A stretch of 64,000 nt of DNA, from contig NZ_AP023213.1 of NCBI RefSeq assembly GCF_014218275.1, forward strand, positions 2,768,001 to 2,832,000, read 5' to 3'. The notes under the pieces are model-generated. The model did no database searches. It was given only the letters and a program-made list of their open reading frames with translations, and was not told the origin of the DNA. Below, one piece after another: positions 1-64,000 of the stretch. The DNA comes from Citrifermentans bremense. Its GTDB lineage: Bacteria > Desulfobacterota > Desulfuromonadia > Geobacterales > Geobacteraceae. Made by a program: the position numbers and the translations under genes. How positions within the stretch are numbered: position 1 is the stretch's first letter; the number at the start of each line of letters is the position of its first letter.

Positions 1-402
1 ACGCTTGAGCATGGCGTGGGAGTGGCAGGTGTAGAGGATGCGCAGCCCCGGGCGCATCAGCCTCAGGATGAACGCGTAGAGAAGCGTCTTGTCGTCGTGG
101 GCGTGCACCAGCTCCAGCTGGTGCCGGTCCAATAGCGCCGCCAGCCCGCGCAGGCAGGCGAAGTCGAGGGTGCTGCCGTCGCAGAGGTCGACGTAGTCGA
201 TGCCGAGCTTTTTGGCCATCTCCGGGATCTGGAACTCGTGGTCGCCGGGCTGGCGCAGGTAGGTCACCAGCACGTAGACCCGCGCCGGGTCGTGCTGCGC
301 CGCGGAGTTAAGAACCGTCTTGTCCGGCCCTCCCCCACCCTTGTAGGTTCCCCGCAGGTCCATCACCCGCGGCACCCCCTGTGTCGGTCTCGGTTCCATC
401 AT
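1..402 (-). CDS. Glycosyltransferase family 4-like, N-terminal part (runs off window)
   Basis: The visible 134 residues begin with ATG at 402, which overlaps the TGA of the upstream acyltransferase gene (ATGA). They read RVMDLRGTYKGGGGPDKT near the N-terminus, followed by a strand-loop typical of the acceptor-binding domain of GT-B glycosyltransferases, and later HAHDDKTLLYA and YTCHSHA. Known family behaviour: cytoplasmic GT4 enzymes transfer sugars from nucleotide sugars to lipid-linked glycans. The catalytic C-terminal domain lies outside the window, so donor and linkage cannot be judged. It is the last visible gene of the exopolysaccharide operon and is translationally coupled to its neighbour. 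Confidence 0.7.
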   Translation of the reverse strand, partial: MMEPRPTQGVPRVMDLRGTYKGGGGPDKTVLNSAAQHDPARVYVLVTYLRQPGDHEFQIPEMAKKLGIDYVDLCDGSTLDFACLRGLAALLDRHQLELVHAHDDKTLLYAFILRLMRPGLRILYTCHSHAMLKR

Positions 403-926
403 TCGATCCTTCCGTCGGGGTGTTTCAGGCGGCAGGGGGCGCCAAGGGCCGTGGTTCCGGCCGGCATGCTCCTGGTCACCACGGTGTTCGCCCCCACCAC
501 GCAGTTGTCTCCTATCTCTATGGGGCCGATGATCTTCGCCCCGGCGCCGATCAGGACGTTGTCCCCTATCCTGGCTGCGCCCCCGCTCCCCCCGCGGTCG
601 CCGATGGTCACCCCCTGGTACAGGGTGCAGTTGTGGCCGATCTGGACCGTTGGGTGGAAGATGATCCCGCCGAAGTGGTGGATGCGGAACCCCTCCCCGA
701 TGCGGCAGCTGGCCGGTATCGAGATCCCAGCGGTTATCTCGATGAAGCGCTCGCAGAAAAAGCGCAGCGGCTGCCCGGACCACCCTTTTTGCTGCAGCCA
801 GTGGAAAAAGCGGTAGACGAGGATGGCCTGGAACCCTTGGGAGAGGAGACCCGCCACGAGCGTCCTCGCGGAGGCGTTGCCGTCCGGGTCGAGCCGGGCC
901 AGGTCCTTGCTGATCAGTTCGAACAT
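399..926 (-). CDS. Serine O-acetyltransferase-like hexapeptide acyltransferase
   Basis: 175 residues. I chose ATG at 926 (MFELISKDL) because a GGGAGGT ribosome site lies just upstream; an upstream in-frame ATG gives 18 extra unlikely residues. The C-terminal half is a left-handed beta-helix of hexapeptide repeats (IGEGFRIHHFGGIIFHP, IGHNCTLYQGVTIGD, IGDNVLIGAGAKIIG, IGDNCVVGANTVV) ending in GAPCRL, as in CysE-type serine acetyltransferases. Within an exopolysaccharide operon it more likely O-acetylates a sugar or polymer precursor, though CysE-like activity cannot be excluded. The start overlaps the end of asnB by 13 bases and the stop overlaps the next glycosyltransferase, so the genes are translationally coupled. 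Confidence 0.75.
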   Translation of the reverse strand: MFELISKDLARLDPDGNASARTLVAGLLSQGFQAILVYRFFHWLQQKGWSGQPLRFFCERFIEITAGISIPASCRIGEGFRIHHFGGIIFHPTVQIGHNCTLYQGVTIGDRGGSGGAARIGDNVLIGAGAKIIGPIEIGDNCVVGANTVVTRSMPAGTTALGAPCRLKHPDGRIE

Positions 927-2803
927 GCTGCACCTCCCTGGTACTGCTGGTGCCAGAGCGCCAGCATCAAAAGGCTCCAAAGGAGCGTCCCGTGCCGGGC
1001 GCGGTCCTGCTGGTGCTCCTCCCAGACCCGCCTCACCACGTTGAGGGAGAGGTACTGCGACAGGGTCGGGTCATCCAGGAGGCGGCTTTCCGCAAACTCC
1101 CTCAGATCGGTTTTGAACCAGGCATCAAGCGGCACGGTGAACCCCTGCTTCGGGCGATTCAGCACGCTTTCGGGGAGCAGGCGCCCGAAGGTCTTCCTGA
1201 GGATGATCTTTTTCTCCCCGCCGTCGATCTTCCAGCGGGAGGGAAGCCTCGCGGCGAACTCGACGATCCGGTAGTCGAGAAACGGCGCCCTCACCTCGAG
1301 CGAATGCGCCATGCTCATCCGGTCGACCTTGACGAGGATATCGCCTGGGAGGTAGCTCTTCAAGTCGGTGTAGAGCATTGCGGTGACGTGATCGGCCCCC
1401 TGCATCCGGCTGAAGTAGCGCGTGGTCTGGCCGGCGGGGTCGTAACCGGCGCAGGCGCGCCGGAAGGGTTCCGACAGAAGCTCAGCCAAAAGGTCGTCCT
1501 CCACGAAGGTGTTGGTCCGGTAGTAGGCCGCAGCAGGCTCCAGGAGCGCACTCCGGGTGAGGGAGCGGGCCTTTCGGAACAGCGGGTGCTGCACGGCCCC
1601 TGCGGCCTTGCCGACGAGGGAGAGGAGCGCCTTGGGGACAGCGCGCCGCGTCAGGTCCTCCTTCAGCTCGATGGCGTACTTCTCATACCCGGCGAAACTC
1701 TCGTCGCCGCCGTCTCCCGCCAGCGCCACGGTCACCGACTGCCGCGCCAGGCGCGAGACGTGGTAGGTGGGGAGCGCCGAGGAGTCGGCGAACGGCTCAT
1801 CGAAATAGCGCGGCAGGAGCGCCACCGTCCCCGCCAGGTCGGCGCTGACGCGGTACTCCTTGTGCTCGGTGTTAAAAAGCCGGGCCACCTCGCGAGCGTA
1901 GGGGGTCTCGTCGTGGCGCTTGTCGTCGAAGCCGATGGAGCAGGTTTTCACCGGCTCACGCGCCGCGCGCGCCATGAGGGCCACCACCGCGCTGGAATCG
2001 ACCCCGCCGGAAAGAAAGGCGCCCAGCGGCACGTCGGCGATCATGCGGCAGGCCGTCGCCTTTTGCAGCAGCTCCAAAAGCTCTTCTTCCGCCTCCTCCT
2101 GGTCGAGGCCGGGAGCACTCCCGAACTCCACGTCCCAGTACTCGCTGATCCTTGGCTCCTCCCCTGCCCTAAGCTCCAGGTAGTGCGCGGGGGGAAGCTT
2201 GTAGAGCTGCCGGTAGATGGTCTTCGGGGCCGGGATGTAGAGGTACTTCAGGTAGTCGGCAACCGCAGTCGGCTCGACGCGCCGCTCCACCCCTGGGACC
2301 TCGAGGAGCGACTTGATCTCTGAGGCGAAGGCGATCCGGTCGCCGCCGGCGTGGTAGTAGTACAAAGGCTTCTTGCCGATCCGGTCCCGGGCCAGAAGGA
2401 GCATCTTACTCTCCCGGTCCCAAAGGGCAAGGGCGAACATCCCGTTCAGGCGTTTGAGCGAGGCCACCCCTTCGCGCGCGTAGAGGGCGAGTATCACTTC
2501 GGTGTCGGTTCTGGTCCGGAAGGGAACGCCTTCCCGCTCCAGTTCCCCGCGCAACTCCAGGAAGTTGTAGATTTCGCCGTTGAAGACAATGACGTACCTT
2601 CCGTCCAGGGAGTGCATCGGCTGGTTCCCCTGGGGGGAGAGGTCGAGGATGCTGAGCCTTCTGTGGGAAAGCCCGACCTCGTCGTCCAGGAATTCGCCCG
2701 AGGCGTCGGGGCCGCGGTGACTGATCACCTCGCCCATGCGCCGTAAAAGGCGCGCGTCCCCCTCGGGGCAAAGGGACCTGAAGAAGCCGGCTATGCCGCA
2801 CAT
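914..2803 (-). CDS. asnB: Asparagine synthase (glutamine-hydrolysing), exopolysaccharide-locus type
   Basis: 629 residues starting MCGIAGFF, where Cys2 becomes the N-terminal nucleophile of the glutaminase domain after Met removal. The first ~200 residues form the class II amidotransferase domain (SHRGPDASG, LSHRRLSILDLSPQGNQP, FNGEIYNF). The rest is the synthetase domain with the pyrophosphate-binding loop GAFLSGGVDSSAVVALM. Known function: ATP-dependent amidation of aspartate with glutamine nitrogen. In PEP-CTERM/exopolysaccharide loci such AsnB paralogues may amidate a sugar-acid or peptide component; that is inference. ATG at 2803 overlaps the TGA of the upstream double glycosyltransferase. 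Confidence 0.9.
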   Translation of the reverse strand: MCGIAGFFRSLCPEGDARLLRRMGEVISHRGPDASGEFLDDEVGLSHRRLSILDLSPQGNQPMHSLDGRYVIVFNGEIYNFLELRGELEREGVPFRTRTDTEVILALYAREGVASLKRLNGMFALALWDRESKMLLLARDRIGKKPLYYYHAGGDRIAFASEIKSLLEVPGVERRVEPTAVADYLKYLYIPAPKTIYRQLYKLPPAHYLELRAGEEPRISEYWDVEFGSAPGLDQEEAEEELLELLQKATACRMIADVPLGAFLSGGVDSSAVVALMARAAREPVKTCSIGFDDKRHDETPYAREVARLFNTEHKEYRVSADLAGTVALLPRYFDEPFADSSALPTYHVSRLARQSVTVALAGDGGDESFAGYEKYAIELKEDLTRRAVPKALLSLVGKAAGAVQHPLFRKARSLTRSALLEPAAAYYRTNTFVEDDLLAELLSEPFRRACAGYDPAGQTTRYFSRMQGADHVTAMLYTDLKSYLPGDILVKVDRMSMAHSLEVRAPFLDYRIVEFAARLPSRWKIDGGEKKIILRKTFGRLLPESVLNRPKQGFTVPLDAWFKTDLREFAESRLLDDPTLSQYLSLNVVRRVWEEHQQDRARHGTLLWSLLMLALWHQQYQGGAACSN

Positions 2804-5214
2804 CAGGCGACTCCCCCGCGCCAGGTAACCTTCTGCCTGCCGGTAACGCCGCGGTACCCACCCAAAAGCGATGCGGCCATCAGCATGTAGAAGTAGTGGC
2901 AAAGCGAGGCGATCTTGACCGACTTGAGCCTCGGGAAGAACTGCACCAACAGCGCCAGCACCAGGGCCGCCAAAAGCACTGCCAGCACCAGGGCGAAACT
3001 GGAGGAGGCATGGCGCAGCTGGATCTGCACGAGCACTGCGACCAGGGCCAGGAGCAGGTAGCCGCTCACCCAGCGCAGCAGCTTGTGCGAGACGAAGCAG
3101 AACATGAGCAGCGGCTGGGAAAGCCTGGGAGTAACCATCCCGCGCAAAAGGCACTGGTAGCCGCCTGCGATGATCCTCACCTTGCGGCGGAATTCGCCCA
3201 CTATCTCAAGGAGGTTCTCCTCGAAACCTAACGCCTCCTTCTCGTGCAGCACCAGGTGCCCCTGGCGGGCTATGTCCATCGCGATCACCAGGTCGTCCAG
3301 GATGGTGTCGGGGCTTGGGGGGGTGAAAAGCTTTCTGCGGATGGCGTACATGGCACCGTCGGCGCCGATGAGGGCGCCAAGCCTTCCCTCCAACTCCTGG
3401 ATCAGATGCTCGATGGAGTAGTACGATTTCTCGGCGGCGCTGTAGCTCAGGGTGTCGTTTAAAAGCACCACCTTCCCGGAAACCGCCCCGACGCCCGGGT
3501 CGGCGAAATTGCGCACCAGCTTCCTGACGGCGCTGGGCATGTAGTAGACGTTGGCATCGGAGAGGACCACGATCTCCGAGTCGACCATCCGCATGGCGTC
3601 GTTCAGGGCGGAGATCTTGCCGCGGTTCACCGGGAACGAGATGAGCTCCACCCCCTGATCCAGGTAGCGGGAGACGATCTCGTCGGTTCCGTCCTGGGAC
3701 CCGTCCGAGGCGACCAGGATACGCAGCCGGTCGCCGGGGTACTGAAGCTCGAGCGAGTTCTGGATCTTCCTTTCGATCACCTTCGCCTCGTTGTAGGCGA
3801 CCACCAGCAGGGTCACGGTCGGGGTGTAGCTTTCGTCGCGCGCCGGTTCCCTGCCCGAGAAGCGCGACAAGGGCAGGAGAAGGAGCTGGTAGCCGACGAA
3901 GGTATGAACCAGCAGCAGCATCAGCAGGATGGCGGCTGCGCCCAGGTACTCCTCGTCCAGCGCCAGCCCGCTTGCCGTCACAACGAGCAGCCCAGCCGCG
4001 CAGAAAAAGGTCAGGCGCGGCAGAAGCGGCGCCGGTGCTGGTGCCCTCTCCCCCTCTCGTACCGTGCTCCAGGTGACGATGGTCCGTCCCATCAGGCGGT
4101 AAAAGACGCCGAGGGCGGAGGCGGCGTTCACCAGCACGAAGTAGTAGGGAAGCAGCAGCGGGAGGGGGAGCCGCCAGAAACGGTTCAGGAGTGCGCCGAG
4201 CATGGAGAGAATCGCGCCCACAACAGTCAAGGTCAGCAAGACCTCCCCGGTGAGGGAGCCAGGGTGCAGCAGCAGGTCCAGCAACAGCAAGGCGAAGAAC
4301 AGGCAGATGAAGTAAGGGGACAACCAGCGCAAGACCTTGTGCGAGACGAGCTGCCAGGCGAAGGTGCCGGTGACCAGCGGGTTGGCCGCCTGCGGCACCC
4401 GAAGAAAGCCGCTGAAGCTGCGGTTCACGATGCGCACCTTGCGGGAGAACTCCTTGTGGAACTCGCCTGCGGGGTGCTCCGTGCACCAGGCCTCCTCGTC
4501 GAAAATGCCGCGGTACCCCTTGGCGACGATCTGCAGAGGGTTGACGAAGTCGTTGATGTCCTCTTCCCTGAGGGGGTCGTAGAGCGAGCGGCGGATGGCG
4601 TAGATGGCCCCGTCCCCTCCGACCACGGAGGAAAAGGCGGATTCCCAGCGCTTCAGCATCACCTCGAGGTCCCAGTAGGTCCCTTCGCTGCCGCCTGCGG
4701 CACTGACGGTCTCCTCCACGTAGCGGGCGCAGCCGACGACGTACCCTATGGAGGGATCGGCGAAATGCCGCACCAGGCGACGGATGGCCATGGCGTCGTA
4801 GATGGCGTTGGCATCGGAGAAGACGACCATCTCGCTCTCCACCCCGGCAAGGGCGGTGTTGAGGGCCGAGGTCTTCCCCCGGCGCTCCTTTGCCCTGAGG
4901 AGCTTCACCCCTTGCTCAGCGAAACGGAGCACTTCGGCATCGGTCCCGTCGTTGGAGCAGTCGGACACGACCAGTATGGATAGCTTCTCCGGCGGGTAAT
5001 CGAGGGCGAGCGAGTTTTCCAGCTTGGCCCCGATCACCGCCGCTTCGTTGTAGGCGGAGATGACCAGGGTGACCGTGGGGAGGTAACCGTCGTCGAACCG
5101 ATGGGGGGTGGGAAAGAAGCGCGCCAGAAGGCAGAGGAGCATCGGGTACCCCAGGTAGATGTATCCCAGGAGCAAAAGCAGCGCCATCATGATGATTTCG
5201 GTCCAGGCCATCAT
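2803..5214 (-). CDS. Tandem double GT2 glycosyltransferase membrane protein
   Basis: 803 residues. ATG at 5214 overlaps the stop of the upstream glycosyltransferase; longer in-frame readings lie inside that gene. Two complete GT2 modules follow one another. Module 1 has VTLVISAYNEAAVIGAKLENS, SDCSNDGTD, FSDANAIY and GGDGAIYAIRR, then membrane helices. Module 2 has VTLLVVAYNEAKVIERKIQNS, SDGSQDGTDE, LSDANVYY and GADGAMYAIRR, then more helices. Both retain donor-binding and DXD-like residues, so both could be active. Related single-module processive GT2 enzymes polymerise or extend extracellular polysaccharides. The fusion suggests an alternating or two-step polymerase, which is inference. Confidence 0.8.
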   Translation of the reverse strand: MMAWTEIIMMALLLLLGYIYLGYPMLLCLLARFFPTPHRFDDGYLPTVTLVISAYNEAAVIGAKLENSLALDYPPEKLSILVVSDCSNDGTDAEVLRFAEQGVKLLRAKERRGKTSALNTALAGVESEMVVFSDANAIYDAMAIRRLVRHFADPSIGYVVGCARYVEETVSAAGGSEGTYWDLEVMLKRWESAFSSVVGGDGAIYAIRRSLYDPLREEDINDFVNPLQIVAKGYRGIFDEEAWCTEHPAGEFHKEFSRKVRIVNRSFSGFLRVPQAANPLVTGTFAWQLVSHKVLRWLSPYFICLFFALLLLDLLLHPGSLTGEVLLTLTVVGAILSMLGALLNRFWRLPLPLLLPYYFVLVNAASALGVFYRLMGRTIVTWSTVREGERAPAPAPLLPRLTFFCAAGLLVVTASGLALDEEYLGAAAILLMLLLVHTFVGYQLLLLPLSRFSGREPARDESYTPTVTLLVVAYNEAKVIERKIQNSLELQYPGDRLRILVASDGSQDGTDEIVSRYLDQGVELISFPVNRGKISALNDAMRMVDSEIVVLSDANVYYMPSAVRKLVRNFADPGVGAVSGKVVLLNDTLSYSAAEKSYYSIEHLIQELEGRLGALIGADGAMYAIRRKLFTPPSPDTILDDLVIAMDIARQGHLVLHEKEALGFEENLLEIVGEFRRKVRIIAGGYQCLLRGMVTPRLSQPLLMFCFVSHKLLRWVSGYLLLALVAVLVQIQLRHASSSFALVLAVLLAALVLALLVQFFPRLKSVKIASLCHYFYMLMAASLLGGYRGVTGRQKVTWRGGVA

Positions 5215-6146
5215 GGTTGCCTCAGCATCGCCATGCCGCGTGCCAGGTAATAGACGTTCAAAAGAAGGTATATCTGGGGCACGTGGCGCGGAGACTTGCG
5301 GTAGTACCTGGCCAGGGAAACGAAGAGCAGGAACGCCTGCCAGGCGAGGAAAAGCGCAGCAAGAAAAACGGGGGGCGCATCCCCCAGGGGGACGCGGAGC
5401 AAGACGGCAAGCGGCAGGGAAAAAAGCGCCAGGCAGTGCAGCACCGGCAAAATGACGCTGGGGAGCTCCCCGGTCTTTATCCCGTGACGGAAAACGCCTT
5501 TCAGGTTCCCAATGCCCCGCCACCTCTCCTTGCGGAAGAAGTGGGCCACGGTGCGCGCTTCCCCGTGGTGGTAGGCCACCAGCCGTGAGTCGGCGTACAC
5601 CTTACCCAGCGCCTTGAGCCTCAGCGAGATGTCGTAGTCCTCGCAGGTCGCGAGCTCCTCGTCGAAGCCGCGGCAGCGGGAAAAGGCCTCCCGCCTGACG
5701 AACATGTTCATCGACTCGAGCCAGGCGGTCTCCCCCAGTTCTTCCTTCTTCCTGCGCACCTGGTACCAGGCCTTTTGCACCCAGGTCGCGTCGGGCGGGA
5801 CCTGAGGGGGGCTGCCGAAACAGACGATCTCTTCTGCGTCAAGGTACCTTGAGGCCGCACCGAGCCACGAGGGATCCACCGTGCAGTCGGCGTCCATGAA
5901 GGCGAGGATTTCGCCCTTGGCCATGGAAGCCCCGAAGTTGCGCAGCCCCGAGATGGTGAGCTCCGGCTGCAGGTAGACCTTGGCCCCTTTCTGGGCGGCG
6001 ATAAGCGGGGTGTCGTCGCTGGAGCCGTTGTCGACCACGATCACCTCGTACTGCGCCGGGTCCCAGTCGACCTGGAAGATGGAGTCGAGGCAGCGCCCGA
6101 TGTTCTCCCTTTCATTTTTTGCCGGTATGATCACGGAGAATTGCAT
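5211..6146 (-). CDS. GT2 glycosyltransferase with C-terminal membrane helices
   Basis: 311 residues. The N-terminal GT-A domain shows FSVIIPAKNERENIGRCLDSI, VVDNGSSDDTP and FMDADCTVDP (DXD metal and nucleotide-sugar site), followed by FDEELATCEDYDISLRL, the usual ED acceptor motif. After about residue 225 come two to three hydrophobic segments. Role: transfer of one sugar in assembly of the repeat unit at the inner face of the cytoplasmic membrane. The stop overlaps the start of the double GT2 gene, and the start sits six bases after the FemAB-like gene. The sugar specificity cannot be read from sequence. Confidence 0.8.
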   Translation of the reverse strand: MQFSVIIPAKNERENIGRCLDSIFQVDWDPAQYEVIVVDNGSSDDTPLIAAQKGAKVYLQPELTISGLRNFGASMAKGEILAFMDADCTVDPSWLGAASRYLDAEEIVCFGSPPQVPPDATWVQKAWYQVRRKKEELGETAWLESMNMFVRREAFSRCRGFDEELATCEDYDISLRLKALGKVYADSRLVAYHHGEARTVAHFFRKERWRGIGNLKGVFRHGIKTGELPSVILPVLHCLALFSLPLAVLLRVPLGDAPPVFLAALFLAWQAFLLFVSLARYYRKSPRHVPQIYLLLNVYYLARGMAMLRQP

Positions 6147-6152
6147 GGACCC

Positions 6153-7187
6153 TCACGGGATGTTGCGCACGATGGCGGGGCCGATCAGCCGGGTGAAACG
6201 CACCGGCAGCCGCTTCCAGATCGCGATGGCGGCCTGGAACTTAGGGTTCTTGGGGTTCAACTCGGGAAGCGCCTTCCCCTCTTCCAGCAGGTACTGCCAG
6301 TAAAGCTGCACCGGCTCCGCCCCCCACTGCTTCTTGAAGTTGTAGGTCCCCTCGTTGGGGGTGGACCGCCCGAAGTCCAAGAAAGCGCACCCCTCAGAGA
6401 TGGCCAGGCGGATCGACTCCCAGTAGAGGAGGTTGTTGGGGCAAAGCGGCTTGTACTCGGCGATGGAGGAGGCCCAGGGCATCTCCATGGTCTCTTTGTA
6501 GCGGGACAAGATCCCCGCGGCGACCACCTTCCCTTCCAGTTGCACCGCCGCGATGCGCGTGGTCTGAGGGAGCGAGCCGAGGACGCTGGCGAAGAACCCC
6601 TTGCCATACACCGGCGTCCCCAGGTCGCGCATGTTGCGGGCGAAGACGTCGTAGAAGCCGTCCAAGAGCTCTAAGCCGCCGGTCCGGAAGGAAAGCCCGC
6701 TTTTCTGCGCCTTGCGGATCTGGTTCCTGAGCTTCGCGTTGAACTTAGCCCACTGCTGGTCCGGGTCCGCGCTGAGCGAAAGCACCATGGTCACCTTGTG
6801 CTCCCGGGTGGGGAGCCCCTCGATGCCGCTTCCCAGGTGGCGCAGTTCCACATGTTCAGCGCCGCAGCACCGGCGCAGCTCTTCCGCCGCACCCAGAAGG
6901 GGCTCGACGCACCCGGGGTCCCGGCAGAGGAGCCCCCCGTAGTTCACGAAGGGGACCGACACCAGGAAGTTGCCGAAGAGGGCGCTCTTCATCTGCACCA
7001 GCGGGAGCACCCCGGCTACCTCCCCGCCCGGATCCAGCGCCGCGAGGAAGTGGGTCGGGTGCCCGAAACTCTCGCGTATGATCTTCCCCCAGGCGCTCAG
7101 GTGGTAGCAGGTCGCCGCCGGCATGGAGTCGACGTAGGCATCCCAGCGGGAGGGGTCGAGTTCTTGTGTGACGCGGTAGCCTGGCAT
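6153..7187 (-). CDS. FemAB-family protein, PEP-CTERM/XrtA-associated
   Basis: 344 residues with the GNAT-like FemAB fold. N-terminal WDAYVDSMPAATCYHLSAW, the central basic helix KFNAKLRNQIRKAQKSGL, and the C-terminal FLDFGRSTPNEGTYNFKKQWG are typical of the FemAB proteins found with exosortase loci. FemAB relatives transfer aminoacyl groups from tRNA; this subfamily is thought to modify polysaccharide or its lipid carrier, but no reaction is established. It sits directly between the deacetylase and a glycosyltransferase in the same transcription unit, which supports a role in polymer modification. Confidence 0.8.
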   Translation of the reverse strand: MPGYRVTQELDPSRWDAYVDSMPAATCYHLSAWGKIIRESFGHPTHFLAALDPGGEVAGVLPLVQMKSALFGNFLVSVPFVNYGGLLCRDPGCVEPLLGAAEELRRCCGAEHVELRHLGSGIEGLPTREHKVTMVLSLSADPDQQWAKFNAKLRNQIRKAQKSGLSFRTGGLELLDGFYDVFARNMRDLGTPVYGKGFFASVLGSLPQTTRIAAVQLEGKVVAAGILSRYKETMEMPWASSIAEYKPLCPNNLLYWESIRLAISEGCAFLDFGRSTPNEGTYNFKKQWGAEPVQLYWQYLLEEGKALPELNPKNPKFQAAIAIWKRLPVRFTRLIGPAIVRNIP

Positions 7188-7197
7188 CTCGCTCCTT

Positions 7198-8037
7198 TTA
7201 GAGCCCCAGCACCTGGCTCATCGTGCCGTAACGGACCCCCTTGAGCAGGTAGCGGAGCTTCTCCTCGGTCCTTTCGAGGTTGTTGTAGTGCCGAAAGCGC
7301 GACTTCCACCCCGCCTTGATGCGCGGCTGTCCCGGGTCGATCTCCCAGGGGTGCAGGTAAAGGACGCAGGGCTTTTGCTCCACCCGGTTGATCCGGTCGA
7401 TGCCCCACTTGATGAGCGCCACCGGCAAAAGCCTCAGGTACCCCCCCCCGGCGATGGGAAGCTGCACGCTCTTTCCCGCTAACTTCAGGGGAAGCGTCGT
7501 AAGCGGGAACTCCTGCAGCGTTCCCGCCGGGCGCCGCACGAGGTAAGGAAACCTGGGGGCGTCGGGTATCCCGTAGGTGTCGTGATAGACCGGGAAGACG
7601 CTGGAATCGAAGCTGAACCCCGCCTCCAGGAGGAGATCGAAAGCCCAAAGCGACTCCCTGGTGATCGAATAGGTCGGGGCGCGGTACCCCCGGACGGCGC
7701 TCCCCGTTATATCCTCGAGCACCTCCTTGGCCCTGCGGATGTCGTCGCGGAACGCCTGAGGCCCGATCCGGAAGATGAGCTGGTGCCCGTAGCCGTGGCT
7801 TGCCACCTCGTGGCCGCGGGCCTGGATCTCCCGTACCGTGCGCGGAACGCGCTCCGCCACCCACCCCAAGACGAAGAACGTCGCCTTGACCTGGTACTCG
7901 TCCAAAAGATCGAGCAGACGCGCCACATTGTCGGCTACCCGCAGGGGATAGTGGTCCCAGCACTCACGGGGGATGTACGGCTCGAAGGCGTTTACCTGGA
8001 AGTAGTCCTCGACGTCTATGGTGAGCGCGTTCAGCAC
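7198..8037 (-). CDS. Polysaccharide deacetylase, PEP-CTERM locus type
   Basis: 279 residues of NodB/carbohydrate-esterase-4 fold. Visible motifs: ALTIDVEDYFQ (catalytic base and first metal Asp), SHGYGHQL (metal-binding His-x3-His), RGYRAPTYSI and LYLHPWEID near the C-terminus. These enzymes remove N-acetyl groups from amino sugars in exported polymers. No signal peptide is seen, so it may act on a cytoplasmic lipid-linked intermediate. The compact length and the starting sequence match the subfamily next to FemAB and chain-length genes in PEP-CTERM loci. It lies 10 bases upstream of the FemAB gene. Confidence 0.85.
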   Translation of the reverse strand: MLNALTIDVEDYFQVNAFEPYIPRECWDHYPLRVADNVARLLDLLDEYQVKATFFVLGWVAERVPRTVREIQARGHEVASHGYGHQLIFRIGPQAFRDDIRRAKEVLEDITGSAVRGYRAPTYSITRESLWAFDLLLEAGFSFDSSVFPVYHDTYGIPDAPRFPYLVRRPAGTLQEFPLTTLPLKLAGKSVQLPIAGGGYLRLLPVALIKWGIDRINRVEQKPCVLYLHPWEIDPGQPRIKAGWKSRFRHYNNLERTEEKLRYLLKGVRYGTMSQVLGL

Positions 8038-8096
8038 TGTTCACCTCCCGGGCGCAATGGCGGCGCGGTCTGTTGATCCGGATCAGGCAGGAAGCT

Positions 8097-9355
8097 TCAG
8101 AAGAGCTTCTTCAAGGCCAGGATGAGCCGGTTGGTCGCCCTGGCGTCGGCCGAGCTCTCCCAGTCGCGGCGGTAGTCGATGTAGCTGTAGCTGAGCGAGG
8201 CGGAGAAGTCGTCGTTGAAGGCGTAGTTCAACCCGGCGGTTCCGCTCAGGTGGTAGGCATAGTCGGCCGCGTCGCGGCGGCTCACCTTATCCAGGAGCAG
8301 CACCAGGGAGCTGCTCAGGCGCGGGGCGAGCTCCTGGCGCAGAAAGCCGCTGACGTAGGCCTTCTTCCTGTCCGGGGCCCTCGTCCCGGTGTCGGTGTAC
8401 TTCGAGTAGCCGACCGCCCCACCCCAGGCACCGTTTTCGAGGGTCTTCTCCAGCGATGCTTCGTAGTTGTTCTCTTTGGTGGAGATCGCCAGCGGGTCCT
8501 CTGTGAAGACGACCCGGGTCTGCACGGTCGCGGTCAGCTGCCCGAAATCCTTGCTGATCCCGGCGTTCCAGAACAGGTTGCTCACGTCGCGCGAGTCGGA
8601 GAAGTTTTGCCAGCTGTTTCCTATGCCGCCGAAGAGGAAGGACTTGTCGGCGTACTCGTATCTGAACCCGCCGTTCAGGTCGTGCTGATCGTAGTCGACG
8701 ATGTCGGTGGCGACGGTGGCAAAGCGGTACCCGGCCGAAAGCGTAAGCTTCGGCGAGGCTTCGACGCTCAGGTCGGCAAAGCCCTGGTTCTCCCGCTTGC
8801 TGATCGCGGTCGAGCCCCAGTAGGAGGTGTCGCGGAAGCGGTACCCGGTCTTGAGCGTCCCCTTCTCCCCCAGGCGCCACAGCAGGTACGGGGAAACCAC
8901 GGCCGTATTCTGGTCGGACTGGTTCGCGAAGAGGCTCTCGCCGGTCACGTCGCGCGTAACATCCAGGGAGACGCGGCTCAGGGTGTCGCTCACCTCCAGG
9001 AAGAAAAAATTCTCCACGATCTCGGCGCTGCCGTGCAGGGTGGCGTAGTGGTTCTTCTCCTCGTCTCGGGTCCCGCGCGCGTAGTAGTGGTAGTCGAAGT
9101 TGTAGCTCGCATCCCCCGATAGAAACCGGGAGCCGTAGCGCAGCGCAGCGCCGCGCCGGGCTGCACCCTCGTGATGAAATCGGACTTCTTGTCGTGGGCC
9201 ACCTCGAAGACGTTGTCGTTGTACTCCTCGGAGAGCGTCAAAAGCGGGGTGAAAGTGAGGTCGCCGGCAACGGCAGGGGCGACACCCGCAAGAAGGGCGG
9301 CGCCGGCCAGGCCGAGCCGTAAAAGCTTGGATCTATTTCCCGGGCATTTTCTCAT
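8097..9355 (-). pseudogene. PEP-CTERM-associated outer-membrane beta-barrel, frameshifted at a 5-bp repeat
   Basis: The reading frame from ATG 9355 gives a signal peptide (LLRLGLAGAALLAGVAPAVA) and a barrel start LTFTPLLTLSEEYNDNVFEV, then breaks at about 9137-9151. The rest of the barrel continues in another frame to 8097, ending in a terminal Phe (LILALKKLF) as expected for a BAM-folded porin-like protein. The break falls on three tandem copies of AGCGC (plus strand). Two copies would keep one open frame of about 417 residues. The family occurs in exosortase loci and may be the outer-membrane partner for polysaccharide. It could be a phase-variable gene, a decayed gene or a sequencing slip; sequence alone does not decide. 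Confidence 0.75.
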
Positions 9356-10470
9356 TTGCTTCCATTCGCCGCGCTGGAACCGAAGAGCCTGCGCACGAAG
9401 CCTCCCTCTACGTTAACCTCCTGAACCGCCTGTTCCCGTATCTGCTCGAGTGCTGCGCCAAGCCCCGCCACGGAGCGCCCCAACTGCGCCACCTCGGTGT
9501 CAACCTTCGCCACGTGGCTGTTGAAATCCTCGCGCAACAAGGCGAGGGTAGCACAGACCTCGGAGAGGGCAGCCGAGAGCCGCTCGCTATCCGCCCCGCC
9601 CGCCATCCGCACCGCGTCCTCGGTGGCAGGCCTCGTGCCGGTCTTGCCGTCCCCCCAGAAATGCTGCTCGAACTCCAGGTCCCCCAGGACGTCGCGCGCC
9701 ATCTCGACCGAGGCTACGTTGCTCTCCTCCGCGAAGGCGGAGAGCATCAGGAAGTCGCAGATGATGTTGACCAGGCGGGGGATCCCCCTGCTGAACTGGT
9801 AGACGAGGTCGAGTGTTCCCGGCGGGAAGGTGAGCGCCTCCTTGTTTCCCGCCACCGTCATCCGGTGCTCTATGTACTCCGACATCTCGTCCAGGGAGAG
9901 CGCTTTCAAGTGGCAGTTGATGCTGATCCGCTGCCTGAGCTGCAAAAGCTCGGGCCTGGCCAGCGTTTCGCGCAGCTCCGGCTGCCCCACCAGCACTATC
10001 TGCAAGAGCTTTCCGTGGGCGCTCTCCAGGTTGGAGAGCATCCTGATCTCCTCCAGGAGATCCGCCTCCAGGTTCTGCGCCTCGTCGATGATCAGCATGG
10101 GGTGGTTCCCCAGGGCGTACTGCTCCAGGAGGAAATCGTTGAGCTCCCTGAGCAGGGAGACCTTGTCCTTGCCGGCGACCGGAAGCCCGAAGTCGTCGTT
10201 GATCATGGCCAGCAACTGCTCCGAATTGACCCGGGTGTTGAAGATCTTGGCGAGGACCACCCGCTCGTAGCGCTTGTTCAGGAGGTCCCTGATGATGGTG
10301 GTCTTGCCGGATCCCACCTCCCCGGTCAAAAGGATGAACCCCACCCGTTCCCTGATGCCGTAGTCGAGGTAGGTAAGGGCCTTTTTGTGCGAGCGGCTCA
10401 GGTAGATGAATTCGGGGTCCGGGATCAGCTCGAACGGCTTTTTTTGCAGTCGGAAAAACGCTTCGTACAT
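9352..10470 (-). CDS. ExeA-like AAA ATPase of exopolysaccharide secretion
   Basis: 372 residues from ATG 10470 (MYEAFFRLQKKPFELIPDP), chosen for the GGGAGT upstream; a longer reading adds 14 residues. It shows the ExeA/GspA start, Walker A GEVGSGKTT, Walker B MLIIDEAQN and a sensor region QRISINCHLKALS. The C-terminus beyond about residue 265 is not ATPase and contains heptad-like helices. Family members in PEP-CTERM loci are called putative secretion ATPases; they probably couple ATP hydrolysis to envelope assembly or export. The stop overlaps the start of the outer-membrane barrel gene. Confidence 0.85.
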   Translation of the reverse strand: MYEAFFRLQKKPFELIPDPEFIYLSRSHKKALTYLDYGIRERVGFILLTGEVGSGKTTIIRDLLNKRYERVVLAKIFNTRVNSEQLLAMINDDFGLPVAGKDKVSLLRELNDFLLEQYALGNHPMLIIDEAQNLEADLLEEIRMLSNLESAHGKLLQIVLVGQPELRETLARPELLQLRQRISINCHLKALSLDEMSEYIEHRMTVAGNKEALTFPPGTLDLVYQFSRGIPRLVNIICDFLMLSAFAEESNVASVEMARDVLGDLEFEQHFWGDGKTGTRPATEDAVRMAGGADSERLSAALSEVCATLALLREDFNSHVAKVDTEVAQLGRSVAGLGAALEQIREQAVQEVNVEGGFVRRLFGSSAANGSK

Positions 10471-10534
10471 GTTCACTCCCGGGTATTGCGGAGGCCGGAG
10501 CTTCTCGGCCACGGGCGCCTGGTGCGCCGGTAAG

Positions 10535-11380
10535 CTACTGGTTTTCGGCGGAGCGATAATAGGAGTAGCGCCCGTCGTTGTGGTCCACCGTAGCCGCGTT
10601 GTACACCATCCCGAGAATCGGGCACGCCTTGAGCGATTCCAGCGCGTCTTTGAGGTTCTCCTGAGAGACGAGCCGCTCCATGACCACGAAGAGCACCCCG
10701 TCCACCAGGTGCGCCAGGGAGCGCGCCTCGGCGAAGGGAAGCACCGGCGGGGTGTCCAGGATGATGTAGCGGTCGGGGTAACGGAGCTTCAACTCTGTTA
10801 AAAGCGCCTTGCCGCGCTGGGAGGTGAAAAGCTCCGCGGGGTTTTCGATGGCGCGCCCGGCCCTGATTATGGAGAGCTTGCCGATGCCGGTGGGGATTAT
10901 GGTTTCGCCCACTTGGGCCTCGCCGGTGAGAAGCTCGGACAGCCCCACCCCCTGCTCCACGTTTAGATAGCGGTGCACCGACGGGCGGCGCAGGTCGGCG
11001 TCGACCAGGAGCACCGTGTGGTCCAGCTCCTGTGCGAGGCTCAAGGCCAGGTTCAGCGCGGTCAGGCTCTTCCCCTCGCTGGGAATCGAGCTGGTGACCA
11101 TGAGGCAGTTGCGAAACACTTCGCCGGTGGTCATCTTCACCAGCGCCGACTTGAGCTTTCTGTACTCCTCGGCCGCAGCGGAGTGCGGGTCGTGCAGGTT
11201 GACCAGAAAGGGGTTCTGCGGCTCAAGCCTGCCGTACTGCGGGGAGATCGCCGGCACCCTCGGCGGGAGGGGGGGGAGCGCCGGGCTTTCCATTGGCTGC
11301 CGCGCGCTTGCAGGCGGCGACTGGTCCATCCCCTGCCGCATGCGCGCAGCCTTTTCCATCGCTTCCTCTATTCTGCTCAT
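10535..11380 (-). CDS. XrtA-associated bacterial tyrosine autokinase (BY-kinase)
   Basis: 281 residues. An N-terminal proline-rich stretch precedes the P-loop ATPase domain: Walker A SSIPSEGKSLTALNLAL, Walker A' LLVDADLRRPSVH and Walker B ILDTPPVLP. The C-terminus carries a short tyrosine cluster (RYSYYRS) that would be autophosphorylated. BY-kinases pair with Wzz-like membrane adaptors to control chain length and export of polysaccharide. Here the adaptor is the gene immediately upstream, split from the kinase as in Gram-positive and PEP-CTERM systems rather than fused as in Wzc. It is cytoplasmic and recruited to the membrane by that partner. Confidence 0.9.
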   Translation of the reverse strand: MSRIEEAMEKAARMRQGMDQSPPASARQPMESPALPPLPPRVPAISPQYGRLEPQNPFLVNLHDPHSAAAEEYRKLKSALVKMTTGEVFRNCLMVTSSIPSEGKSLTALNLALSLAQELDHTVLLVDADLRRPSVHRYLNVEQGVGLSELLTGEAQVGETIIPTGIGKLSIIRAGRAIENPAELFTSQRGKALLTELKLRYPDRYIILDTPPVLPFAEARSLAHLVDGVLFVVMERLVSQENLKDALESLKACPILGMVYNAATVDHNDGRYSYYRSAENQ

Positions 11381-11402
11381 ATCAACCTCGTTTCTGCGCC
11401 GG

Positions 11403-12902
11403 TCACTGCAAAAGCCCCTTGAGCTGCAACCGGGTTTCGGGCCCGGAGAGCATGTCCAGCACCTTGTCCATGTAGGGAAGCCCCAAAAGCTCCATCCCCG
11501 GGAATACCATCAGCACCAGGAAGTAGAACAGCGCGCACCCTAAGATCAGCCGCGAGCGCTTGCGTCGCTTCGCCTCGACCGCCGGGTCGTGCAGCCTCGG
11601 AACGACGGCCAGAACCGGCACCCCCAGCCCTTTTACGAACTCCACCTCTTTCACCGTGCTGTTCAGGTGGTCGAGGAGGAAAATGAGGGCAAGGCTTCCG
11701 GCCACTCCCCCTACAATGCCCAACAGCATCAGCTTGAGCCGGTCTGGACTGGAGGGTTTCACCGGGAGCAGGGCCGGATCGACGATGCGGAAGGTGGTGG
11801 ACTTGTCCTGCACCTCCATCTGCTTTGAGACCTCGGACTGCCCGTGACGGGCAAAGAGTTGGTCGTAGATGTTCTTCTGGTTTTTCTTCTCCAGTTCCAG
11901 CTTCTCAAGCCCCGCCTTCGCCGAAGGGATGGTCTGCAAGAGGGAACGGTTGGTTTCTATGTAACGCCTGAGGCCGCTCTCCGTGATCTTGATGGCGGCG
12001 ATTTCGGACTCGATCTTGGCCAGTTCCCCCGGGTCCAACGGCTGGGACTGTTGCCCCCGGCGCTCCGACAGTTGCGCCTTGACCGTCTCGATGTCACCCT
12101 TGATCTTCAACACCTCGGGGAAGCTTTCGGTGTACTCCACCAGCAGTTCGTCCAGCCTTTTCTGCAGCGCGGCCAGCCTGCTCTGCAGGGGATCCCCTGT
12201 TCTCTTCGTGATCTGGCGCATCCCTTCCAACTGGCGGCGCCTGAGTTCGAGGTCGTAGAGCTTCTGCTGGGCCGTATTGATCTCCTCGAAGAGCCTCCCC
12301 TCGTCGATGGCGATGATCCCCCCCTTGTCGCGCTTGTAGGCGTTCACCTCGCTCTCGGCTTTCTGCAGTTTGGTGTTGAAGGTGTCGATCTGCTCGGAGA
12401 GGAATTTTGTGGCGTCATAGGACTCGCCGCGCTTGGAAGAGATGTTCCCCTCTATGTACAGGCGCACCAGTGTGTTCACGTAGTCCCTGGCGACGCGGGG
12501 GTTGGTGTGGGTGAAGGAGATGGTGAAAAGGTTCTTGTCCTTCACCTTCACCTTGGTGCTAAGCTGCAGCTGTTTGATCAGTTCCTCGGTCTCGCTGTCG
12601 CTCTTCCCCAAGTTCAAATCTAGGCTGTCGACGACCTTGGTGAGGAGGGTGCGGCTGGTGATCTCGTAGGTGAGGACATTTATGGTTTGTTCCATGGAGG
12701 GGGTCACCGTAATCCCCTTGACCAGCTCGCTGATCACATTCTTCTCGATGAAGACGGTGCTTGTGGCCTCATACTTGCGCGGAAGTACAAAACTCACGAC
12801 GAACACCAAGGTCATAAGCAGCAGGGCGATGACGACGAAACGCTCCTTGTTGCTGATCAACAGTTGCAGGTATTTCTTGTAATCCGTCTCTGGCGACTGC
12901 AT
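11403..12902 (-). CDS. Polysaccharide chain-length determinant, Wzz/GumC-like
   Basis: 499 residues. A membrane helix near residues 20-40 (FVVIALLLMTLVFVVSFVL), a large periplasmic domain rich in coiled coil (about 150-350), and a proline-containing second helix region (SSPDRLKLMLLGIVGG) define the Wzz fold; a further hydrophobic pair lies near the C-terminus (LILGCALFYFLVLMVFPGM). It lacks a fused kinase domain, matching the separate kinase gene 22 bases downstream. Role: sets polymer length and bridges polymerase, kinase and outer-membrane export channel. Confidence 0.9.
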   Translation of the reverse strand: MQSPETDYKKYLQLLISNKERFVVIALLLMTLVFVVSFVLPRKYEATSTVFIEKNVISELVKGITVTPSMEQTINVLTYEITSRTLLTKVVDSLDLNLGKSDSETEELIKQLQLSTKVKVKDKNLFTISFTHTNPRVARDYVNTLVRLYIEGNISSKRGESYDATKFLSEQIDTFNTKLQKAESEVNAYKRDKGGIIAIDEGRLFEEINTAQQKLYDLELRRRQLEGMRQITKRTGDPLQSRLAALQKRLDELLVEYTESFPEVLKIKGDIETVKAQLSERRGQQSQPLDPGELAKIESEIAAIKITESGLRRYIETNRSLLQTIPSAKAGLEKLELEKKNQKNIYDQLFARHGQSEVSKQMEVQDKSTTFRIVDPALLPVKPSSPDRLKLMLLGIVGGVAGSLALIFLLDHLNSTVKEVEFVKGLGVPVLAVVPRLHDPAVEAKRRKRSRLILGCALFYFLVLMVFPGMELLGLPYMDKVLDMLSGPETRLQLKGLLQ

Positions 12903-12968
12903 AAAGCTCCTGTCCTTAAATGTTGCTGCTCAGGCTTCGGGGCGCTGCTTCGGGAAGTTTTCCAGCGT

Positions 12969-13775
12969 CTAGAAGAAACTCTCTTTCACGAGCACGTAAT
13001 CGCCCGGCTTAAGCTCGATGTTCTGGCTCAGGTCACCGTCTTTGAAAAGCTTCTTCGCCTTAACCTCCAGCGACTGCTCCTGGGCGCCGTTTTTCCTGCG
13101 CACCAGCACCTCGTTCTGGTTGGCGAACTTGTTGAACCCCCCGGACTCCAGGATCGCCTCCATCACCTTCATCCCCTCCCGGTACTCGATCGCCTTCGGG
13201 GTGTTGACCGCGCCCAGGACGTAGACGCTGCGGTCGGTCAGAAGCGGGATGAAGAGGGAGTCGTTGGATTCGAGGAGCAGGTCCTGACCGATGTCACCCA
13301 GGGTGAAGAGCCGGTACAGGTCCGTTTTCACCTTTTGCCCTCCCCTCAGCAGATAGGCGTTGCGGAGATCGGCGGTCTTCACGTCCGGCAGGGTGCAAAG
13401 AAGCTGCAACAGCGTGGTGCGGCGCGAAAGGTCGTATACGGCAGCCTTGACGCCGGAGCCGAAGATGTAGACCTTGGAGTTGGTGATCTCGCGCACGGTT
13501 ACCGTGACGATGGGGTTTTTCACCAGTTCCTTGAGCCTAGACGCGAGATGCGCCTGCAGAGCGCTCGGGGCCATGCCGCTCGCAACCACCTCGCCAAGCC
13601 CCGGGACGGTGATCTTTCCGTCAGGGCGCACCTTTACCGGGAAATTCAGCTCCTTCACCCCCCACACGGCGATATCCAGGCTGTCCCCCTCGCCGATCTG
13701 GTAGTCGGCCGAAAGCGCAAATAGGGGGAAGCACATGATCAGCACGACGGAGAAAAGCAGGACTTTCAGCTTCAT
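12969..13775 (-). CDS. Polysaccharide export protein with SLBB domains, Wza-like
   Basis: 268 residues. The signal peptide is VLLFSVVLIMCFPLFALSA, with no clear lipobox cysteine at the cleavage site. Next comes the Poly_export motif YQIGEGDSLDIAVWG and VRPDGKITVPGLGEV, then two SLBB regions (VYIFGSGVKAAVYDL and VYVLGAVNTPKAIEY). Proteins of this type line the periplasmic and outer-membrane export channel. It is shorter than Wza and lacks an obvious C-terminal amphipathic barrel helix, so the adjacent beta-barrel protein may supply the outer-membrane pore; that is inference. It lies between the sugar transferase and the chain-length gene. Confidence 0.9.
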   Translation of the reverse strand: MKLKVLLFSVVLIMCFPLFALSADYQIGEGDSLDIAVWGVKELNFPVKVRPDGKITVPGLGEVVASGMAPSALQAHLASRLKELVKNPIVTVTVREITNSKVYIFGSGVKAAVYDLSRRTTLLQLLCTLPDVKTADLRNAYLLRGGQKVKTDLYRLFTLGDIGQDLLLESNDSLFIPLLTDRSVYVLGAVNTPKAIEYREGMKVMEAILESGGFNKFANQNEVLVRRKNGAQEQSLEVKAKKLFKDGDLSQNIELKPGDYVLVKESFF

Positions 13776-13793
13776 CTGGGCACCTCCTGCCCT

Positions 13794-15170
13794 CTACCGC
13801 CCCCTGCCAAACAGCACCACCTTCACAGTCTCGAAGATGATCTGTGTGTCAAGGAGAAAGGAGAGGTTCTTGATGTAGTAGAGATCGTAGCGGAGCTTTT
13901 CCTTGGCATCTTCCACCGTGGCGCCGTAGGGGTAACGGACCTGGGCCCATCCGGTGAGCCCTGGCTTGATGGTGTGCCGTTTGGAGTAGTAGTAAATATC
14001 CTTTTTCAAGTTTTCCACGAACTCCGGGCGCTCGGGTCTGGGACCGATGAAGCTCATCTCCCCTTTGAGCACGTTATAGAGCTGGGGTATTTCATCGATA
14101 CGGGAGTTGCGCAGGAACTTCCCCACCCGGGTGATTCGGGCGTCATTTTTCGCGGCCCACACGGCGCCGTTTCGCTCTGCGTTCTGGCACATGGAGCGGA
14201 ACTTGTACAAAAGAAACGGCTTTTCCCCGCTGCCGACGCGCACCTGTTTGAAGAAGAGCGGCCCCGGGGAGTCCAGCTTGATGGCCAGGGCGATCAAGGG
14301 GAAGAAGGGGGCGGCCCAAAAGAGCCCGAAGACGGAAAGTAGGATGTCGACGCAACGCTTGTAGACGTTGATGAGAGCGTTCCTGCGAAATCCCGAGGAA
14401 AAGATGATCCAGCTCGGAGTCATCTCTTCAAGCATGAGCTTTCCCTGCACGATCTCGTAGAAGGTTGGGGCGTCGACGATCTCTATCCCGTTTAGCTTGC
14501 AGCGCATCATGTCCTGCAGCGGCAGGACTCCCCTCCTCTCGGTGAGCGCGACCACTATGATGGAGACCCTGTGGGTGCGCGCGATCTGCAGCAGATCCCC
14601 CTCATGAGGTATCATTTGCGACTTCAGGCGTTCGCAATGGGGCACCGTTGCCCCAACCGCATCGCCGCACTCCAGGTAGCCGGCCAGGGTGAAGGAACCG
14701 CTTTGCGACCCGATCATCTCCCCCAACTGCCAGGCAAGGTCGCCGGTGCCAAGGATCAGGACGCGTTGGGCGAAGGGAACGGCGCGGGCTCCCATCCCCG
14801 AAATCGCGTACCAGGAGAACTGGAAGATGATGAAGAAGCCGAGGGCGAAGAACAGGACGCCGCGCCCGAGCATGAGGCTCGGGTTCAGGTAGTAAAGCAC
14901 GGAAAGCAGGAAGAAGGCCGCGCAGCCTGACTGCAGACAGGCCGTGAAGATCTCGCGCTTGCGGCTCTCTTTGGGTAGGGCATGGACCTCCATCAGGTAG
15001 GAGGAAAAAAGGTTTACTCCGACGAAGATGATGCCGGCGGTAATTCCCCGCTCCGCCTGCCAGTCATCGGGCAGGTCGAAGCCGCCAAAACGGACCCCGG
15101 CCGCAAAGATCAGTGCGGCCACGGCCATGAGGGCGTCGGTGAAAAGATTGAGGGCTACGCGCAGGTTCAT
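13794..15170 (-). CDS. Initiating sugar transferase (polyprenyl glycosylphosphotransferase), PEP-CTERM type
   Basis: 458 residues. Four to five membrane helices in the first ~130 residues are followed by a nucleotide-binding-like domain (VLILGTGDLAWQLGEMIG) and the C-terminal transferase domain: FPLIALAIKLDSPGPLFFKQVRVG, YKFRSMC, RNSRIDEIPQLYNVLKGEMSFIGPRPERPEF. This is the catalytic signature of WbaP/EpsB-like enzymes, which load the first sugar-1-phosphate onto undecaprenyl phosphate. It is followed directly by the export, chain-length and kinase genes, as expected for the start of an assembly pathway. Confidence 0.92.
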   Translation of the reverse strand: MNLRVALNLFTDALMAVAALIFAAGVRFGGFDLPDDWQAERGITAGIIFVGVNLFSSYLMEVHALPKESRKREIFTACLQSGCAAFFLLSVLYYLNPSLMLGRGVLFFALGFFIIFQFSWYAISGMGARAVPFAQRVLILGTGDLAWQLGEMIGSQSGSFTLAGYLECGDAVGATVPHCERLKSQMIPHEGDLLQIARTHRVSIIVVALTERRGVLPLQDMMRCKLNGIEIVDAPTFYEIVQGKLMLEEMTPSWIIFSSGFRRNALINVYKRCVDILLSVFGLFWAAPFFPLIALAIKLDSPGPLFFKQVRVGSGEKPFLLYKFRSMCQNAERNGAVWAAKNDARITRVGKFLRNSRIDEIPQLYNVLKGEMSFIGPRPERPEFVENLKKDIYYYSKRHTIKPGLTGWAQVRYPYGATVEDAKEKLRYDLYYIKNLSFLLDTQIIFETVKVVLFGRGR

Positions 15171-15291
15171 AAAATATCGTTCCCGGTCTGCTGGTTATAG
15201 GGGCCTTCTGCAATAACAGGAAACCGTCGAAACACGCGGCCTGCCGTCCCCTGGTCACAGGAAACCCTTTCGGCGCCGATGCAGCGAGAGT

Positions 15292-17940
15292 CTATCTCTT
15301 CAACTGGGAAAGGAGCGTCTGTGCTGCCTTGGCGTCTGGCGACTGCCCAAGGGAGAGCGATTTCTGCAGCGCCTGTTCGCTCTTGGCCTTGTCCCCGGCA
15401 AGATAATAGGCGAGCCCCAGGTGGTAGCGTACCGTAGGGTCGTTAGGAAGCAGCGCTGCGGCGCGCTCCATAACCTTCACGGCATCTGCGCTGCGGCCGT
15501 TCTTGGCGAGAGCGTAGCCGACTGTGTCCATGACGCCTGGGTTACCCGGCTGCAACTTGAAAGCGTTGATGGCAAGTCGCAGGGCTTCCTCCTTGCTGCC
15601 GTAGCCGTCGGCACACAGGTAGGCGAGATTGTTTAGAGCAGGCACGTAACTGTCGTTTTTTTGCAGCACGGCGCGGTAATTTCCCACCGCCTGCTTCTTA
15701 TTACCTGTTACGTCGTAAAAGGCTGCGATGGCGAACTGGGCCGCTACGGAATCAGGATTTAGCCTCTGCGCATACTGGTAGGAAGCAAGCGCCTTGTCGT
15801 ATTCCTTGGTCGCCTGGTACAGGTTTCCGAGGGCGACCCGAGCCTCCACGCTCTTTGCATCGGCGCGGATCGCCTTATTGACCTCGTTGATAGCGGCTGG
15901 AATGTTCTTCAGGCTTTGGTGCACCGTGGCCAGGAGCAGGTAACCCTGGCTGGAGCCGGGGCGCTTGGCGATGAGACGCCCTGCCTGCTCGATGGCCTTG
16001 GAGGAGTCGTTCATCGCGACGTATGCGCCGATCTTCAGGGCGACGCCACGCTCCTCATTCAGGGCCTCGACCTGGTCGAATACCTTGAGGGCCTTCTGGT
16101 ATTCCTTCTGGGACGCCAGGATGCGTCCTTTTGCTTCGAGAGCTGAAATGGCGCGAGGATCAAGTTTTATCTCCTCGTCCAAAACGGCGATAGCCTTCGC
16201 GGTATTGCCTTTTTTCTGATGGTAGCCGGCCAGGGCCAGGAACGCTTCCGGTGCCTTGGTCTGGGTTGCCTTCTGGTAATAGGCGACTGCGTCCGCCTCT
16301 TTGCCACTGATGTCGCTCAACGCTGCCAATCCTAGCAGGGCGCGCAGGTTCCCGGGATTGCGGGCCAGCAACTGGTTTAGCTCTGCCATGGCGCGGGGAT
16401 AGTCGCCGGTTGCGGCATAAACGCCGGCCAGGTTCTGGTAGGTTGCGGCAAACGCTGGATCAACCTGTTTGGCCTGCTCCAGAGTCTTGATCCCCTCCGC
16501 TTTCTTCCCTGCGGAAAGCTGCAGTGATGCGATGGCATTATAAAGCGGGGCATCCGTCTTGCCACCTTTCAGGCCGGACTGCAAAGTGGAAAGCGCCTTG
16601 GCAGTTTTTTTCTGACTCTGGTAATAGGAGGCAAGGAGAAGCCGGTTGTTTTGCGCGTCGGGAGCGGCTTGAACGGCGGTGGCAAGCTCGGTTTCCCCTT
16701 CGGCATACCTTCCCTTGCTGAAGTAAAAAGCACCCTTCTTGAGGTGGGCATTTACCATCTTTGGATCGAGTTTCGTCGCGAGGTTCAGCTCTCGCATCCC
16801 ATCCTCGAAGAGCCCCTGTGACATGTAGGCCCCTCCCAGAAGGTTGTGAGCCAAAGCGTCTTTGTCGTCGGAAGCCAAAACTTTCTTGATCTCGGTTATG
16901 CCGTCCTCAGTACGTTTTTGCGCCAGCAGGGTCTGTGCGGTCATCAGCCTCGACTTGCGCGCTTCAGGCACCCGGTCCAGGACTACGCGGAACTGGCTCA
17001 GGGCATTCTCCAACTCGCCCTTGCTGTAGTAGCTAAGCCCCAAGAAGTGATACGCCTCAAGGGTCGGAGAGAGCTTCACAGACTGCTGCAGCGAGGTGAT
17101 AGCCTCGTCGAACTTCTTGCGATAGAACGCGGCCAATCCTTTCAAGCGATATCCATCCCCCTTACTGGGGAAAGTCTTGATCATCTGATCGGCACTTTGG
17201 TCCGCCTTGTCCACCTCTCCCTTCTCCAATAGCAACAGCCCCAGCTTGTATTGGGCGTTGATCTGGTTCTGATCCAGTTGCAAAATTCTCTGGTACAGGG
17301 TGGCTGCCCTCTCGCCATGGCCCGAGCTGTTCTCTATCGCTGCCAGCATGTAGAGCGCCTTGAAATTTTTCTGGTCGGCCTGAGCTACCTCGTTCAGGAG
17401 CGCCTTGGCCTTTTCAATGTCTCCCGTGGCCATATCAACGGAGGCTAACTTAAGTTTAGTCGTACTCCGGGAAGGATCGACGTTGAGTGCCTGGATCAGG
17501 TACTGGCGCGCGTCCTGATACTTTTTCTGAACTAGACAGGAAATTCCAGCTGCCTCAAGCCCCTCGACCGTTCCTGGATGTCTTGAGAGGTATTGGGTTG
17601 CATATCCGAAACTCAGGTCACCTTTTCCTGCCGCGTTGTTCAGCCTAGCCAGTTCCAGCAGCACCTCGTCACGGGACGGATTCTGTGTAAGGACTTTGGT
17701 GAACTCCTTTTCAGCCTGTTCATACTTTCCAAGAGCGGCGTATGCCTTGGCCAGTTGGAAACGTGCGTCTAAGTAGTTTCCGTCTTTTTCCAGCGCGTTC
17801 TTGAAAAAGACAATTGCTGCACCGGGATTTGAAACCTCTAATTGTTGCACCCCCTCGTTGTAAAGGGACTCTTTCGTCTTGCTGTCGCATCCAATGCAGG
17901 TAAGCAGTATGACCAACACGAGAGAAAACTTCTTCAGCAT
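15292..17940 (-). CDS. prsT: PEP-CTERM system TPR lipoprotein PrsT
   Basis: 882 residues. The N-terminus MLKKFSLVLVILLTCIGC ends in a lipobox with Cys18, so it is a lipoprotein. The rest is a long array of tetratricopeptide repeats (recurring patterns such as NAIVFFKNALEKDGNYLDA, ALGKYEQAEKEF, NPGVMDTVGYALAKNGRSADA). The length fits the PrsT family found with exosortase A loci, thought to scaffold polymer assembly or surface-protein sorting. It is the first gene of the minus-strand locus. Upstream there is a possible sigma-70 site (TTGATA, 17 bases, TAAGAA), weakly supported. Confidence 0.9.
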   Translation of the reverse strand: MLKKFSLVLVILLTCIGCDSKTKESLYNEGVQQLEVSNPGAAIVFFKNALEKDGNYLDARFQLAKAYAALGKYEQAEKEFTKVLTQNPSRDEVLLELARLNNAAGKGDLSFGYATQYLSRHPGTVEGLEAAGISCLVQKKYQDARQYLIQALNVDPSRSTTKLKLASVDMATGDIEKAKALLNEVAQADQKNFKALYMLAAIENSSGHGERAATLYQRILQLDQNQINAQYKLGLLLLEKGEVDKADQSADQMIKTFPSKGDGYRLKGLAAFYRKKFDEAITSLQQSVKLSPTLEAYHFLGLSYYSKGELENALSQFRVVLDRVPEARKSRLMTAQTLLAQKRTEDGITEIKKVLASDDKDALAHNLLGGAYMSQGLFEDGMRELNLATKLDPKMVNAHLKKGAFYFSKGRYAEGETELATAVQAAPDAQNNRLLLASYYQSQKKTAKALSTLQSGLKGGKTDAPLYNAIASLQLSAGKKAEGIKTLEQAKQVDPAFAATYQNLAGVYAATGDYPRAMAELNQLLARNPGNLRALLGLAALSDISGKEADAVAYYQKATQTKAPEAFLALAGYHQKKGNTAKAIAVLDEEIKLDPRAISALEAKGRILASQKEYQKALKVFDQVEALNEERGVALKIGAYVAMNDSSKAIEQAGRLIAKRPGSSQGYLLLATVHQSLKNIPAAINEVNKAIRADAKSVEARVALGNLYQATKEYDKALASYQYAQRLNPDSVAAQFAIAAFYDVTGNKKQAVGNYRAVLQKNDSYVPALNNLAYLCADGYGSKEEALRLAINAFKLQPGNPGVMDTVGYALAKNGRSADAVKVMERAAALLPNDPTVRYHLGLAYYLAGDKAKSEQALQKSLSLGQSPDAKAAQTLLSQLKR

Positions 17941-18610
17941 AATTACACCTCGGAGATAGCCGAAAGTTGAAAACTTCTGCTAGAGAAACAATATTAAAGG
18001 TTGCTGTCGGGTTTCTTAACAGAAGGGGCTCTAATTATCAAGTTAATTTTTTGATTCGACTAGGTGGAATTGCCCCACTTATACCCGGTAAAACAACGAG
18101 TTGCCATAAGCGGCCCCCAAGACATAGGATGTTGTTAGCATCGGGACATCGAGCGACTACAGTAGCTAAGTTGGCTGCACAATCGATAAAATCAAATCAT
18201 TGGCAAGTTCAAATTATCTATTTTCAACTTATGTTAAAGGTGACGTCAGCAGCAATCTCGGTCCTAGCCGAACCTCGTCTGGTAGCATCTCGCGTGCCAG
18301 CATAAGCCCGATGAGAGCTGAAACGCGTTGTGCGCCAAGTTTGGGAATTTTGCAAGTGGCATGTGTCCGCAGTTTTTTGCAGGTACAGATGATGAAGAGT
18401 TTTGATTAACTCTCTGAATTTTAGCCAGAAATACCGAGGTAGTTGCTCGCGTGGGGCATATTACTCCCTCATATGTATTTTCCACAATTCCTCCAAAGAG
18501 GTGCACCCCCCTTAGTTAAAAGAGCCTGCAGATTGATATAGCTTTGCCTTCGCTCCCAGCCCGACACTGTCGGTTTTTTTTACACACAACTCCTCTTCCA
18601 GACCACCTTT
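17941..18610. other. AT-rich intergenic region between prsT and the PEP-CTERM gene
   Basis: About 670 bases without a convincing gene; the few short open frames lack good ribosome sites and recognisable products. Base composition is visibly more AT-rich than the flanking locus. It would hold the divergent control regions for prsT (minus) and the surface protein (plus). I looked for a GEMM c-di-GMP riboswitch, common in Geobacter, and did not find its conserved core. Confidence 0.6.
18561..18581 (+). terminator. Terminator-like hairpin in the PEP-CTERM gene upstream region
   Basis: Stem CCGAC / GTCGG with loop ACT followed by eight T. It lies about 145 bases before the PEP-CTERM start codon and upstream of the sigma-54 site. 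It may end a short untranslated transcript from the AT-rich region; no such transcript is proven. Confidence 0.5.
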
Positions 18611-18646
18611 GTGCATAAACATCGGCATTCTGGCACGTTGACGAGG

Positions 18647-18663
18647 TTGGTACCCCTATTGCA
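18647..18663 (+). promoter_or_regulatory. Sigma-54 (RpoN) promoter, -24/-12
   Basis: TTGGTACCCCTATTGCA matches the RpoN consensus: GG at 18649-18650, ten bases, then GC at 18661-18662, with TTG at -12. It is placed about 62 bases before the PEP-CTERM ATG. PEP-CTERM loci often use the PrsK/PrsR two-component system, whose regulator is a sigma-54 activator; those genes are not in this window. Confidence 0.7.
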
Positions 18664-18724
18664 GAAACACCGCATCCACGTCTTAGCGAATTCGATAGCG
18701 AGTGTCAATAAAGGAGAAATTACT

Positions 18725-19423
18725 ATGAAACGCATGGCTGCAATCCTGGCAGGTGTGATGTTGATGTTAGGAGTCGGAACCACGGCACAAGCGCTCACCT
18801 TAACAGTTACAAGCGGAACTGACTCCAAGACAATCACAGACGGCCAAGCCGGCGACATGAGTTCCACGGAAGGCAAGATTAGAGTCTATGATATGATTGT
18901 AGGCAACTACTTGATAACAGTTGATACAGCCCTGGGATTCAGCCACCCTTACATTTCTTGGCCACAAGCCCTTCATCTGAGTGCTGCTTTCACATCAACC
19001 GCACCGGGAGGATCCCTCACATTCATACTGACTGATTCTGGCCTGTCGTTACCGAATCTGAGATCTGACTTATCGCCGAATGCCATCATGCAGTATGGGA
19101 TCGGTGGCGCCATCCAAAAAGGCGACGAAATCACCAACACCATAACTTACAGCACGAATGGCACTGATACAAATCAGCTCCCAGGACTATCCTTGATAGG
19201 CTCTGGGATGTCGTTCAAAGCAGAGGATAATGCATTGGTGGATCTGGCAAACCCCTTCACCATTAGCGAAGTCGTGACTATAGATTTTGGGCGTAATCCA
19301 GGAACCTCAAGTTTCGACGCTGCAGTAAACATCATCCCCACTCCGGAACCTGCAACCATGGTACTGCTCGGTGCAGGATTTCTTAGCCTTGCTATCTACT
19401 GCAAACGAAGGAAAAACGTTTAG
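18725..19423 (+). CDS. PEP-CTERM sorting-domain surface protein
   Basis: 232 residues from ATG 18725, preceded by GGAG; an upstream in-frame ATG is ignored because the signal peptide starts here (MKRMAAILAGVMLMLGVG, then AQA). The C-terminus is a full PEP-CTERM signal: PTPEPATMVLLGAGF, a hydrophobic helix, then CKRRKN. Known: exosortase cleaves at PEP after export and links the protein to the surface glycan. The middle of the protein has no domain I recognise; it is Thr/Ser-rich and probably beta-structured. It is the only substrate seen here and is likely expressed from the sigma-54 promoter upstream. Confidence 0.92.
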   Translation: MKRMAAILAGVMLMLGVGTTAQALTLTVTSGTDSKTITDGQAGDMSSTEGKIRVYDMIVGNYLITVDTALGFSHPYISWPQALHLSAAFTSTAPGGSLTFILTDSGLSLPNLRSDLSPNAIMQYGIGGAIQKGDEITNTITYSTNGTDTNQLPGLSLIGSGMSFKAEDNALVDLANPFTISEVVTIDFGRNPGTSSFDAAVNIIPTPEPATMVLLGAGFLSLAIYCKRRKNV

Positions 19424-19446
19424 GACGCCAGGCAACCAGCTGTGAT

Positions 19447-19476
19447 GGCGGCACTCTTTAGTGCCGCCTTTTTTTT
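19447..19476 (+). terminator. Intrinsic terminator after the PEP-CTERM gene
   Basis: GGCGGCAC / GTGCCGCC stem of eight base pairs with loop TCTTTA, followed by eight T. Confidence 0.9.
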
Positions 19477-19604
19477 ACCTAAATCAGTTGCATTAACGAT
19501 ACATGCCTTGTAAAAAAAACCGACACCCAACAGTAGCTGTAAAATATCCCGACACCCCTCTTCTGCAAGAGTACGGGGCAAACTCAGGTTTAAAAAGGAC
19601 AATC

Positions 19605-20315
19605 ATGACAGATAGCCGGTTTCTTGGGCGACTTAACTCTGCCACCTTCCAACGTACAGCGCCGTTCGCCATGTTCATGGCATTCATCGCAGTAGAAGAG
19701 GCCATACGGTTTGCAGCACAACAGCATTGGCTGAATCTTCCTGTCACACTGTTGTACTACCTGTATCCTGTGAAAACTGTCACTGTTGGGTTTCTGTTAT
19801 ACAAGTTCTTAAGTCGTTATCATGAACTGCGCTTCCAGGATCTTTGGCAACTGAGGAGCACAGTCTGTGTCGTAGTATTGGGTATTTTAACTTTCGTCAT
19901 TTGGATATCCGCGGATTGGGCCGTCACGCTTACCCCCGCCCCAGGTTTCAATCCAACAATGCTCTCGGACGGAGCAGTGAGGGTAGTAATGACGGCATTT
20001 AGGTTTGGCGGCGCCGTATTTGTCGTGCCTCTAATGGAGGAAATCTTCTGGAGGTCTTTCCTGTTACGCTACCTAGTGGACACTGACTTCGAGTCCATTC
20101 CTATCGGTTCCTTCACCTGGAGTTCCTTCATCATCTCCACAGTTTTGTTCGGGTTGGAACATCATTTTTTTGTGGCAGGCATGATAGCCGGCGTTATTTA
20201 CAGCCTGATAGTGTACAAGACAAGAAGCATTGTGCAATGCGTGTTGGCACACGCCATCACCAACCTTGCCCTCGCCTGCTATGTGCTCTACACTGGCAAA
20301 TGGTATTTCTGGTGA
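19605..20315 (+). CDS. CAAX-protease-related membrane protein (CPBP family), PEP-CTERM locus
   Basis: 236 residues from ATG 19605 (MTDSRFLGRL), preceded by AAAAGGAC; a longer frame from 19503 overlaps the terminator area and is less likely. Several membrane helices are present. The CPBP motifs are MEEIFWRSF (Glu-Glu-x3-Arg), FGLEHHFF and AHAITNLALA, the expected metal-binding Glu and His set for an intramembrane metalloprotease. Relatives sit in exosortase loci and may process sorted proteins; the substrate is unknown. It follows the PEP-CTERM gene on the same strand after a terminator, so it probably has its own promoter. Confidence 0.85.
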   Translation: MTDSRFLGRLNSATFQRTAPFAMFMAFIAVEEAIRFAAQQHWLNLPVTLLYYLYPVKTVTVGFLLYKFLSRYHELRFQDLWQLRSTVCVVVLGILTFVIWISADWAVTLTPAPGFNPTMLSDGAVRVVMTAFRFGGAVFVVPLMEEIFWRSFLLRYLVDTDFESIPIGSFTWSSFIISTVLFGLEHHFFVAGMIAGVIYSLIVYKTRSIVQCVLAHAITNLALACYVLYTGKWYFW

Positions 20316-20637
20316 AGGGATGCTCGGGATTACGGTTAAAGCTGGGGTTGAGTGAACTGTAGCAGTTTAAGTTTCTGAACCACAGATTATGCCGTACCAT
20401 TCTGGAAGTGGTGAGAAGTCTGACAAGGTTGCTGGCGTCACGCTCGACTGAAAGCGACTCTAGAACCGATACAGGTATAGTTTCATTAATTCAGAATCAG
20501 CCAGTACCTCATCAAGGTCCTGACACATAACAGGAGTTAGATGGAAACATCGGTGGAGGGCACTGCATACTCGAAGCTGTAAAAGAAGCCGACACGTCTG
20601 TGAGATCGTTGTAAAAGGATCCGACATGCGCTTGGCA
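20316..20637. other. Intergenic region with no supported gene
   Basis: 322 bases between the CAAX-protease-like gene and the small minus-strand gene. Short open frames here lack ribosome sites and recognisable products. I see no clear terminator or operator. Confidence 0.5.
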
Positions 20638-20847
20638 TCACTGGGTGTTGCACTCACCGAACATTCTTCTCTCGGGACCGTTATACATCTGGGGGTGGTT
20701 TGCGGAGCGGATGGGATCAACGCCGACGGTGACCCAACCTGTGGAGCGAAGGAATCTGGCGACAACTCCAGCCTCTATCAGACTGTCAAGCATGTAATCA
20801 TTCACGTAGTCGTAACGATTGTTTGTCCAATTCACCTGAACAAGCAT
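20638..20847 (-). CDS. Small GSU3473-like protein
   Basis: 69 residues starting MLVQVNWTNNRYDYVNDYML at ATG 20847, with GAGGAGG six bases upstream, which decides the start inside a longer open frame. Core features: RYDYVNDYMLDSLIEAG, RFLRSTGWVTVGVDPIR. This is the pattern of a small protein family common in Geobacter (GSU3473 family), of unknown function. It stands alone between a CAAX-protease-like gene and an M1-like peptidase gene. No function is assigned. Confidence 0.65.
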   Translation of the reverse strand: MLVQVNWTNNRYDYVNDYMLDSLIEAGVVARFLRSTGWVTVGVDPIRSANHPQMYNGPERRMFGECNTQ

Positions 20848-21125
20848 GCGCCCCTCCTCAACCCGCCAGTGTAACCATTCTAAAAAGACGCAAACCATAA
20901 TGCAAATATCAGGCCCCATAGGGGTCGTAACTGGGCCAGCTTCGACATACTAAACGTAAGCCAAAGGTCATAGATCGCGCTTCAATGACCGGTTCTGATC
21001 GCGATCTCATACTTTGCGCCGCAAGGTCAACCAAATGATGCGGTAAGACAGAAATGGTGGCCGCCCACCTCGATAGGAAGACAGTGGGATCTACAGAGAG
21101 AGCACTCGCTAAGCCTGTTGCAGGT

Positions 21126-23177
21126 TTAGTCTGATAAGTCTACTACGCCACCTTCTCCGGTTGCGTTACCGGTCCCCTTGGATTGAATGGCGCCAGCAGA
21201 AAAAATGACAAAACCATATTTGCCATAATGGGTAATTTTCCACGCATATTTTTTAGCTGATTCAACTGTTTCCGGCTGAAACAACGCGACAACTCCTCTT
21301 TCCGTGGAAGGCCGTTTTAGCACCACGAAAAGAAGGGTGTCCCCGCCTGCGACTGCAATTGCTGACTCATAGGCTGTTTCTACTTCCGGAGGAATGGAAG
21401 GCAGAGACAACCTCTGTGGCTTTCCGCAAAAGACGACATCGTGTGAAGCAGCCTGGTCCTGGTCCAAGGCGGATTCTACCATTACTCGCGCGTCACCTTG
21501 GGAAAGCGATGCGAGCATCGCCTTAAATATCTCGGGTTGCACCTGGCAATCTTGTGTAATGACACCGAGTAGCGACGTTGACCCTTTTAAGCTGTTTACG
21601 GTAGCAGGGATCTCTGTTGGGGAAATTATTCGAAAAATTGAGGCAGCAGGGTCAAGATGGATCCGCTTTGGTCGTGCAGACGTGAATACGGCAAACCTGG
21701 TTGCATTTTGATCTGGCACCGGCACCACCTTTTCAATTGCTCCGCTCTCCATCTCAAGCCGTAGCGGCAATCGTACCTCGAATGGAGGAGATGGCTGCAA
21801 GACGGTTCCGGTCACCAGCCATCCATCCCCCTGGCGTTTCTTCTCCACCTGTGCAAGTGAAAGACGTGGTCCACCAGGGCGGGACAGCCACGGCTCAAGC
21901 CAATGATGAAGGTCACGGCCAGCACTACGTGAGAACGCGGCAACAATATCCCGCCAGGAAGCCGAAGCATACATGCGGTCGCGAGCTAATGCCCGCAGGG
22001 CATTGAAAAACGCATCATCACCTATTTCAGAACGGATCATGTGAAACAGCATCGCTCCTTTGCCGTAACCTATTGCCCGGGAAGCAGGATCGTTGCGACT
22101 GACAAAACTTGTGAGGGGAAAATCGTTTTCAGCATTAACCAGCGAGGCGTAGTCGATCAGGAGTTGTTTGCGGTATTCCAACGCCTCGGCTGGTGACCTG
22201 CGCTCCTTTAGCAGGTAATCTGCGAGATAGGTGACGAGCCCCTCGCACCAGTTCCCCTGACTCAGGTCGACGTCTATCCCGTTACCCCACCAAGAATGCG
22301 CTATCTCATGGGGAAGACTGGTGTCGGCGATGAAGGGAAGTCTGATCACAGCCCCACCGAGAAGCGTAAAGGAGGGGAAACCATACCCCGTCGGGAAAAA
22401 GTTTTCCACGATCGCAAACTTTTCAAAAGGATAGGGACCAATGAGGTCCTGATAAAAGGACAGGTATTTCGCCGCCGCCTCCAGGTAACGAGGCGCCAAA
22501 TTGGCGTTGCTGCGGTATAGGTAGCTGTAAAGCCTGACACCAGATACCTGCCTCTCCTCGACGAGGTATGGCCCGGCACTGACAGATGGCACCCCAACCG
22601 GCCGGGACTCCTGCCAGACTGACTTAGTCACTTTCCCTGATGTTTCCCTGAGCACCCTGGCTCCGTTGGTGATGCCCTCTATGCCAGCCGGTGCGGTTAT
22701 GGTGATTTTGCGGCTCAGAGGCACCTGCGCCGGAACGGGGTACCAGTGCGACGCGCCACCCAGAAAAGTCCCCCCTGCAGTGATCGCAGCATTGACACCG
22801 TAACTTGGATCCTCACTTGCCGCAGGGCTTCGAGAAACGGGATCGTTGAACTCGGCCCGATAGTAGACCGTTACTTTTAAGCTGTCCCCTTCAGGGAGAT
22901 CCAAAACGAGTTTCCCCCGCGCAAAGTTGAAGGGGATTTCTTTGCCAGCGGCGCGAACTGACTCTACTTGCGCCGTTGCAGCCAAATCCAGCGAAACCCG
23001 ATCGGCACCATGGTCGAAAATAACGTCGCTCTGCCCCGTTACCAAGTGGCGCTCAGGCTCCAGCGAGATGGAAATCTCCTGCACCTTCACCCGTGGCCCC
23101 AGTTCGGCAGCGCCAGCCCCCCCTCCCCCAGCCATTACAAAGAGAACCATAGCACCATAGATCAATGAAAATCTCAC
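21126..23177 (-). CDS. M1-family-like zinc aminopeptidase, exported
   Basis: 683 residues if started at GTG 23177, next to an AAAGGGGGG ribosome site; an ATG at 23216 is the alternative. A signal peptide (FSLIYGAMVLFVMAGG...GAGA) is followed by a beta-rich N-terminal domain, then the gluzincin site HEIAHSWWGN with the third zinc ligand in NWCEGLVTYLADY. The usual M1 substrate motif GAMEN is replaced by GYGFPSF, so specificity or activity may differ. The C-terminal ~180 residues (after VEKKRQGDGW) are a separate domain with no recognised match. It is likely periplasmic. It stands alone and is divergent from the broken chaN. Confidence 0.8.
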   Translation of the reverse strand: MRFSLIYGAMVLFVMAGGGGAGAAELGPRVKVQEISISLEPERHLVTGQSDVIFDHGADRVSLDLAATAQVESVRAAGKEIPFNFARGKLVLDLPEGDSLKVTVYYRAEFNDPVSRSPAASEDPSYGVNAAITAGGTFLGGASHWYPVPAQVPLSRKITITAPAGIEGITNGARVLRETSGKVTKSVWQESRPVGVPSVSAGPYLVEERQVSGVRLYSYLYRSNANLAPRYLEAAAKYLSFYQDLIGPYPFEKFAIVENFFPTGYGFPSFTLLGGAVIRLPFIADTSLPHEIAHSWWGNGIDVDLSQGNWCEGLVTYLADYLLKERRSPAEALEYRKQLLIDYASLVNAENDFPLTSFVSRNDPASRAIGYGKGAMLFHMIRSEIGDDAFFNALRALARDRMYASASWRDIVAAFSRSAGRDLHHWLEPWLSRPGGPRLSLAQVEKKRQGDGWLVTGTVLQPSPPFEVRLPLRLEMESGAIEKVVPVPDQNATRFAVFTSARPKRIHLDPAASIFRIISPTEIPATVNSLKGSTSLLGVITQDCQVQPEIFKAMLASLSQGDARVMVESALDQDQAASHDVVFCGKPQRLSLPSIPPEVETAYESAIAVAGGDTLLFVVLKRPSTERGVVALFQPETVESAKKYAWKITHYGKYGFVIFSAGAIQSKGTGNATGEGGVVDLSD

Positions 23178-23300
23178 ACTCCCCCCTTTACTTATGCACC
23201 TTCCGGGCAGCCGCAAGCTCCTGCGGCGGGACGTTTTTACCTTTTTCTCGAACAGCTCTGCAGTTTCCTTTTCGACGCCATACCCAAGGGGAGAATGCAG

Positions 23301-24098
23301 ATGTCCAAAACGTTTCGTATACCAGTACTCCTGCTTTTATGCCTGTTTTTTTCCGCCCAGGCCCATGCAGGTGCCATAACCCGAGTGAGCGATCACCAGA
23401 CGGTCACCATGCAACAGTTAACGGCAAAGGCAGAAGCAGTTGATCTGGTACTGATAGGAGAGGTCCATGACAAACCTGCCGTCCACGATTTGCAACTGTC
23501 GATAATACGTTCGCTTCAGGACAAAAAACAACCGATGGCGATCGGGCTGGAGGTAATGCAGTCCAACAGCCAGCAGCAACTCGATGACTGGGTCAGCGGC
23601 AAAATGACAGAGGAGCAGTTCCAGCCTGTATTCGCGCAGAACTGGTCCTACGACTGGCGCCTGTACCGCGACATCTTCATCTTTGCACGGGACAACAAGA
23701 TCCCCCTGATCGCGCTGAACGTCCCCAAGGAGATAGTGGTAAAAGTCTCACGACAGGGGTACAAGGCGTTAAGCAAGGAGGAAATTAAAAACCTGCCCCC
23801 GGGCACCAACGCCGATCTCAACAACACGCACACCGAATTTTTAAAGCGGGCGTTGAAGCACAGACACTGCGCAACAGCGGCATGGCGATGAACCTCGCGC
23901 AGTACGTGGGACAACACCCAAAAACAAGAATGGTAGTTCTCGCCGGGATTTGGCATGCCATCAAAAACGCAGTCCCCGAACAGCTGGACCGAAAGGGCAA
24001 CAAGCTGAGCAGCGTAGTTGCCTGAGATTCAGGAGTTCAGCGGCGGAAAGGGAACTGCCGACCTGATAGACTACCTTGTCCAACTGCCGTCACAGTAA
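23301..24098 (+). pseudogene. Decayed ChaN-family (haem-binding/iron-regulated) lipoprotein gene
   Basis: The intact first part (from MSKTFRIPVLLLLC, signal peptide to AHA) shows the ChaN motif VLIGEVHDKPAVHDLQ and GLEVMQ. The frame is lost near 23855: the continuation EAQTLRNSGMAMNLAQYV and VVLAGIWHAIKNAVP lies in another frame. It breaks again near 24023 before PEIQEFSGGKGTADLID. The segment normally found between the two halves is also missing. Two frame losses plus a deletion make it a pseudogene; a truncated 197-residue product could still be made. Known family: ChaN-like proteins bind haem at the outer membrane. Confidence 0.75.
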
Positions 24099-24219
24099 AA
24101 GGGGAAAGGCCTCTACCCTGCGCCTATGAAGGCAAGGGGCCTGGGCTATGTCCTGCACGGCAGCAATACCCTATTCCCGTTACCATTTCCTTAGCAGGGA
24201 ATCCCACGCGGTAAAAACA

Positions 24220-25596
24220 TCAGAAGAGTTTGTTCCACATCACCGTGTACCCCCCGCCAGACCGACCGTTCCGAATCATACCCGACTCCCACGTATACGC
24301 GAGGTAAAAGGAGGAATCCCACAAGAAAGCGCTATCGAGGGTGATGGTACCCGCGCCTGCTTCCTTGTCTCGGAAAACCACGCGGTTTCCTCCCTCAACT
24401 GTGGCACGGTCGGCCCAGATGTAGGACCCATAAAGGCTCAGGTAAAGAAAGAAGGTAAGCTCCCGGCGGTATCCTGCGGATACAGTGGCATAGGAGGTCA
24501 CCGGTATATTGTCGTAGATGATGCCGGTGTAGTGAGGACGCACCACATCGTCGGCTTCACTCGGAAAAGAGGCTCCATTAAGGCGAAAGGCGTTAAACCT
24601 GTCCCCGTTGTTGTTGAAGGTATGACCGGCATATGCACAGTAGATGAGGCGATCCCGCTCCGACCGGCCCGGAATGCCCGCGGCACCGGCAAGGTAGCCG
24701 CTAAGCTGCAGGTAGTTGCGGTTTCCATCAAGCGTCGCGGTAGCTGATTGATCACTCCACCTGTCCCGATGCATAAAGTCCAGATCCCCTCCTGCGGCAA
24801 ATCCTTTGTGCGGCAGTTCCAGCAGGTTGCGGCGCATCGTATCATAGTGAACGCGCCCCCTGGCGCCATAGAGCATGGTGTCGCTGGGGACTGAGAGGTC
24901 AGCCGCCGTGTCACTACCCAACTTGGCATAAAAATATCCTACCCGTCCCAGCAGTTGCAGTCGCAGGTCATTATCCACCTCCAACGGGTGCACCGGAATT
25001 CGCCACCCCACCCCCATCGAGCCCAGGAGCGTTCCCCAGTAAAGAGAAGTCCCCTTCATTTCCGCGCCTTCAAGCACCTCGCTTTGCTGCACCGGGAGTG
25101 TGTAGTTCTCGAAGTGGGTGACGAGTTCGACACCCCCAAGGTTCTTGTCGTACTCCAGTTCATTCACAAAGAGGCTGACCGTATAGCGGGCGCGGTAATG
25201 TTCCTTGATACGGCGGTGGTAGAAAACAGCCACCGGCAAAGCAGTGGTCCCCCCCTGTTGCGGGGTGAGTAACGATGCCCCAAGGGTGATGGAGGTCATA
25301 TCGCTGCGATCAAGCGGAGGGATGGCGACTTTCTCACCCATGAAGACCACTTCGCCTGGCTCTCCTGCAAGAGGAGTATGGTAAATCGAAGAGCTGTCGT
25401 CCGCGCGGACACAAACCGCACAAGGCGTAGATAGAGTGAGGAAAAACAACAGCGCCATGCTGATCAGGGTGCCCCCCCTGATTGGCGAAGCCGAGCACGA
25501 GCTGTTTTGACGCCTGCCAAAGCCACCGTATCCGCTCGTCTTTTCCATTTGGAGCGCCGCTGCTGCCATCTTTAGGAAGCTTTCGGCTTTACGCAT
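24220..25596 (-). CDS. Predicted outer-membrane beta-barrel protein, unknown function
   Basis: 458 residues. ATG 25596 has a strong GGAGGGAAAAC upstream. The N-terminus is unusually long: about 45 polar residues precede the hydrophobic signal segment MALLFFLTLSTPCAVCVRA, so an internal Met near residue 47 is an alternative start. The mature part is made of alternating amphipathic strands rich in Tyr, Gly and Arg, and ends in GYTVMWNKLF with a terminal Phe, the usual BAM recognition. No ligand or family can be named. It stands between the decayed chaN gene and the SOS genes. Confidence 0.6.
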   Translation of the reverse strand: MRKAESFLKMAAAALQMEKTSGYGGFGRRQNSSCSASPIRGGTLISMALLFFLTLSTPCAVCVRADDSSSIYHTPLAGEPGEVVFMGEKVAIPPLDRSDMTSITLGASLLTPQQGGTTALPVAVFYHRRIKEHYRARYTVSLFVNELEYDKNLGGVELVTHFENYTLPVQQSEVLEGAEMKGTSLYWGTLLGSMGVGWRIPVHPLEVDNDLRLQLLGRVGYFYAKLGSDTAADLSVPSDTMLYGARGRVHYDTMRRNLLELPHKGFAAGGDLDFMHRDRWSDQSATATLDGNRNYLQLSGYLAGAAGIPGRSERDRLIYCAYAGHTFNNNGDRFNAFRLNGASFPSEADDVVRPHYTGIIYDNIPVTSYATVSAGYRRELTFFLYLSLYGSYIWADRATVEGGNRVVFRDKEAGAGTITLDSAFLWDSSFYLAYTWESGMIRNGRSGGGYTVMWNKLF

Positions 25597-25738
25597 GTTT
25601 TCCCTCCACCTGAAGTCAGCTCCTGAACCGTGAACACGCTACACTATAATGGATAAATCCTGTTGCTCAAGAAAAACTAACGCACCGGCCACAAAGGGGC
25701 ATTTTGCGACTTGACAACGCATGGTTGTCATCTGCTAT

Positions 25739-25756
25739 GGTTACCATAAGTAAACC
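25739..25756 (+). promoter_or_regulatory. LexA operator
   Basis: GGTT-AC-C-ATAA-G-TAA-ACC fits the published G. sulfurreducens LexA box GGTTN2CN4GN3ACC at every fixed position. It lies 14 bases before the lexA start and just after a TTGACA element (25711-25716), so a bound repressor would block transcription of its own gene. Confidence 0.85.
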
Positions 25757-25770
25757 AAGGGAGGATACCC

Positions 25771-26376
25771 ATGGAACAGCTAACGGAAAGACAAACAGAG
25801 GTGCTTCGGATCATCACGCAGCATCAGGAGACGTACGGCTACCCCCCTACCCTGCGCGAGATCGCAACGAAGCTCGGCATCTCGGGGACACTGGGAGTGA
25901 TGAAGCATCTGGAAGCCTTGGAGAAGAAAGGATACCTGCGTCGACAAGAGGGAAGTACGAGGGGGATAACCCTGTGCCACCAAAACCAGGCCGCAAGCCT
26001 CCCCATTGTCGGAGTGGTGCGCGCTGGTCTGCTGCATCCGGCCATAGAGGATATCGAAGGGCACTTCGCCATTGACCGCTCCCAGCTGGCGTCGGGTGGG
26101 GCTTTCTTTCTGCGGGTCAAGGGAGACTCGATGGTCCATGCCCACATCGTGGAAGGGGACCTCGCCCTGGTTCGCCCTCAACCCCATGCCTCCAACCGCG
26201 ACATAGTCGTGGCCATGGTGGAGGGGGAGGCGACGTTGAAAAGGTTCTACCGTGAAGCGGACCGCATCAGGCTGCAGCCGGAGAACCCGAACTACGAGCC
26301 GATCATCATCGAGAAGGGCAAGCAGGAGGTTTCCATAGTGGGGAAAGTTGTTGGCATCTACCGGCAGATGGAGTAG
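25771..26376 (+). CDS. lexA: SOS repressor LexA
   Basis: 201 residues. The N-terminal winged helix (LTERQTEVLRIITQHQETYG, PPTLREIATKLGISG) binds the operator. The autocleavage site is Ala85-Gly86 (VVRAG), and the catalytic pair is Ser120 (KGDSM) and Lys157 (EATLKRF). RecA-stimulated self-cleavage relieves repression of DNA-damage genes. The operator lies 14 bases upstream. Downstream are a DUF6504-like gene and dinB on the same strand, spaced so closely that they form one SOS operon. Confidence 0.95.
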   Translation: MEQLTERQTEVLRIITQHQETYGYPPTLREIATKLGISGTLGVMKHLEALEKKGYLRRQEGSTRGITLCHQNQAASLPIVGVVRAGLLHPAIEDIEGHFAIDRSQLASGGAFFLRVKGDSMVHAHIVEGDLALVRPQPHASNRDIVVAMVEGEATLKRFYREADRIRLQPENPNYEPIIIEKGKQEVSIVGKVVGIYRQME

Positions 26377-26380
26377 TTTG

Positions 26381-26626
26381 ATGCAGCCCGTTGCCGAAAG
26401 CATCAGAGTCGCCGCTATCTTCACTCCCGGGACACAGATCAAGCCGGTATGGTTCGAGTGGCGCTGCCGCAAGCACGCGATTGCCGCGACCTCCTACTTC
26501 TGGAAGGACTCCCTCGGCGCCGCGACGCGGCTGCACTTCGCGGTAAGCGACGGCAGCAATCTCTTTGAGCTCATGTTCGACACCTCCGATCAGAGCTGGA
26601 CATTGGTGGGAGTCGAGGCGCAGTAG
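26381..26626 (+). CDS. DUF6504-like small protein between lexA and dinB
   Basis: 81 residues from ATG 26381 (MQPVAESIRVAAIF), four bases after the lexA stop. The pattern of a proline near PVWFEW, TSYFWKD, LHFAVSDGSNLFELMFD and WTLVGVEA resembles DUF6504 proteins, which in other bacteria neighbour Y-family polymerases. The function is unknown. Its place inside the SOS operon suggests a role with error-prone repair. The family call is from pattern memory and is only moderately sure. Confidence 0.6.
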   Translation: MQPVAESIRVAAIFTPGTQIKPVWFEWRCRKHAIAATSYFWKDSLGAATRLHFAVSDGSNLFELMFDTSDQSWTLVGVEAQ

Positions 26627-26638
26627 CCGGATCGAGAC

Positions 26639-27868
26639 TTGGAACAAAACCGCATCATCCTACACATCGATATGAACGCCTTCTTCGCCTCGGTGGAACA
26701 GCAGTCGAACCCGGCGCTTTCAGGCAAGCCCGTCGCCGTGATAGGTGCGGCAAAGCGAACCATTATCACCACCTGTTCCTATGAAGCGCGCGCTTTCGGG
26801 GTCAAGACCGGCATGAACAGCTGGGAGGCACGCCAAAAATGCCCCCAGCTCATCTTCGTGGTCGGCAACAACCGCAAATACAGCTACACCTCGAAGCAGA
26901 TTATCGCCATCATGCGGCAGTACACCCCGCAGGTAGAGGTATTCTCCATAGACGAAGCATTCCTAGACGTCACCGCAAGCCTCTCGCTCTTCGGCTCCGC
27001 AGAGAAGATCGCCCATCTCATCAAGCTGCAGATCAGGGAACGTTTCGGCCTCACCTGCTCGGTGGGGATAGCCCCGAACAAACTGCTGGCCAAGCTTGCC
27101 TCCGACATGCAAAAGCCCGACGGACTGACCATAATCGAGCCGGAAAAGGTGGCCCAGGTAATGGAACGCCTGCCGATCCAGGCGCTTTGCGGCATCGGCG
27201 CGAAGATGCAGCAGCACTTGACCAAATTCGGCATCAAGACCTGTGGAGAACTCGGGAGGTTTCCGGTCGAGACACTGAGGAAGCATTTCGGCGTAACCGG
27301 GGAAAGGCTTCATTTCATGGGGCTCGGGGTGGATGACTCGCCTGTTGTCCCTGAAGACGAGGCAGAAGAGGTCAAAAGCGTCGGCCACAGTACCACCTTG
27401 GACCGCGACATAACGGACCGCAGCGAGATTCTGCTCCAACTGCTGCAGCTCTCAGAGATGGTGGGAAGGCGCGCCAGGAAGTACCAGGTTACTGGTCGAA
27501 CCGTCACTCTCACCGTCCGCTATGCCGACTTCACCACATTCTCCAAGCAGCAAAGCCGCGGAGACTACACCAACAACAGCGAGGAGATCTACCGGGCTGC
27601 GGTGAAGATCCTGGACACCCTGGACCTGACGCAACCGGTCCGGCTCCTGGGCGTTAAGATCACCAACCTGAGACACCACACCGAACAGTTGCCGCTTTTT
27701 GCCGAGGAACGCAAAAAGGCGCTCGTTGCGAGCGCCATGGACGATGTGAATAACAAGTTCGGAGATTTCGCCGTCACCTTTGGGAGCCTTATCGGCAAAG
27801 AAAAAGGGGCGAAGGTGATCTCGCCCGCGTGGAGGCCGGAAGGCGTCAGGAACGTCGACGCCGACTGA
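26639..27868 (+). CDS. dinB: DNA polymerase IV (Y family)
   Basis: 409 residues from a TTG start at 26639, with GGATCGAG upstream. Palm motifs: ILHIDMNAFFASVEQ (first metal site) and FSIDEAFLDVTAS (second). The helix-hairpin-helix thumb region follows (LCGIGAKMQQHLTKFGI), then the little finger domain with QLPLFAEE, which may be the beta-clamp-binding motif. It performs translesion synthesis. It is last in the SOS operon behind the LexA box. The end is seven bases from the convergent diadenylate-cyclase gene. Confidence 0.95.
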   Translation: MEQNRIILHIDMNAFFASVEQQSNPALSGKPVAVIGAAKRTIITTCSYEARAFGVKTGMNSWEARQKCPQLIFVVGNNRKYSYTSKQIIAIMRQYTPQVEVFSIDEAFLDVTASLSLFGSAEKIAHLIKLQIRERFGLTCSVGIAPNKLLAKLASDMQKPDGLTIIEPEKVAQVMERLPIQALCGIGAKMQQHLTKFGIKTCGELGRFPVETLRKHFGVTGERLHFMGLGVDDSPVVPEDEAEEVKSVGHSTTLDRDITDRSEILLQLLQLSEMVGRRARKYQVTGRTVTLTVRYADFTTFSKQQSRGDYTNNSEEIYRAAVKILDTLDLTQPVRLLGVKITNLRHHTEQLPLFAEERKKALVASAMDDVNNKFGDFAVTFGSLIGKEKGAKVISPAWRPEGVRNVDAD

Positions 27869-27874
27869 TCCCTG

Positions 27875-29245
27875 TCAGAACCCCGGCACCCCCGTCGGCA
27901 CTTGGTCCCAATAGGTGACCATGCCGTTATGCCACTTCACTATCTGTACGCTCTCATCCTGCGAGATCACTATGGCTATAGCCTGATGCAGCTTCTGACA
28001 CAGACGGTAGGCCGCCCGGTGGCGGGTCCCGACACCCTCGCTTAGGACCGGCTCGGACTGCTCCCCTTCCGTATCAAGTGCGTGCGCCACCATGCCTACG
28101 CTGTCCAGATCACCGGAGATCACCCCGCCGAAACCTAGAAGTTCCTGCCTTTTGGTTATCACCACAGCGCCGTCGACTGCGGAAAGCGCGGCTATGAAAT
28201 GTGCGACATCGAAAATGGCCTCGTCCAGAAGGGCTATGTTCTCGTTCTTGCTGTTTACGTACTCTTGCCACCCCACCTGTTTTTCTGGAGCATCTGGGTC
28301 CCCGTGGATCTCAGCCAAGGTATTCATGATTCGCAGGGTCAGGCTCAGGAAGCGCTGCCTGGAATCGTACTCCAGGAACTGGTATTTGAGGGTCAGGTAA
28401 GGATTTTCCTCCAGAATCTCCTCTGCCATCTCAGGAGGAAGGTAAACCAGCAGGCCACCATGGTTCGAGTTTCTGATCACGCTGATGATCCGCCGTATGG
28501 CCTGTTGCCCTATGCTGCTGCCGAATTCCGGGTCCAACTCTGCCCAAGCGCGTTCAGTGCGGACGCGAGCGGCCTGGTGCAGAGCCCAAGTCTCCGCGTT
28601 GAGAGCGCCAAGGCTTGTATTGAGCCATTTCGAGTTGAAGACGTCGAGCGTGGGGCAGTTGATCTGTCCACCGTTCAAAGACGCTATGATGTTGTCTCCA
28701 ATACAGACTGAGATCTGCCCGGGGCCGGTAACGTACACCACCAGGCTCAACGGCATGGGAGGCGAAGTCTTCCTCCCGCCGTAGACCGCGTGCATCCAGC
28801 GGGTCCCGGAATGCAGCAGCCCCCAGATCTGGGCACCCAGCGCCGGCTCAACGAAGATCCCGATCAAGGTACGGTAAAAATCAGCCGCCGGCGCCAGACG
28901 GTGCAATTCGTACTCGTTAAAGGGACGGGTCCTGGAGAAGATCAGTCGATGCATCCCGGTGGGCGGCCCTTCATTGGCGGCGAACAGGTAGGAGTCCCTT
29001 ATGATGAGTCGAAACATCACCGGTCGCTCTTCTTCCCGCAAAAGACTCGCCTGGTAGCAGGTCGAGATCACCTGTTCCAGTGTCCCCCGGTCCGGAAGCT
29101 GGAACTCCCCCCCCTCTTCCCGGCAAAGGCGCGCCACGAAAGCTTCATCCTCCCAGCGCTCGAAGATGAAGGAGACCAGGTCTCTCGGATAACTGTGACC
29201 AAACGGCGATGGGGTGCGCGTGAGCGATTCCTTTATCTTATTCAT
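27875..29245 (-). CDS. DACNV-type protein with C-terminal diadenylate cyclase domain
   Basis: 456 residues if started at ATG 29245 (MNKIKESLTR), after GGGGAGAGG. The C-terminal ~110 residues look like a DisA_N/DAC domain: VDGAVVITKRQELLGFGG carries the Asp-Gly-Ala motif and GTRHRAAYRL the Arg-His-Arg motif. Both are needed to make c-di-AMP from ATP. The N-terminal ~330 residues match the DACNV sensor type rather than the DisA scanning domain; no membrane helix is seen. It ends seven bases from dinB, convergent. Activity or mere nucleotide sensing cannot be told from sequence. Confidence 0.75.
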   Translation of the reverse strand: MNKIKESLTRTPSPFGHSYPRDLVSFIFERWEDEAFVARLCREEGGEFQLPDRGTLEQVISTCYQASLLREEERPVMFRLIIRDSYLFAANEGPPTGMHRLIFSRTRPFNEYELHRLAPAADFYRTLIGIFVEPALGAQIWGLLHSGTRWMHAVYGGRKTSPPMPLSLVVYVTGPGQISVCIGDNIIASLNGGQINCPTLDVFNSKWLNTSLGALNAETWALHQAARVRTERAWAELDPEFGSSIGQQAIRRIISVIRNSNHGGLLVYLPPEMAEEILEENPYLTLKYQFLEYDSRQRFLSLTLRIMNTLAEIHGDPDAPEKQVGWQEYVNSKNENIALLDEAIFDVAHFIAALSAVDGAVVITKRQELLGFGGVISGDLDSVGMVAHALDTEGEQSEPVLSEGVGTRHRAAYRLCQKLHQAIAIVISQDESVQIVKWHNGMVTYWDQVPTGVPGF

Positions 29246-29272
29246 TCTCCTCTCCCCAGCCTGCACCCGCGA

Positions 29273-30559
<1,287 letters not shown>

Positions 30560-30583
30560 GTTGCACCTCCCTATGCGGCACAT

Positions 30584-30915
30584 CTTTCAATATGCCTCTG
30601 CGGTTGTGAGCGCATCGTGCTCGACAATCTCGCCTGGTCCGTTACCCCGATACCTTGCCAAACGTCTTCCGTGTCATCAGCAGCTTCAAATATTAGCTTA
30701 TTTTTAAATATTTTGTCGCAAAGTTCGGGATTCGGTCCAAAGAATGGGCCTGCCATCGCCTCTGCCCGCTTCATGCTCAGGGCAAGCCCATCCTGCACCT
30801 TCTATCGAACCGAAAAAGGCGGAACAAAAGGTCAACAGCGCAGCTGGCGGTGCTTTACATGGTGTGGCTATTTTGTTAAGATGGCCACCGTTTTATCTCC
30901 CACAAAGGTTCCCAA
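30584..30915. other. Divergent intergenic region between tviB-like gene and mutS
   Basis: 332 bases. The mutS-proximal end holds a good sigma-70 promoter (separate entry). On the minus strand, an AT-rich part around 30695-30720 with TAATAT could be the promoter for the dehydrogenase. No gene or riboswitch is recognised. Confidence 0.5.
30854..30882 (+). promoter_or_regulatory. Sigma-70 promoter of mutS
   Basis: TTTACA (30854-30859), 17 bases, TAAGAT (30877-30882), followed by mutS at 30916. Confidence 0.65.
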
Positions 30916-33525
30916 ATGTCTGAAATGACGCCCATGATGCGGCAATTCCTTGAGATCAAGGCTGAACACCCCGACGCCATCCTCTTCTTCAGATGCGGCG
31001 ACTTCTACGAGATGTTTTTGGAGGACGCGGTTAAAGCCTCCCGCATCCTCGGCATCACCCTCACCTCGCGCAACAAGAACGCCGACGGCTCCGAGGTCCC
31101 TCTTTGCGGCGTCCCCTATCACTCCTGCGCCCCCTACATCGCAAAGCTCGTCGAGGCAGGGGAAAAGGTCGCCATCTGCGAACAGGCCGAGGACCCGAAG
31201 CAGGCCAAGGGGATCGTCAAGCGCGAGGTGGTGAAGGTGATCACTCCCGGCTTGGTCATCGAGGACGCTTCTCTCTCCCCCAAGGAAAACAATTACCTGC
31301 TCGCCCTTTGCTGTGACGGCGAGTGCTACGGGCTCTCCTACCTCGACCTCTCCACGGGCGAATTCCGGGTCACGCAACTCGACGGGCTCCAGGCGGCTCT
31401 GGCCGAGGTGACCTGCATAGGCCCCCGTGAGATCATCCTCCCGGTCAGTTTCCGTGAGGAACCGAAGCGAAAGGGAGTGGCCCACGTCCTCGTGGACCGC
31501 AGCATCACCTACTTCGAGGAATGGGTCTTCGACCCAGACTACTGCAAACGCTTGGTGGCAAACCAGTTCAAGGGGGCTACTGCCGAGTCCCTTGGGTGCG
31601 ACGGCCTCCCCACCGCCCTTCTCGCCGCCGGCGCCGTGTTGCACTACCTGGTGGACACCCAGAAGGGGCACGCTCCCCATGTCACCGGCATCACCCCGTA
31701 CAACGAGAGCGAGCATCTGCTGCTGGACGAGTCGACCAGGAGGAACCTGGAGCTGACTGCGACACTCTCAGAGGGAAAGCGCAAGGGATCGCTTTTGGGA
31801 CTTCTGGACCGTACCGTCACAGCCATGGGAGGGAGAAAGCTCAAACAGTGGATCAACTACCCGCTCATGGACCTGAAGAAGATCCGGCAGCGGCAAGAGG
31901 CGATTCAGGAGCTGATGGAGGCCCCCGGGACCCGCGAAACGATCAAGTCTCTCCTGGGCGGGGTCTACGACCTCGAGCGCCTGAACGGCCGCATCAGCCT
32001 TGCCTCCGCCTCGGCCAAGGACCTCTCCGCCCTGAGGTCTTCGCTCAGCCGCCTCCCCGCAATTAAGGAGCAGATGGCGTCCTGCGGCGCCCCGCTTATC
32101 AAGGAACTGGACGCAGGAGTCGACCCGCTCGACGAACTCTGCGACCTCGTCGCCAGGGCAATCGTGGACGACCCACCCTTCGTCCTTCGCGACGGCGGCA
32201 TCATCGCGGACGGCTACAACCAGGAACTCGACGAGCTGCGGGCCATCAGCCGCGAGGGTAAAGGGTTCATAGCAAGGCTTGAGGCGCAGGAGAAGGCGCG
32301 CACCGGGATCTCTTCGCTCAAGATCCGCTACAACAAGGTCTTCGGCTACTACATCGAGGTGACCAAGGCGAACGTCTCGGCCATCCCTGACGACTACATC
32401 AGAAGACAGACCCTCGCCAACGCCGAGCGGTACATCACCCCGGAGTTGAAGGAATACGAGGAGAAGGTGCTCGGAGCCGAGGACCGGATCAAGGACCTGG
32501 AGTTCTCACTGTTCCAGGAGGTGCGCGAGGCAGCCGCGGCGCAAGGGGAGAGGATCGCCCGCACCGCCGACCGCTTGGCCTGCCTCGACGTCCTGGTCAG
32601 CCTCTCCGAACTCGCCCACGACAAAGGGTACTGCCGTCCCGAGGTGCACGAGGGGAGCGAGCTCAGCATCACGGAGGGGAGGCACCCGGTCATCGAGGAC
32701 ATGCACTCTTCCGAGCGCTTCGTCCCCAACGACACGCTTTTGGACAACGGAGAGAACCAGCTCATCATCATCACCGGCCCGAACATGGCCGGTAAATCGA
32801 CCTTCATGCGCCAGGTCGCCCTGATCACGCTGATGGCCCAGATGGGGAGCTTCGTCCCGGCGGACAAGGCGCTCATCCCGGTGGTCGACCGCATCTTCAC
32901 CAGGGTCGGCGCGTCGGACAACCTGGCCCGCGGCCACTCCACCTTCATGGTGGAGATGATGGAGAGCGCCGCCATACTCAGGGGGGCTACGGCCAAGAGC
33001 CTGGTCATCCTGGACGAGATCGGCCGCGGCACCTCCACCTTCGACGGCGTCTCCATCGCCTGGGCCGTGGCGGAATTCCTGCACGACAACAAGACGCACG
33101 CGGCCAAGACCCTCTTCGCCACCCACTACCACGAACTGACCGAGCTCGCCGTAACCCGCCAGGGAATCAAGAACTTCAACATAGCCGTCAGGGAATGGAA
33201 CGAGCGCATCATCTTTCTGAGGAAGATCGTTCCAGGCGGCGCCTCGCACTCCTACGGCATCCAGGTCGCCCGACTGGCCGGACTCCCCCAGGCGGTGATC
33301 GACCGGGCCAAGGAGATCCTCACCAACCTGGAGAAGGGTGAGTACGGCGAAGGAGGGGTTCCGCGCCTTGCGCGCGGCAAGAAGGTTCCTCCCCCGTCCC
33401 CGCAGCTCTCGCTCTTTGGCGGCGGCGACGACCAGATCAGGGAGAGGCTCAAGGATGTCGAAGTGGCGCTACTGACGCCTCTGGAAGCGCTGAATCTCGT
33501 GGATGAACTGAAGAGGATGATCTAG
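30916..33525 (+). CDS. mutS: DNA mismatch repair protein MutS
   Basis: 869 residues, full length. The N-terminal mismatch-binding loop [11 protein letters not shown] holds the Phe-x-Glu wedge (Phe in DFYEMF). The C-terminal ATPase has Walker [11 protein letters not shown], Walker [17 protein letters not shown] and the ABC-type dimer motif. It recognises mismatches and small loops and recruits MutL, which is not here. Amidase gene amiC follows after three bases, so the two are probably co-transcribed. Confidence 0.97.
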
Positions 33526-33528
33526 ACG

Positions 33529-34770
33529 ATGGACAGAAGGGACTTCGTAAAATACCTGGGACTTTCGCTCCCCTACTACCAGTGGCTATCCTGCCGGATG
33601 CTGGCGGCACAGGGGTCGCTTCTGCTCACACCTTTTCTCCCGGCGCAAGCCGGCGCTGCCACCGCCGCAGGGCTGGTCCCGGTCACCGAACTGAAGCACT
33701 GGTCCACTCCAGACTACACTCGCATCGCCATCACGACAGGGAGCGAACTCCCCTACGAGCATCACAAACTCCCGAACCGCCTCTACCTTGACCTGCAGGG
33801 CGCCAAGCTGAACCCGGGGGTGAAAGACCTGAGCATCGGGGACGGCCTTTTGAAAAGCGTGAGGATCGCGCAGTTCCAGGCGTCGACCGTCCGTGTGGTG
33901 CTCGACTTGGACAGCATAAAGGACTATAAGGTCTTCACCTTCTCCGACCCATTCCGCATCATCATCGACGTGAAGGGCGACCGACGGCAGGAGATCTCCT
34001 CTTCCAAAGAGGTCATCGAGACCGCCCAGCCCGAGCCCAAGCCTGTCGAGAAGCCGAAATCTTCCGGAAAGTTCAAGCCGGGAAAGATCAGGAGAATCGT
34101 CATCGATCCGGGTCACGGAGGGCACGACCCGGGCGCCGTCAGCCCCTCAGGCACCCGCGAGAAGGACATAGTGCTCCAGATCGGACTGAAACTGGCGCAA
34201 AAGGTGCGGGAGGAACTTGGCATCGATGCGGTGATGACCAGGTCGACGGACGTCTTCCTTGAGTTGCAGGAGAGAACGGCAATCGCCAACAAGGTGGGAG
34301 CGGACCTCTTCGTCTCCGTCCATGCCAACGCGTCGCTCAACCGCGGCGCGAACGGCATCGAAACCTATTACCTCAACCTGGCCAAGACAGAGAAGGCGGC
34401 GCAACTGGCGGCCAAGGAAAACGGAACCTCACTGGAAAAGGTTAGCATGCTGCAGGCGGTGCTCTTCGACCTGATGGCGAACTACAAGTTGAACGACTCC
34501 GCGCACCTGGCCGACGAAGTGCAGAAGGCGCTTTTCAAAAAGGCGCAGACAGGGTACGCGACGGTGAAAAACCTGGGAGTGAAACAAGGCCCCTTCTACG
34601 TCCTTGTCGGGGCCACCATGCCGAGCATCCTGGTGGAAACCGCGTTCCTCAGCAACGACCGCGACGAGCAAAAGCTCAAGGAGCCCCAGTATCAAGACCT
34701 CACCGCCGACGGGATCCTCTCCGGCATCAAAGGGTACATCACCTCGCTTAACAAGATCCACGCCGGGTAA
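33529..34770 (+). CDS. amiC: N-acetylmuramoyl-L-alanine amidase (AMIN + Amidase_3), Tat-type signal
   Basis: 413 residues. The N-terminus MDRRDFVKYLGL is a twin-arginine signal (RRxFxK) followed by a weakly hydrophobic stretch. Next is an AMIN domain (YTRIAITTGSELPYEH ... VRVVLDLDSIKDY) and a zinc-dependent amidase: VIDPGHGGHDPGAV, NKVGADLFVSVHANAS and ILVETAFLSN. It cuts the amide bond between muramic acid and the stem peptide during cell separation in the periplasm. It starts three bases after mutS. E. coli AmiC also uses Tat. Confidence 0.9.
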   Translation: MDRRDFVKYLGLSLPYYQWLSCRMLAAQGSLLLTPFLPAQAGAATAAGLVPVTELKHWSTPDYTRIAITTGSELPYEHHKLPNRLYLDLQGAKLNPGVKDLSIGDGLLKSVRIAQFQASTVRVVLDLDSIKDYKVFTFSDPFRIIIDVKGDRRQEISSSKEVIETAQPEPKPVEKPKSSGKFKPGKIRRIVIDPGHGGHDPGAVSPSGTREKDIVLQIGLKLAQKVREELGIDAVMTRSTDVFLELQERTAIANKVGADLFVSVHANASLNRGANGIETYYLNLAKTEKAAQLAAKENGTSLEKVSMLQAVLFDLMANYKLNDSAHLADEVQKALFKKAQTGYATVKNLGVKQGPFYVLVGATMPSILVETAFLSNDRDEQKLKEPQYQDLTADGILSGIKGYITSLNKIHAG

Positions 34771-34823
34771 AGCACCCACCCCGCCTTAATCAGCAGAAGG
34801 CGGCAGCACTGCAAACGCAAAAA

Positions 34824-34847
34824 GGCCGGCATTTAGCCGGCCTTTTT
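34824..34847. terminator. Bidirectional terminator between amiC and the zinc-ribbon gene
   Basis: GGCCGGC / GCCGGCC stem, A-run on the left and T-run on the right. It serves the two convergent genes. Confidence 0.9.
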
Positions 34848-34868
34848 ATTTCAGAAATGCCAGGGTCC

Positions 34869-36899
34869 TTACTGAGCGGCGGCCACCGTAGAACCCACCA
34901 CCTCGACCCCGAAATCCGCAGCTTCCTTGGGTACGTTGGCGATAGCCACCACGAACCCGATGGGCTGTCCCGGCTTGACGCCGAGATTGGAGAGGGAATC
35001 ACCGAACTGGTTGTTCATGATCGACTCGAGCTTATCCAAAGGAAGCGTCGTCAGTTGCTCCTTAGAAAGCCTGTTGCCGCAGTACGCAGTTTTCTGCATC
35101 AGCATCTTGCCGCTTTTGTCATAAAGGCTCACCCGTACCTGTATCGAGGCTCTTGACTTGCGGAAGGAATTGACTGCCTCGCCGGTCACAACGAACAGCT
35201 CCCCAGCCTGTGGGTTCTGGTAGAAGGATGCCTGCGGGTTCCTGATGGTGATTCGCCCTTCCTCGGGGACCTCCATACCGAACCACTTAGCCACGAATCC
35301 GATTCCCATCTTGTCCAGTTTCTGAAGCGCGGCGGGGCCGCTTTGCAGCACGTAAAGACCGGCAGCACTCAAGGCCAGCACCACGATGACCGAGATGGCG
35401 ACGATCGCGATGGTGAACGCGGAGCGCCCTTTACGGCGTGAAATGATGGAGAGCGGAGGGAGCTCATCCTCAGGAAACTCATCGGGCGCCACATCGGGGG
35501 GGGCCTCACCAAAGCTGAAGTCAAGCGGCGAAGCAGCCGCCTTTGGGGCTTGTCCCGGGACTGCTGCGGGAGCGGAAGTTGTCGCAGCTTTTGCCTGCCC
35601 GACGGCGGCTGAACCGGCGACACCCGCCAATGCAGCTCCGGCTAGAGGAGCGGCTGCCGGCTTGGGAGCGGGTTCGGGCTCAGCGTCTTCATCGAAGGAG
35701 AGTTCGCCGAAGCTGAATTCCTCATCCGCCTCTGCAGCGGAAGGGTGCTGGGGTGCAACCGGGGCCGCGGTTTCCTCGAAGGATAGTTCGCCGAAATCCA
35801 TGGTGGCGGCAGCAACTGCAGGCTTTTCTTCGGCGAGGGCTTCCTCTTGAAACGACAATTCGCCGAAGCCGGGAGTGGCAACAGATGCCGGCGTCTGTTG
35901 CTGCGGCAAAGCGGCTTCCTCTTCGAAGGAGAAGTCGCCGAAGTCGAGTGTGCTTTCCGCAGCGGCAGCGCCTTTTCCTTCCTCAAGGGCGGGGGCCTGC
36001 TCCTCAAAGGAGAAGTCTCCGAAATCATGCGAGGGCGCAGCGGTTTCCGCTGCTTCTTCTTTGACGGCGCCGGGTGTCTCATCAAAAGAGAACTCGCCGA
36101 AGTCTAGCGATTCCGCCGCTGCAGGAGCCTGGGGTTCTTCCTTGGCGGCAGAGGCCGAATCGTCGAAGGAGAACTCGCCGAAGTCGAACGCATCCGCTGC
36201 TGCGGGTGCAGCCGGGGTATTCTCCTTGACAAGTGGCGTCTCCTCGTCGAAGGAAAATTCTCCGAAATCAAAGGCATCTGCCGCGGCAGACGATGCCTGT
36301 TCTTTTTTGGCCGACGCAGGTTCCTCAGCGAAACTCACCTCGCCGAAGTCCAGGTCACCGCCCGCAGCCTCCTCTTTTGCCGGAGCAGCTGCAGTTTCAT
36401 CATTGAACTCGAAGTCCCCGAACTCCCCGAACTCTGCCGGCGCGGCTGGCGCAGTAGGCCCTTCAGCAGCAGTCCCACTGTCGAAACTGAGATCACCAAA
36501 ATCGAGACCGCCGCCCGCGGCGGCTGCAGCTTTCTCGGGCACAAACGTGTCTTGCGTCTGGGCAGGAGATTCTGCGCCCGCCTCGGAAGCGAAATCTAAA
36601 TCGCCTAAGTCAAAGCCACCAGCCTCAGCTTCCTGCTTAAGTTTGGCACCAACCTCCAGTGCAGCGAGTTCGTTTCCAGCCTCTCCTGCTGCAGGAGCCG
36701 GCGCCTCCGGAGCGGCGGCAGCGGCGGGAGCGCCCAGCCCCGAGAGCAGGGCATCGAACTCCGATTCCTCCTGCTTTTGCTCGGCGCCAGCCACAAAGAC
36801 ATGGCGACACTTGGAGCAACGTACCTTCACTCCACCCGGCTTGAGCTTGGAGTCGTCCAGGCGGAACTTGGTGTTGCATTGATCACATTGGAGAATCAT
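34869..36899 (-). CDS. MJ0042 zinc-ribbon / DUF3426 membrane protein with FG-type repeats
   Basis: 676 residues. The N-terminal zinc ribbon has two CxxC pairs (CDQCNTKFRLDD, VRCSKCRHVF). Residues about 100-440 are a low-complexity region with about eleven copies of a short motif like DFGEFSFDE, spaced by Ala/Pro/Glu-rich linkers. Then comes a single membrane helix (FTIAIVAISVIVVLALSAAG) and a C-terminal DUF3426-like domain (about 520-676) that would face the periplasm. The family is common in proteobacteria and has no firm function. The repeat block is much longer than usual. Confidence 0.8.
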   Translation of the reverse strand: MILQCDQCNTKFRLDDSKLKPGGVKVRCSKCRHVFVAGAEQKQEESEFDALLSGLGAPAAAAAPEAPAPAAGEAGNELAALEVGAKLKQEAEAGGFDLGDLDFASEAGAESPAQTQDTFVPEKAAAAAGGGLDFGDLSFDSGTAAEGPTAPAAPAEFGEFGDFEFNDETAAAPAKEEAAGGDLDFGEVSFAEEPASAKKEQASSAAADAFDFGEFSFDEETPLVKENTPAAPAAADAFDFGEFSFDDSASAAKEEPQAPAAAESLDFGEFSFDETPGAVKEEAAETAAPSHDFGDFSFEEQAPALEEGKGAAAAESTLDFGDFSFEEEAALPQQQTPASVATPGFGELSFQEEALAEEKPAVAAATMDFGELSFEETAAPVAPQHPSAAEADEEFSFGELSFDEDAEPEPAPKPAAAPLAGAALAGVAGSAAVGQAKAATTSAPAAVPGQAPKAAASPLDFSFGEAPPDVAPDEFPEDELPPLSIISRRKGRSAFTIAIVAISVIVVLALSAAGLYVLQSGPAALQKLDKMGIGFVAKWFGMEVPEEGRITIRNPQASFYQNPQAGELFVVTGEAVNSFRKSRASIQVRVSLYDKSGKMLMQKTAYCGNRLSKEQLTTLPLDKLESIMNNQFGDSLSNLGVKPGQPIGFVVAIANVPKEAADFGVEVVGSTVAAAQ

Positions 36900-37150
36900 T
36901 CAGCCCCTCCGATTCGTTTTGAAAAAATCCGGCGCGTGATGCCGCTGACCTGTACGAGCAGAGGTCTTGTGGCGCCGCGGATGAAGTGTAGCCGGTGTAA
37001 TTAAATGCCGGTGGGACGCTCCATTAATTTTCTCCCGATTTCCTATAGCAGATGGATTTTCCAGTGTCAATTCATTCTGGCCCAGCACCCGCCTTTGTGG
37101 TATAAATACCCCGAAATACTAAATCAACTCCGTCTAAAAGAGGTCCGGAC

Positions 37151-37846
37151 ATGAAAAAACACCTCACTAAAATATCGCTCCTGCCGAGCCTGCTTCTGAT
37201 CGCCAATGTGGCCTGGGCAGCCCCGGAACTTTTTGTGGAACAGGGAACCTACAGATTCGGCACCGTCGCGCAAGGCAAGAAGGTACAGCATAGCTTCAAA
37301 ATCAAAAACAGCGGCGACGCCCCGCTGCAGATAAAGAAGATCGAGGTCTCCTGCGGTTGCACCGCGGCCAAACCCTCCACTTCCGTCATTCAGCCTGGAA
37401 AGGGTGCGGAGATAGACGTCGTTTTCGACTCGACCGAATTCGGTGGCAAGGTAGTCAAGAGCGTCACCATGATCACCAATGCCGGCAAGACCCCCTCCTA
37501 CACCTTCAACCTGGAGGGAACCGTATCCGAAGAGCTTCAGGTAACGCCGCGACAGTTGAGCCTGGGACCGGTGACGCCGGGCGTTGCGAAACTCGTCACC
37601 ATCAATGTCACCAATAACGGGAATAACAGCATCAGGCTCATCGCCGTCAACGTGAATTCCAACACGCTGCAGATAAAGTCAACCATCGGGAAGAGAGAGT
37701 TGAAGCCGGGGGAAACAGGCCAAGTGAATTTGAGCATTCAGGGACGGTCGGAATCGAAGATACTGAGCGGGTACGTGCACATCGTGACCAGCAGTGCCAG
37801 AAAAAAAGAGATCACCGTTCCGGTTTATGGCACATTGGCCAAGTAA
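37151..37846 (+). CDS. DUF1573 immunoglobulin-like exported protein
   Basis: 231 residues with a signal peptide (SLLLIANVAWA). DUF1573 core: YRFGTVAQGKKVQHSFKIKNSGDAPLQI and VSCGCTAAKPS, with the conserved Cys-Gly-Cys. Two Ig-like (MSP/ASH-type) beta-sandwich domains are likely. The function of the family is unknown; it is often periplasmic. A TATAAA element lies upstream near 37102. The next feature is tRNA-Arg on the same strand. Confidence 0.85.
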   Translation: MKKHLTKISLLPSLLLIANVAWAAPELFVEQGTYRFGTVAQGKKVQHSFKIKNSGDAPLQIKKIEVSCGCTAAKPSTSVIQPGKGAEIDVVFDSTEFGGKVVKSVTMITNAGKTPSYTFNLEGTVSEELQVTPRQLSLGPVTPGVAKLVTINVTNNGNNSIRLIAVNVNSNTLQIKSTIGKRELKPGETGQVNLSIQGRSESKILSGYVHIVTSSARKKEITVPVYGTLAK

Positions 37847-37912
37847 CCTGATATTTTTTTCACTTAAGCCTTGAGTTGCTACAGGAAATGGTGTAATAAG
37901 TAGTTCTTTGCC

Positions 37913-37989
37913 GGGCGGGTAGCTCAGTTGGATAGAGTACTGGCCTCCGAAGCCAGGGGTCATGGGTTCGAATCCCATCTCGCCCACCA
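37913..37989 (+). tRNA. tRNA-Arg (anticodon CCG)
   Basis: A complete cloverleaf: acceptor GGGCGGG / CTCGCCC with one G-U pair, D arm AGCTCAGTTGGATAGAG, anticodon stem CTGGC / GCCAG with loop CTCCGAA (anticodon CCG), T arm GGGTTCGAATCCC, and encoded ACCA end. It reads the CGG arginine codon. Confidence 0.97.
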
Positions 37990-38000
37990 ACTCTTCATAA

Positions 38001-38060
38001 AAAACCGTTGCGATTCTGCTGATTCTTTTAAAGGGACTCACAGAAACGCAGCGGTTTTTT
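38001..38060. terminator. Long-loop hairpin with A/T runs, likely bidirectional terminator
   Basis: AACCGTTGCG pairs with CGCAGCGGTT (one G-U pair) across a loop of about 34 bases, with an A-run before and a T-run after. It separates tRNA-Arg from the convergent end of the large minus-strand operon. Confidence 0.6.
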
Positions 38061-38074
38061 CTTTGTGAAACAGG

Positions 38075-39748
38075 CTAGAACGAAAGCGCCTCGACGAAGA
38101 CCCTGTCGAAATCGGTGCAATTGGCCAACTCAACGACCTGCACCTGCTCGACCAGTTCGCTCATCTCGCGCCGGACCTCGTGGTTCAGCAGGAAAGCCTC
38201 CCCTCCGCTTTTGGCGGTGTTGCCGACGAACCGTATCCGTCCGGCGGTGGCCGCGGGGAGGAGCCCTATGGTGGTGAGGCTCTCAGCCGTCAGGTGAAAG
38301 CCGAACGAGCCTGCTATGAGCACCTGCTTGAGTTCCGAGGCAGGGACAGCCGCCTCCCGCAGCAGGAATTCCACCCCCGCCCGTATCGCCCCCTTGGCGA
38401 GCTGCACCTGGCGCACATCTTTCTGGCTCAACCAGACGTTGTCAGTGAGGAGGAACACGGGCCTGCCGTCACGTTCCACCAGGCGTTCCGCCAGCTTGGG
38501 GGACAGGGCCGGGTGATCGGGTTCGACGAATTTGCCGTTCCTGCCGATCACCTTGTGGGCGACCAACTCGGCGACTATGTCCATAAGCCCGGAGCCGCAG
38601 ATGCCGACGGCCTCGGTGCCGGCGATGGTCCTGAGCTCCAGGGAACCGTCGGCGCTCACGCTGCAGCGCTCGATCGCCCCCTCCCCCGCCCTCATCCCGT
38701 AGCGTATGTTCATCCCCTCGAAGGCCGGCCCCGCCGCGGTAGAGGTAGCCCAGATCTTCCCGTTCCGGCAAAGCGCCATCTCGCCGTTGGTGCCGATGTC
38801 GACGAAGAGGACGGTCTCCTCACTCTCGTGCAGCCTTACCGCCTGCAGCCCCGCCGTGATGTCGGCACCGATGTAGCCGGAGATGATCGGCGGGAGGTAG
38901 ATCAGTCCCTCCGGCGCGATGTCGATTCCGGTCCCTGCCGCAGGTATCCAGGCGGCACAGGCGAGCGTCGAGAGGTAGGGGTATTTCCCCAGTGAAGCGG
39001 GATCCACCCCTGCGGCCAAATGCAGCATGCAGGTGTTGCCGCTGAAGATCACCTCGTAGACCCGGTTCCTCCCGATCTCTGCAGCGCTGGCCACTTGGTC
39101 GATGAGCCGGTTTATCTCGCCGATGACCCCGCTTCTCAGCTTCTCCAGTCCGCGTGGTTCCGAGCCGATCTTGATGCGCGACAGTACGTCCTGCGCGTGT
39201 CGGCTCTGCGGGTTGAGTGCGGAGGCCGCGGCGAGTTCCGATCCCTTGGCGAGATCGACCAGGGAAACCACCAGCGTCGTGGTGCCGATGTCCACCACCA
39301 CCCCGAAGCTCTCCTTTGCCGTGTCCCCATCCTCCTCCGAGAGGAGGTATCCACCCCCGTAGACCCGGGTCACGCCGCGCTCCGGCATGTATTCCTTGGT
39401 TATGTGAGGGGCGAGCTGGACGGTGGCGGACTCCCCCTGGCTCGCGATCTTGAGGTCCCTAAGCGACTGCCCCTCGGCAACCAGGACCGCGATGTCGCCA
39501 TGCACCTCTGCCGCGCAGGCCAGCACTTGTCCGCGCCCGCGCTCCTCCGGCGACAGTTGGTGCGCTCCCTTCTCGACTACCCTTTCCAGGTCCTGCGGCG
39601 GAAGCGTCACCGCGCACTTGCCGCAGACGACCGCACCGTTGCAGGGGGAGTCGATGGTGATCCCGGCTGCGCGCGCGGCCTCCAGAATGGTCGTGCCTGC
39701 AGCGACACGCACCGAGGTCCCCTCCGGGAGAAATAGAACCGTCACCAT
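38075..39748 (-). CDS. RACo-like corrinoid activation protein (2Fe-2S + ASKHA ATPase)
   Basis: 557 residues. The N-terminal ferredoxin-like domain has Cys36, Cys42, Cys45 and Cys78 (CNGAVVCGKC ... LACAAEV) for a [2Fe-2S] cluster. The rest is the ASKHA-type ATPase of reductive activators: GVVVDIGTTTLVVSLVDL, LFVDIGTNGEMAL and GICGSGLMDIVAEL. Known role of RACo/RamA-like proteins: ATP-driven reduction of inactive Co(II) corrinoid to Co(I). It is the last gene of the long operon and overlaps the start region of the methyltransferase gene upstream. With the corrinoid protein and UroD-fold methyltransferases it makes a methyl-transfer module. Confidence 0.88.
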   Translation of the reverse strand: MVTVLFLPEGTSVRVAAGTTILEAARAAGITIDSPCNGAVVCGKCAVTLPPQDLERVVEKGAHQLSPEERGRGQVLACAAEVHGDIAVLVAEGQSLRDLKIASQGESATVQLAPHITKEYMPERGVTRVYGGGYLLSEEDGDTAKESFGVVVDIGTTTLVVSLVDLAKGSELAAASALNPQSRHAQDVLSRIKIGSEPRGLEKLRSGVIGEINRLIDQVASAAEIGRNRVYEVIFSGNTCMLHLAAGVDPASLGKYPYLSTLACAAWIPAAGTGIDIAPEGLIYLPPIISGYIGADITAGLQAVRLHESEETVLFVDIGTNGEMALCRNGKIWATSTAAGPAFEGMNIRYGMRAGEGAIERCSVSADGSLELRTIAGTEAVGICGSGLMDIVAELVAHKVIGRNGKFVEPDHPALSPKLAERLVERDGRPVFLLTDNVWLSQKDVRQVQLAKGAIRAGVEFLLREAAVPASELKQVLIAGSFGFHLTAESLTTIGLLPAATAGRIRFVGNTAKSGGEAFLLNHEVRREMSELVEQVQVVELANCTDFDRVFVEALSF

Positions 39749-40773
39749 GCCGCGCCTCCTTCCTTCACCGTCTGGGTCATCGCCTGAATGTTGTGAATCG
39801 AAGACGAGGTGCTCAGGCCGCAGGCGGGAGAGATGATGTCGATTCCGTCGCGCACGAGGCTCGCAGTCTGGCGCGACACCTTTTCCGGCTCCCCCAGCTC
39901 CAGAAGGAAAGTGCTCAGGTTGCCCATGGTGGTGAGTTGCGGGTATTCCTGCTTTAGGAGCTTCAGGTTCACCAAAGCGTCGGTGCTGATGGCGTCGCAG
40001 TGCAGCTTGGGGATGGAAGGCTTCACCGCCTTCATCTCGCCGCAGATGTGCACCAGCACCGGGACGCCGGCGGCGTGGATCCCGTCGATGACTTTGTTCA
40101 AGTAGGTGACCGCGTAATCCTGGAACAGGCGCGGGCCGAGGATCTCTCCTGTGGCGGTGGGGTCGCCGATGCAGATGGCGGTTGCTCCGCCGTCGACCAA
40201 AAGCCGGGCGAACGCGATCAGGAAATCGCTCACATAATCTAGCACGCGGTGGGAATCCTCCCGCTTTTTGTGCAGCTCCTTCAGGAAGGTCATCGGATCG
40301 ACTATGGACGCGGCGGTGCTGACCGGCCCGGTGATGCTGCCGATGACCGGGACGTCGGGGTTCTTGCAGCTCAGAAGCGCGCCCGCCTCTGCCACCTGCC
40401 GGATGCGCCCTGCGTCGAGCATCTTGGTGACGCTGCGGAACTCTACCTCCGCGTTAGACGCGAAGGGTTCCCGGGCGATCTTCGGTTCGCAGGCGAGGGT
40501 GCCGAAGTCGATGTCGCTTCCGAGCACCTCGGCCTCCACAGTCATACAGAACGGGATGCCGAAGTTTTCAAAGCCGGTATCGTGCTTAACGTCCGTGGCC
40601 AGTTCGGCCATCAGGTCCGAGCGGAAGTGCCCTTCCGGGAGTGTGTGGCCGGTGCGGTTCATCACGTCCACGATGGCCGCGTTCATCATCCCCCCGGTGC
40701 AGATGACCGGCGGACGGTCGACCCTCTTCCGGGCCAGTGTGTCGAGCAGCCGTTGTTTAGGGCTGAGGCTCAT
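39742..40773 (-). CDS. UroD-fold corrinoid methyltransferase, MtaA-like (third copy)
   Basis: 343 residues of the uroporphyrinogen-decarboxylase fold. Zinc site: VLVHICGEM supplies His-x-Cys and SPACGLS the second Cys, as in MtaA/MtbA/CmuA methyltransferases; the decarboxylase catalytic arginines are not evident. It would move a methyl group between the corrinoid protein and a thiol such as coenzyme M or another sulfur acceptor. It is the most divergent of the three copies here. It stands between the second copy and the RACo-like gene, overlapping the latter. Substrate unknown. Confidence 0.82.
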   Translation of the reverse strand: MSLSPKQRLLDTLARKRVDRPPVICTGGMMNAAIVDVMNRTGHTLPEGHFRSDLMAELATDVKHDTGFENFGIPFCMTVEAEVLGSDIDFGTLACEPKIAREPFASNAEVEFRSVTKMLDAGRIRQVAEAGALLSCKNPDVPVIGSITGPVSTAASIVDPMTFLKELHKKREDSHRVLDYVSDFLIAFARLLVDGGATAICIGDPTATGEILGPRLFQDYAVTYLNKVIDGIHAAGVPVLVHICGEMKAVKPSIPKLHCDAISTDALVNLKLLKQEYPQLTTMGNLSTFLLELGEPEKVSRQTASLVRDGIDIISPACGLSTSSSIHNIQAMTQTVKEGGAAW

Positions 40774-40818
40774 AGGTTGGTGCTCCTGTTTTGTGCGGTA
40801 AATAAATGGTTCTTAGGT

Positions 40819-40843
40819 CCCCTCCCCCCTCCGGGGGGAGGGG
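40819..40843. repeat. Palindromic intergenic repeat (CCCCTCC/GGAGGGG)
   Basis: Near-perfect GC inverted repeat between two methyltransferase genes, flanked by a second pair, gcgcctcaaagcgc and gcgcctcaaggcgc. It resembles the REP-like elements at 62903 and 63780 and may stabilise or attenuate the operon transcript. Confidence 0.55.
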
Positions 40844-40902
40844 TGCCCTGCTCGCGGACCGAAGCGCCTCAAAGCGCTTGGAAGCTTGAGGGCCGCAGCG
40901 CC

Positions 40903-41937
40903 TCAAGGCGCGAAGGCCCTTACCGTGTCCAGCATGGCGTGGATGTTGGCAAAGGGGGTTTCGGTGGGGAGGCTGCAGCCGGAGGCGACGATGAATCCCT
41001 TCGGGTTGTCCTTCGCCTGGGTGATGCAGGATAGGGTTGCCCGGCGCACCGCCTCGGGGGTCCCCTGCAGCATGACCTCGGAGGGGTGCACGTTCCCCAT
41101 CAGGCGCACCCGGTCGCCCACGGCAGTGCGCGCCTCGGACAGGTCGGCGTCGTTGTCGATGCTGAGACAGTCGGCGCCGGCCTCGACCATGTCCTTCCAG
41201 ATGCCGGAGGTCTTGCCGCAAATGTGCAGGGTGACCCCCTTGCCGCGACCGTGGATGTAGTCGATGAGCCGCTTCAGGTAGGGTAAGGAGAACTCCCGGA
41301 ACTGGCGGGGACTGATGACTGACATGGACGACATGGCGTCGGTGAGGCTCGGGGTGCAGCCGGCATCGATGATGGCGCCGGCATAGGCGAGATTGGTCTG
41401 AAGCGATATCTCGCACAGGCGATGCACCGACTCCGGCGAGCGCATCATGAGACGCGCGAGCCTGTCCGCCCCCACCAGGAACGACGCATTGGTGAAGGGG
41501 CAGGTGACCGCACCTGTTACCGCAACCTCGTTCCCGACGGCGTCCACCGCGCGCCGCATCGCCTCCAGGTGCTGCGGCAGGTAGCCGTCGCGGTTGGGGT
41601 CGGCAGGCGCGAGCCGGTCCAGTTCGGCCATGTCGCTTATGGCCGGGGCGGCGAGGAATGCGGTTTCGTCCTCGGGGTAGCTCACCTTGGCTCCCATCGC
41701 CTCGGCCTGAGTGTAGAGGTCGGTGAAGATCCTTATGATGTCGTAGCCGAACAGCCTGTAGGCCGAGACCTGCGCCTTGGCGATCAATTCGCCGTTGCCG
41801 CGGAATTCCCCCACCTTGACGCCGATCACCCGCGCCGCCGTGTTACCCACGATCGGGACGCAGGGGAGACGATCGACAGGGGCACCGGCGCCGTAGGCCG
41901 CGAGACGCTCAAGCGGTGTCATCGTGTCGCGTCGCAT
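40903..41937 (-). CDS. UroD-fold corrinoid methyltransferase (second copy)
   Basis: 344 residues. The zinc ligands are in VTLHICGKTSGIW and VASGCSLPTETP. It is clearly similar in sequence to the gene at 54804 (LIDYIHGRGKGVTLHICG ... LMGNVHPSEVMLQGTP versus LLGNIRPTASMYLGTP), so the two are paralogues placed at the ends of the cluster. The ATG at 41937 overlaps the TGA of the corrinoid gene by one base (TGATG). Expected role: methyl transfer to or from the adjacent corrinoid protein. The methyl donor is unknown; the sulfur context suggests a methylated thiol or thioether. Confidence 0.85.
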   Translation of the reverse strand: MRRDTMTPLERLAAYGAGAPVDRLPCVPIVGNTAARVIGVKVGEFRGNGELIAKAQVSAYRLFGYDIIRIFTDLYTQAEAMGAKVSYPEDETAFLAAPAISDMAELDRLAPADPNRDGYLPQHLEAMRRAVDAVGNEVAVTGAVTCPFTNASFLVGADRLARLMMRSPESVHRLCEISLQTNLAYAGAIIDAGCTPSLTDAMSSMSVISPRQFREFSLPYLKRLIDYIHGRGKGVTLHICGKTSGIWKDMVEAGADCLSIDNDADLSEARTAVGDRVRLMGNVHPSEVMLQGTPEAVRRATLSCITQAKDNPKGFIVASGCSLPTETPFANIHAMLDTVRAFAP

Positions 41938-42602
41938 CAGGCCGCCGACGATGTGCTGCCGACGAGCGATTTGGCCAGGCGTATGGCGTCAGCGGCGTTC
42001 ACCGCGTAGCCGTCGGCGCCGATGCGGTCGGCAAAGCCCTGCGAGATGGGGCCGCCCCCCACGATGACCTTGAAGCGGTCCCGGATTCCCTCTTCTTTCA
42101 GCTGCCGCACCACGGCCCCCATGCCGTCCATGGTGGTGGTCATCAGGGTGGAGAGGGCGATGATGTTGGCACCGATTTCCTTCGCCGTCGCCACGAACCT
42201 GGCCGGCGGGATGTCGCGACCCAAGTCGGTCACCTCGAAGCCGGAGGTCTCCAGCATGATCTTCACCAGGTTTTTGCCGATATCGTGGGTGTCCCCCTCG
42301 ACCACGCCGATCACCACCTTGTGCTTCTCCGCGGCGCCGTCCGCGCGCAGGTGCGGCTTCAGCACGTCCACCCCTGCATACATGGCATCGGAGCACATGA
42401 GGAGCTCGGGTATGAAGTACTCCTCCTCGTCGAAGAGCTCCCCCGCCCGCTCCATCCCGGCTGAAAGCCCCTGCTCGATAGCCTGGTAGGCATTCACCTC
42501 GCGGTCGACCACTTCATGGGCGGCGGCGACCGCCTCTTCCTCGTCCATATCTACGACGGCATCCGAGAGCCTTTTGAAGAGCTCCTTCTCGATTTCACCC
42601 AT
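41937..42602 (-). CDS. Corrinoid (methyl-carrier) protein, MtaC/MtbC-like
   Basis: 221 residues. Residues 1-85 are the helical cap domain (EEAVAAAHEVVDREVNAYQAI ... EYFIPELLMCSDAM). Residues 95-215 are the B12-binding Rossmann domain with Asp104-x-His106-Asp-x-Gly (EGDTHDIGKNLV), where His106 is the lower cobalt ligand, plus STLMTTT and GGGPIS. It shuttles methyl groups between UroD-fold enzymes. It is placed directly between the NifK-like gene and two methyltransferases, the only corrinoid carrier in the cluster. No cobalamin riboswitch was found nearby. Confidence 0.92.
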   Translation of the reverse strand: MGEIEKELFKRLSDAVVDMDEEEAVAAAHEVVDREVNAYQAIEQGLSAGMERAGELFDEEEYFIPELLMCSDAMYAGVDVLKPHLRADGAAEKHKVVIGVVEGDTHDIGKNLVKIMLETSGFEVTDLGRDIPPARFVATAKEIGANIIALSTLMTTTMDGMGAVVRQLKEEGIRDRFKVIVGGGPISQGFADRIGADGYAVNAADAIRLAKSLVGSTSSAA

Positions 42603-42631
42603 TTCCTTTCTCCTTTATAAATCCCCCCTGT

Positions 42632-42651
42632 CCCCCCTTCGCAAAGGGGGG
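42632..42651. repeat. Hairpin CCCCCCTT/AAGGGGGG in the NifK-corrinoid gap
   Basis: A GC-rich palindrome inside the 126-base spacer between the NifK-like and corrinoid genes. It has no T-run on the coding (minus) side, so it is more likely an mRNA stability or REP-like element than a terminator. Confidence 0.5.
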
Positions 42652-42728
42652 AACGCGAGTTCTCGTGCAGCGCTTCGTTGCAAACCTGCTTCAGGTTCCC
42701 CGGACCCCCCCGAGTGAACCTTTTCCCC

Positions 42729-44072
42729 TTACCTGTTGACGACGATCGCGCCGAAGAGGTCCTCGGCAAGCCTCAACCCTCCGCGGAACCCTGTGTAGCC
42801 GCGGTCGAGCACGGCGCGATTGGCGACGGGGAAGGAAACCGAGAGATGCGGCGCGCCGATCTGCAGCGCCAGCTCGCGCTCAAGGGAGCTACCCACGACG
42901 AAGGCGGGGCTGAAGGAGTTGTAGTATTTCTGCCCGGCGGGTTGCGGCCAGACCCGGTTCAGGTGCCCCAGCACCTGGGAGCCATCCGATTCGAAGACAA
43001 CGTTGGTGGCAAAGCCGCTGGCAAGCTGCCCCACGCGCCCTGCGATCGCAGACTGCTCGCTCTCCTGGACCCGGTCGGTCACCACGGTGAGCGCGGGTAG
43101 CCAGCCCAAGTCATCAGCCAGGAACCGGGTCAGCGCCACGGCGTAGTTGGCGTCGCCTACCACGACGGCATAGCGCTGCAGGTCAAGGTCGTTGTAGCAG
43201 TCGGTGAGCGGATCAAGGATTTGGTAATACTCCTTCTTCTCACGCGCGATCACCCGCTCCACGAGGCCCTCATCGAGCGAAAGCGCTGCCCCCACCTGGC
43301 GCAGGAACTCTTCCGACGCCGAGACTCCGATGGGAAGCGGCGCGGTGACGAAAGGGGTGCCGTGCTTCTCTTCGAAGAGCCGGGCGGCGCCCTGCCCATA
43401 GAGGTCGGAGGCGACGATGTTCAGCTCCGCCGAGGCGGCGGCTTGAATCCCCTCCAGCGTGTCGGCGGGGGTGAAGAAGGAGTTCACCTCCAGGCCGATC
43501 AGCTCCAGCAGGCGCCGGGCACCCTCCAGGTTCCCACGCCAGAAGGGATCCATGTACGGCACCACACCCCAGAGGTTCACCCTCCCCTTCGCCTTCTCGA
43601 TTCCCTTGGCCAGGTAGTCCTTGACCAGCGCCTGGAGCACCAGGTCGTACCCCCAGTAGGAATCGCCGCGGAAGCCGCCGGTGGCGGCCCCGATGATTGA
43701 AACCCCTTCGCTGCGAAAATCGTTCACCACGGCGAAGATGTCGTCGCCGATCACCTCGGGGACGCAGCCGGTGACAACGACGTACAGCCCGCCGTGCATC
43801 ACCTTGAGCGTCGAGGCGATCTGCTCGCGCAGACGCTCCTCGCCGCCGAAGACGACTTCGGTCTCACCGATGTTGGAGCTCGGCACAGTGAGGGAGCCGC
43901 AGTACCCTCCCACCTGCAGCCCGCTGCCGCCGTTCTGGGTCCAGGCGAAGTTGCCGGCGCACCCCGAGGCGGAATGGAGGATGGGGACTCCCCCCGGCAG
44001 CGCGGTGACCGTTGCGGCCGCCCCTCCCAGTGAGCAGAGATAGCGTGCCCTTTCTACGAAATTCTCACTCAT
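42729..44072 (-). CDS. Nitrogenase-like component, NifK-type subunit
   Basis: 447 residues. Cys13, Cys38 and Cys103 (YLCSLGG, HSASGCAGN, VTGCVPEVIGDDI) match the three P-cluster ligands of NifK, with the first two 25 residues apart as in nitrogenase. The C-terminus keeps GYTGFRGGLRLAEDLF. It is shorter than NifK. Its start overlaps the NifD-like stop by eight bases, implying a fixed-ratio heterodimer. It would pass electrons from the NifH-like protein to the NifD-like active site. The substrate is not nitrogen by context; see the findings. Confidence 0.85.
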   Translation of the reverse strand: MSENFVERARYLCSLGGAAATVTALPGGVPILHSASGCAGNFAWTQNGGSGLQVGGYCGSLTVPSSNIGETEVVFGGEERLREQIASTLKVMHGGLYVVVTGCVPEVIGDDIFAVVNDFRSEGVSIIGAATGGFRGDSYWGYDLVLQALVKDYLAKGIEKAKGRVNLWGVVPYMDPFWRGNLEGARRLLELIGLEVNSFFTPADTLEGIQAAASAELNIVASDLYGQGAARLFEEKHGTPFVTAPLPIGVSASEEFLRQVGAALSLDEGLVERVIAREKKEYYQILDPLTDCYNDLDLQRYAVVVGDANYAVALTRFLADDLGWLPALTVVTDRVQESEQSAIAGRVGQLASGFATNVVFESDGSQVLGHLNRVWPQPAGQKYYNSFSPAFVVGSSLERELALQIGAPHLSVSFPVANRAVLDRGYTGFRGGLRLAEDLFGAIVVNR

Positions 44073-45597
44073 TGACGCTCCTCCCGCGGGTGTTGAGATA
44101 GGAAAACGGCTCGGCCTGGTACCAGGAGTCGCGGTAGGGAAGCTTCAGGTTCTCCGCCAGGTTCCGGTTGTAGGCCGGGTTGGAGAGCTGGCGGTGCAGG
44201 CGGCGCGCTATCTCGTAGACGCCCCGGTAGCCGATGTAGGCAAGCCCGGTGTTATAGATGACGTGGGTGGGTATCCCCAGTTTTGCCGCAGTCATATTGC
44301 CGTTGGCGTGCCCCAGAAAGAGATCCGGCTTCAGGCGGTTCAAAAGGTTCGCCTCCTCGAAGGGCTGCACGTTGGCGATGTCGACCACGTAGTCGCTTTT
44401 GGCCTCTCGGGCCAGCTTGTCGTATTCCACCTCGGCGAAGTGGTCGTGGTGGAAGGAGCGGATCCCTACCACCTCCAGACCGATCTCCTGGAGCAGTCGC
44501 GCAGTCGCCAGCGCCCGGAACTCGCCGGCGCTGACGAAGACCTTCTGCCCCTCGAAGAGCGGCCGGAACTCCTCAAGCGACGCTTTAAGCTCCGCCTCCT
44601 CGGAGGCGATCAGGCGCTCGGCCTGCTCCTCGAAACCGAAAACCCTGGCGACGTCGCGGATCCACAGGCTCGTGTTCTCGATGCCGATGGGCATGTGCTT
44701 TATGATGGAGGGGACGCCGAAGCGCTCCTCCAGATACCCCAGGAAGTAGTCGTCGTGGGTCGGGCAGGTGCTGATGGAGAGCGCGGCCCGGGTCGCCTTG
44801 ACGAAGGAGTCGGGATGGGCGAAGACCGGGAAGACGTTCACCTCCAGCCCGAGGCTCTCCAGAAGCCGCTCCAGCTCCTGCTCGTCCACCCGCCCCATGG
44901 AGGAGACGTTCATCAGGTTGACGGTCTTAGCCAGGCGCTCCTGCTCCCTCAACACCTCGAACTCGTCCTGCGGCGCGTAATCGGTCACCCCTTTCTCCTC
45001 CAGGAGATTGCGGCCGATGGTGTGGTAGACCGCGTCGTAGGCGGTGGCCCAGATCTTGGTCTTGAACCCCTCGCAGTGCACCGGCAGCAGCTTGGCGCTC
45101 ACCTGCGGCTGCAACCGCTGCGCCACGCCGTCGATGTCGTCGCCGATGATCCCGGGGACGCACCCCGCCACGATGGTGATGCTGGCCGGGCGGTAGCGCC
45201 GGTCCGCCTCGATGATGGCGCGGGCCAGCTTGTCCTCGCCGCCGCTGATGACGTCGGTTTCGTCGAGAGCGGTGGAGAGCCAGACGCCGTCCTTGGCCTT
45301 GCCCCAGCGCGCGTTGCTTCCCATGCGGACGTTGGCGTTTTGCGAGTGGGTGCAGGAGCCGCAGCCAAGCGCGCTATGCAAGAGGACCACGTTGTCCGGG
45401 AGCGAGTTGAGCATGGCGAGGGCGGGAAGGAGCAGGCAGATGGTCCCCTGGGTGAAGCCGCGGTCGCCGTCGTCGATCAGGCAGCCCTTGCCCCCCCTGG
45501 CCTTCAGGGCCAGCCCGCAGATGCTGTCGTTGTGGGCGATCACGGCTTTGAGACGGTCCTCGCGCTTGGGCGGGACCTTGTTGTCGAAATAACTCAT
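44065..45597 (-). CDS. Nitrogenase-like component, NifD-type catalytic subunit
   Basis: 510 residues from ATG 45597, with GGAGG upstream (a longer frame adds 10). Cys54, Cys79 and Cys146 (GTICLLL, HSALGCGSC, VAGCVPGIIGDDI) correspond to the P-cluster ligands. Cys278 in STCPTHDDYFLGYLEERFGVP aligns without gaps to the cofactor ligand Cys275 of A. vinelandii NifD, 18 residues before the same Gly-x-Pro. A His (GIPTHVIYNT) lies near the place of the cofactor His442. So it can probably hold both a P-cluster and a NifB-derived cofactor. Residues that make nitrogenase selective for N2 are otherwise not conserved as far as I can see. Confidence 0.87.
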   Translation of the reverse strand: MSYFDNKVPPKREDRLKAVIAHNDSICGLALKARGGKGCLIDDGDRGFTQGTICLLLPALAMLNSLPDNVVLLHSALGCGSCTHSQNANVRMGSNARWGKAKDGVWLSTALDETDVISGGEDKLARAIIEADRRYRPASITIVAGCVPGIIGDDIDGVAQRLQPQVSAKLLPVHCEGFKTKIWATAYDAVYHTIGRNLLEEKGVTDYAPQDEFEVLREQERLAKTVNLMNVSSMGRVDEQELERLLESLGLEVNVFPVFAHPDSFVKATRAALSISTCPTHDDYFLGYLEERFGVPSIIKHMPIGIENTSLWIRDVARVFGFEEQAERLIASEEAELKASLEEFRPLFEGQKVFVSAGEFRALATARLLQEIGLEVVGIRSFHHDHFAEVEYDKLAREAKSDYVVDIANVQPFEEANLLNRLKPDLFLGHANGNMTAAKLGIPTHVIYNTGLAYIGYRGVYEIARRLHRQLSNPAYNRNLAENLKLPYRDSWYQAEPFSYLNTRGRSVNE

Positions 45598-45644
45598 GGT
45601 GCCTCCAGTGGGGCTGCGGCGTTCCACCCCTTCTTGATGTTTAT

Positions 45645-46601
45645 CTAGTTGCGCCAGCGCAAAAGCCTGCGTTCCACGCGTTCGGTGCCCCAGGTGATTA
45701 TGGTCACCACGATGCTGATGAAGATGATCCCCACCACCACGCGCTGGTAATCGGCGAAGTCGGCGAAGTTCTTCACGTACCAGCCGATGCCGGAGTTGGC
45801 GCCGATAAGCTCAGCCGCGGTCAAAAGCACCAGCGAGAAGACCAGCCCCAGCGTGGCCCCGGTGCAGATGTACGGCATGGCCCCGGGGAGGATAACCCTG
45901 AATAGCAGGGTCCGCTCCGGGAGGTTCAGCACGCGCGCCGAGTCGATCAGCCCCTTGGGGATGTTGAAGACCCCGTTCACCGTGTTGATGAAGACCGGCC
46001 AGAAGGCGCCGATGAAGATGACGAAGATGGACGCGGCCCGAAAGCTCGGCAGGAGCGCGATGGCGTACGGTATGTACACGATGGGCGGGATCGGCCCGAG
46101 CACCTTGGTGAAGGGGTGCACCGCGTTGAAGAGCCTGGTGCGCCAGCCGACCACGAGCCCCAGCGGAATACCCGTTGCGAGCGCGATCAGGTAGCCGCTC
46201 ACCAGGAGAATCAGCGAGTTGACGAGCCCCTTCAACATGTCCGGGAGTTCGGTCACAAAGAGCCGCAGCACCGGTTCCGGCTTGGGGAAGAGCATCTGGT
46301 CCAAAAGGACGAACCGGGTCGTAGCCAGGTGCCAGGCGACAAGGACCCCGAAGACGATGGCGGCGACGTCGCCGGCGGCAATACTCCCCTTCCCCGGGCC
46401 GGCAAGGCTCACCCGCAGCAGATAGGCGAACTCCAGCGCGCCTGCCACAATCAGCAGGTAGACAGGAACCTCCTCCCCCGGCACCGGCAGGAGCAGCTCC
46501 GCCAATAGCAGCAGGAAAACGACGTTAGCTGCGGATATGATCAATCGCTTGGCGAAACCGACCCGCTCCACCCGGGCGCTCGCCGACAGGACAGCTTCCA
46601 T
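45645..46601 (-). CDS. ABC transporter permease, sulfonate/taurine/nitrate type (SsuC-like)
   Basis: 318 residues. The BPD_transp_1 domain lies in the second half (LVNSLILLVSGYLIALATGIPLG) with an EAA-type loop near LIDSARVLNLPERTLLFRVILPGAMPYI. Two extra helices precede the standard set. It forms the membrane channel for the binding proteins encoded upstream, with the ATPase at 49533. It lies eight bases after the first binding-protein gene and directly before the NifD-like gene in the same operon, tying uptake of its substrate to the nitrogenase-like enzyme. Confidence 0.88.
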   Translation of the reverse strand: MEAVLSASARVERVGFAKRLIISAANVVFLLLLAELLLPVPGEEVPVYLLIVAGALEFAYLLRVSLAGPGKGSIAAGDVAAIVFGVLVAWHLATTRFVLLDQMLFPKPEPVLRLFVTELPDMLKGLVNSLILLVSGYLIALATGIPLGLVVGWRTRLFNAVHPFTKVLGPIPPIVYIPYAIALLPSFRAASIFVIFIGAFWPVFINTVNGVFNIPKGLIDSARVLNLPERTLLFRVILPGAMPYICTGATLGLVFSLVLLTAAELIGANSGIGWYVKNFADFADYQRVVVGIIFISIVVTIITWGTERVERRLLRWRN

Positions 46602-46609
46602 GGCTTACC

Positions 46610-47659
46610 TCAGTGCTTGTTTATGTGCAGCGACGGGTCCGGGGCGAGGAAGTCCTTGTTGAGCGCCACCCAGAGTTTCTCCTTGGGTTCGCGCTTGACC
46701 AGGGTCGCCAGCGCGCGGGCATAGACGTCCGTGTTCACGTGCGGCTCGATCGGCTCCTTGGATTTCACGTAATCGGCCTTCTTCATGAAGTCCCAGAACT
46801 GCACGATCGACTTCTTGTGCGGGTCCGGGCTCACCAGCAGGTGGCCGCCGTAGATGTCCCTGTTGAGATCCGCCTTGTCGATCTGCACGTACTTGGAGAC
46901 GATGTCGACGGTCTCCTTGCGGTTCCCCTGGTAGAAGCGGTACGCCTTCAAAAGCGCCACCATGAATTTGTCGAAATCGGCCTGGCGCGCCTTTACCGTG
47001 GAGGTGAGCGCCACCTGGCGGCAGCAGGTGTGGCTCTTGATGACGTCCCCCGAGTATTTCACCGCCACGAGCCCCTGCTTCTCAGCCATGGTGTAGTAGG
47101 GAATCCAGGTGAGTCCGGCGTCGACCGCCCCCTTCTTGACCGCCTCCTGCACCGCCGCCGGGGAGTCGAACTCCTTGATGGTCAGGTCCTTGCGCCAGTC
47201 GAGCCCCGCCTCGTGGAGTGCCGCGCGGAAAACCACGTCACCTGTGGCGAGCCGTATGGCGCCGATGGTCGCCCCGCGGTAGTTCTTCAGGTCCTTGAAG
47301 CGTGCGGCGTTCTCGGGCTTGGCGATGAGGGCATGCCCCTCCCCCATCTGGCCGCCGAAGAGGGTGAAGTCGGCGCCGTTGGCGATGAAGGAGAGCGGCG
47401 CGGAGGTGCCGAATGAGCCGATGTCGAGCTTCCCGGTCTTGATGGCGGTCAGCCCCTCGCCGGAGTTGGTGAAGCGGTAAAGCTGGACATCGAGCCCTTC
47501 CTGCTTGAAGAACCCCTTTTCCTGGGCGACGAAGTAAAGAAGGTGACCCGAAGTGGGGAGGTGTCCCACCTTGAGCTTGTGCAGTTCCGCCGCTTGGGCG
47601 GAGAGCCCCGAAAGCGCGAGCAACGCCAGGGCGAGGACGAGGGAGATGATGCGTTTCAT
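46610..47659 (-). CDS. ABC transporter substrate-binding protein, SsuA/TauA-like (copy 1)
   Basis: 349 residues with a signal peptide (ISLVLALALLALSGLSAQA). Two-lobed NMT1/OpuAC-type fold: VGHLPTSGHLLYFVAQEKGFFKQEGLDV, TGKLDIGSFGTSAPL and KKGAVDAGLTWIPYY. An unusual adjacent Cys pair, Thr-Cys-Cys-Arg at residues 211-214, lies where the second lobe would face the ligand cleft; the neighbouring copy has it at the same position. It delivers a sulfur compound to the SsuC-like permease. The exact ligand is unknown. Confidence 0.85.
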   Translation of the reverse strand: MKRIISLVLALALLALSGLSAQAAELHKLKVGHLPTSGHLLYFVAQEKGFFKQEGLDVQLYRFTNSGEGLTAIKTGKLDIGSFGTSAPLSFIANGADFTLFGGQMGEGHALIAKPENAARFKDLKNYRGATIGAIRLATGDVVFRAALHEAGLDWRKDLTIKEFDSPAAVQEAVKKGAVDAGLTWIPYYTMAEKQGLVAVKYSGDVIKSHTCCRQVALTSTVKARQADFDKFMVALLKAYRFYQGNRKETVDIVSKYVQIDKADLNRDIYGGHLLVSPDPHKKSIVQFWDFMKKADYVKSKEPIEPHVNTDVYARALATLVKREPKEKLWVALNKDFLAPDPSLHINKH

Positions 47660-47698
47660 GGCTTGGCTCCTTGTGCGCCGGTGGGCGCGAAATGGGTT

Positions 47699-48727
47699 CT
47701 AGTTGTTCTTCTTGTAGAAGGCCAGCATCTGCTGGTAGACCTTGTCTTTGGGCTCGCGCTTCAGCACCGAGTCGAGCGCCTGCTTGTAGAGCGTCGTGTT
47801 GATGTGACGGTCGATCGGGTAGTCCTGGGTGATGTACCCGGCATCGCGGACGTGCTGCCAGAAGTCCAGGATCCCCTTTCTCAGCGGGTCCGGATGGGAG
47901 TCGGCGACACGCTTCACGTAGGTCTCGTTGCGGATGATGTCCTCGTCGATCTTCAGCGCGCGGGTGTAGATCTTCACCGTCTCGTCCGGGTTGGTCTTGT
48001 AGAAACGGTAGGCCCGGATCAAGGCGGCTAAGAAACGCCGGTAGGTGTCGGGGTTCGCATTCACCAGTTTGGTCGGAGCGACTATGCGGCAGCAGGTGTA
48101 GTCGGGGTAGAACTCCTCGATGTAGTGGGCGACCTTGAGGCCGTGGTTCTTCTCGGCCAGCGAGAAGTGCGGCGGGTAGACGAGCCCGGCATCGACCGCC
48201 CCCTTCTTGACCGCCTCGACCACCGCGGCCACGCTGCCGAACTCGACGAAGGAGAGGTCCTTCTTGTAGTCGATCCCGGCCTTTTTGAGCGCACCCTTGA
48301 AGATGACGTCGCCGGTGGAGAGCTTGACCAGGCCGATCTTCTTCCCCTTGTAGACCTTCAGGTCCTTGCCGGAGAGTTCCGTCAGCCGCTCGGGGCGGGT
48401 GATGATGGCCTGGCCGCCGATCATCATGCCGCCGATGAAGGTGAACTCGCTCCCCTTGCTGATGAAGAGAAGCGGCGCCGTGGTGCCGAAGGTGCCGACG
48501 TCGAGCTTGTCCGCCTTGAGCGCCGCCATCCCTTCCGCTGCGCTGCCGAACTGGTAGAGGTCGACGTCTACCCCTTCCTCTTTGAAGAACCCTTTTTCCT
48601 TGGCTACGAAATAGAGACCGTGTGCCGGTTCGGGGACGTACCCGACCCTCAGTTTGGGAAGCGAAGCGCCATAGGCGCTGCCGGCCAGCATGGCGATGGT
48701 CAGTGCCAGCGCGAAAATCCTTTTCAT
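47699..48727 (-). CDS. ABC transporter substrate-binding protein, SsuA/TauA-like (copy 2)
   Basis: 342 residues, with signal peptide FALALTIAMLAGSAYGA. It is a close paralogue of the next gene: VGYVPEPAHGLYFVAKEKGFFKEEGVDV, DKLDVGTFGTTAPLLF and the same TCCR at 211-214. The ATG overlaps the stop of the third, shorter binding protein. Divergence between the copies (for example PPHFSLAEKNHGL versus IPYYTMAEKQGL) suggests different but related ligands sharing one permease. Confidence 0.85.
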   Translation of the reverse strand: MKRIFALALTIAMLAGSAYGASLPKLRVGYVPEPAHGLYFVAKEKGFFKEEGVDVDLYQFGSAAEGMAALKADKLDVGTFGTTAPLLFISKGSEFTFIGGMMIGGQAIITRPERLTELSGKDLKVYKGKKIGLVKLSTGDVIFKGALKKAGIDYKKDLSFVEFGSVAAVVEAVKKGAVDAGLVYPPHFSLAEKNHGLKVAHYIEEFYPDYTCCRIVAPTKLVNANPDTYRRFLAALIRAYRFYKTNPDETVKIYTRALKIDEDIIRNETYVKRVADSHPDPLRKGILDFWQHVRDAGYITQDYPIDRHINTTLYKQALDSVLKREPKDKVYQQMLAFYKKNN

Positions 48728-49536
48728 GGTGTTCCTCCTTTGTCAGTGCGTTTCTTTTTGCCGGTCGGGCAGCAGTCGGGGGGACAGACCGCTTTCCCTG
48801 CCAGTTGCTTCAGTACCGGGTCCGGCTCCCCTTCCCCGTCGTTCAGGTCGCCAAGCGCGTCGCAGTAAATCTCGTCGTAGACGTGGTCGGCCAGAAAGCC
48901 CCGCGGCATGGCGGGCTGCTGCAGGTCGAGGCGTTTCCAGATCTGGGCGAGGCGCCAGTAGTCCGGGTCGGGGTCGAAGCGAAACTCCTCCCCTTTGCCG
49001 GGACGTCTGTGGGGGATCCGCCCCCAGGCGTCGGCGGGGTTATTCTGCAGCAGGACGTGGGCCTTGATGAGCGCAGTTACCACCTTTCCCAGCGTCTCCC
49101 GGTCCGGGGCCCCGGCGCCTTCCGCAGCCGCCACCAAGATGCCGCTTCCTTCGCGCTCTAGCCTGGCCGAGGCGTCAACCTCGTCGAGAACCGATGCGGA
49201 ATGGTCGGTACCCCCTCCGGCGATGATGCGGATGGCAGCGCCCCTGGCAATGGCCTGCAGCGCCTGGTCCGCCGCGAAGCAGCCCGCGTCGAGCTTCCCC
49301 TTGCCGAGGGCCGCGAGCCCGCTCGCGCTGTCGGCAAAGCGCACCGGCACGACATCGACCCCCTCGCGTTTGAAGAGCGAGGCCGCGTCGGCCAGCAGGA
49401 AGAGCGCGCTCCCTGGCTGGTCCAGGTAGCCGAAGCGGACCGGGGACGCGGCTTCTGCTATGCCGGGCCGAGCCGCAAGGCAAATTGCCAGTAAGACCGC
49501 GACGATGCTGGCTAAGGCAAAGGGGCGCATGGTCAA
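48724..49536 (-). CDS. Short SsuA-like substrate-binding protein with internal deletion (copy 3)
   Basis: 270 residues, about 75 fewer than its neighbours. The signal peptide and first lobe are kept (VRFGYLDQPGSALFLLADAASLFKREGVDV, GKLDAGCFAADQAL). Much of the second lobe with the TCCR segment is missing; the text resumes at VVTALIKAHVLLQNNP. The tail is Cys-rich (AVCPPDCCPTGKKKR), unlike the others, and might bind metal. It may be a degenerate copy or a specialised one. Both ends overlap neighbouring genes (ATGA), so it is translated within the operon. Confidence 0.7.
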   Translation of the reverse strand: MTMRPFALASIVAVLLAICLAARPGIAEAASPVRFGYLDQPGSALFLLADAASLFKREGVDVVPVRFADSASGLAALGKGKLDAGCFAADQALQAIARGAAIRIIAGGGTDHSASVLDEVDASARLEREGSGILVAAAEGAGAPDRETLGKVVTALIKAHVLLQNNPADAWGRIPHRRPGKGEEFRFDPDPDYWRLAQIWKRLDLQQPAMPRGFLADHVYDEIYCDALGDLNDGEGEPDPVLKQLAGKAVCPPDCCPTGKKKRTDKGGTP

Positions 49537-50348
49537 ATCGCCTCGCCGGCGCTTTGCACGGTGCGCCCGTGGTTGAGCTTTTCCAGCACGTCGGCGTTCA
49601 GCTCGCGTATCAGCTTATGCCTCAGTTCGGCGAAGGCAGGGTCGCTGTAGAGTTCCTGGCGCCGCCGCGGGCGCGGGATGTCTACTTCCAACACGCTCCT
49701 GACCGAGCCGGGGTTCACCCCCATGACCACCACCCGGTCGGCGAGCAGGATCGCTTCCTCCACGTCGTGAGTGACGAAGAAGACGGTCTTGCGCTCGGCG
49801 GAGTTGTGCTGCCAAAGCTGCAAGAGCAGGTCCTGCAGCCGCGCGCGGGTGATGGCGTCGAGTGCCCCGAAAGGCTCGTCCATGAGCAAAACCGGCGAGT
49901 TGATGGCGAAAGCCCGGGCGATGGCGGCGCGCTGCCGCATCCCCCCGGAGAGGGCGCCGGGGAGCTTATGGAAGACGTCGGTCAGCCCCACCATCTCCAG
50001 GTAGGCCTGCGCGGTCTCGGCCTGCTCCGCCTTGGAATTCCCCGGAAAGGCCTGGTTCAGCGCCAGGACCACGTTCTGCCCTGTGGTCATCCAGGGGAAC
50101 AGGCTGTAGTCCTGGAAAACGACGCCGCGGTCGAGTCCGGGGCCGGTTATAGGGCTGCCGTCCAGGGTCAGGCGGCCCGACGACGGCTGCCCGAGCCCAG
50201 CCAGGAGCCTCAAAAGCGTGCTCTTGCCACAACCGGAGGGACCCAGCAGGCAGACGAACTCACCGGCATAGGCGGTGAAGTTGATGTCTTCGAAGATGGT
50301 CTGGCTTCCGTAGGAAAAAGCGACGTCGTGTAGGGCGATCTCGTGCAT
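49533..50348 (-). CDS. ABC transporter ATPase, SsuB/TauB-like
   Basis: 271 residues. Walker [12 protein letters not shown], signature LSGGMRQRAAIARA, Walker [13 protein letters not shown] and the switch His (FVTHDVEEA). It powers the sulfonate/taurine-type importer made by the genes just downstream. It lies 32 bases after cysK in the same transcription unit. Confidence 0.92.
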   Translation of the reverse strand: MHEIALHDVAFSYGSQTIFEDINFTAYAGEFVCLLGPSGCGKSTLLRLLAGLGQPSSGRLTLDGSPITGPGLDRGVVFQDYSLFPWMTTGQNVVLALNQAFPGNSKAEQAETAQAYLEMVGLTDVFHKLPGALSGGMRQRAAIARAFAINSPVLLMDEPFGALDAITRARLQDLLLQLWQHNSAERKTVFFVTHDVEEAILLADRVVVMGVNPGSVRSVLEVDIPRPRRRQELYSDPAFAELRHKLIRELNADVLEKLNHGRTVQSAGEAI

Positions 50349-50380
50349 GTTCTATCTCCGGCTCAACTGTTGTGACCTGG

Positions 50381-51310
50381 TCAGGCATCCTCGAAGAGCG
50401 CGGTGGAGAGGTAGCGCTCGCCGGTGTCCGGGAGCACCACCACGATCAGCTTTCCCTTGTTCTCCGGGCGCCTCGCGACCTGGCGCGCGGCGAAGGCGGC
50501 GGCTCCCGCCGAGATCCCGACCAGGAGCCCTTCTTCCCTGGCGAGCGCCCGCGCCGTCTCGAAAGCCTCCTCGTTCTTCACCTTGTAGATCTCGTCGTAG
50601 ACGGAAGTGTTTAGGACCCCGGGGACGAATCCCGCGCCTATCCCCTGGAGTTTGTGCGGCGCCGCAGTCCCGCCGGAGAGAACCGGCGAATCGAGCGGCT
50701 CCACGGCGATGACCTGTACGCTCGGCTTTTTCTCCTTCAGCACCTCTCCCACGCCGGTGATGGTCCCCCCGGTGCCGACGCCTGCGATGACGATGTCGAC
50801 CTTGCCCGCGGTGTCCTCCCATATCTCCTCGGCCGTAGTGGCGCGGTGGATGGCGGGGTTGGCGCCGTTATTGAATTGCTGCGGCACGAAGGAGTTTGGG
50901 GTGGCTGCGGCAAGCTCGGTCGCTTTCTCGATGGCCCCCTTCATCCCCTTTGCGCCTGGGGTGAGGACCAGCTCGGCGCCGTAGGCCTTCAAGAGGTTGC
51001 GTCGCTCGATGCTCATGGTGTCGGGCATGGTCAGGATGAGGCGGTACCCCTTGGCCGCGGCAACGAAGGCCAGCGCGATCCCGGTGTTGCCGCTGGTCGG
51101 CTCGATGATCACCGTATCCTTGTCGATGAGCCCCTGCTCCTCGGCCGCCGTGATCATGGCAAAGCCAATGCGGTCTTTTACCGAGCCCCCGGGGTTGAAG
51201 GATTCGAGTTTCGCTACCAGATCGGCGTTGCCACCGGACTGGCGCTGGGAAAGGCGGACGAGAGGGGTTCTCCCTATCAGGTCGGTGACACTGTTGGCGA
51301 TTTTGGACAT
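50381..51310 (-). CDS. cysK: Cysteine synthase (O-acetylserine sulfhydrylase)
   Basis: 309 residues, PLP type II fold. The Schiff-base lysine is in [11 protein letters not shown], the substrate loop is [10 protein letters not shown] and the phosphate-binding glycine loop is [10 protein letters not shown], with GISAGAA near the end. It makes cysteine from O-acetylserine and sulfide. It is 12 bases after the NifX-like gene and just before the sulfonate-type transporter. Its place within the nitrogenase-like operon is one of the best clues that the system yields reduced sulfur for assimilation. Confidence 0.95.
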
Positions 51311-51322
51311 CTGACAGCCTCC

Positions 51323-51673
51323 TTATTGGTTGATGAATCTGGTTAAGAGCTTCGAGTTCTGCAGAACGGCCAGGGCCTCCGGCACCGGGAGTTCCAAAAC
51401 GAACGGGAATATGCGCCGCGAGATCAGGAGGTCGATGGCGCCGGAGCCCAACCGCGAGACGGCAACCCCGCGGCAGTCAGAAATAAGGTCGGCGGTCCGT
51501 TCCAGCGGCCCGTCGTCGTGCTCCTGCCCGGCGCAGGCCGGCCGGCTGAAACGGTCCTCCAGGTGCTGCCAGTTCCCCCCGGTGAAGCGGTAGATGCCGA
51601 ACCTTTCTGCCCGCCCGAAATGCTGGTCGACCACAATCCCGTCACTGCTGGCCACGGCAACCCTGAGCTCCAT
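51323..51673 (-). CDS. NifX/NifB-C-terminal-like cofactor carrier protein
   Basis: 116 residues from ATG 51673 (MELRVAVASSDGIVVDQHFG), with GGGGGAG upstream; longer readings run through the terminator hairpin and are rejected. The dinitrogenase cofactor-binding fold shows VAVASSDGIVVDQHFGRAERFGIY and GVAVSRLGSGA. Such proteins carry the NifB cofactor during assembly. The NifB-like protein at 55873 lacks this domain, so this gene probably supplies it. It is the first gene after the second RNA leader and heads the long operon. Confidence 0.85.
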   Translation of the reverse strand: MELRVAVASSDGIVVDQHFGRAERFGIYRFTGGNWQHLEDRFSRPACAGQEHDDGPLERTADLISDCRGVAVSRLGSGAIDLLISRRIFPFVLELPVPEALAVLQNSKLLTRFINQ

Positions 51674-51691
51674 CACTCCCCCTTGAACTGC

Positions 51692-51764
51692 AAAAATAAA
51701 AAAGGCCAAGGTGGCAACTCCGGTGATGGAAGTTGCAAACCTTGGCCTCCAGTTTGTCTGGTCA
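51692..51764 (-). promoter_or_regulatory. Leader element 2: conserved small hairpin plus terminator, upstream of the NifX-like gene
   Basis: Read on the minus strand, a 22-base segment (51764 to 51743) containing CCAGACAAACTGG is identical to one at 58568-58547. CCAG/CTGG forms a small hairpin with an ACAAA loop. One base later comes a strong intrinsic terminator: GGCCAAGG (51747-51740) / CCTTGGCC (51711-51704), with an inner GCAACT/AGTTGC stem and a U-rich tract (51703-51692). The gene start follows 19 bases later. A terminator directly ahead of the operon, preceded by a conserved element, is the form of an attenuator or riboswitch. No known family was recognised. Confidence 0.75.
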
Positions 51765-51872
51765 ACCAATGTCATTGAGTTAGAGCGCGCCCCGATGGGC
51801 TCCCGCTGATGTTGGGGCGGAAACGCGCCTGTGCCTGGAGAAGCACCCGGCCAGCGGGCAGAGGAACCTCTC

Positions 51873-52940
51873 CTAGATCTGGTAGTCGTCCACGAAGACC
51901 CTCATCTTTCGGGGGCGCGCGAAGACTTGGTCCCCGACCTTAAGCGCCAGCTTGTCCGCCTCGTCGCGCGGCAGGTCGACCTCGATGCTCCGGTCGCCTT
52001 CCGGCAAGGAGAGGTCGACCCGGACCAGCGGCCCCACCGAAAGGAGGTAGCGCACCTCAGCCTTGAGCGCGCCCTCGCTCAACTCCCTTTCGATGGAAAT
52101 GTCGTGCGAGCGTACGTACCCTACGGCAGGCGCATCGTTGGCCGAGGCGTTTTCCGGAGAGGAGAGCTTGATCCCCCCCATCTGGGCGGTCCCCTCGTGC
52201 ACCCTTCCCCTAAAGAGGTTGACGTTGCCGAGGAAGTCGTAGACGAACGGCGTGGTCGGGTGGTCGTAGACCTCGGAGGGGGTCCCCTGCTGCTCGATCT
52301 TCCCCTGGTTCATGACCACGATCCGGTCGGCGACCTCGAGCGCCTCCTCCTGGTCGTGGGTCACGAAGACGCTGGTGACGTGGATCTCGTCGTGCAGGCG
52401 CCTAAGCCACCGCCGCAGCTCCACCCTGACCTTGGCATCGAGCGCGCCGAAGGGCTCGTCCAGAAGCAGCACCTGCGGCTCCACAGCAAGGGCCCGGGCC
52501 AGCGCCACGCGCTGCCGCTGCCCCCCCGAGAGCTGGCCCGGATAGCGGTCGGCGAGCTGCTCCAGTTGGATCAGCTTCAGCAGGGAGTGGACCTTGTCTC
52601 TTATCTCCTGCTTTCCCGGACGCACCTTCTTGGGCTTCACGGTGAGGCCGAAAGCGATGTTGTCGAACACCGTCATGTGCCGGAAAAGGGCGTAGTGCTG
52701 GAAGACGAAGCCTACATTCCGTTCCTTTACCTGCCGGTTGGTGGCCTCCACCCCGTCGAACAGGATCCTGCCGCTGTCTGGTGTCTCCAGCCCGGCGATG
52801 ATGCGCAAAAGCGAGGTCTTCCCCGATCCGGAAGGGCCTAAAAGCGCCACCAGTTCCCCGGAGGGAACCTTCAGGTTCACGTCGGAAAGTGCGCTAAAGT
52901 TGCCGAATTTCTTGCTGACCGCCTCGATATCGATGCTCAT
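51873..52940 (-). CDS. cysA: Sulfate/thiosulfate ABC transporter ATPase CysA
   Basis: 355 residues. Walker [12 protein letters not shown], signature [14 protein letters not shown], Walker [15 protein letters not shown]-terminal TOBE-like regulatory domain follows ([33 protein letters not shown]), as in CysA. It energises sulfate uptake with CysT and CysW. It is third in cysT-cysW-cysA and ends about 200 bases before the NifX-like gene, with leader 2 in that gap. Confidence 0.92.
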
Positions 52941-52944
52941 GGGA

Positions 52945-53826
52945 CTACCTTTCCTGTTCCGAGACCGTTACGGTCTGTTGCATTTTCCACTCGGCCGCGG
53001 TTTTCACGGCAAGGGTCACCAGCGCCAAAAGCGCAAGGAGCGAGGCGACGGCAAAGGCCGCCGCATAGCTGTACTCGTTGTAGAGGATCTCCACCTGGAG
53101 CGGGATGGTGTTGGTCGATCCTCGCACGTGCCCGGATACGACAGAGACCGCGCCGAACTCTCCCATGGCCCTCGCGTTGCAGAGGATCACGCCATACAGG
53201 ATGCCCCACCTGATGTTGGGGAAGGTGACCCGGAAGAAGGTCTGCAGCCCGCTCGCGCCAAGGGTCAGCGCCGCCTCTTCCTCCTCGCGCCCCTGCGCCT
53301 CCATGAGAGGGATCAGCTCACGCGCGACGAAGGGGAAGGTGACGAAGACGGTGGCGAGGATGATCCCCGGGACGGCGAAGATGATCTTGATGTTGTGGTC
53401 CTGCAGCCAGGGGCCGAGCCACCCCTGCAGCCCGAAGATCAGGACGTAGATCAGACCCGAAACCACCGGGGAGACCGAGAACGGCAGGTCTATCAGCGTG
53501 ATCAGGAAACTCTTGCCGCGGAAGTTGAACTTGGCGATGGCCCAGGAGGCGACAATCCCGAAGAAGAGGTTCAACGGAACGCAGAAGGCGGCGGTAATCA
53601 GGGTGAGGCGGATCGCCGACAGCGTATCCGGCTCCTTGAGCGCTTCGAAATAAGCCTGCCACCCCTTTTCCAGTGCCTGAGCGAAGACCGCCGCCAAAGG
53701 GAGCAGCAGGAAAAGGGCGAGGAAGCCAAGGGCCACCGTCACCAGCAAGTAGCGCACCCACGCCGGCTCATCGGTGCTCCTTCCTCCCCTTTCTTTTTGT
53801 TTTTTCACTACCCTGCCCACCTGCAT
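52945..53826 (-). CDS. cysW: Sulfate ABC transporter permease CysW
   Basis: 293 residues with about six membrane helices and the permease loop [28 protein letters not shown] (EAA motif). [39 protein letters not shown] is typical of CysW. The N-terminus is basic ([11 protein letters not shown]), and a shorter start is possible. Gene order cysT-cysW-cysA on the minus strand, five bases from cysA. Confidence 0.92.
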
Positions 53827-53851
53827 CTTCTTCCCTCCCGAGGCAAAGCCC

Positions 53852-54682
53852 CTATTCGGCGAAACGTCTGCTCCACTTCTGCAAAAGGTTGATGCAAAGA
53901 AGCATCAGAAACGACACCACGAGCATCACGGTCGCGATGGCGGTAGCGCCGGTGTAATCGTACTGCTCCAGCTTGGTGATGATGAGCAGCGGCGTGATCT
54001 CGGAGACCATCGGCATGTTGCCGGCAATGAAGATGATGGAGCCGTACTCCCCCACGGCACGGGCAAAGGAAAGGGCGAACCCGGTAAGGATGGCCGGAAG
54101 CATGGTCGGCAACAGCACCCTGCGGAAGGTCTGCCAGCGGCTGGCTCCCAGGCAGGAGGCCGCCTCCTCTATCTCCTGATCCAGCTCTTCCAGGACCGGC
54201 TGGACCGTGCGGACCACAAAGGGAAGCCCGATGAAGATCATGGCAACGACGATGCCCAGCGGGGTGAAGGCTATCTTGATGCCGCGCGGCTCCAGGTAGC
54301 GCCCGAGCCAGCCGTTGGACGAGTAGATGCTCGCCAGGGTGATGCCTGCGACCGCCGTGGGAAGGGCGAAGGGAAGATCGACCAGTGCGTCGATCAGCTT
54401 CTTGCCGGGGAAACGGTAGCGCACCAGCACCCAGGCGACCAGCACCCCGAAAAATGCGTTGACGACAGCGGCAGCGAGCGAAGCCCCGAAGGTGACGCGA
54501 TAGGAAGCAAGCACGCGCGGCCCGCTCACGGCAGCTACGAAGTCTGCCCACGAAAGGGTTGCGGTCTTGAAGAGGAGTGCGGAAAGAGGAATGAGGACGA
54601 TGAGGCTCAGGTAGAAGACGGTGTACCCGAGCGCCGGGGTGAAACCGGGTAGTACGTTATTTTTCCCGCTTGACCAGGACAT
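53852..54682 (-). CDS. cysT: Sulfate ABC transporter permease CysT (CysU)
   Basis: 276 residues, six predicted membrane helices, EAA loop [68 protein letters not shown] is diagnostic of CysT. ATG 54682 has GGAGGGGAC upstream. It is first in its operon, behind a promoter region with repeats (54701-54794). The binding protein for this transporter is the separate gene at 58791. Confidence 0.92.
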
Positions 54683-54700
54683 GTCCCCTCCTACGCCTGC

Positions 54701-54794
54701 ACAACAAACTTTTTAGTCCATCGGTTTTGTAGGATGTTCTTTACCACCATAGTCGCCACCATGTCAACACAAAACAAACTTTTTTGGTAAAGAA
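54701..54794 (-). promoter_or_regulatory. cysT promoter region with repeated elements
   Basis: The plus strand holds two direct copies of ACAAACTTTTT (54704 and 54774 areas) and a perfect 10-base inverted repeat, TTCTTTACCA (54737-54746) and TGGTAAAGAA (54785-54794). On the minus strand TTGACA (54767-54762) makes a -35 box, with a possible -10 (TAAAGA) overlapping the left arm. This looks like an operator for a sulfur regulator; none is encoded in the window. Confidence 0.5.
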
Positions 54795-54803
54795 ATCCTT
54801 TTT

Positions 54804-55880
54804 TCAATTTACACCACTTCGCTGTAGTTCACTGAAACGTCCGAAGCAACGGGCAGCCGAGATCAGGGCGTCTATGTTGGCGGGGGGCGTATCGATGGGA
54901 AGTCCGCAGCCAAGACCGAGGATGTACCCCCTCGGGTTGCCCCGCCCTTTGTCAAGACATTCCATGGCGTTGGCGGTGACGTCGTCGGGGGTGCCGAGAT
55001 ACATGGAGGCGGTGGGACGGATGTTCCCCAGAAGCGCAACCCGGTCCCCCACCTCGGCTTTCGCGTCAGCCAGGTCGACAGCATCGTCCAGACTCAGCAC
55101 CGAAGCGCCGGTTTCGACCATCTCCGGCCAGATCCTGGTAGTGTTGCCGCAGATATGCAGCGCCGGCGCGGCGCCGCAGCCGGCCTTGACCGCAGCGCAG
55201 ACCTCCGTGAGATAGGGAAGCGCGAATTGCCTGAAGAGCGCCGGGGAGATCAGCGTCCCCGAGGCGGTCGGGTCGGCGAGCACGATCCTCGCCCCCCGCT
55301 GCAGCGCCGCCCTGGCGAAACGGATGATGCTGTCGGTCGACAGCCGCAAAAGTCGGTGCGCGAATGCCTGGTTCTTGCGCAGATCGCGCAGGAAAAGCTC
55401 GGTCCCCCGGATGCCCGCCGCCGTAGTGAATGGGCCGGCACAGGTCATGCCGAGCGGCACCAGGTCCCCCACCTCCTTCAGCACCAGCTCCGCCGCCTCC
55501 AGAAAGAGCGGCAGCCGCCCGTCCCGCTCGGGGTCGGCGACCTTCAGGGCATCGAGCTCCTTCTCCCCGGTCACCACATTCTCCACGATGTACGGGGTAC
55601 TGTCGGGAAAGGCAACCCTGCTCCCTATCGCCTCCGCCACCCCGGTCAATCCCGGGCCGGTGTTCACGTTGTCCGCGCCGTACCGGCGCCACGCCGCGAT
55701 CTGCCCCTTGGCGACAAGCTGCGCTGAGTTGTTGTACTCCCCAACGGTGACCCCGATGAGCCGCGCGGCATGGTCGCTGATCAGGAGGTTGACCGGAATC
55801 CGGTCGTACGGCTGCCCCGTCAAGGCGGCTATGGTGCGCTCGCGCGAAGACATGCTCTCCTTGAAGCTGGAATCATCCAT
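54804..55880 (-). CDS. UroD-fold corrinoid methyltransferase (first copy)
   Basis: 358 residues from ATG 55880 (MDDSSFKESM), whose start overlaps the NifB-like stop by eight bases; GGAGG is upstream. Zinc-site motifs LHICGNTTRIW and LGLGCGLPIDTP. It is paralogous to the gene at 40903. It is encoded in the same unit as the NifH- and NifB-like genes, so its work is linked to the nitrogenase-like enzyme: it may move the methyl group of the substrate to the corrinoid protein. No catalytic residues for uroporphyrinogen decarboxylation are evident. Confidence 0.85.
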   Translation of the reverse strand: MDDSSFKESMSSRERTIAALTGQPYDRIPVNLLISDHAARLIGVTVGEYNNSAQLVAKGQIAAWRRYGADNVNTGPGLTGVAEAIGSRVAFPDSTPYIVENVVTGEKELDALKVADPERDGRLPLFLEAAELVLKEVGDLVPLGMTCAGPFTTAAGIRGTELFLRDLRKNQAFAHRLLRLSTDSIIRFARAALQRGARIVLADPTASGTLISPALFRQFALPYLTEVCAAVKAGCGAAPALHICGNTTRIWPEMVETGASVLSLDDAVDLADAKAEVGDRVALLGNIRPTASMYLGTPDDVTANAMECLDKGRGNPRGYILGLGCGLPIDTPPANIDALISAARCFGRFSELQRSGVN

Positions 55881-56721
55881 TGCCTGCCTCCACCGTGCAG
55901 CCGCCGATGAGTCCGATGGCGTCGGCCCGGCACTGCTGGCAACCGCGGAACTGCGCGATGATCCCTTCATGGGCCGAGCGGACACTCTCCAGGTACTGCT
56001 GGGTCGGGCGGTCGACGCCGGCAAGCTCAGCCTGCGGGATGATCGGCATGACGTTCATGACGTAGCCCCCGCTCTCGCGCACCTTCTCAGCGATAGGGGA
56101 AATCTGCGAGTCGTTGATCCCCGGGATCAGCACCGTGTTCACCTTTACCAGGAGTCCCTGTTCGGCGGCGAGGCGGACCCCCTCGAACTGGTTGTGGATC
56201 AGGATGGCGGCTCCCTCCTCTCCGCAATAGCGCTGGCCACGGTACCTGACTTCTTTGTAGATTTTCGCGCCTACCTCTGCGTCGACCGCGTTAATCGTGA
56301 TGGTGATGCTGTGCAGGTCGACCGTGGCGAGGTCGGCTATCCGGTCCCGGAGTACGAGCCCGTTGGTGCTCAGGCAAAAGATCAGTTCTGGAAATTCTGC
56401 CTTGACCAGCCTGAAGGTCTCGAAGCTCTCTTCGTTGGCGAGCGGGTCTCCCGGGCCGGCGATACCGACCACCTTGATAACCGACGAGAGCGCGGGGTCC
56501 GCCATGGCGCTGCGCACCTGTTCAAGCCCCTCCTTGGGCGTCAGCAGCCGGCTGGCGACGCCGGGACGCGATTCGTTGGCACAGTCGTGCCTTCTGTCGC
56601 AATAGCGGCAGGCGATGTTGCAGCGCGCAGCGACCGCGAGATGGATGCGCCCGTTTCTGTGGCGGTTTGCTCCGAAGCAGGGATGACCGTGGACCACCCG
56701 CTCCCTGTTGCCTGCTCTCAT
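55873..56721 (-). CDS. NifB-like radical SAM cofactor maturase (without NifX domain)
   Basis: 282 residues. The radical SAM site is CNIACRYCDRRHDCANESRPGV, the long form specific to NifB. The N-terminal HPCFGA and C-terminal CQQCRADAIGLIGG provide the further cysteines that bind the K-clusters. NifB uses SAM to fuse two [4Fe-4S] units into the 8Fe core with a central carbide. All these residues are present, so cofactor synthesis is likely. It lacks the C-terminal NifX-like domain found in longer NifB forms; a separate gene at 51323 fills that gap. It follows the NifH-like genes. Confidence 0.9.
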   Translation of the reverse strand: MRAGNRERVVHGHPCFGANRHRNGRIHLAVAARCNIACRYCDRRHDCANESRPGVASRLLTPKEGLEQVRSAMADPALSSVIKVVGIAGPGDPLANEESFETFRLVKAEFPELIFCLSTNGLVLRDRIADLATVDLHSITITINAVDAEVGAKIYKEVRYRGQRYCGEEGAAILIHNQFEGVRLAAEQGLLVKVNTVLIPGINDSQISPIAEKVRESGGYVMNVMPIIPQAELAGVDRPTQQYLESVRSAHEGIIAQFRGCQQCRADAIGLIGGCTVEAGNG

Positions 56722-56748
56722 CTTTTTTCTCCTTGCGGTCCGTCATCC

Positions 56749-57627
56749 TTAGATGTTCGCGGCCCGCCCCCTGACCTCACCGGTCTGCATGGCGAGTAGC
56801 GCGTCGGCCCACTTGAAGGCCCAGGCATGCAGCGCCTTTTCCTCCAGCGGCTCGGGGACCCTGGATTCGGTGTGCTCGTAGATCTTCTGCGCGAGCCCCT
56901 GGTACACCTTGGCCTGCTCGGAATCGATGAAAGCCTCGATGGTCGTCTTTCCCTGCAGCTCCGCCTGCGTCACGGTCACCGAGCGGGGGACGTACTCGAT
57001 CACCCTGGTCTTCGTCTGCTCTACGAAGTCGTCGACGATCTCCTTTGCGTACTCCGTGTTGATGGAGTTGGCGATCACCCCGCCCAGCAAAGCGCCGCCG
57101 TTGTCCGAGTATTTCTTGATCCCCTTGAAGAGGTTGTTGGCCGCGTAGATGGCCATGAAGTCGGAGGAGGAGACGGTGAAGACGTGCTCCGCGATCCCCT
57201 CCCTGACCGGGACCGCGAACCCGCCGCAGACCACGTCGCCCAGAACGTCGTACACCACCACGTCCAGGTCGAGTTCCTCGAACACCCTGAGCTGCTTCAA
57301 CAGCTCCACCGAAGTGATGATGCCGCGCCCGGCGCAGCCGACCCCTGGGGCGGGCCCCCCCGCCTCCACGCAATAGATCCCGTTGAACCCCTCGAAGATG
57401 ACTTCGTTCGCTTTCACGTTCTTCTTCTCGCGCAGCGTGTCGAGAATGGTGGGGATGTAGCCGCCGCCGCGCAGCGTGGTGGTAGAGTCGCTCTTGGGAT
57501 CGCACCCTATCTGCATCACCTTGAGCCCCATGGTGGAAAGCGCTGCCGTTAGGTTCGAGGTGGTGGTGGACTTGCCGATGCCGCCTTTTCCGTAGATGGC
57601 GATTGTTTTTACCTTCTTGCGAGACAT
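56749..57627 (-). CDS. NifH-like ATP-dependent iron protein (complete ligands)
   Basis: 292 residues, NifH length. Walker [13 protein letters not shown], nucleotide switch CDPKSDST, and the two [4Fe-4S] ligands Cys98 (GVGCAGRG) and Cys134 ([12 protein letters not shown]). It should act as a homodimer passing electrons, with ATP hydrolysis, to the NifD/NifK-like protein and perhaps to cofactor assembly. It is downstream of the second, incomplete NifH-like gene and upstream of the NifB-like gene in one operon. Confidence 0.93.
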
Positions 57628-57657
57628 TCGAAGCTCCTTGTCGATAGTTTGCTGCTG

Positions 57658-58482
57658 CTAGATTCCCAAGCCGCCGTTGACAACGCCGGTTTCCAGTTCC
57701 GAGATGATGTCCCCCCACTTCTGCGCCCAGCTCGACAGCGCCTCGCGGCTAAGCGGTCTCGGGCGGCGCGACTCCATCCCTCTCACCAGGCTCCGGGCCA
57801 GTTTGCGGTAGGCGAAGGAAACATGGGAAAAGGGCGCGGACTGCAGGAGCGTCTGGCTGTAGAAGTCGCTCACCGAAACCATGATGGAGCGGGGGACGGT
57901 GGCAGAAATGACGGCTGCGGTCTGGCTGGCGAAGTCGGAGACGATCGCCTCGTACAGGGGCCCGGAGAGGTTGTTCGCCACCACCCCGCCGAAGCGGCAC
58001 TCGGCTGCGGCAATGGTATTGAACCAGGCGAAGAGATCGTTCACCGCCTGCAGCGCGCACATGTCCGCCGAGGTCACGGCCAGAAGGCGTGACAGCCCCT
58101 CGATTCCGGCCGGGAGCTTGAAGCTTCCTGCCGGCTCACCTGCGGTATCGTGCAATACGTACTCCGGGTCGTAGCCGGCGATCAGCGGATGGGTGAGGAT
58201 GTCGTTTTCCGTGGCTGCTCCGGACTTCAAGGCCGTCCCCAGCTCCAGGCAGAGTGCCCCCGCGTGCCCAAGCGCGTAAAGCGGCGCCTCCTCCCCCAGC
58301 CATCCCGGCAGTGGGATGAGATCGTTTCCACCGCGCAGGACGCTGGTCGAACTCCAGTGGCTGTCGTATCCGACCAGAAGCACCCGCTTCCCGGTCTCAG
58401 CCAAAGCGGCGCTCAGGTTGGCCGCGGTAGTCGACTTGCCGACCCCGCTTTTACCCGCGATTACCAGATGTTCCACAGCCAC
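57658..58482 (-). CDS. NifH-like paralogue lacking a cluster-ligand cysteine
   Basis: 274 residues from a GTG start at 58482, after GGAGG. It keeps the P-loop (AGKSGVGKSTTAANLS) and NifH layout, but the switch reads YDSHWSST and the segment matching [10 protein letters not shown] reads HDTAGEPAGS, with Ala118 in place of the cluster cysteine. Cys78 may match the other. It therefore probably cannot hold the bridging [4Fe-4S] cluster in the usual way. The C-terminal part resembles its neighbour (WAQKWGDIISELETG versus [15 protein letters not shown]). It could be an ATP-binding partner or regulator of the true NifH. It is first behind leader 1. Confidence 0.82.
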   Translation of the reverse strand: MAVEHLVIAGKSGVGKSTTAANLSAALAETGKRVLLVGYDSHWSSTSVLRGGNDLIPLPGWLGEEAPLYALGHAGALCLELGTALKSGAATENDILTHPLIAGYDPEYVLHDTAGEPAGSFKLPAGIEGLSRLLAVTSADMCALQAVNDLFAWFNTIAAAECRFGGVVANNLSGPLYEAIVSDFASQTAAVISATVPRSIMVSVSDFYSQTLLQSAPFSHVSFAYRKLARSLVRGMESRRPRPLSREALSSWAQKWGDIISELETGVVNGGLGI

Positions 58483-58507
58483 GGCGCACCTCCTTTCAAT
58501 AGCGCAT

Positions 58508-58568
58508 AAAAAAGGCCAGGCATAACCGCGGTAATTGGTTACAGCCTGGCCTCCAGTTTGTCTGGTCA
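58508..58568 (-). promoter_or_regulatory. Leader element 1: conserved small hairpin plus terminator, upstream of the NifH-like genes
   Basis: The minus strand carries the same 22-base segment (58568 to 58547, containing CCAGACAAACTGG) as leader 2. One base after the small hairpin is the terminator GGCCAGGC (58551-58544) / GCCTGGCC (58521-58514), with inner GTAACC/GGTTAT pairing and six U. The terminator arms differ in sequence from leader 2 while the fold is the same, a sign of functional RNA. The NifH-like start lies 26 bases after the U tract. Confidence 0.75.
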
Positions 58569-58596
58569 GCTCGACAGGTAATTTTTGGATGTGGTG

Positions 58597-58752
58597 CTAG
58601 ATCCTGATCTTCTCGCTTTTGTCCAGCTGTATGACCTTGCCATCCTGTATGACCAGGGTCACCGTCCCGAAACGGATGTCCCTGAGCGCCAGGCGGATCT
58701 TTTGCTCGAGATCGGTGTTCCACTTTCCACTTGGTTCTGGTGTCGTCGCCAT
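58597..58752 (-). CDS. YezD-like small protein (DUF2292)
   Basis: 51 residues from ATG 58752, with GGAGGGGG six bases upstream. The core RDIRFGTVTLVIQDGKVIQL followed by DKSEKIRI is the DUF2292 pattern. Family members of this size sit next to sulfate-assimilation genes in many bacteria, including yezD of Bacillus, and the function is unknown. Here it lies 38 bases after the sulfate-binding protein gene and just before leader 1, so it belongs to the sulfate-uptake side. Confidence 0.82.
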   Translation of the reverse strand: MATTPEPSGKWNTDLEQKIRLALRDIRFGTVTLVIQDGKVIQLDKSEKIRI

Positions 58753-58790
58753 GCCCCCTCCAGGAACCTGCATGAACCGGGTGATCCCGG

Positions 58791-59786
58791 TTACTTGCCG
58801 CCCGAGTAGATCTGGTCGAAGACGCCGCCATCGGCAAAGTGCGTCTTCTGGGCCTTGCGCCAGCCTCCGAAGGTGTCATCGATGGTCAACAGCTTCACTT
58901 TCGGGAACACCTTGGCGTACTTGGCGGCTACCTTCTTGTCGCGCGGGCGGTAATAATGCCTCGCAGCGATCTCCTGGCCTTCCGGAGAGTAGAGGTATTT
59001 CAGGTATTCCTCGGCAAGCTTGCGGGTCCCTTTCCTGTCGACCACCTTGTCGACCAAGGTCACGGGCGGCTCGGCGAGGATACTGAGCGAAGGGACTACG
59101 ATCTCGAATTTGTCTCTCCCCAACTCGTTCACCGCAAGAAAAGCCTCATTTTCCCAGGCCAGGAGCACATCCCCCTGCCCGCGCTGCACGAACGTCGTGG
59201 TGGAACCGCGGGCGCCGGAATCCAGAATCGGCACATGCTTGAACAACTCGGACACGAACGCCTTGGCTTTCGCTTCATTGCCTCCTTTTTGCTTCAGTGC
59301 GTAGCCCCAGGCGGCCAGGTAGTTCCAGCGCGCGCCACCGGAGGTTTTCGGGTTGGGAGTTATGACGGAAACGCCAGGCTTGATCAAATCATTCCAGTCC
59401 TTGATATGCTTCGGGTTTCCTTTGCGCACCAGGAATACGATGGTCGAGGTGTAGGGAGAGCTGTTGTTGGGGAGTCTTTTCTGCCAGTTGGCCGGGATCA
59501 GTTTTGCCTTGTCGCTGATCTCGTCGATGTCGTAGGCAAGGGCCAGGGTGACGACGTCGGCTTCCAGGCCGTCGATGACCGCTCGCGCCTGTTTTCCAGA
59601 GCCGCCGTGGGACTGTTTGAAGGTGACCTTTTGCCCCGACTTCCTGGCGAAAGCCTTGTTGAAGTCCTGGTACAGCTCCCGGGTCGGGTCGTAGGAAACG
59701 TTGAGGAATTCCTGGGCTGCGAAGGCCGTCAGCGGCAATGCAGCCACCAACAGGGTGAGTAATGCGGTGCGAATTGTCTGTTTCAT
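58791..59786 (-). CDS. sbp: Periplasmic sulfate-binding protein
   Basis: 331 residues with signal peptide [17 protein letters not shown]. The Sbp/CysP fold is evident in [61 protein letters not shown] and [25 protein letters not shown]. It presents sulfate to CysTWA, encoded about 4 kb downstream. ATG 59786 follows AAAAGGAGGAG. It is the first gene of the unit that leads through yezD and leader 1 into the NifH-like genes. Two copies of TAGACTAAT lie in its promoter. Confidence 0.93.
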
Positions 59787-59890
59787 GTGCTCCTCCTTTT
59801 AATGTTAAATCTACCAACTTCATAGACTAATGAGTTAAAAACAAGCGGCATTGTCAAGTGACGCCGCCGGCTTAACTCTACGGTGTCGGT

Positions 59891-59919
59891 AGACTAATAT
59901 ACCCTACCCGCACTGTCAA
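59891..59919 (-). promoter_or_regulatory. Promoter of the sulfate-binding-protein unit
   Basis: On the minus strand TTGACA (59919-59914), 17 bases, TAGTCT (59896-59891). A second TTGACA lies at 59857-59852. The 9-base TAGACTAAT (plus strand) occurs at 59823-59831 and 59890-59898, the latter overlapping the proposed -10, so a repressor site is possible. Confidence 0.5.
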
Positions 59920-60288
59920 CAGTTTTTATTTCATACCAAAAAATTGTGCACCAAAATGATGGTGTTTGAGAAATTCTTTCTCTCCCTCCCCCCCAAAAAA
60001 TCCTCTGTCTGTCACACGCGTAGCAGCCGAAGCTGCCAGCCATCTACGCCTTTTCGTCAGCGTGTATCACCGGTTCAGGTAGATTTAGGCAAACTGTAAC
60101 GGCGCTGTAACATTCGTGGCGCATGGTAAGGCCCATGACAAATACGAGCAAACAGTAAGGCGGCTCTCCTCCGCCTGTTGTTAGCCCGGCGAACTTCCCA
60201 TCGATGTTGCTCGTCGGTCCGCTCCCGGAGGCTAAGCTTGGAAACCGAATTACCCAGCCCCTGTTACCCAGGCGCAACGGAGACGACT
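59920..60288. other. Divergent spacer between sbp and pstC
   Basis: About 370 bases including a Pho box on the plus strand and probably untranslated leaders. No further gene is supported. A minus-strand open frame across 60044-60322 overlaps the pstC start and has no recognisable product. Confidence 0.5.
60094..60111 (+). promoter_or_regulatory. Pho box (PhoB binding site)
   Basis: Two direct CTGTAAC repeats (60094-60100, 60105-60111) spaced 11 bases from start to start, the layout of PhoB half-sites. It lies about 180 bases before pstC, so the pst genes are expected to be induced by phosphate shortage. Confidence 0.75.
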
Positions 60289-61248
60289 TTGGAATCGGCA
60301 GAAAAAAAACAGGAACCGGCACAGGCCAAAACGCTGAACGGGGACTCGGTCTTTCGTTACCTGACCACCAGTTTCGCTTTCAGCATCATCGTGATCCTGG
60401 CCCTCATGCTCTACGAGATGGCCGGCGAGAGCATGCCCGCCCTCAAGGCGTTCGGCTGGAAGTTCGTGACCTCGACCGAGTGGGACGCGGTCCAGGGAAT
60501 TTTCGGGGCGCTCCCCTACCTCTACGGCTCCGTGCTGTCGTCGGTCCTGGCGCTCGCCCTCGCAACCCCCTTGAGCATCGGCGCGGCCCTCTTCATCACC
60601 GAGATAGCGCCGTCGCGCTTAGGCGCCCTCGTTGCGCCCCTGGTGGAACTGTTGGCGGCGATACCGTCGGTCATCTACGGGCTTTGGGGGGTGCTGGTCA
60701 TGGCGCCCTGGCTCCAGTCCACGGTCCAGCCCTTCCTCATCGAGCATTTCGGATTCATCCCGCTCTTTGAAGGAGCGCCCTACGGGGTCAGCATGCTGGC
60801 CGCGATCTTCATCCTGATGATCATGGTGGTGCCGATCATCACCTCCATTACCCGCGAGGTGCTCCTGGCCGTGCCGCAGAGCCAGAAGGAGGCGGCGATA
60901 GCGCTCGGCGCTACCCGCTGGGAAACGATCAAGATCGCCATCCTCCCCTACGGCAAATCCGGCATCCTTGGCGCCTCCATCCTCGGCCTCGGTCGGGCCA
61001 TCGGCGAGACCATGGCGGTCACCATGGTGATCGGAAACGCCCCCAACATCTCGCTGTCGCTCCTCTCCCCCGCCTACACCATGCCGAGCGTAATCGCCAA
61101 CGAGTTCGCAGAGACCACCTCGAAGCTGCACGCCTCGGCGCTGATGGAAATCGGCCTGATCCTGATGGTGGTAACCCTGGTGGTGAACGCGCTGGCGAGG
61201 CTCTTGATCTGGAGCGTATCCAGAAGCGCCAAGGGAGGTGCGGCATGA
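60289..61248 (+). CDS. pstC: Phosphate ABC transporter permease PstC
   Basis: 319 residues from a TTG at 60289 (ESAEKKQEPA...), with GGAG six bases before; TTG at 60238 after GGAGG would add 17 residues. Six membrane helices, the permease loop QKEAAIALGATRWETIKIAILP (EAA) and GRAIGETMAVTMVIGN are diagnostic of PstC. It forms the phosphate channel with PstA. The ATG of pstA overlaps its stop. pstS, the binding protein, is not in the window and must lie elsewhere. Confidence 0.93.
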   Translation: MESAEKKQEPAQAKTLNGDSVFRYLTTSFAFSIIVILALMLYEMAGESMPALKAFGWKFVTSTEWDAVQGIFGALPYLYGSVLSSVLALALATPLSIGAALFITEIAPSRLGALVAPLVELLAAIPSVIYGLWGVLVMAPWLQSTVQPFLIEHFGFIPLFEGAPYGVSMLAAIFILMIMVVPIITSITREVLLAVPQSQKEAAIALGATRWETIKIAILPYGKSGILGASILGLGRAIGETMAVTMVIGNAPNISLSLLSPAYTMPSVIANEFAETTSKLHASALMEIGLILMVVTLVVNALARLLIWSVSRSAKGGAA

Positions 61249-62087
61249 TGCACGGCATGGTGTTCCGCAAAGCCAAGAACCACCTGATGAGCTTCGTCAT
61301 GCTCGCCTGCACGCTGGCCGTGCTCATCCCGCTCGGGCTCATCTTCTTCCACATCGTGAAAATGGGAATCAGCTCGCTCTCGCTCGACTTCTTCACCCAC
61401 ATCCCGGCGCCGACCGGCGAACCGGGCGGGGGGATGGCCAACGGCATGTTCGGCTCGCTGGTGATGATCGGCGGTGCCTCCCTTATCGGCCTTCCCATCG
61501 GCATCCTGGGGGCAATTTACCTTTCCGAATTCGGCGGCTCCAAGGTCTCCACGGTGATCAGGTTCGCGGCCGACGTCCTCTCCGGCACCCCGTCCATCAT
61601 CACCGGCATGGTCGCCTACACGCTTTTGGTAGTGCCGATGAAGGGGTTCTCCGGTTTGGCAGGCTCGGTGGCTCTGGCCATGATCATGATCCCGATAGTG
61701 CTGCGCACCACGGAAGAGCAACTGAAGATGGTCCCGGGGTCGCTGCGGGAGGCTTCTCTCGCGCTGGGTGTCCCCTTCTGGCGCACGAGCCTCAAGGTGA
61801 CCCTGAGAAGCGCCATGTCCGGCGTCCTCACCGGGATCCTCCTGGCGGTCGCGAGGATCGCCGGGGAGACAGCGCCGCTTCTCTTCACCGCGCTGGGTAA
61901 CCAGTTCTGGAGCAAGAACGTGCTTCAGCCGATGGCCGCCCTGCCCCTGCAGATCTTCAGCTTCGCGATCGCGCCCTACGAGGACTGGCACAAGCTCGCC
62001 TGGGCCGGGGCTCTGGTGCTCGTCACCGTCATGTTCGCCCTGAGCCTCACCGCCCGCTATTTCGGCAGGAGCAGGCACGCTAGATAG
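61245..62087 (+). CDS. pstA: Phosphate ABC transporter permease PstA
   Basis: 280 residues. LRTTEEQLKMVPGSLREASLALGVPFWRTSLKVTLR carries the EAA loop, and ARIAGETAPLLFTALGNQFW is the PstA signature. It pairs with PstC in the inner membrane. The start overlaps pstC by four bases (ATGA). Confidence 0.94.
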   Translation: MMHGMVFRKAKNHLMSFVMLACTLAVLIPLGLIFFHIVKMGISSLSLDFFTHIPAPTGEPGGGMANGMFGSLVMIGGASLIGLPIGILGAIYLSEFGGSKVSTVIRFAADVLSGTPSIITGMVAYTLLVVPMKGFSGLAGSVALAMIMIPIVLRTTEEQLKMVPGSLREASLALGVPFWRTSLKVTLRSAMSGVLTGILLAVARIAGETAPLLFTALGNQFWSKNVLQPMAALPLQIFSFAIAPYEDWHKLAWAGALVLVTVMFALSLTARYFGRSRHAR

Positions 62088-62127
62088 GTTAACTTACTGG
62101 AACTAGAGATTTAAAAAAGAGGGAACG

Positions 62128-62886
62128 ATGAACAACAAGGTACAACTCGAACAGGTCAACATACATTTCGGCAAGACCCACGCGGTGCGGGATATCAGCA
62201 TGAACTTCCCCCAGAACAGCGTCACGGCCATCATCGGACCGTCCGGCTGCGGGAAATCCACACTGCTTAGATCGATGAACAGGATGCACGACCTGGTCCC
62301 TTCGGCGCGGGTGACCGGCAAGATCCTCGTCGACAACGGCGACATCTACGACAGGGGCGTGGACCCGGTAGCCGTGAGGCGCCGAGTGGGGATGGTGTTC
62401 CAGAAGCCGAACCCGTTCCCTGCCATGTCGATCTACGACAACGTCATCGCGGGGTACAAGTTGAACGGCCGCCTCCCCCGCGAAGAGGCCGACGAGATCG
62501 TGGAAAGCTGCCTGAAACGTGTGGCCCTGTGGGACGAGGTTAAGGACCGGCTGAAAAGCAACGCCATGATGCTCTCCGGCGGCCAGCAGCAGCGCCTGTG
62601 CATCGCCCGCACCGTCGCGGTTAAGCCGGAGGTGATCCTGATGGACGAGCCCGCCTCCGCCCTGGACCCCATCTCGACGCTGAAAATCGAGGAACTGATC
62701 GAGGAGCTGAAGGAGCGCTACACCATCATCATCGTCACCCACAACATGCAGCAGGCGGCCCGCGTATCCGACTACACGGCGTTTCTGTACATGGGGGACC
62801 TCGTCGAGTGCGGCGAGACCAAGAAGATCTTCACCACCCCCGAGGAAAAGCGGACCGAAGACTACATCACCGGCCGCTTCGGTTAA
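62128..62886 (+). CDS. pstB: Phosphate ABC transporter ATPase PstB
   Basis: 252 residues. Walker [11 protein letters not shown], signature [16 protein letters not shown], Walker [17 protein letters not shown], switch His [14 protein letters not shown]. The PstB-specific MNRMHDLVP follows Walker A. GGGAACG is upstream. It drives phosphate uptake. Confidence 0.96.
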
Positions 62887-62902
62887 CAGCTGCCAGAACC
62901 TG

Positions 62903-62955
62903 CGCCCCCTCTCCCACTTTGAGAGGATTTGGGGAGGGGGTTGGGGTGAGGGAGA
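62903..62955. repeat. Intergenic C/G-run repeat between pstB and phoU
   Basis: GCGCCCCCTCTCCCACTTTG followed by GGGGAGGGGGTTGGGGTGAG forms a long imperfect inverted repeat, a dispersed bacterial intergenic type. It may fold in the pst-phoU mRNA. Confidence 0.55.
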
Positions 62956-63011
62956 CAGTGTTATCACCGCGACAGTATTGGAAATAACTTAATTGAGTAC
63001 CGGAGAAATAT

Positions 63012-63683
63012 ATGGAGAGAGAGCACTTCAGCAAGCAGTTTGACACCGAGCTGAACGAGATAAGGGAAAGGCTTCTTGAGATGGGGGGCAAGGTAGAGGT
63101 TATGATCGGCAACGCCATGCAGTCCCTGGTGGAGAGGGACACGGAGCTAGCCGAGCGGACCATCGCCTTCGACCACGAGATAAACGCGCTGGAGATGGTG
63201 ATCGACGAGAAGTGCCTGGAGGTGCTGGCGCGCAGGCAGCCTGCGGCGCGCGACCTGCGCTTCATCACGCTGGCGCTTAAAATCGTCACCGACCTGGAGC
63301 GGATCGGAGACCAGTGCGCCAACATCTGCAAGCGGGCACGGGAACTGAACCAGGAGCCGTCGCTCAAGCCCTACATCGACCTGCCGCGCATGGCGCAGGC
63401 CGCCTCCAACATGGTCACCAAGGCGCTGGATGCCTTCGTCCGCGGCGATGACGACCTGGCGATCAAGGTATGCGAAGACGACCAGTGCGTCGACGAACTG
63501 AACGAACAGATCCAGCGCGAGCTTTTGACCTTCATGATGGGGGATCCCAAGACCATCAGCCGCGCCATGAAGATCATCCAGGTCTCCAAGTGCCTGGAGC
63601 GCATCGCCGACCACGCCACGAACATCGCCGAAATGGTGATCTTCATGGTCAAGGGAAAGGACATCCGTCACACCATCGCCTGA
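63012..63683 (+). CDS. phoU: Phosphate signalling protein PhoU
   Basis: 223 residues of two three-helix PhoU bundles. The metal-binding motifs are in DFxxExxxLE-like positions (IAFDHEINALEMVID; EDDQCVDELNEQI), with RDLRFITLALKIVTDLERIGDQCANI and KCLERIADHATNIAE. It curbs PhoR signalling and Pst transport when phosphate is plentiful. It follows pstB after a repeat-filled gap of 125 bases. Confidence 0.95.
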   Translation: MEREHFSKQFDTELNEIRERLLEMGGKVEVMIGNAMQSLVERDTELAERTIAFDHEINALEMVIDEKCLEVLARRQPAARDLRFITLALKIVTDLERIGDQCANICKRARELNQEPSLKPYIDLPRMAQAASNMVTKALDAFVRGDDDLAIKVCEDDQCVDELNEQIQRELLTFMMGDPKTISRAMKIIQVSKCLERIADHATNIAEMVIFMVKGKDIRHTIA

Positions 63684-63712
63684 GCCTGCACTTGCCCATT
63701 CACACAAAAAAA

Positions 63713-63744
63713 GACAGGGACGCCGCTTCGGTCCCTGTCTTTTT
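63713..63744 (+). terminator. Terminator after phoU
   Basis: GACAGGGAC / GTCCCTGTC stem with loop GCCGCTTCG, followed by a T-run; an A-run precedes it, so it may also serve the minus-strand gene. Confidence 0.9.
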
Positions 63745-63779
63745 CGTTCGCGGTTGAGGTCCTAAGGTCAGCCTTGGGA

Positions 63780-63830
63780 ACGCACCCAAAGCTCCCCTCC
63801 CTAGCCCTCCCCCTCCGGGGGCGGGGACTC
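63780..63830. repeat. C/G-run intergenic repeat near the end of the window
   Basis: CTCCCCTCCC ... CCCCCTCCGGGGGCGGGGAC, a partial palindrome of the same style as those at 40819 and 62903. Confidence 0.45.
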
Positions 63831-63869
63831 ATCAGATAACTCCCTGGCAGCGCAAATCGACGCTCAATC

Positions 63870-64000
63870 TCAAAAAAGAAGACCCTGTTGCCCGATGACC
63901 GAAGGCAACCGCTTCGGGGCCTTGATACGCAACTGCTTGTTGACGTTCATGCGGCCAAAGACCACCTCGATGTCGGAAACCGACACCTCGAATTCCTCCG
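63870..64000 (-). CDS. C-terminal end of an unidentified gene (runs off window)
   Basis: The last 42 residues are readable: EEFEVSVSDIEVVFGRMNVN, then KQLRIKAPKRLPSVIGQQGL, ending in LF and a TGA at 63872-63870. The codon use fits a real gene of this genome. I do not recognise the family. Its start lies beyond the window. Confidence 0.5.
   Translation of the reverse strand, partial: EEFEVSVSDIEVVFGRMNVNKQLRIKAPKRLPSVIGQQGLLF

Follow-up and report, generated by a model that had tools for sequence, protein, structure and literature searches.

In the comparison of nitrogenase-family enzymes given in PMC12552129, every reductase component holds an [Fe4S4] cluster, which in MarH of methylthio-alkane reductase is bound by Cys97 and Cys133. 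IsrH, the Fe protein of isethionate reductase, belongs to a sulfonate pathway that includes an Ssu importer, and it carries both cysteines together with a complete ATP motif; the D protein of this nitrogenase-like reductase has a single P-cluster cysteine and no Cys275, and IsrB resembles NifB in the radical SAM motif only (PMC11423573). The nearest statement in print comes from Dos Santos et al. 2012 (PMC3464626): nitrogenase-like genes, for example in Geobacter sp. FRC-32, are associated with either O-acetylhomoserine sulfhydrolase or cysteine synthase, an association that points to sulfur metabolism. Geomonas genomes are reported to carry one to two nifH copies each (PMC10746287). The locus described here resembles in gene content the type I, non-selenium mlp clusters, in which several MtaA-like methyltransferases accompany a corrinoid protein and RACo in the vicinity of Mar-like genes, and for which methionine salvage or the use of methyl sulfides has been proposed; the available part of that paper mentions no second, cluster-free NifH for them (PMC10418091). 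Our literature search, which took in few subscription papers, found no description of a cysteine-free NifH branch in the parts of the sources covered, and the available portions of PMC9012536, PMC8859169 and PMC545781 contain nothing that bears on the protein described below.

This protein, which we call Q, is encoded in a stretch of 64,000 nucleotides (the window) from Citrifermentans bremense, whose genome is a single contig of 4.46 Mb. Q descends from the branch of MarH and NifH' proteins (the latter being NifH-like relatives of Q, most of which retain both cysteines), has the NifH fold in a structural model, and has lost both cluster ligands. Its lineage persists under purifying selection in genomes in which no Mar-type enzyme was found, and its loci hold genes for sulfate or sulfonate uptake.

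The Mar-type cluster of the window

The genes surrounding Q are summarized in Table 1. In a phmmer search, the best PDB match of the neighbouring Fe protein is MarH (9fmg_D), at 456.5 bits against 284 for the next Fe protein, and the nearest solved structures of the window's H, D, and K proteins are MarH, MarD, and MarK (Isr and Nfa sequences stood outside this comparison). Seven cysteines of the MarD- and MarK-like proteins align with cysteines of MarD and MarK; six of these, three in each protein, presumably belong to the P-cluster, and the seventh is the Cys275 equivalent in D. The window departs from isethionate reductase in that its B protein is NifB-like and its D protein has three plus one cysteines, most of which IsrD lacks (PMC11423573). 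These matches place the neighbour of Q, as the MarH-type protein, in a Mar-type cluster of predicted methylthio-alkane activity. A nitrogenase setting, in which the first-pass annotation had placed Q, is ruled out for the window by this enzyme set. The genes for the SsuA/B/C-type and sulfate importers, CysK, the NifX-like protein, the corrinoid protein, the MtaA-like proteins, and RACo all share the strand of the Mar-type cluster. The third SsuA-like protein adjoins two ordinary binding proteins.

Table 1. Features of the window around the gene for Q
Feature	Position	Strand	Remarks
RACo-type corrinoid reductive activase	38075..39748	minus	Pfam RACo_C_ter 230.3 bits
URO-D/MtaA-type methyltransferase 3	39742..40773	minus	named by appearance and place
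URO-D/MtaA-type methyltransferase 2	40903..41937	minus	Pfam PF01208 310.7 bits
Corrinoid protein	41937..42602	minus	Pfam B12-binding and B12-binding_2
MarK-like protein	42729..44072	minus	MarK 293.4 bits vs 84.8 for next kind
MarD-like protein	44065..45627	minus	MarD 234.2 bits vs 126.9 for next kind
SsuC/NtrB-type ABC permease	45645..46601	minus	TIGR01183 119.7 bits, below cut-off 209.05
SsuA-family binding protein	46610..47659	minus	TIGR01728 116.6 bits, below cut-off 163.5
SsuA/NMT1-like binding protein	47699..48727	minus	Pfam NMT1 87.5 bits
Third SsuA-like protein	48724..49536	minus	named by appearance; no Pfam match
SsuB-type ABC ATPase	49533..50348	minus	translation; named by context
Cysteine synthase CysK	50381..51310	minus	TIGR01139 476.6 bits, over cut-off
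NifX/NafY-like cluster-binding protein (putative)	51323..51670	minus	Pfam PF02579 56.7 bits; open frame to 51775
CysA-type sulfate ABC ATPase	51873..52940	minus	named by order and appearance; conserved sbp, cysTWA order
CysW-type sulfate ABC permease	52945..53826	minus	named by order and appearance; conserved sbp, cysTWA order
CysT-type sulfate ABC permease	53852..54682	minus	named by order and appearance; conserved sbp, cysTWA order
URO-D/MtaA-type methyltransferase 1	54804..55826	minus	Pfam PF01208 285.9 bits; start uncertain, open frame to 56024
NifB-like radical SAM protein (MarB-type by context)	55873..56721	minus	TIGR01290 300.5 bits, below cut-off 343.65
MarH-type Fe protein, both Cys	56749..57627	minus	30 bp downstream of Q; phmmer vs PDB
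Q, cluster-free NifH/MarH-like protein	57658..58482	minus	274 aa, GTG start; neither [4Fe-4S] Cys ligand present
AGGAGG ribosome-binding site of Q	58489..58494	minus	read from sequence
OscA-like small protein	58597..58773	minus	NF033785 32.3 bits, E 7.4e-8, below cut-off 85
Sulfate ABC transporter substrate-binding protein Sbp	58791..59786	minus	NF008022 544.3 bits, cut-off 288

Ligand loss, ancestry, and fold of Q

The open reading frame of Q was confirmed as first annotated and is intact; it matches Pfam Fer4_NifH over residues 5-251 (89.7 bits, cut-off 25), and most orthologues start with ATG at the same place or within one codon. Its P-loop in the window strain is GKSGVGKS. The segment of the second ligand reads HDTAGEPAGS and the switch YDSHWSST, just as the first-pass annotation had given them, but that annotation counted one lost ligand; the loss is real and the count too low, since the first ligand segment, which reads GVGCAGRG in the neighbour, has likewise given way to a short unrelated stretch. 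The NifH segments that bear the cluster and Arg100 are missing. Q is a real, intact gene of the NifH fold from which both [4Fe-4S] ligands have disappeared.

An alignment of orthologues, set beforehand as the check on the claim of a NifH-like P-loop protein without cluster ligands, bore it out: the two cysteines per subunit by which Fe proteins hold their [4Fe-4S] cluster (Cys97 and Cys132) are absent from Q and from 21/21 rows of its clade. Relatives were collected with one query at E<=1e-40 from 277 genomes of the class, 36 of which gave a match, three of them only through MarH-like proteins; a further 13 loci came from named genomes, with one weak partial match, and named loci were equated with class genomes by identical proteins (e.g., L039 is G165). 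The protein of a named Citrifermentans bremense genome is 84% identical to Q of the window. The ligand alignment comprised 67 rows with MarH as the ruler, rows aligned over fewer than 235 residues being excluded; the trees exclude seven NifH rows as near-duplicates, and the 63-row tree, built without the ligand and Walker columns, also omits four MarH rows from another family.

Twenty-two of these 63 rows have neither cysteine, and 21 of them, from 20 Geobacterales genomes (Geomonas and Geotalea groups), form a single clade with 100/100 support, so that neither a loss specific to one strain nor a sequencing artefact accounts for the ligand loss. The clade is nested among NifH' proteins, but a long stem, at 1.0 changes per column, makes its deep placing uncertain, and the trees carry long-branch warnings. 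The remaining cysteine-free row, G223, lies outside it, beside a sister row (G240) that lacks one cysteine. Grouping all 22 rows as one clade, with a single loss, was rejected (p-AU 0.0018, in a test that shares the model's long-branch pull), and the G223 lineage lost both cysteines separately. Losses of both or one cysteine outside the Q clade were recorded in NifH' proteins at L077:10028-10924 (G223) and L078:3955-4836 (G240); the G223 gene lies 18 bp before a corrinoid gene. When 395 genomes of the phylum were searched with a profile (E<=1e-48), eight matched, the window's own and seven others that have both cysteines; a search of 59 relatives of one of them, G302, matched only G302 itself. 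A tblastn search of plasmids returned 50 records, all below 60% identity and, among the matches listed, either annotated as nifH or unannotated.

The P-loop, at first described as intact, is so in the window strain but not throughout the orthologues: of the 20 clade rows covering the position, three have Arg and three have Val for the Walker lysine (GxxGxGK[ST]). Over the tree it changed at least five times and is missing from 12 of the 62 rows with a letter there, six of them NifH' rows with Thr (including G223); for five of the 12 genomes concerned, the search gave no MarD-like gene. In L067, L068, and L069 (G186, G188, and G155), NifH' has both cysteines, Thr for the Walker lysine, and no MarD-like genes in its genome, and in the latter two loci it directly follows cysA. 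In two genomes whose Q is without the Walker lysine, a small protein is encoded between the OscA-like gene and Q (L064:10284-10595, with DUF2325, and L065:10455-10766). K10, which we take to be the signature lysine of the deviant-Walker (MinD/ParA/NifH) P-loop superfamily, is kept in 18 of the 20 clade rows covering that site and is Arg in G141 and G180; with this lysine in its P-loop, Q belongs to the superfamily.

An AlphaFold2 model of Q, built from 19 rows (13 Q, 6 MarH-type) and holding no ligands or metals, has the NifH fold (pLDDT 86.6, pTM 0.87). Its top fold matches are MarH chains, both by Foldseek and by VIA-align (Z 27.8, with an rmsd of 2.8 across 254 residues), and by profile, too, MarH (9fmg) is the closest solved relative, at 167 bits against 102 for the next. 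Q and MarH are alike in fold and in a setting of sulfur metabolism, but Q has neither cysteine, lacks the corresponding loop, and persists without MarDK. With NifH it shares the fold and a deviant Walker P-loop; it differs in its score against the NifH equivalog TIGR01287 (109.9 bits, under the curated cut-off of 394.35), in the absence of ligands, and in lying away from the nif matches of its own genome. The deviant-Walker ATPases MinD and ParA are cluster-free P-loop dimers that serve as nucleotide switches. MinD (1hyq) matches the model at Z 23.2, although in fold and sequence Q is nearer to Fe proteins (Z up to 27.8).

Across the Q rows, 72 positions reach a conservation of 90% or more. 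Tyr39 and His111 occur in 21/21 of them and in none of the 27 MarH-group or 13 NifH' rows, the MarH group having Cys (27/27) in place of Tyr39 and Tyr or Phe in place of His111; Asn171 and His220 are found in 20/21 Q rows, 0/27 MarH-group rows, and 0/13 NifH' rows. Glu116, which replaces Asp129, is present in 20/21 Q rows and is common to 8/13 NifH' rows. With Tyr39, His111, and His220 newly fixed and Cys78 (numbered from Val1) invariant, Q might bind a cluster through other residues and stay a redox protein. Cys78, however, is conserved in the MarH group as well, which has both ligands, and is therefore no replacement ligand; a single cysteine per subunit is in any case a poor [4Fe-4S] site. 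We consider binding through alternative ligands very improbable.

Occurrence, selection, and locus setting of Q

Across the 277 genomes, 21 have Q or NifH' together with a MarD-like gene, 12 have Q or NifH' alone, 12 have a MarD-like gene alone, and 232 have neither (odds ratio 34, p 4e-15, kinship ignored). The counts depend on several assignments. G144, G244, and G256 matched through MarH-like proteins only and stand outside the 33 carriers of Q or NifH'; G250 and G252 were counted as NifH' carriers by similarity alone, ligand residues aside; and G192, G193, G036, and G131, whose D matches (approximately 1e-31 to 1e-33) were taken to be of NifD level, were removed from 37. G162 has no MarD-like match, and its NifH', with both cysteines, was missed at E<=1e-40 and found only by profile, so the carriers without MarD number at least 13 rather than 12. 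Besides the 20 genomes of the Q clade, G223 has a protein lacking both cysteines, which brings the total to 21 genomes. Three to five MarD-like matches per genome were seen in G141, G148, G159, G183, G185, G199, and others, many of them 30-48% identical to that of the window; such genomes carry diverged nitrogenase-like enzymes side by side, although a small number of the matches stem from split genes.

Because this co-occurrence is far above chance, a role of Q with MarHDK is possible, and Q could be a Mar accessory, either as a heterodimer with MarH or by helping MarDK as a chaperone or in cluster insertion; NifH without its cluster is known to assist cofactor synthesis. In keeping with this, marH is the next gene to Q in the window, G165, G176, and G159, the entire Mar-type cluster lies on the Q strand, and corrinoid or RACo genes stand directly beside NifH' in G187, G223, and G254 and beside Q in G141. 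Against it, 12 genomes have MarD-like genes without Q or NifH' at the cut-offs used, the segments of NifH that bear the cluster and Arg100 are those that Q lacks, and Q occurs without Mar-type D or K genes in 7/20 clade genomes, two pairs of which show purifying selection. On this balance we regard an accessory role as unlikely.

In those seven genomes (G167, G168, G172, G175, G177, G178, and G179; G178 is 85% complete), no MarD-like gene was found at 1e-30, and none has an intact MarH-, MarD-, or MarK-type gene. Obligate pairing of Q with the neighbouring MarH is ruled out by these genomes, and the first-pass annotation's view of a complete NifH as the partner that defines Q finds no support in them, though nif-type genes are present. 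In a family search of 13 genomes, each Mar-less genome yielded just four members of the D/K/E/N family and two NifH-family proteins, which we read as the probable nif set plus Q. The third corrinoid methyltransferase was not found in six of the seven, and G177 has only a 39% paralogue. G175 (Geomonas paludis) is 96% identical in DNA to G165 through Q, after which approximately 740 bp are missing, a deletion that spans most of marH and leaves Q in place; remnants are the start of marH (tblastn, residues 1-43) and the NifB-like and methyltransferase genes (the site is at L040:10826-13111, compared with L039). Being so recent, this deletion carries no information on selection once marH was lost.

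Nei-Gojobori dN/dS of Q was 0.05-0.19 in 11 chosen pairs (dS is saturated in the lowest), including 0.129 for G167/G168 and 0.106 for G172/G177, both Mar-less pairs. These values argue that Q is not decaying and rule out a pseudogene. That Q might be a degenerating leftover without function is suggested by its fast divergence (84% identity between the window and G168, where Sbp is 97% identical), the loss of the Walker lysine in some orthologues, and the truncated N-terminus in draft L046; set against this are the low dN/dS, the lack of an internal stop in the other rows of the class search, and the new invariant residues of the clade, and we give this reading only the slimmest chance. The truncated copy, in a draft of Geotalea toluenoxydans (L046:10054-10818), reflects a frame error or recent damage; its close counterpart in G182 is whole.

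Matches to nif-type H, D, K, E, and N were present in all 13 family-searched genomes (one fewer in G188), as would be expected if Q acted on the N2-fixing nitrogenase as a decoy or maturation factor, possibly tying sulfur shortage to nitrogenase. Yet G164 and G174 have nif-type genes but no Q, the cluster-side docking segment is missing in Q, and Q lies in sulfate-uptake loci, which in the complete genomes G000 and G167 are remote from the nif matches. We think an action on nitrogenase very unlikely.

The locus survey covered 18 Q loci, the window, L045, and L046 standing outside the 18; gene calling omitted or misplaced some small genes, and sbp and regulator counts were made by eye. Within the retrieved stretch, sbp was found in 14/18 loci and an Rrf2-type regulator in 13/18, and sbp or cysTWA accompanies Q in 7/7 Mar-less genomes. 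An immediate same-strand neighbour is sbp, cysT, ssuC, or a CysK-like or OscA-like gene in only 9/18 loci, with short gaps to ssuC (13 bp in G167 and G168) and cysT (8 bp in G179). The regulator scores 96 bits against CymR (below the cut-off of 195) and 115 against the Rrf2 superfamily (over cut-off); in the window genome the match to it lies far from Q. Sbp is encoded in 37/41 genomes and is independent of Q, because four of the five genus members without Q also have it. At L035:6000-9984 (Citrifermentans bremense), Q is preceded by a variant gene of the radical SAM kind, one for a putative binding protein, and ssuB-ssuC-like genes; this locus is possibly one of a sulfonate pathway.

A proposed role for Q

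Having no cluster, Q would be unable to pass electrons as Fe proteins do, and the suggestion that its role is not a standard one agrees with the conserved ligand loss. Q of the window retains the deviant-Walker lysine and the equivalents of Asp39 and Asp125, presumably the switches, and of Asn185, which we take to lie on the adenine side, with Glu replacing Asp129. In the nitrogenase Fe protein, the change of Asp129 to Glu uncouples the nucleotide-induced change from hydrolysis, and the solved Asp129Glu structure (1xdb) is among the structural matches of the Q model. Given Glu for Asp129 and the missing Walker lysine in some orthologues, we expect Q to bind nucleotide and to change its shape while hydrolysing little or none of it. 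Q would probably then serve sulfur acquisition as an adaptor or switch that senses nucleotide, its candidate partner being, as a guess, an importer component encoded alongside, the Rrf2/CymR-type regulator, or CysK.

We put at about even the chance that Q is a repurposed, cluster-free Fe protein that takes part in sulfur acquisition as an adaptor or switch dependent on nucleotide, without standard electron transfer. More tentatively, the Fe-protein lineage may have shed its cluster ligands at least twice, one of the resulting branches having possibly become a nucleotide-gated, MinD-like regulator of sulfate or sulfonate uptake that outlived its enzyme.

A conserved ligand-free branch would show that the Fe-protein fold has uses without electron transfer. 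Intermediates in which the cysteines are kept, the Walker lysine is lost, or the cysteines are lost would show a passage between P-loop switch and Fe protein. Counts of nifH genes can, moreover, include proteins that are unable to reduce anything.
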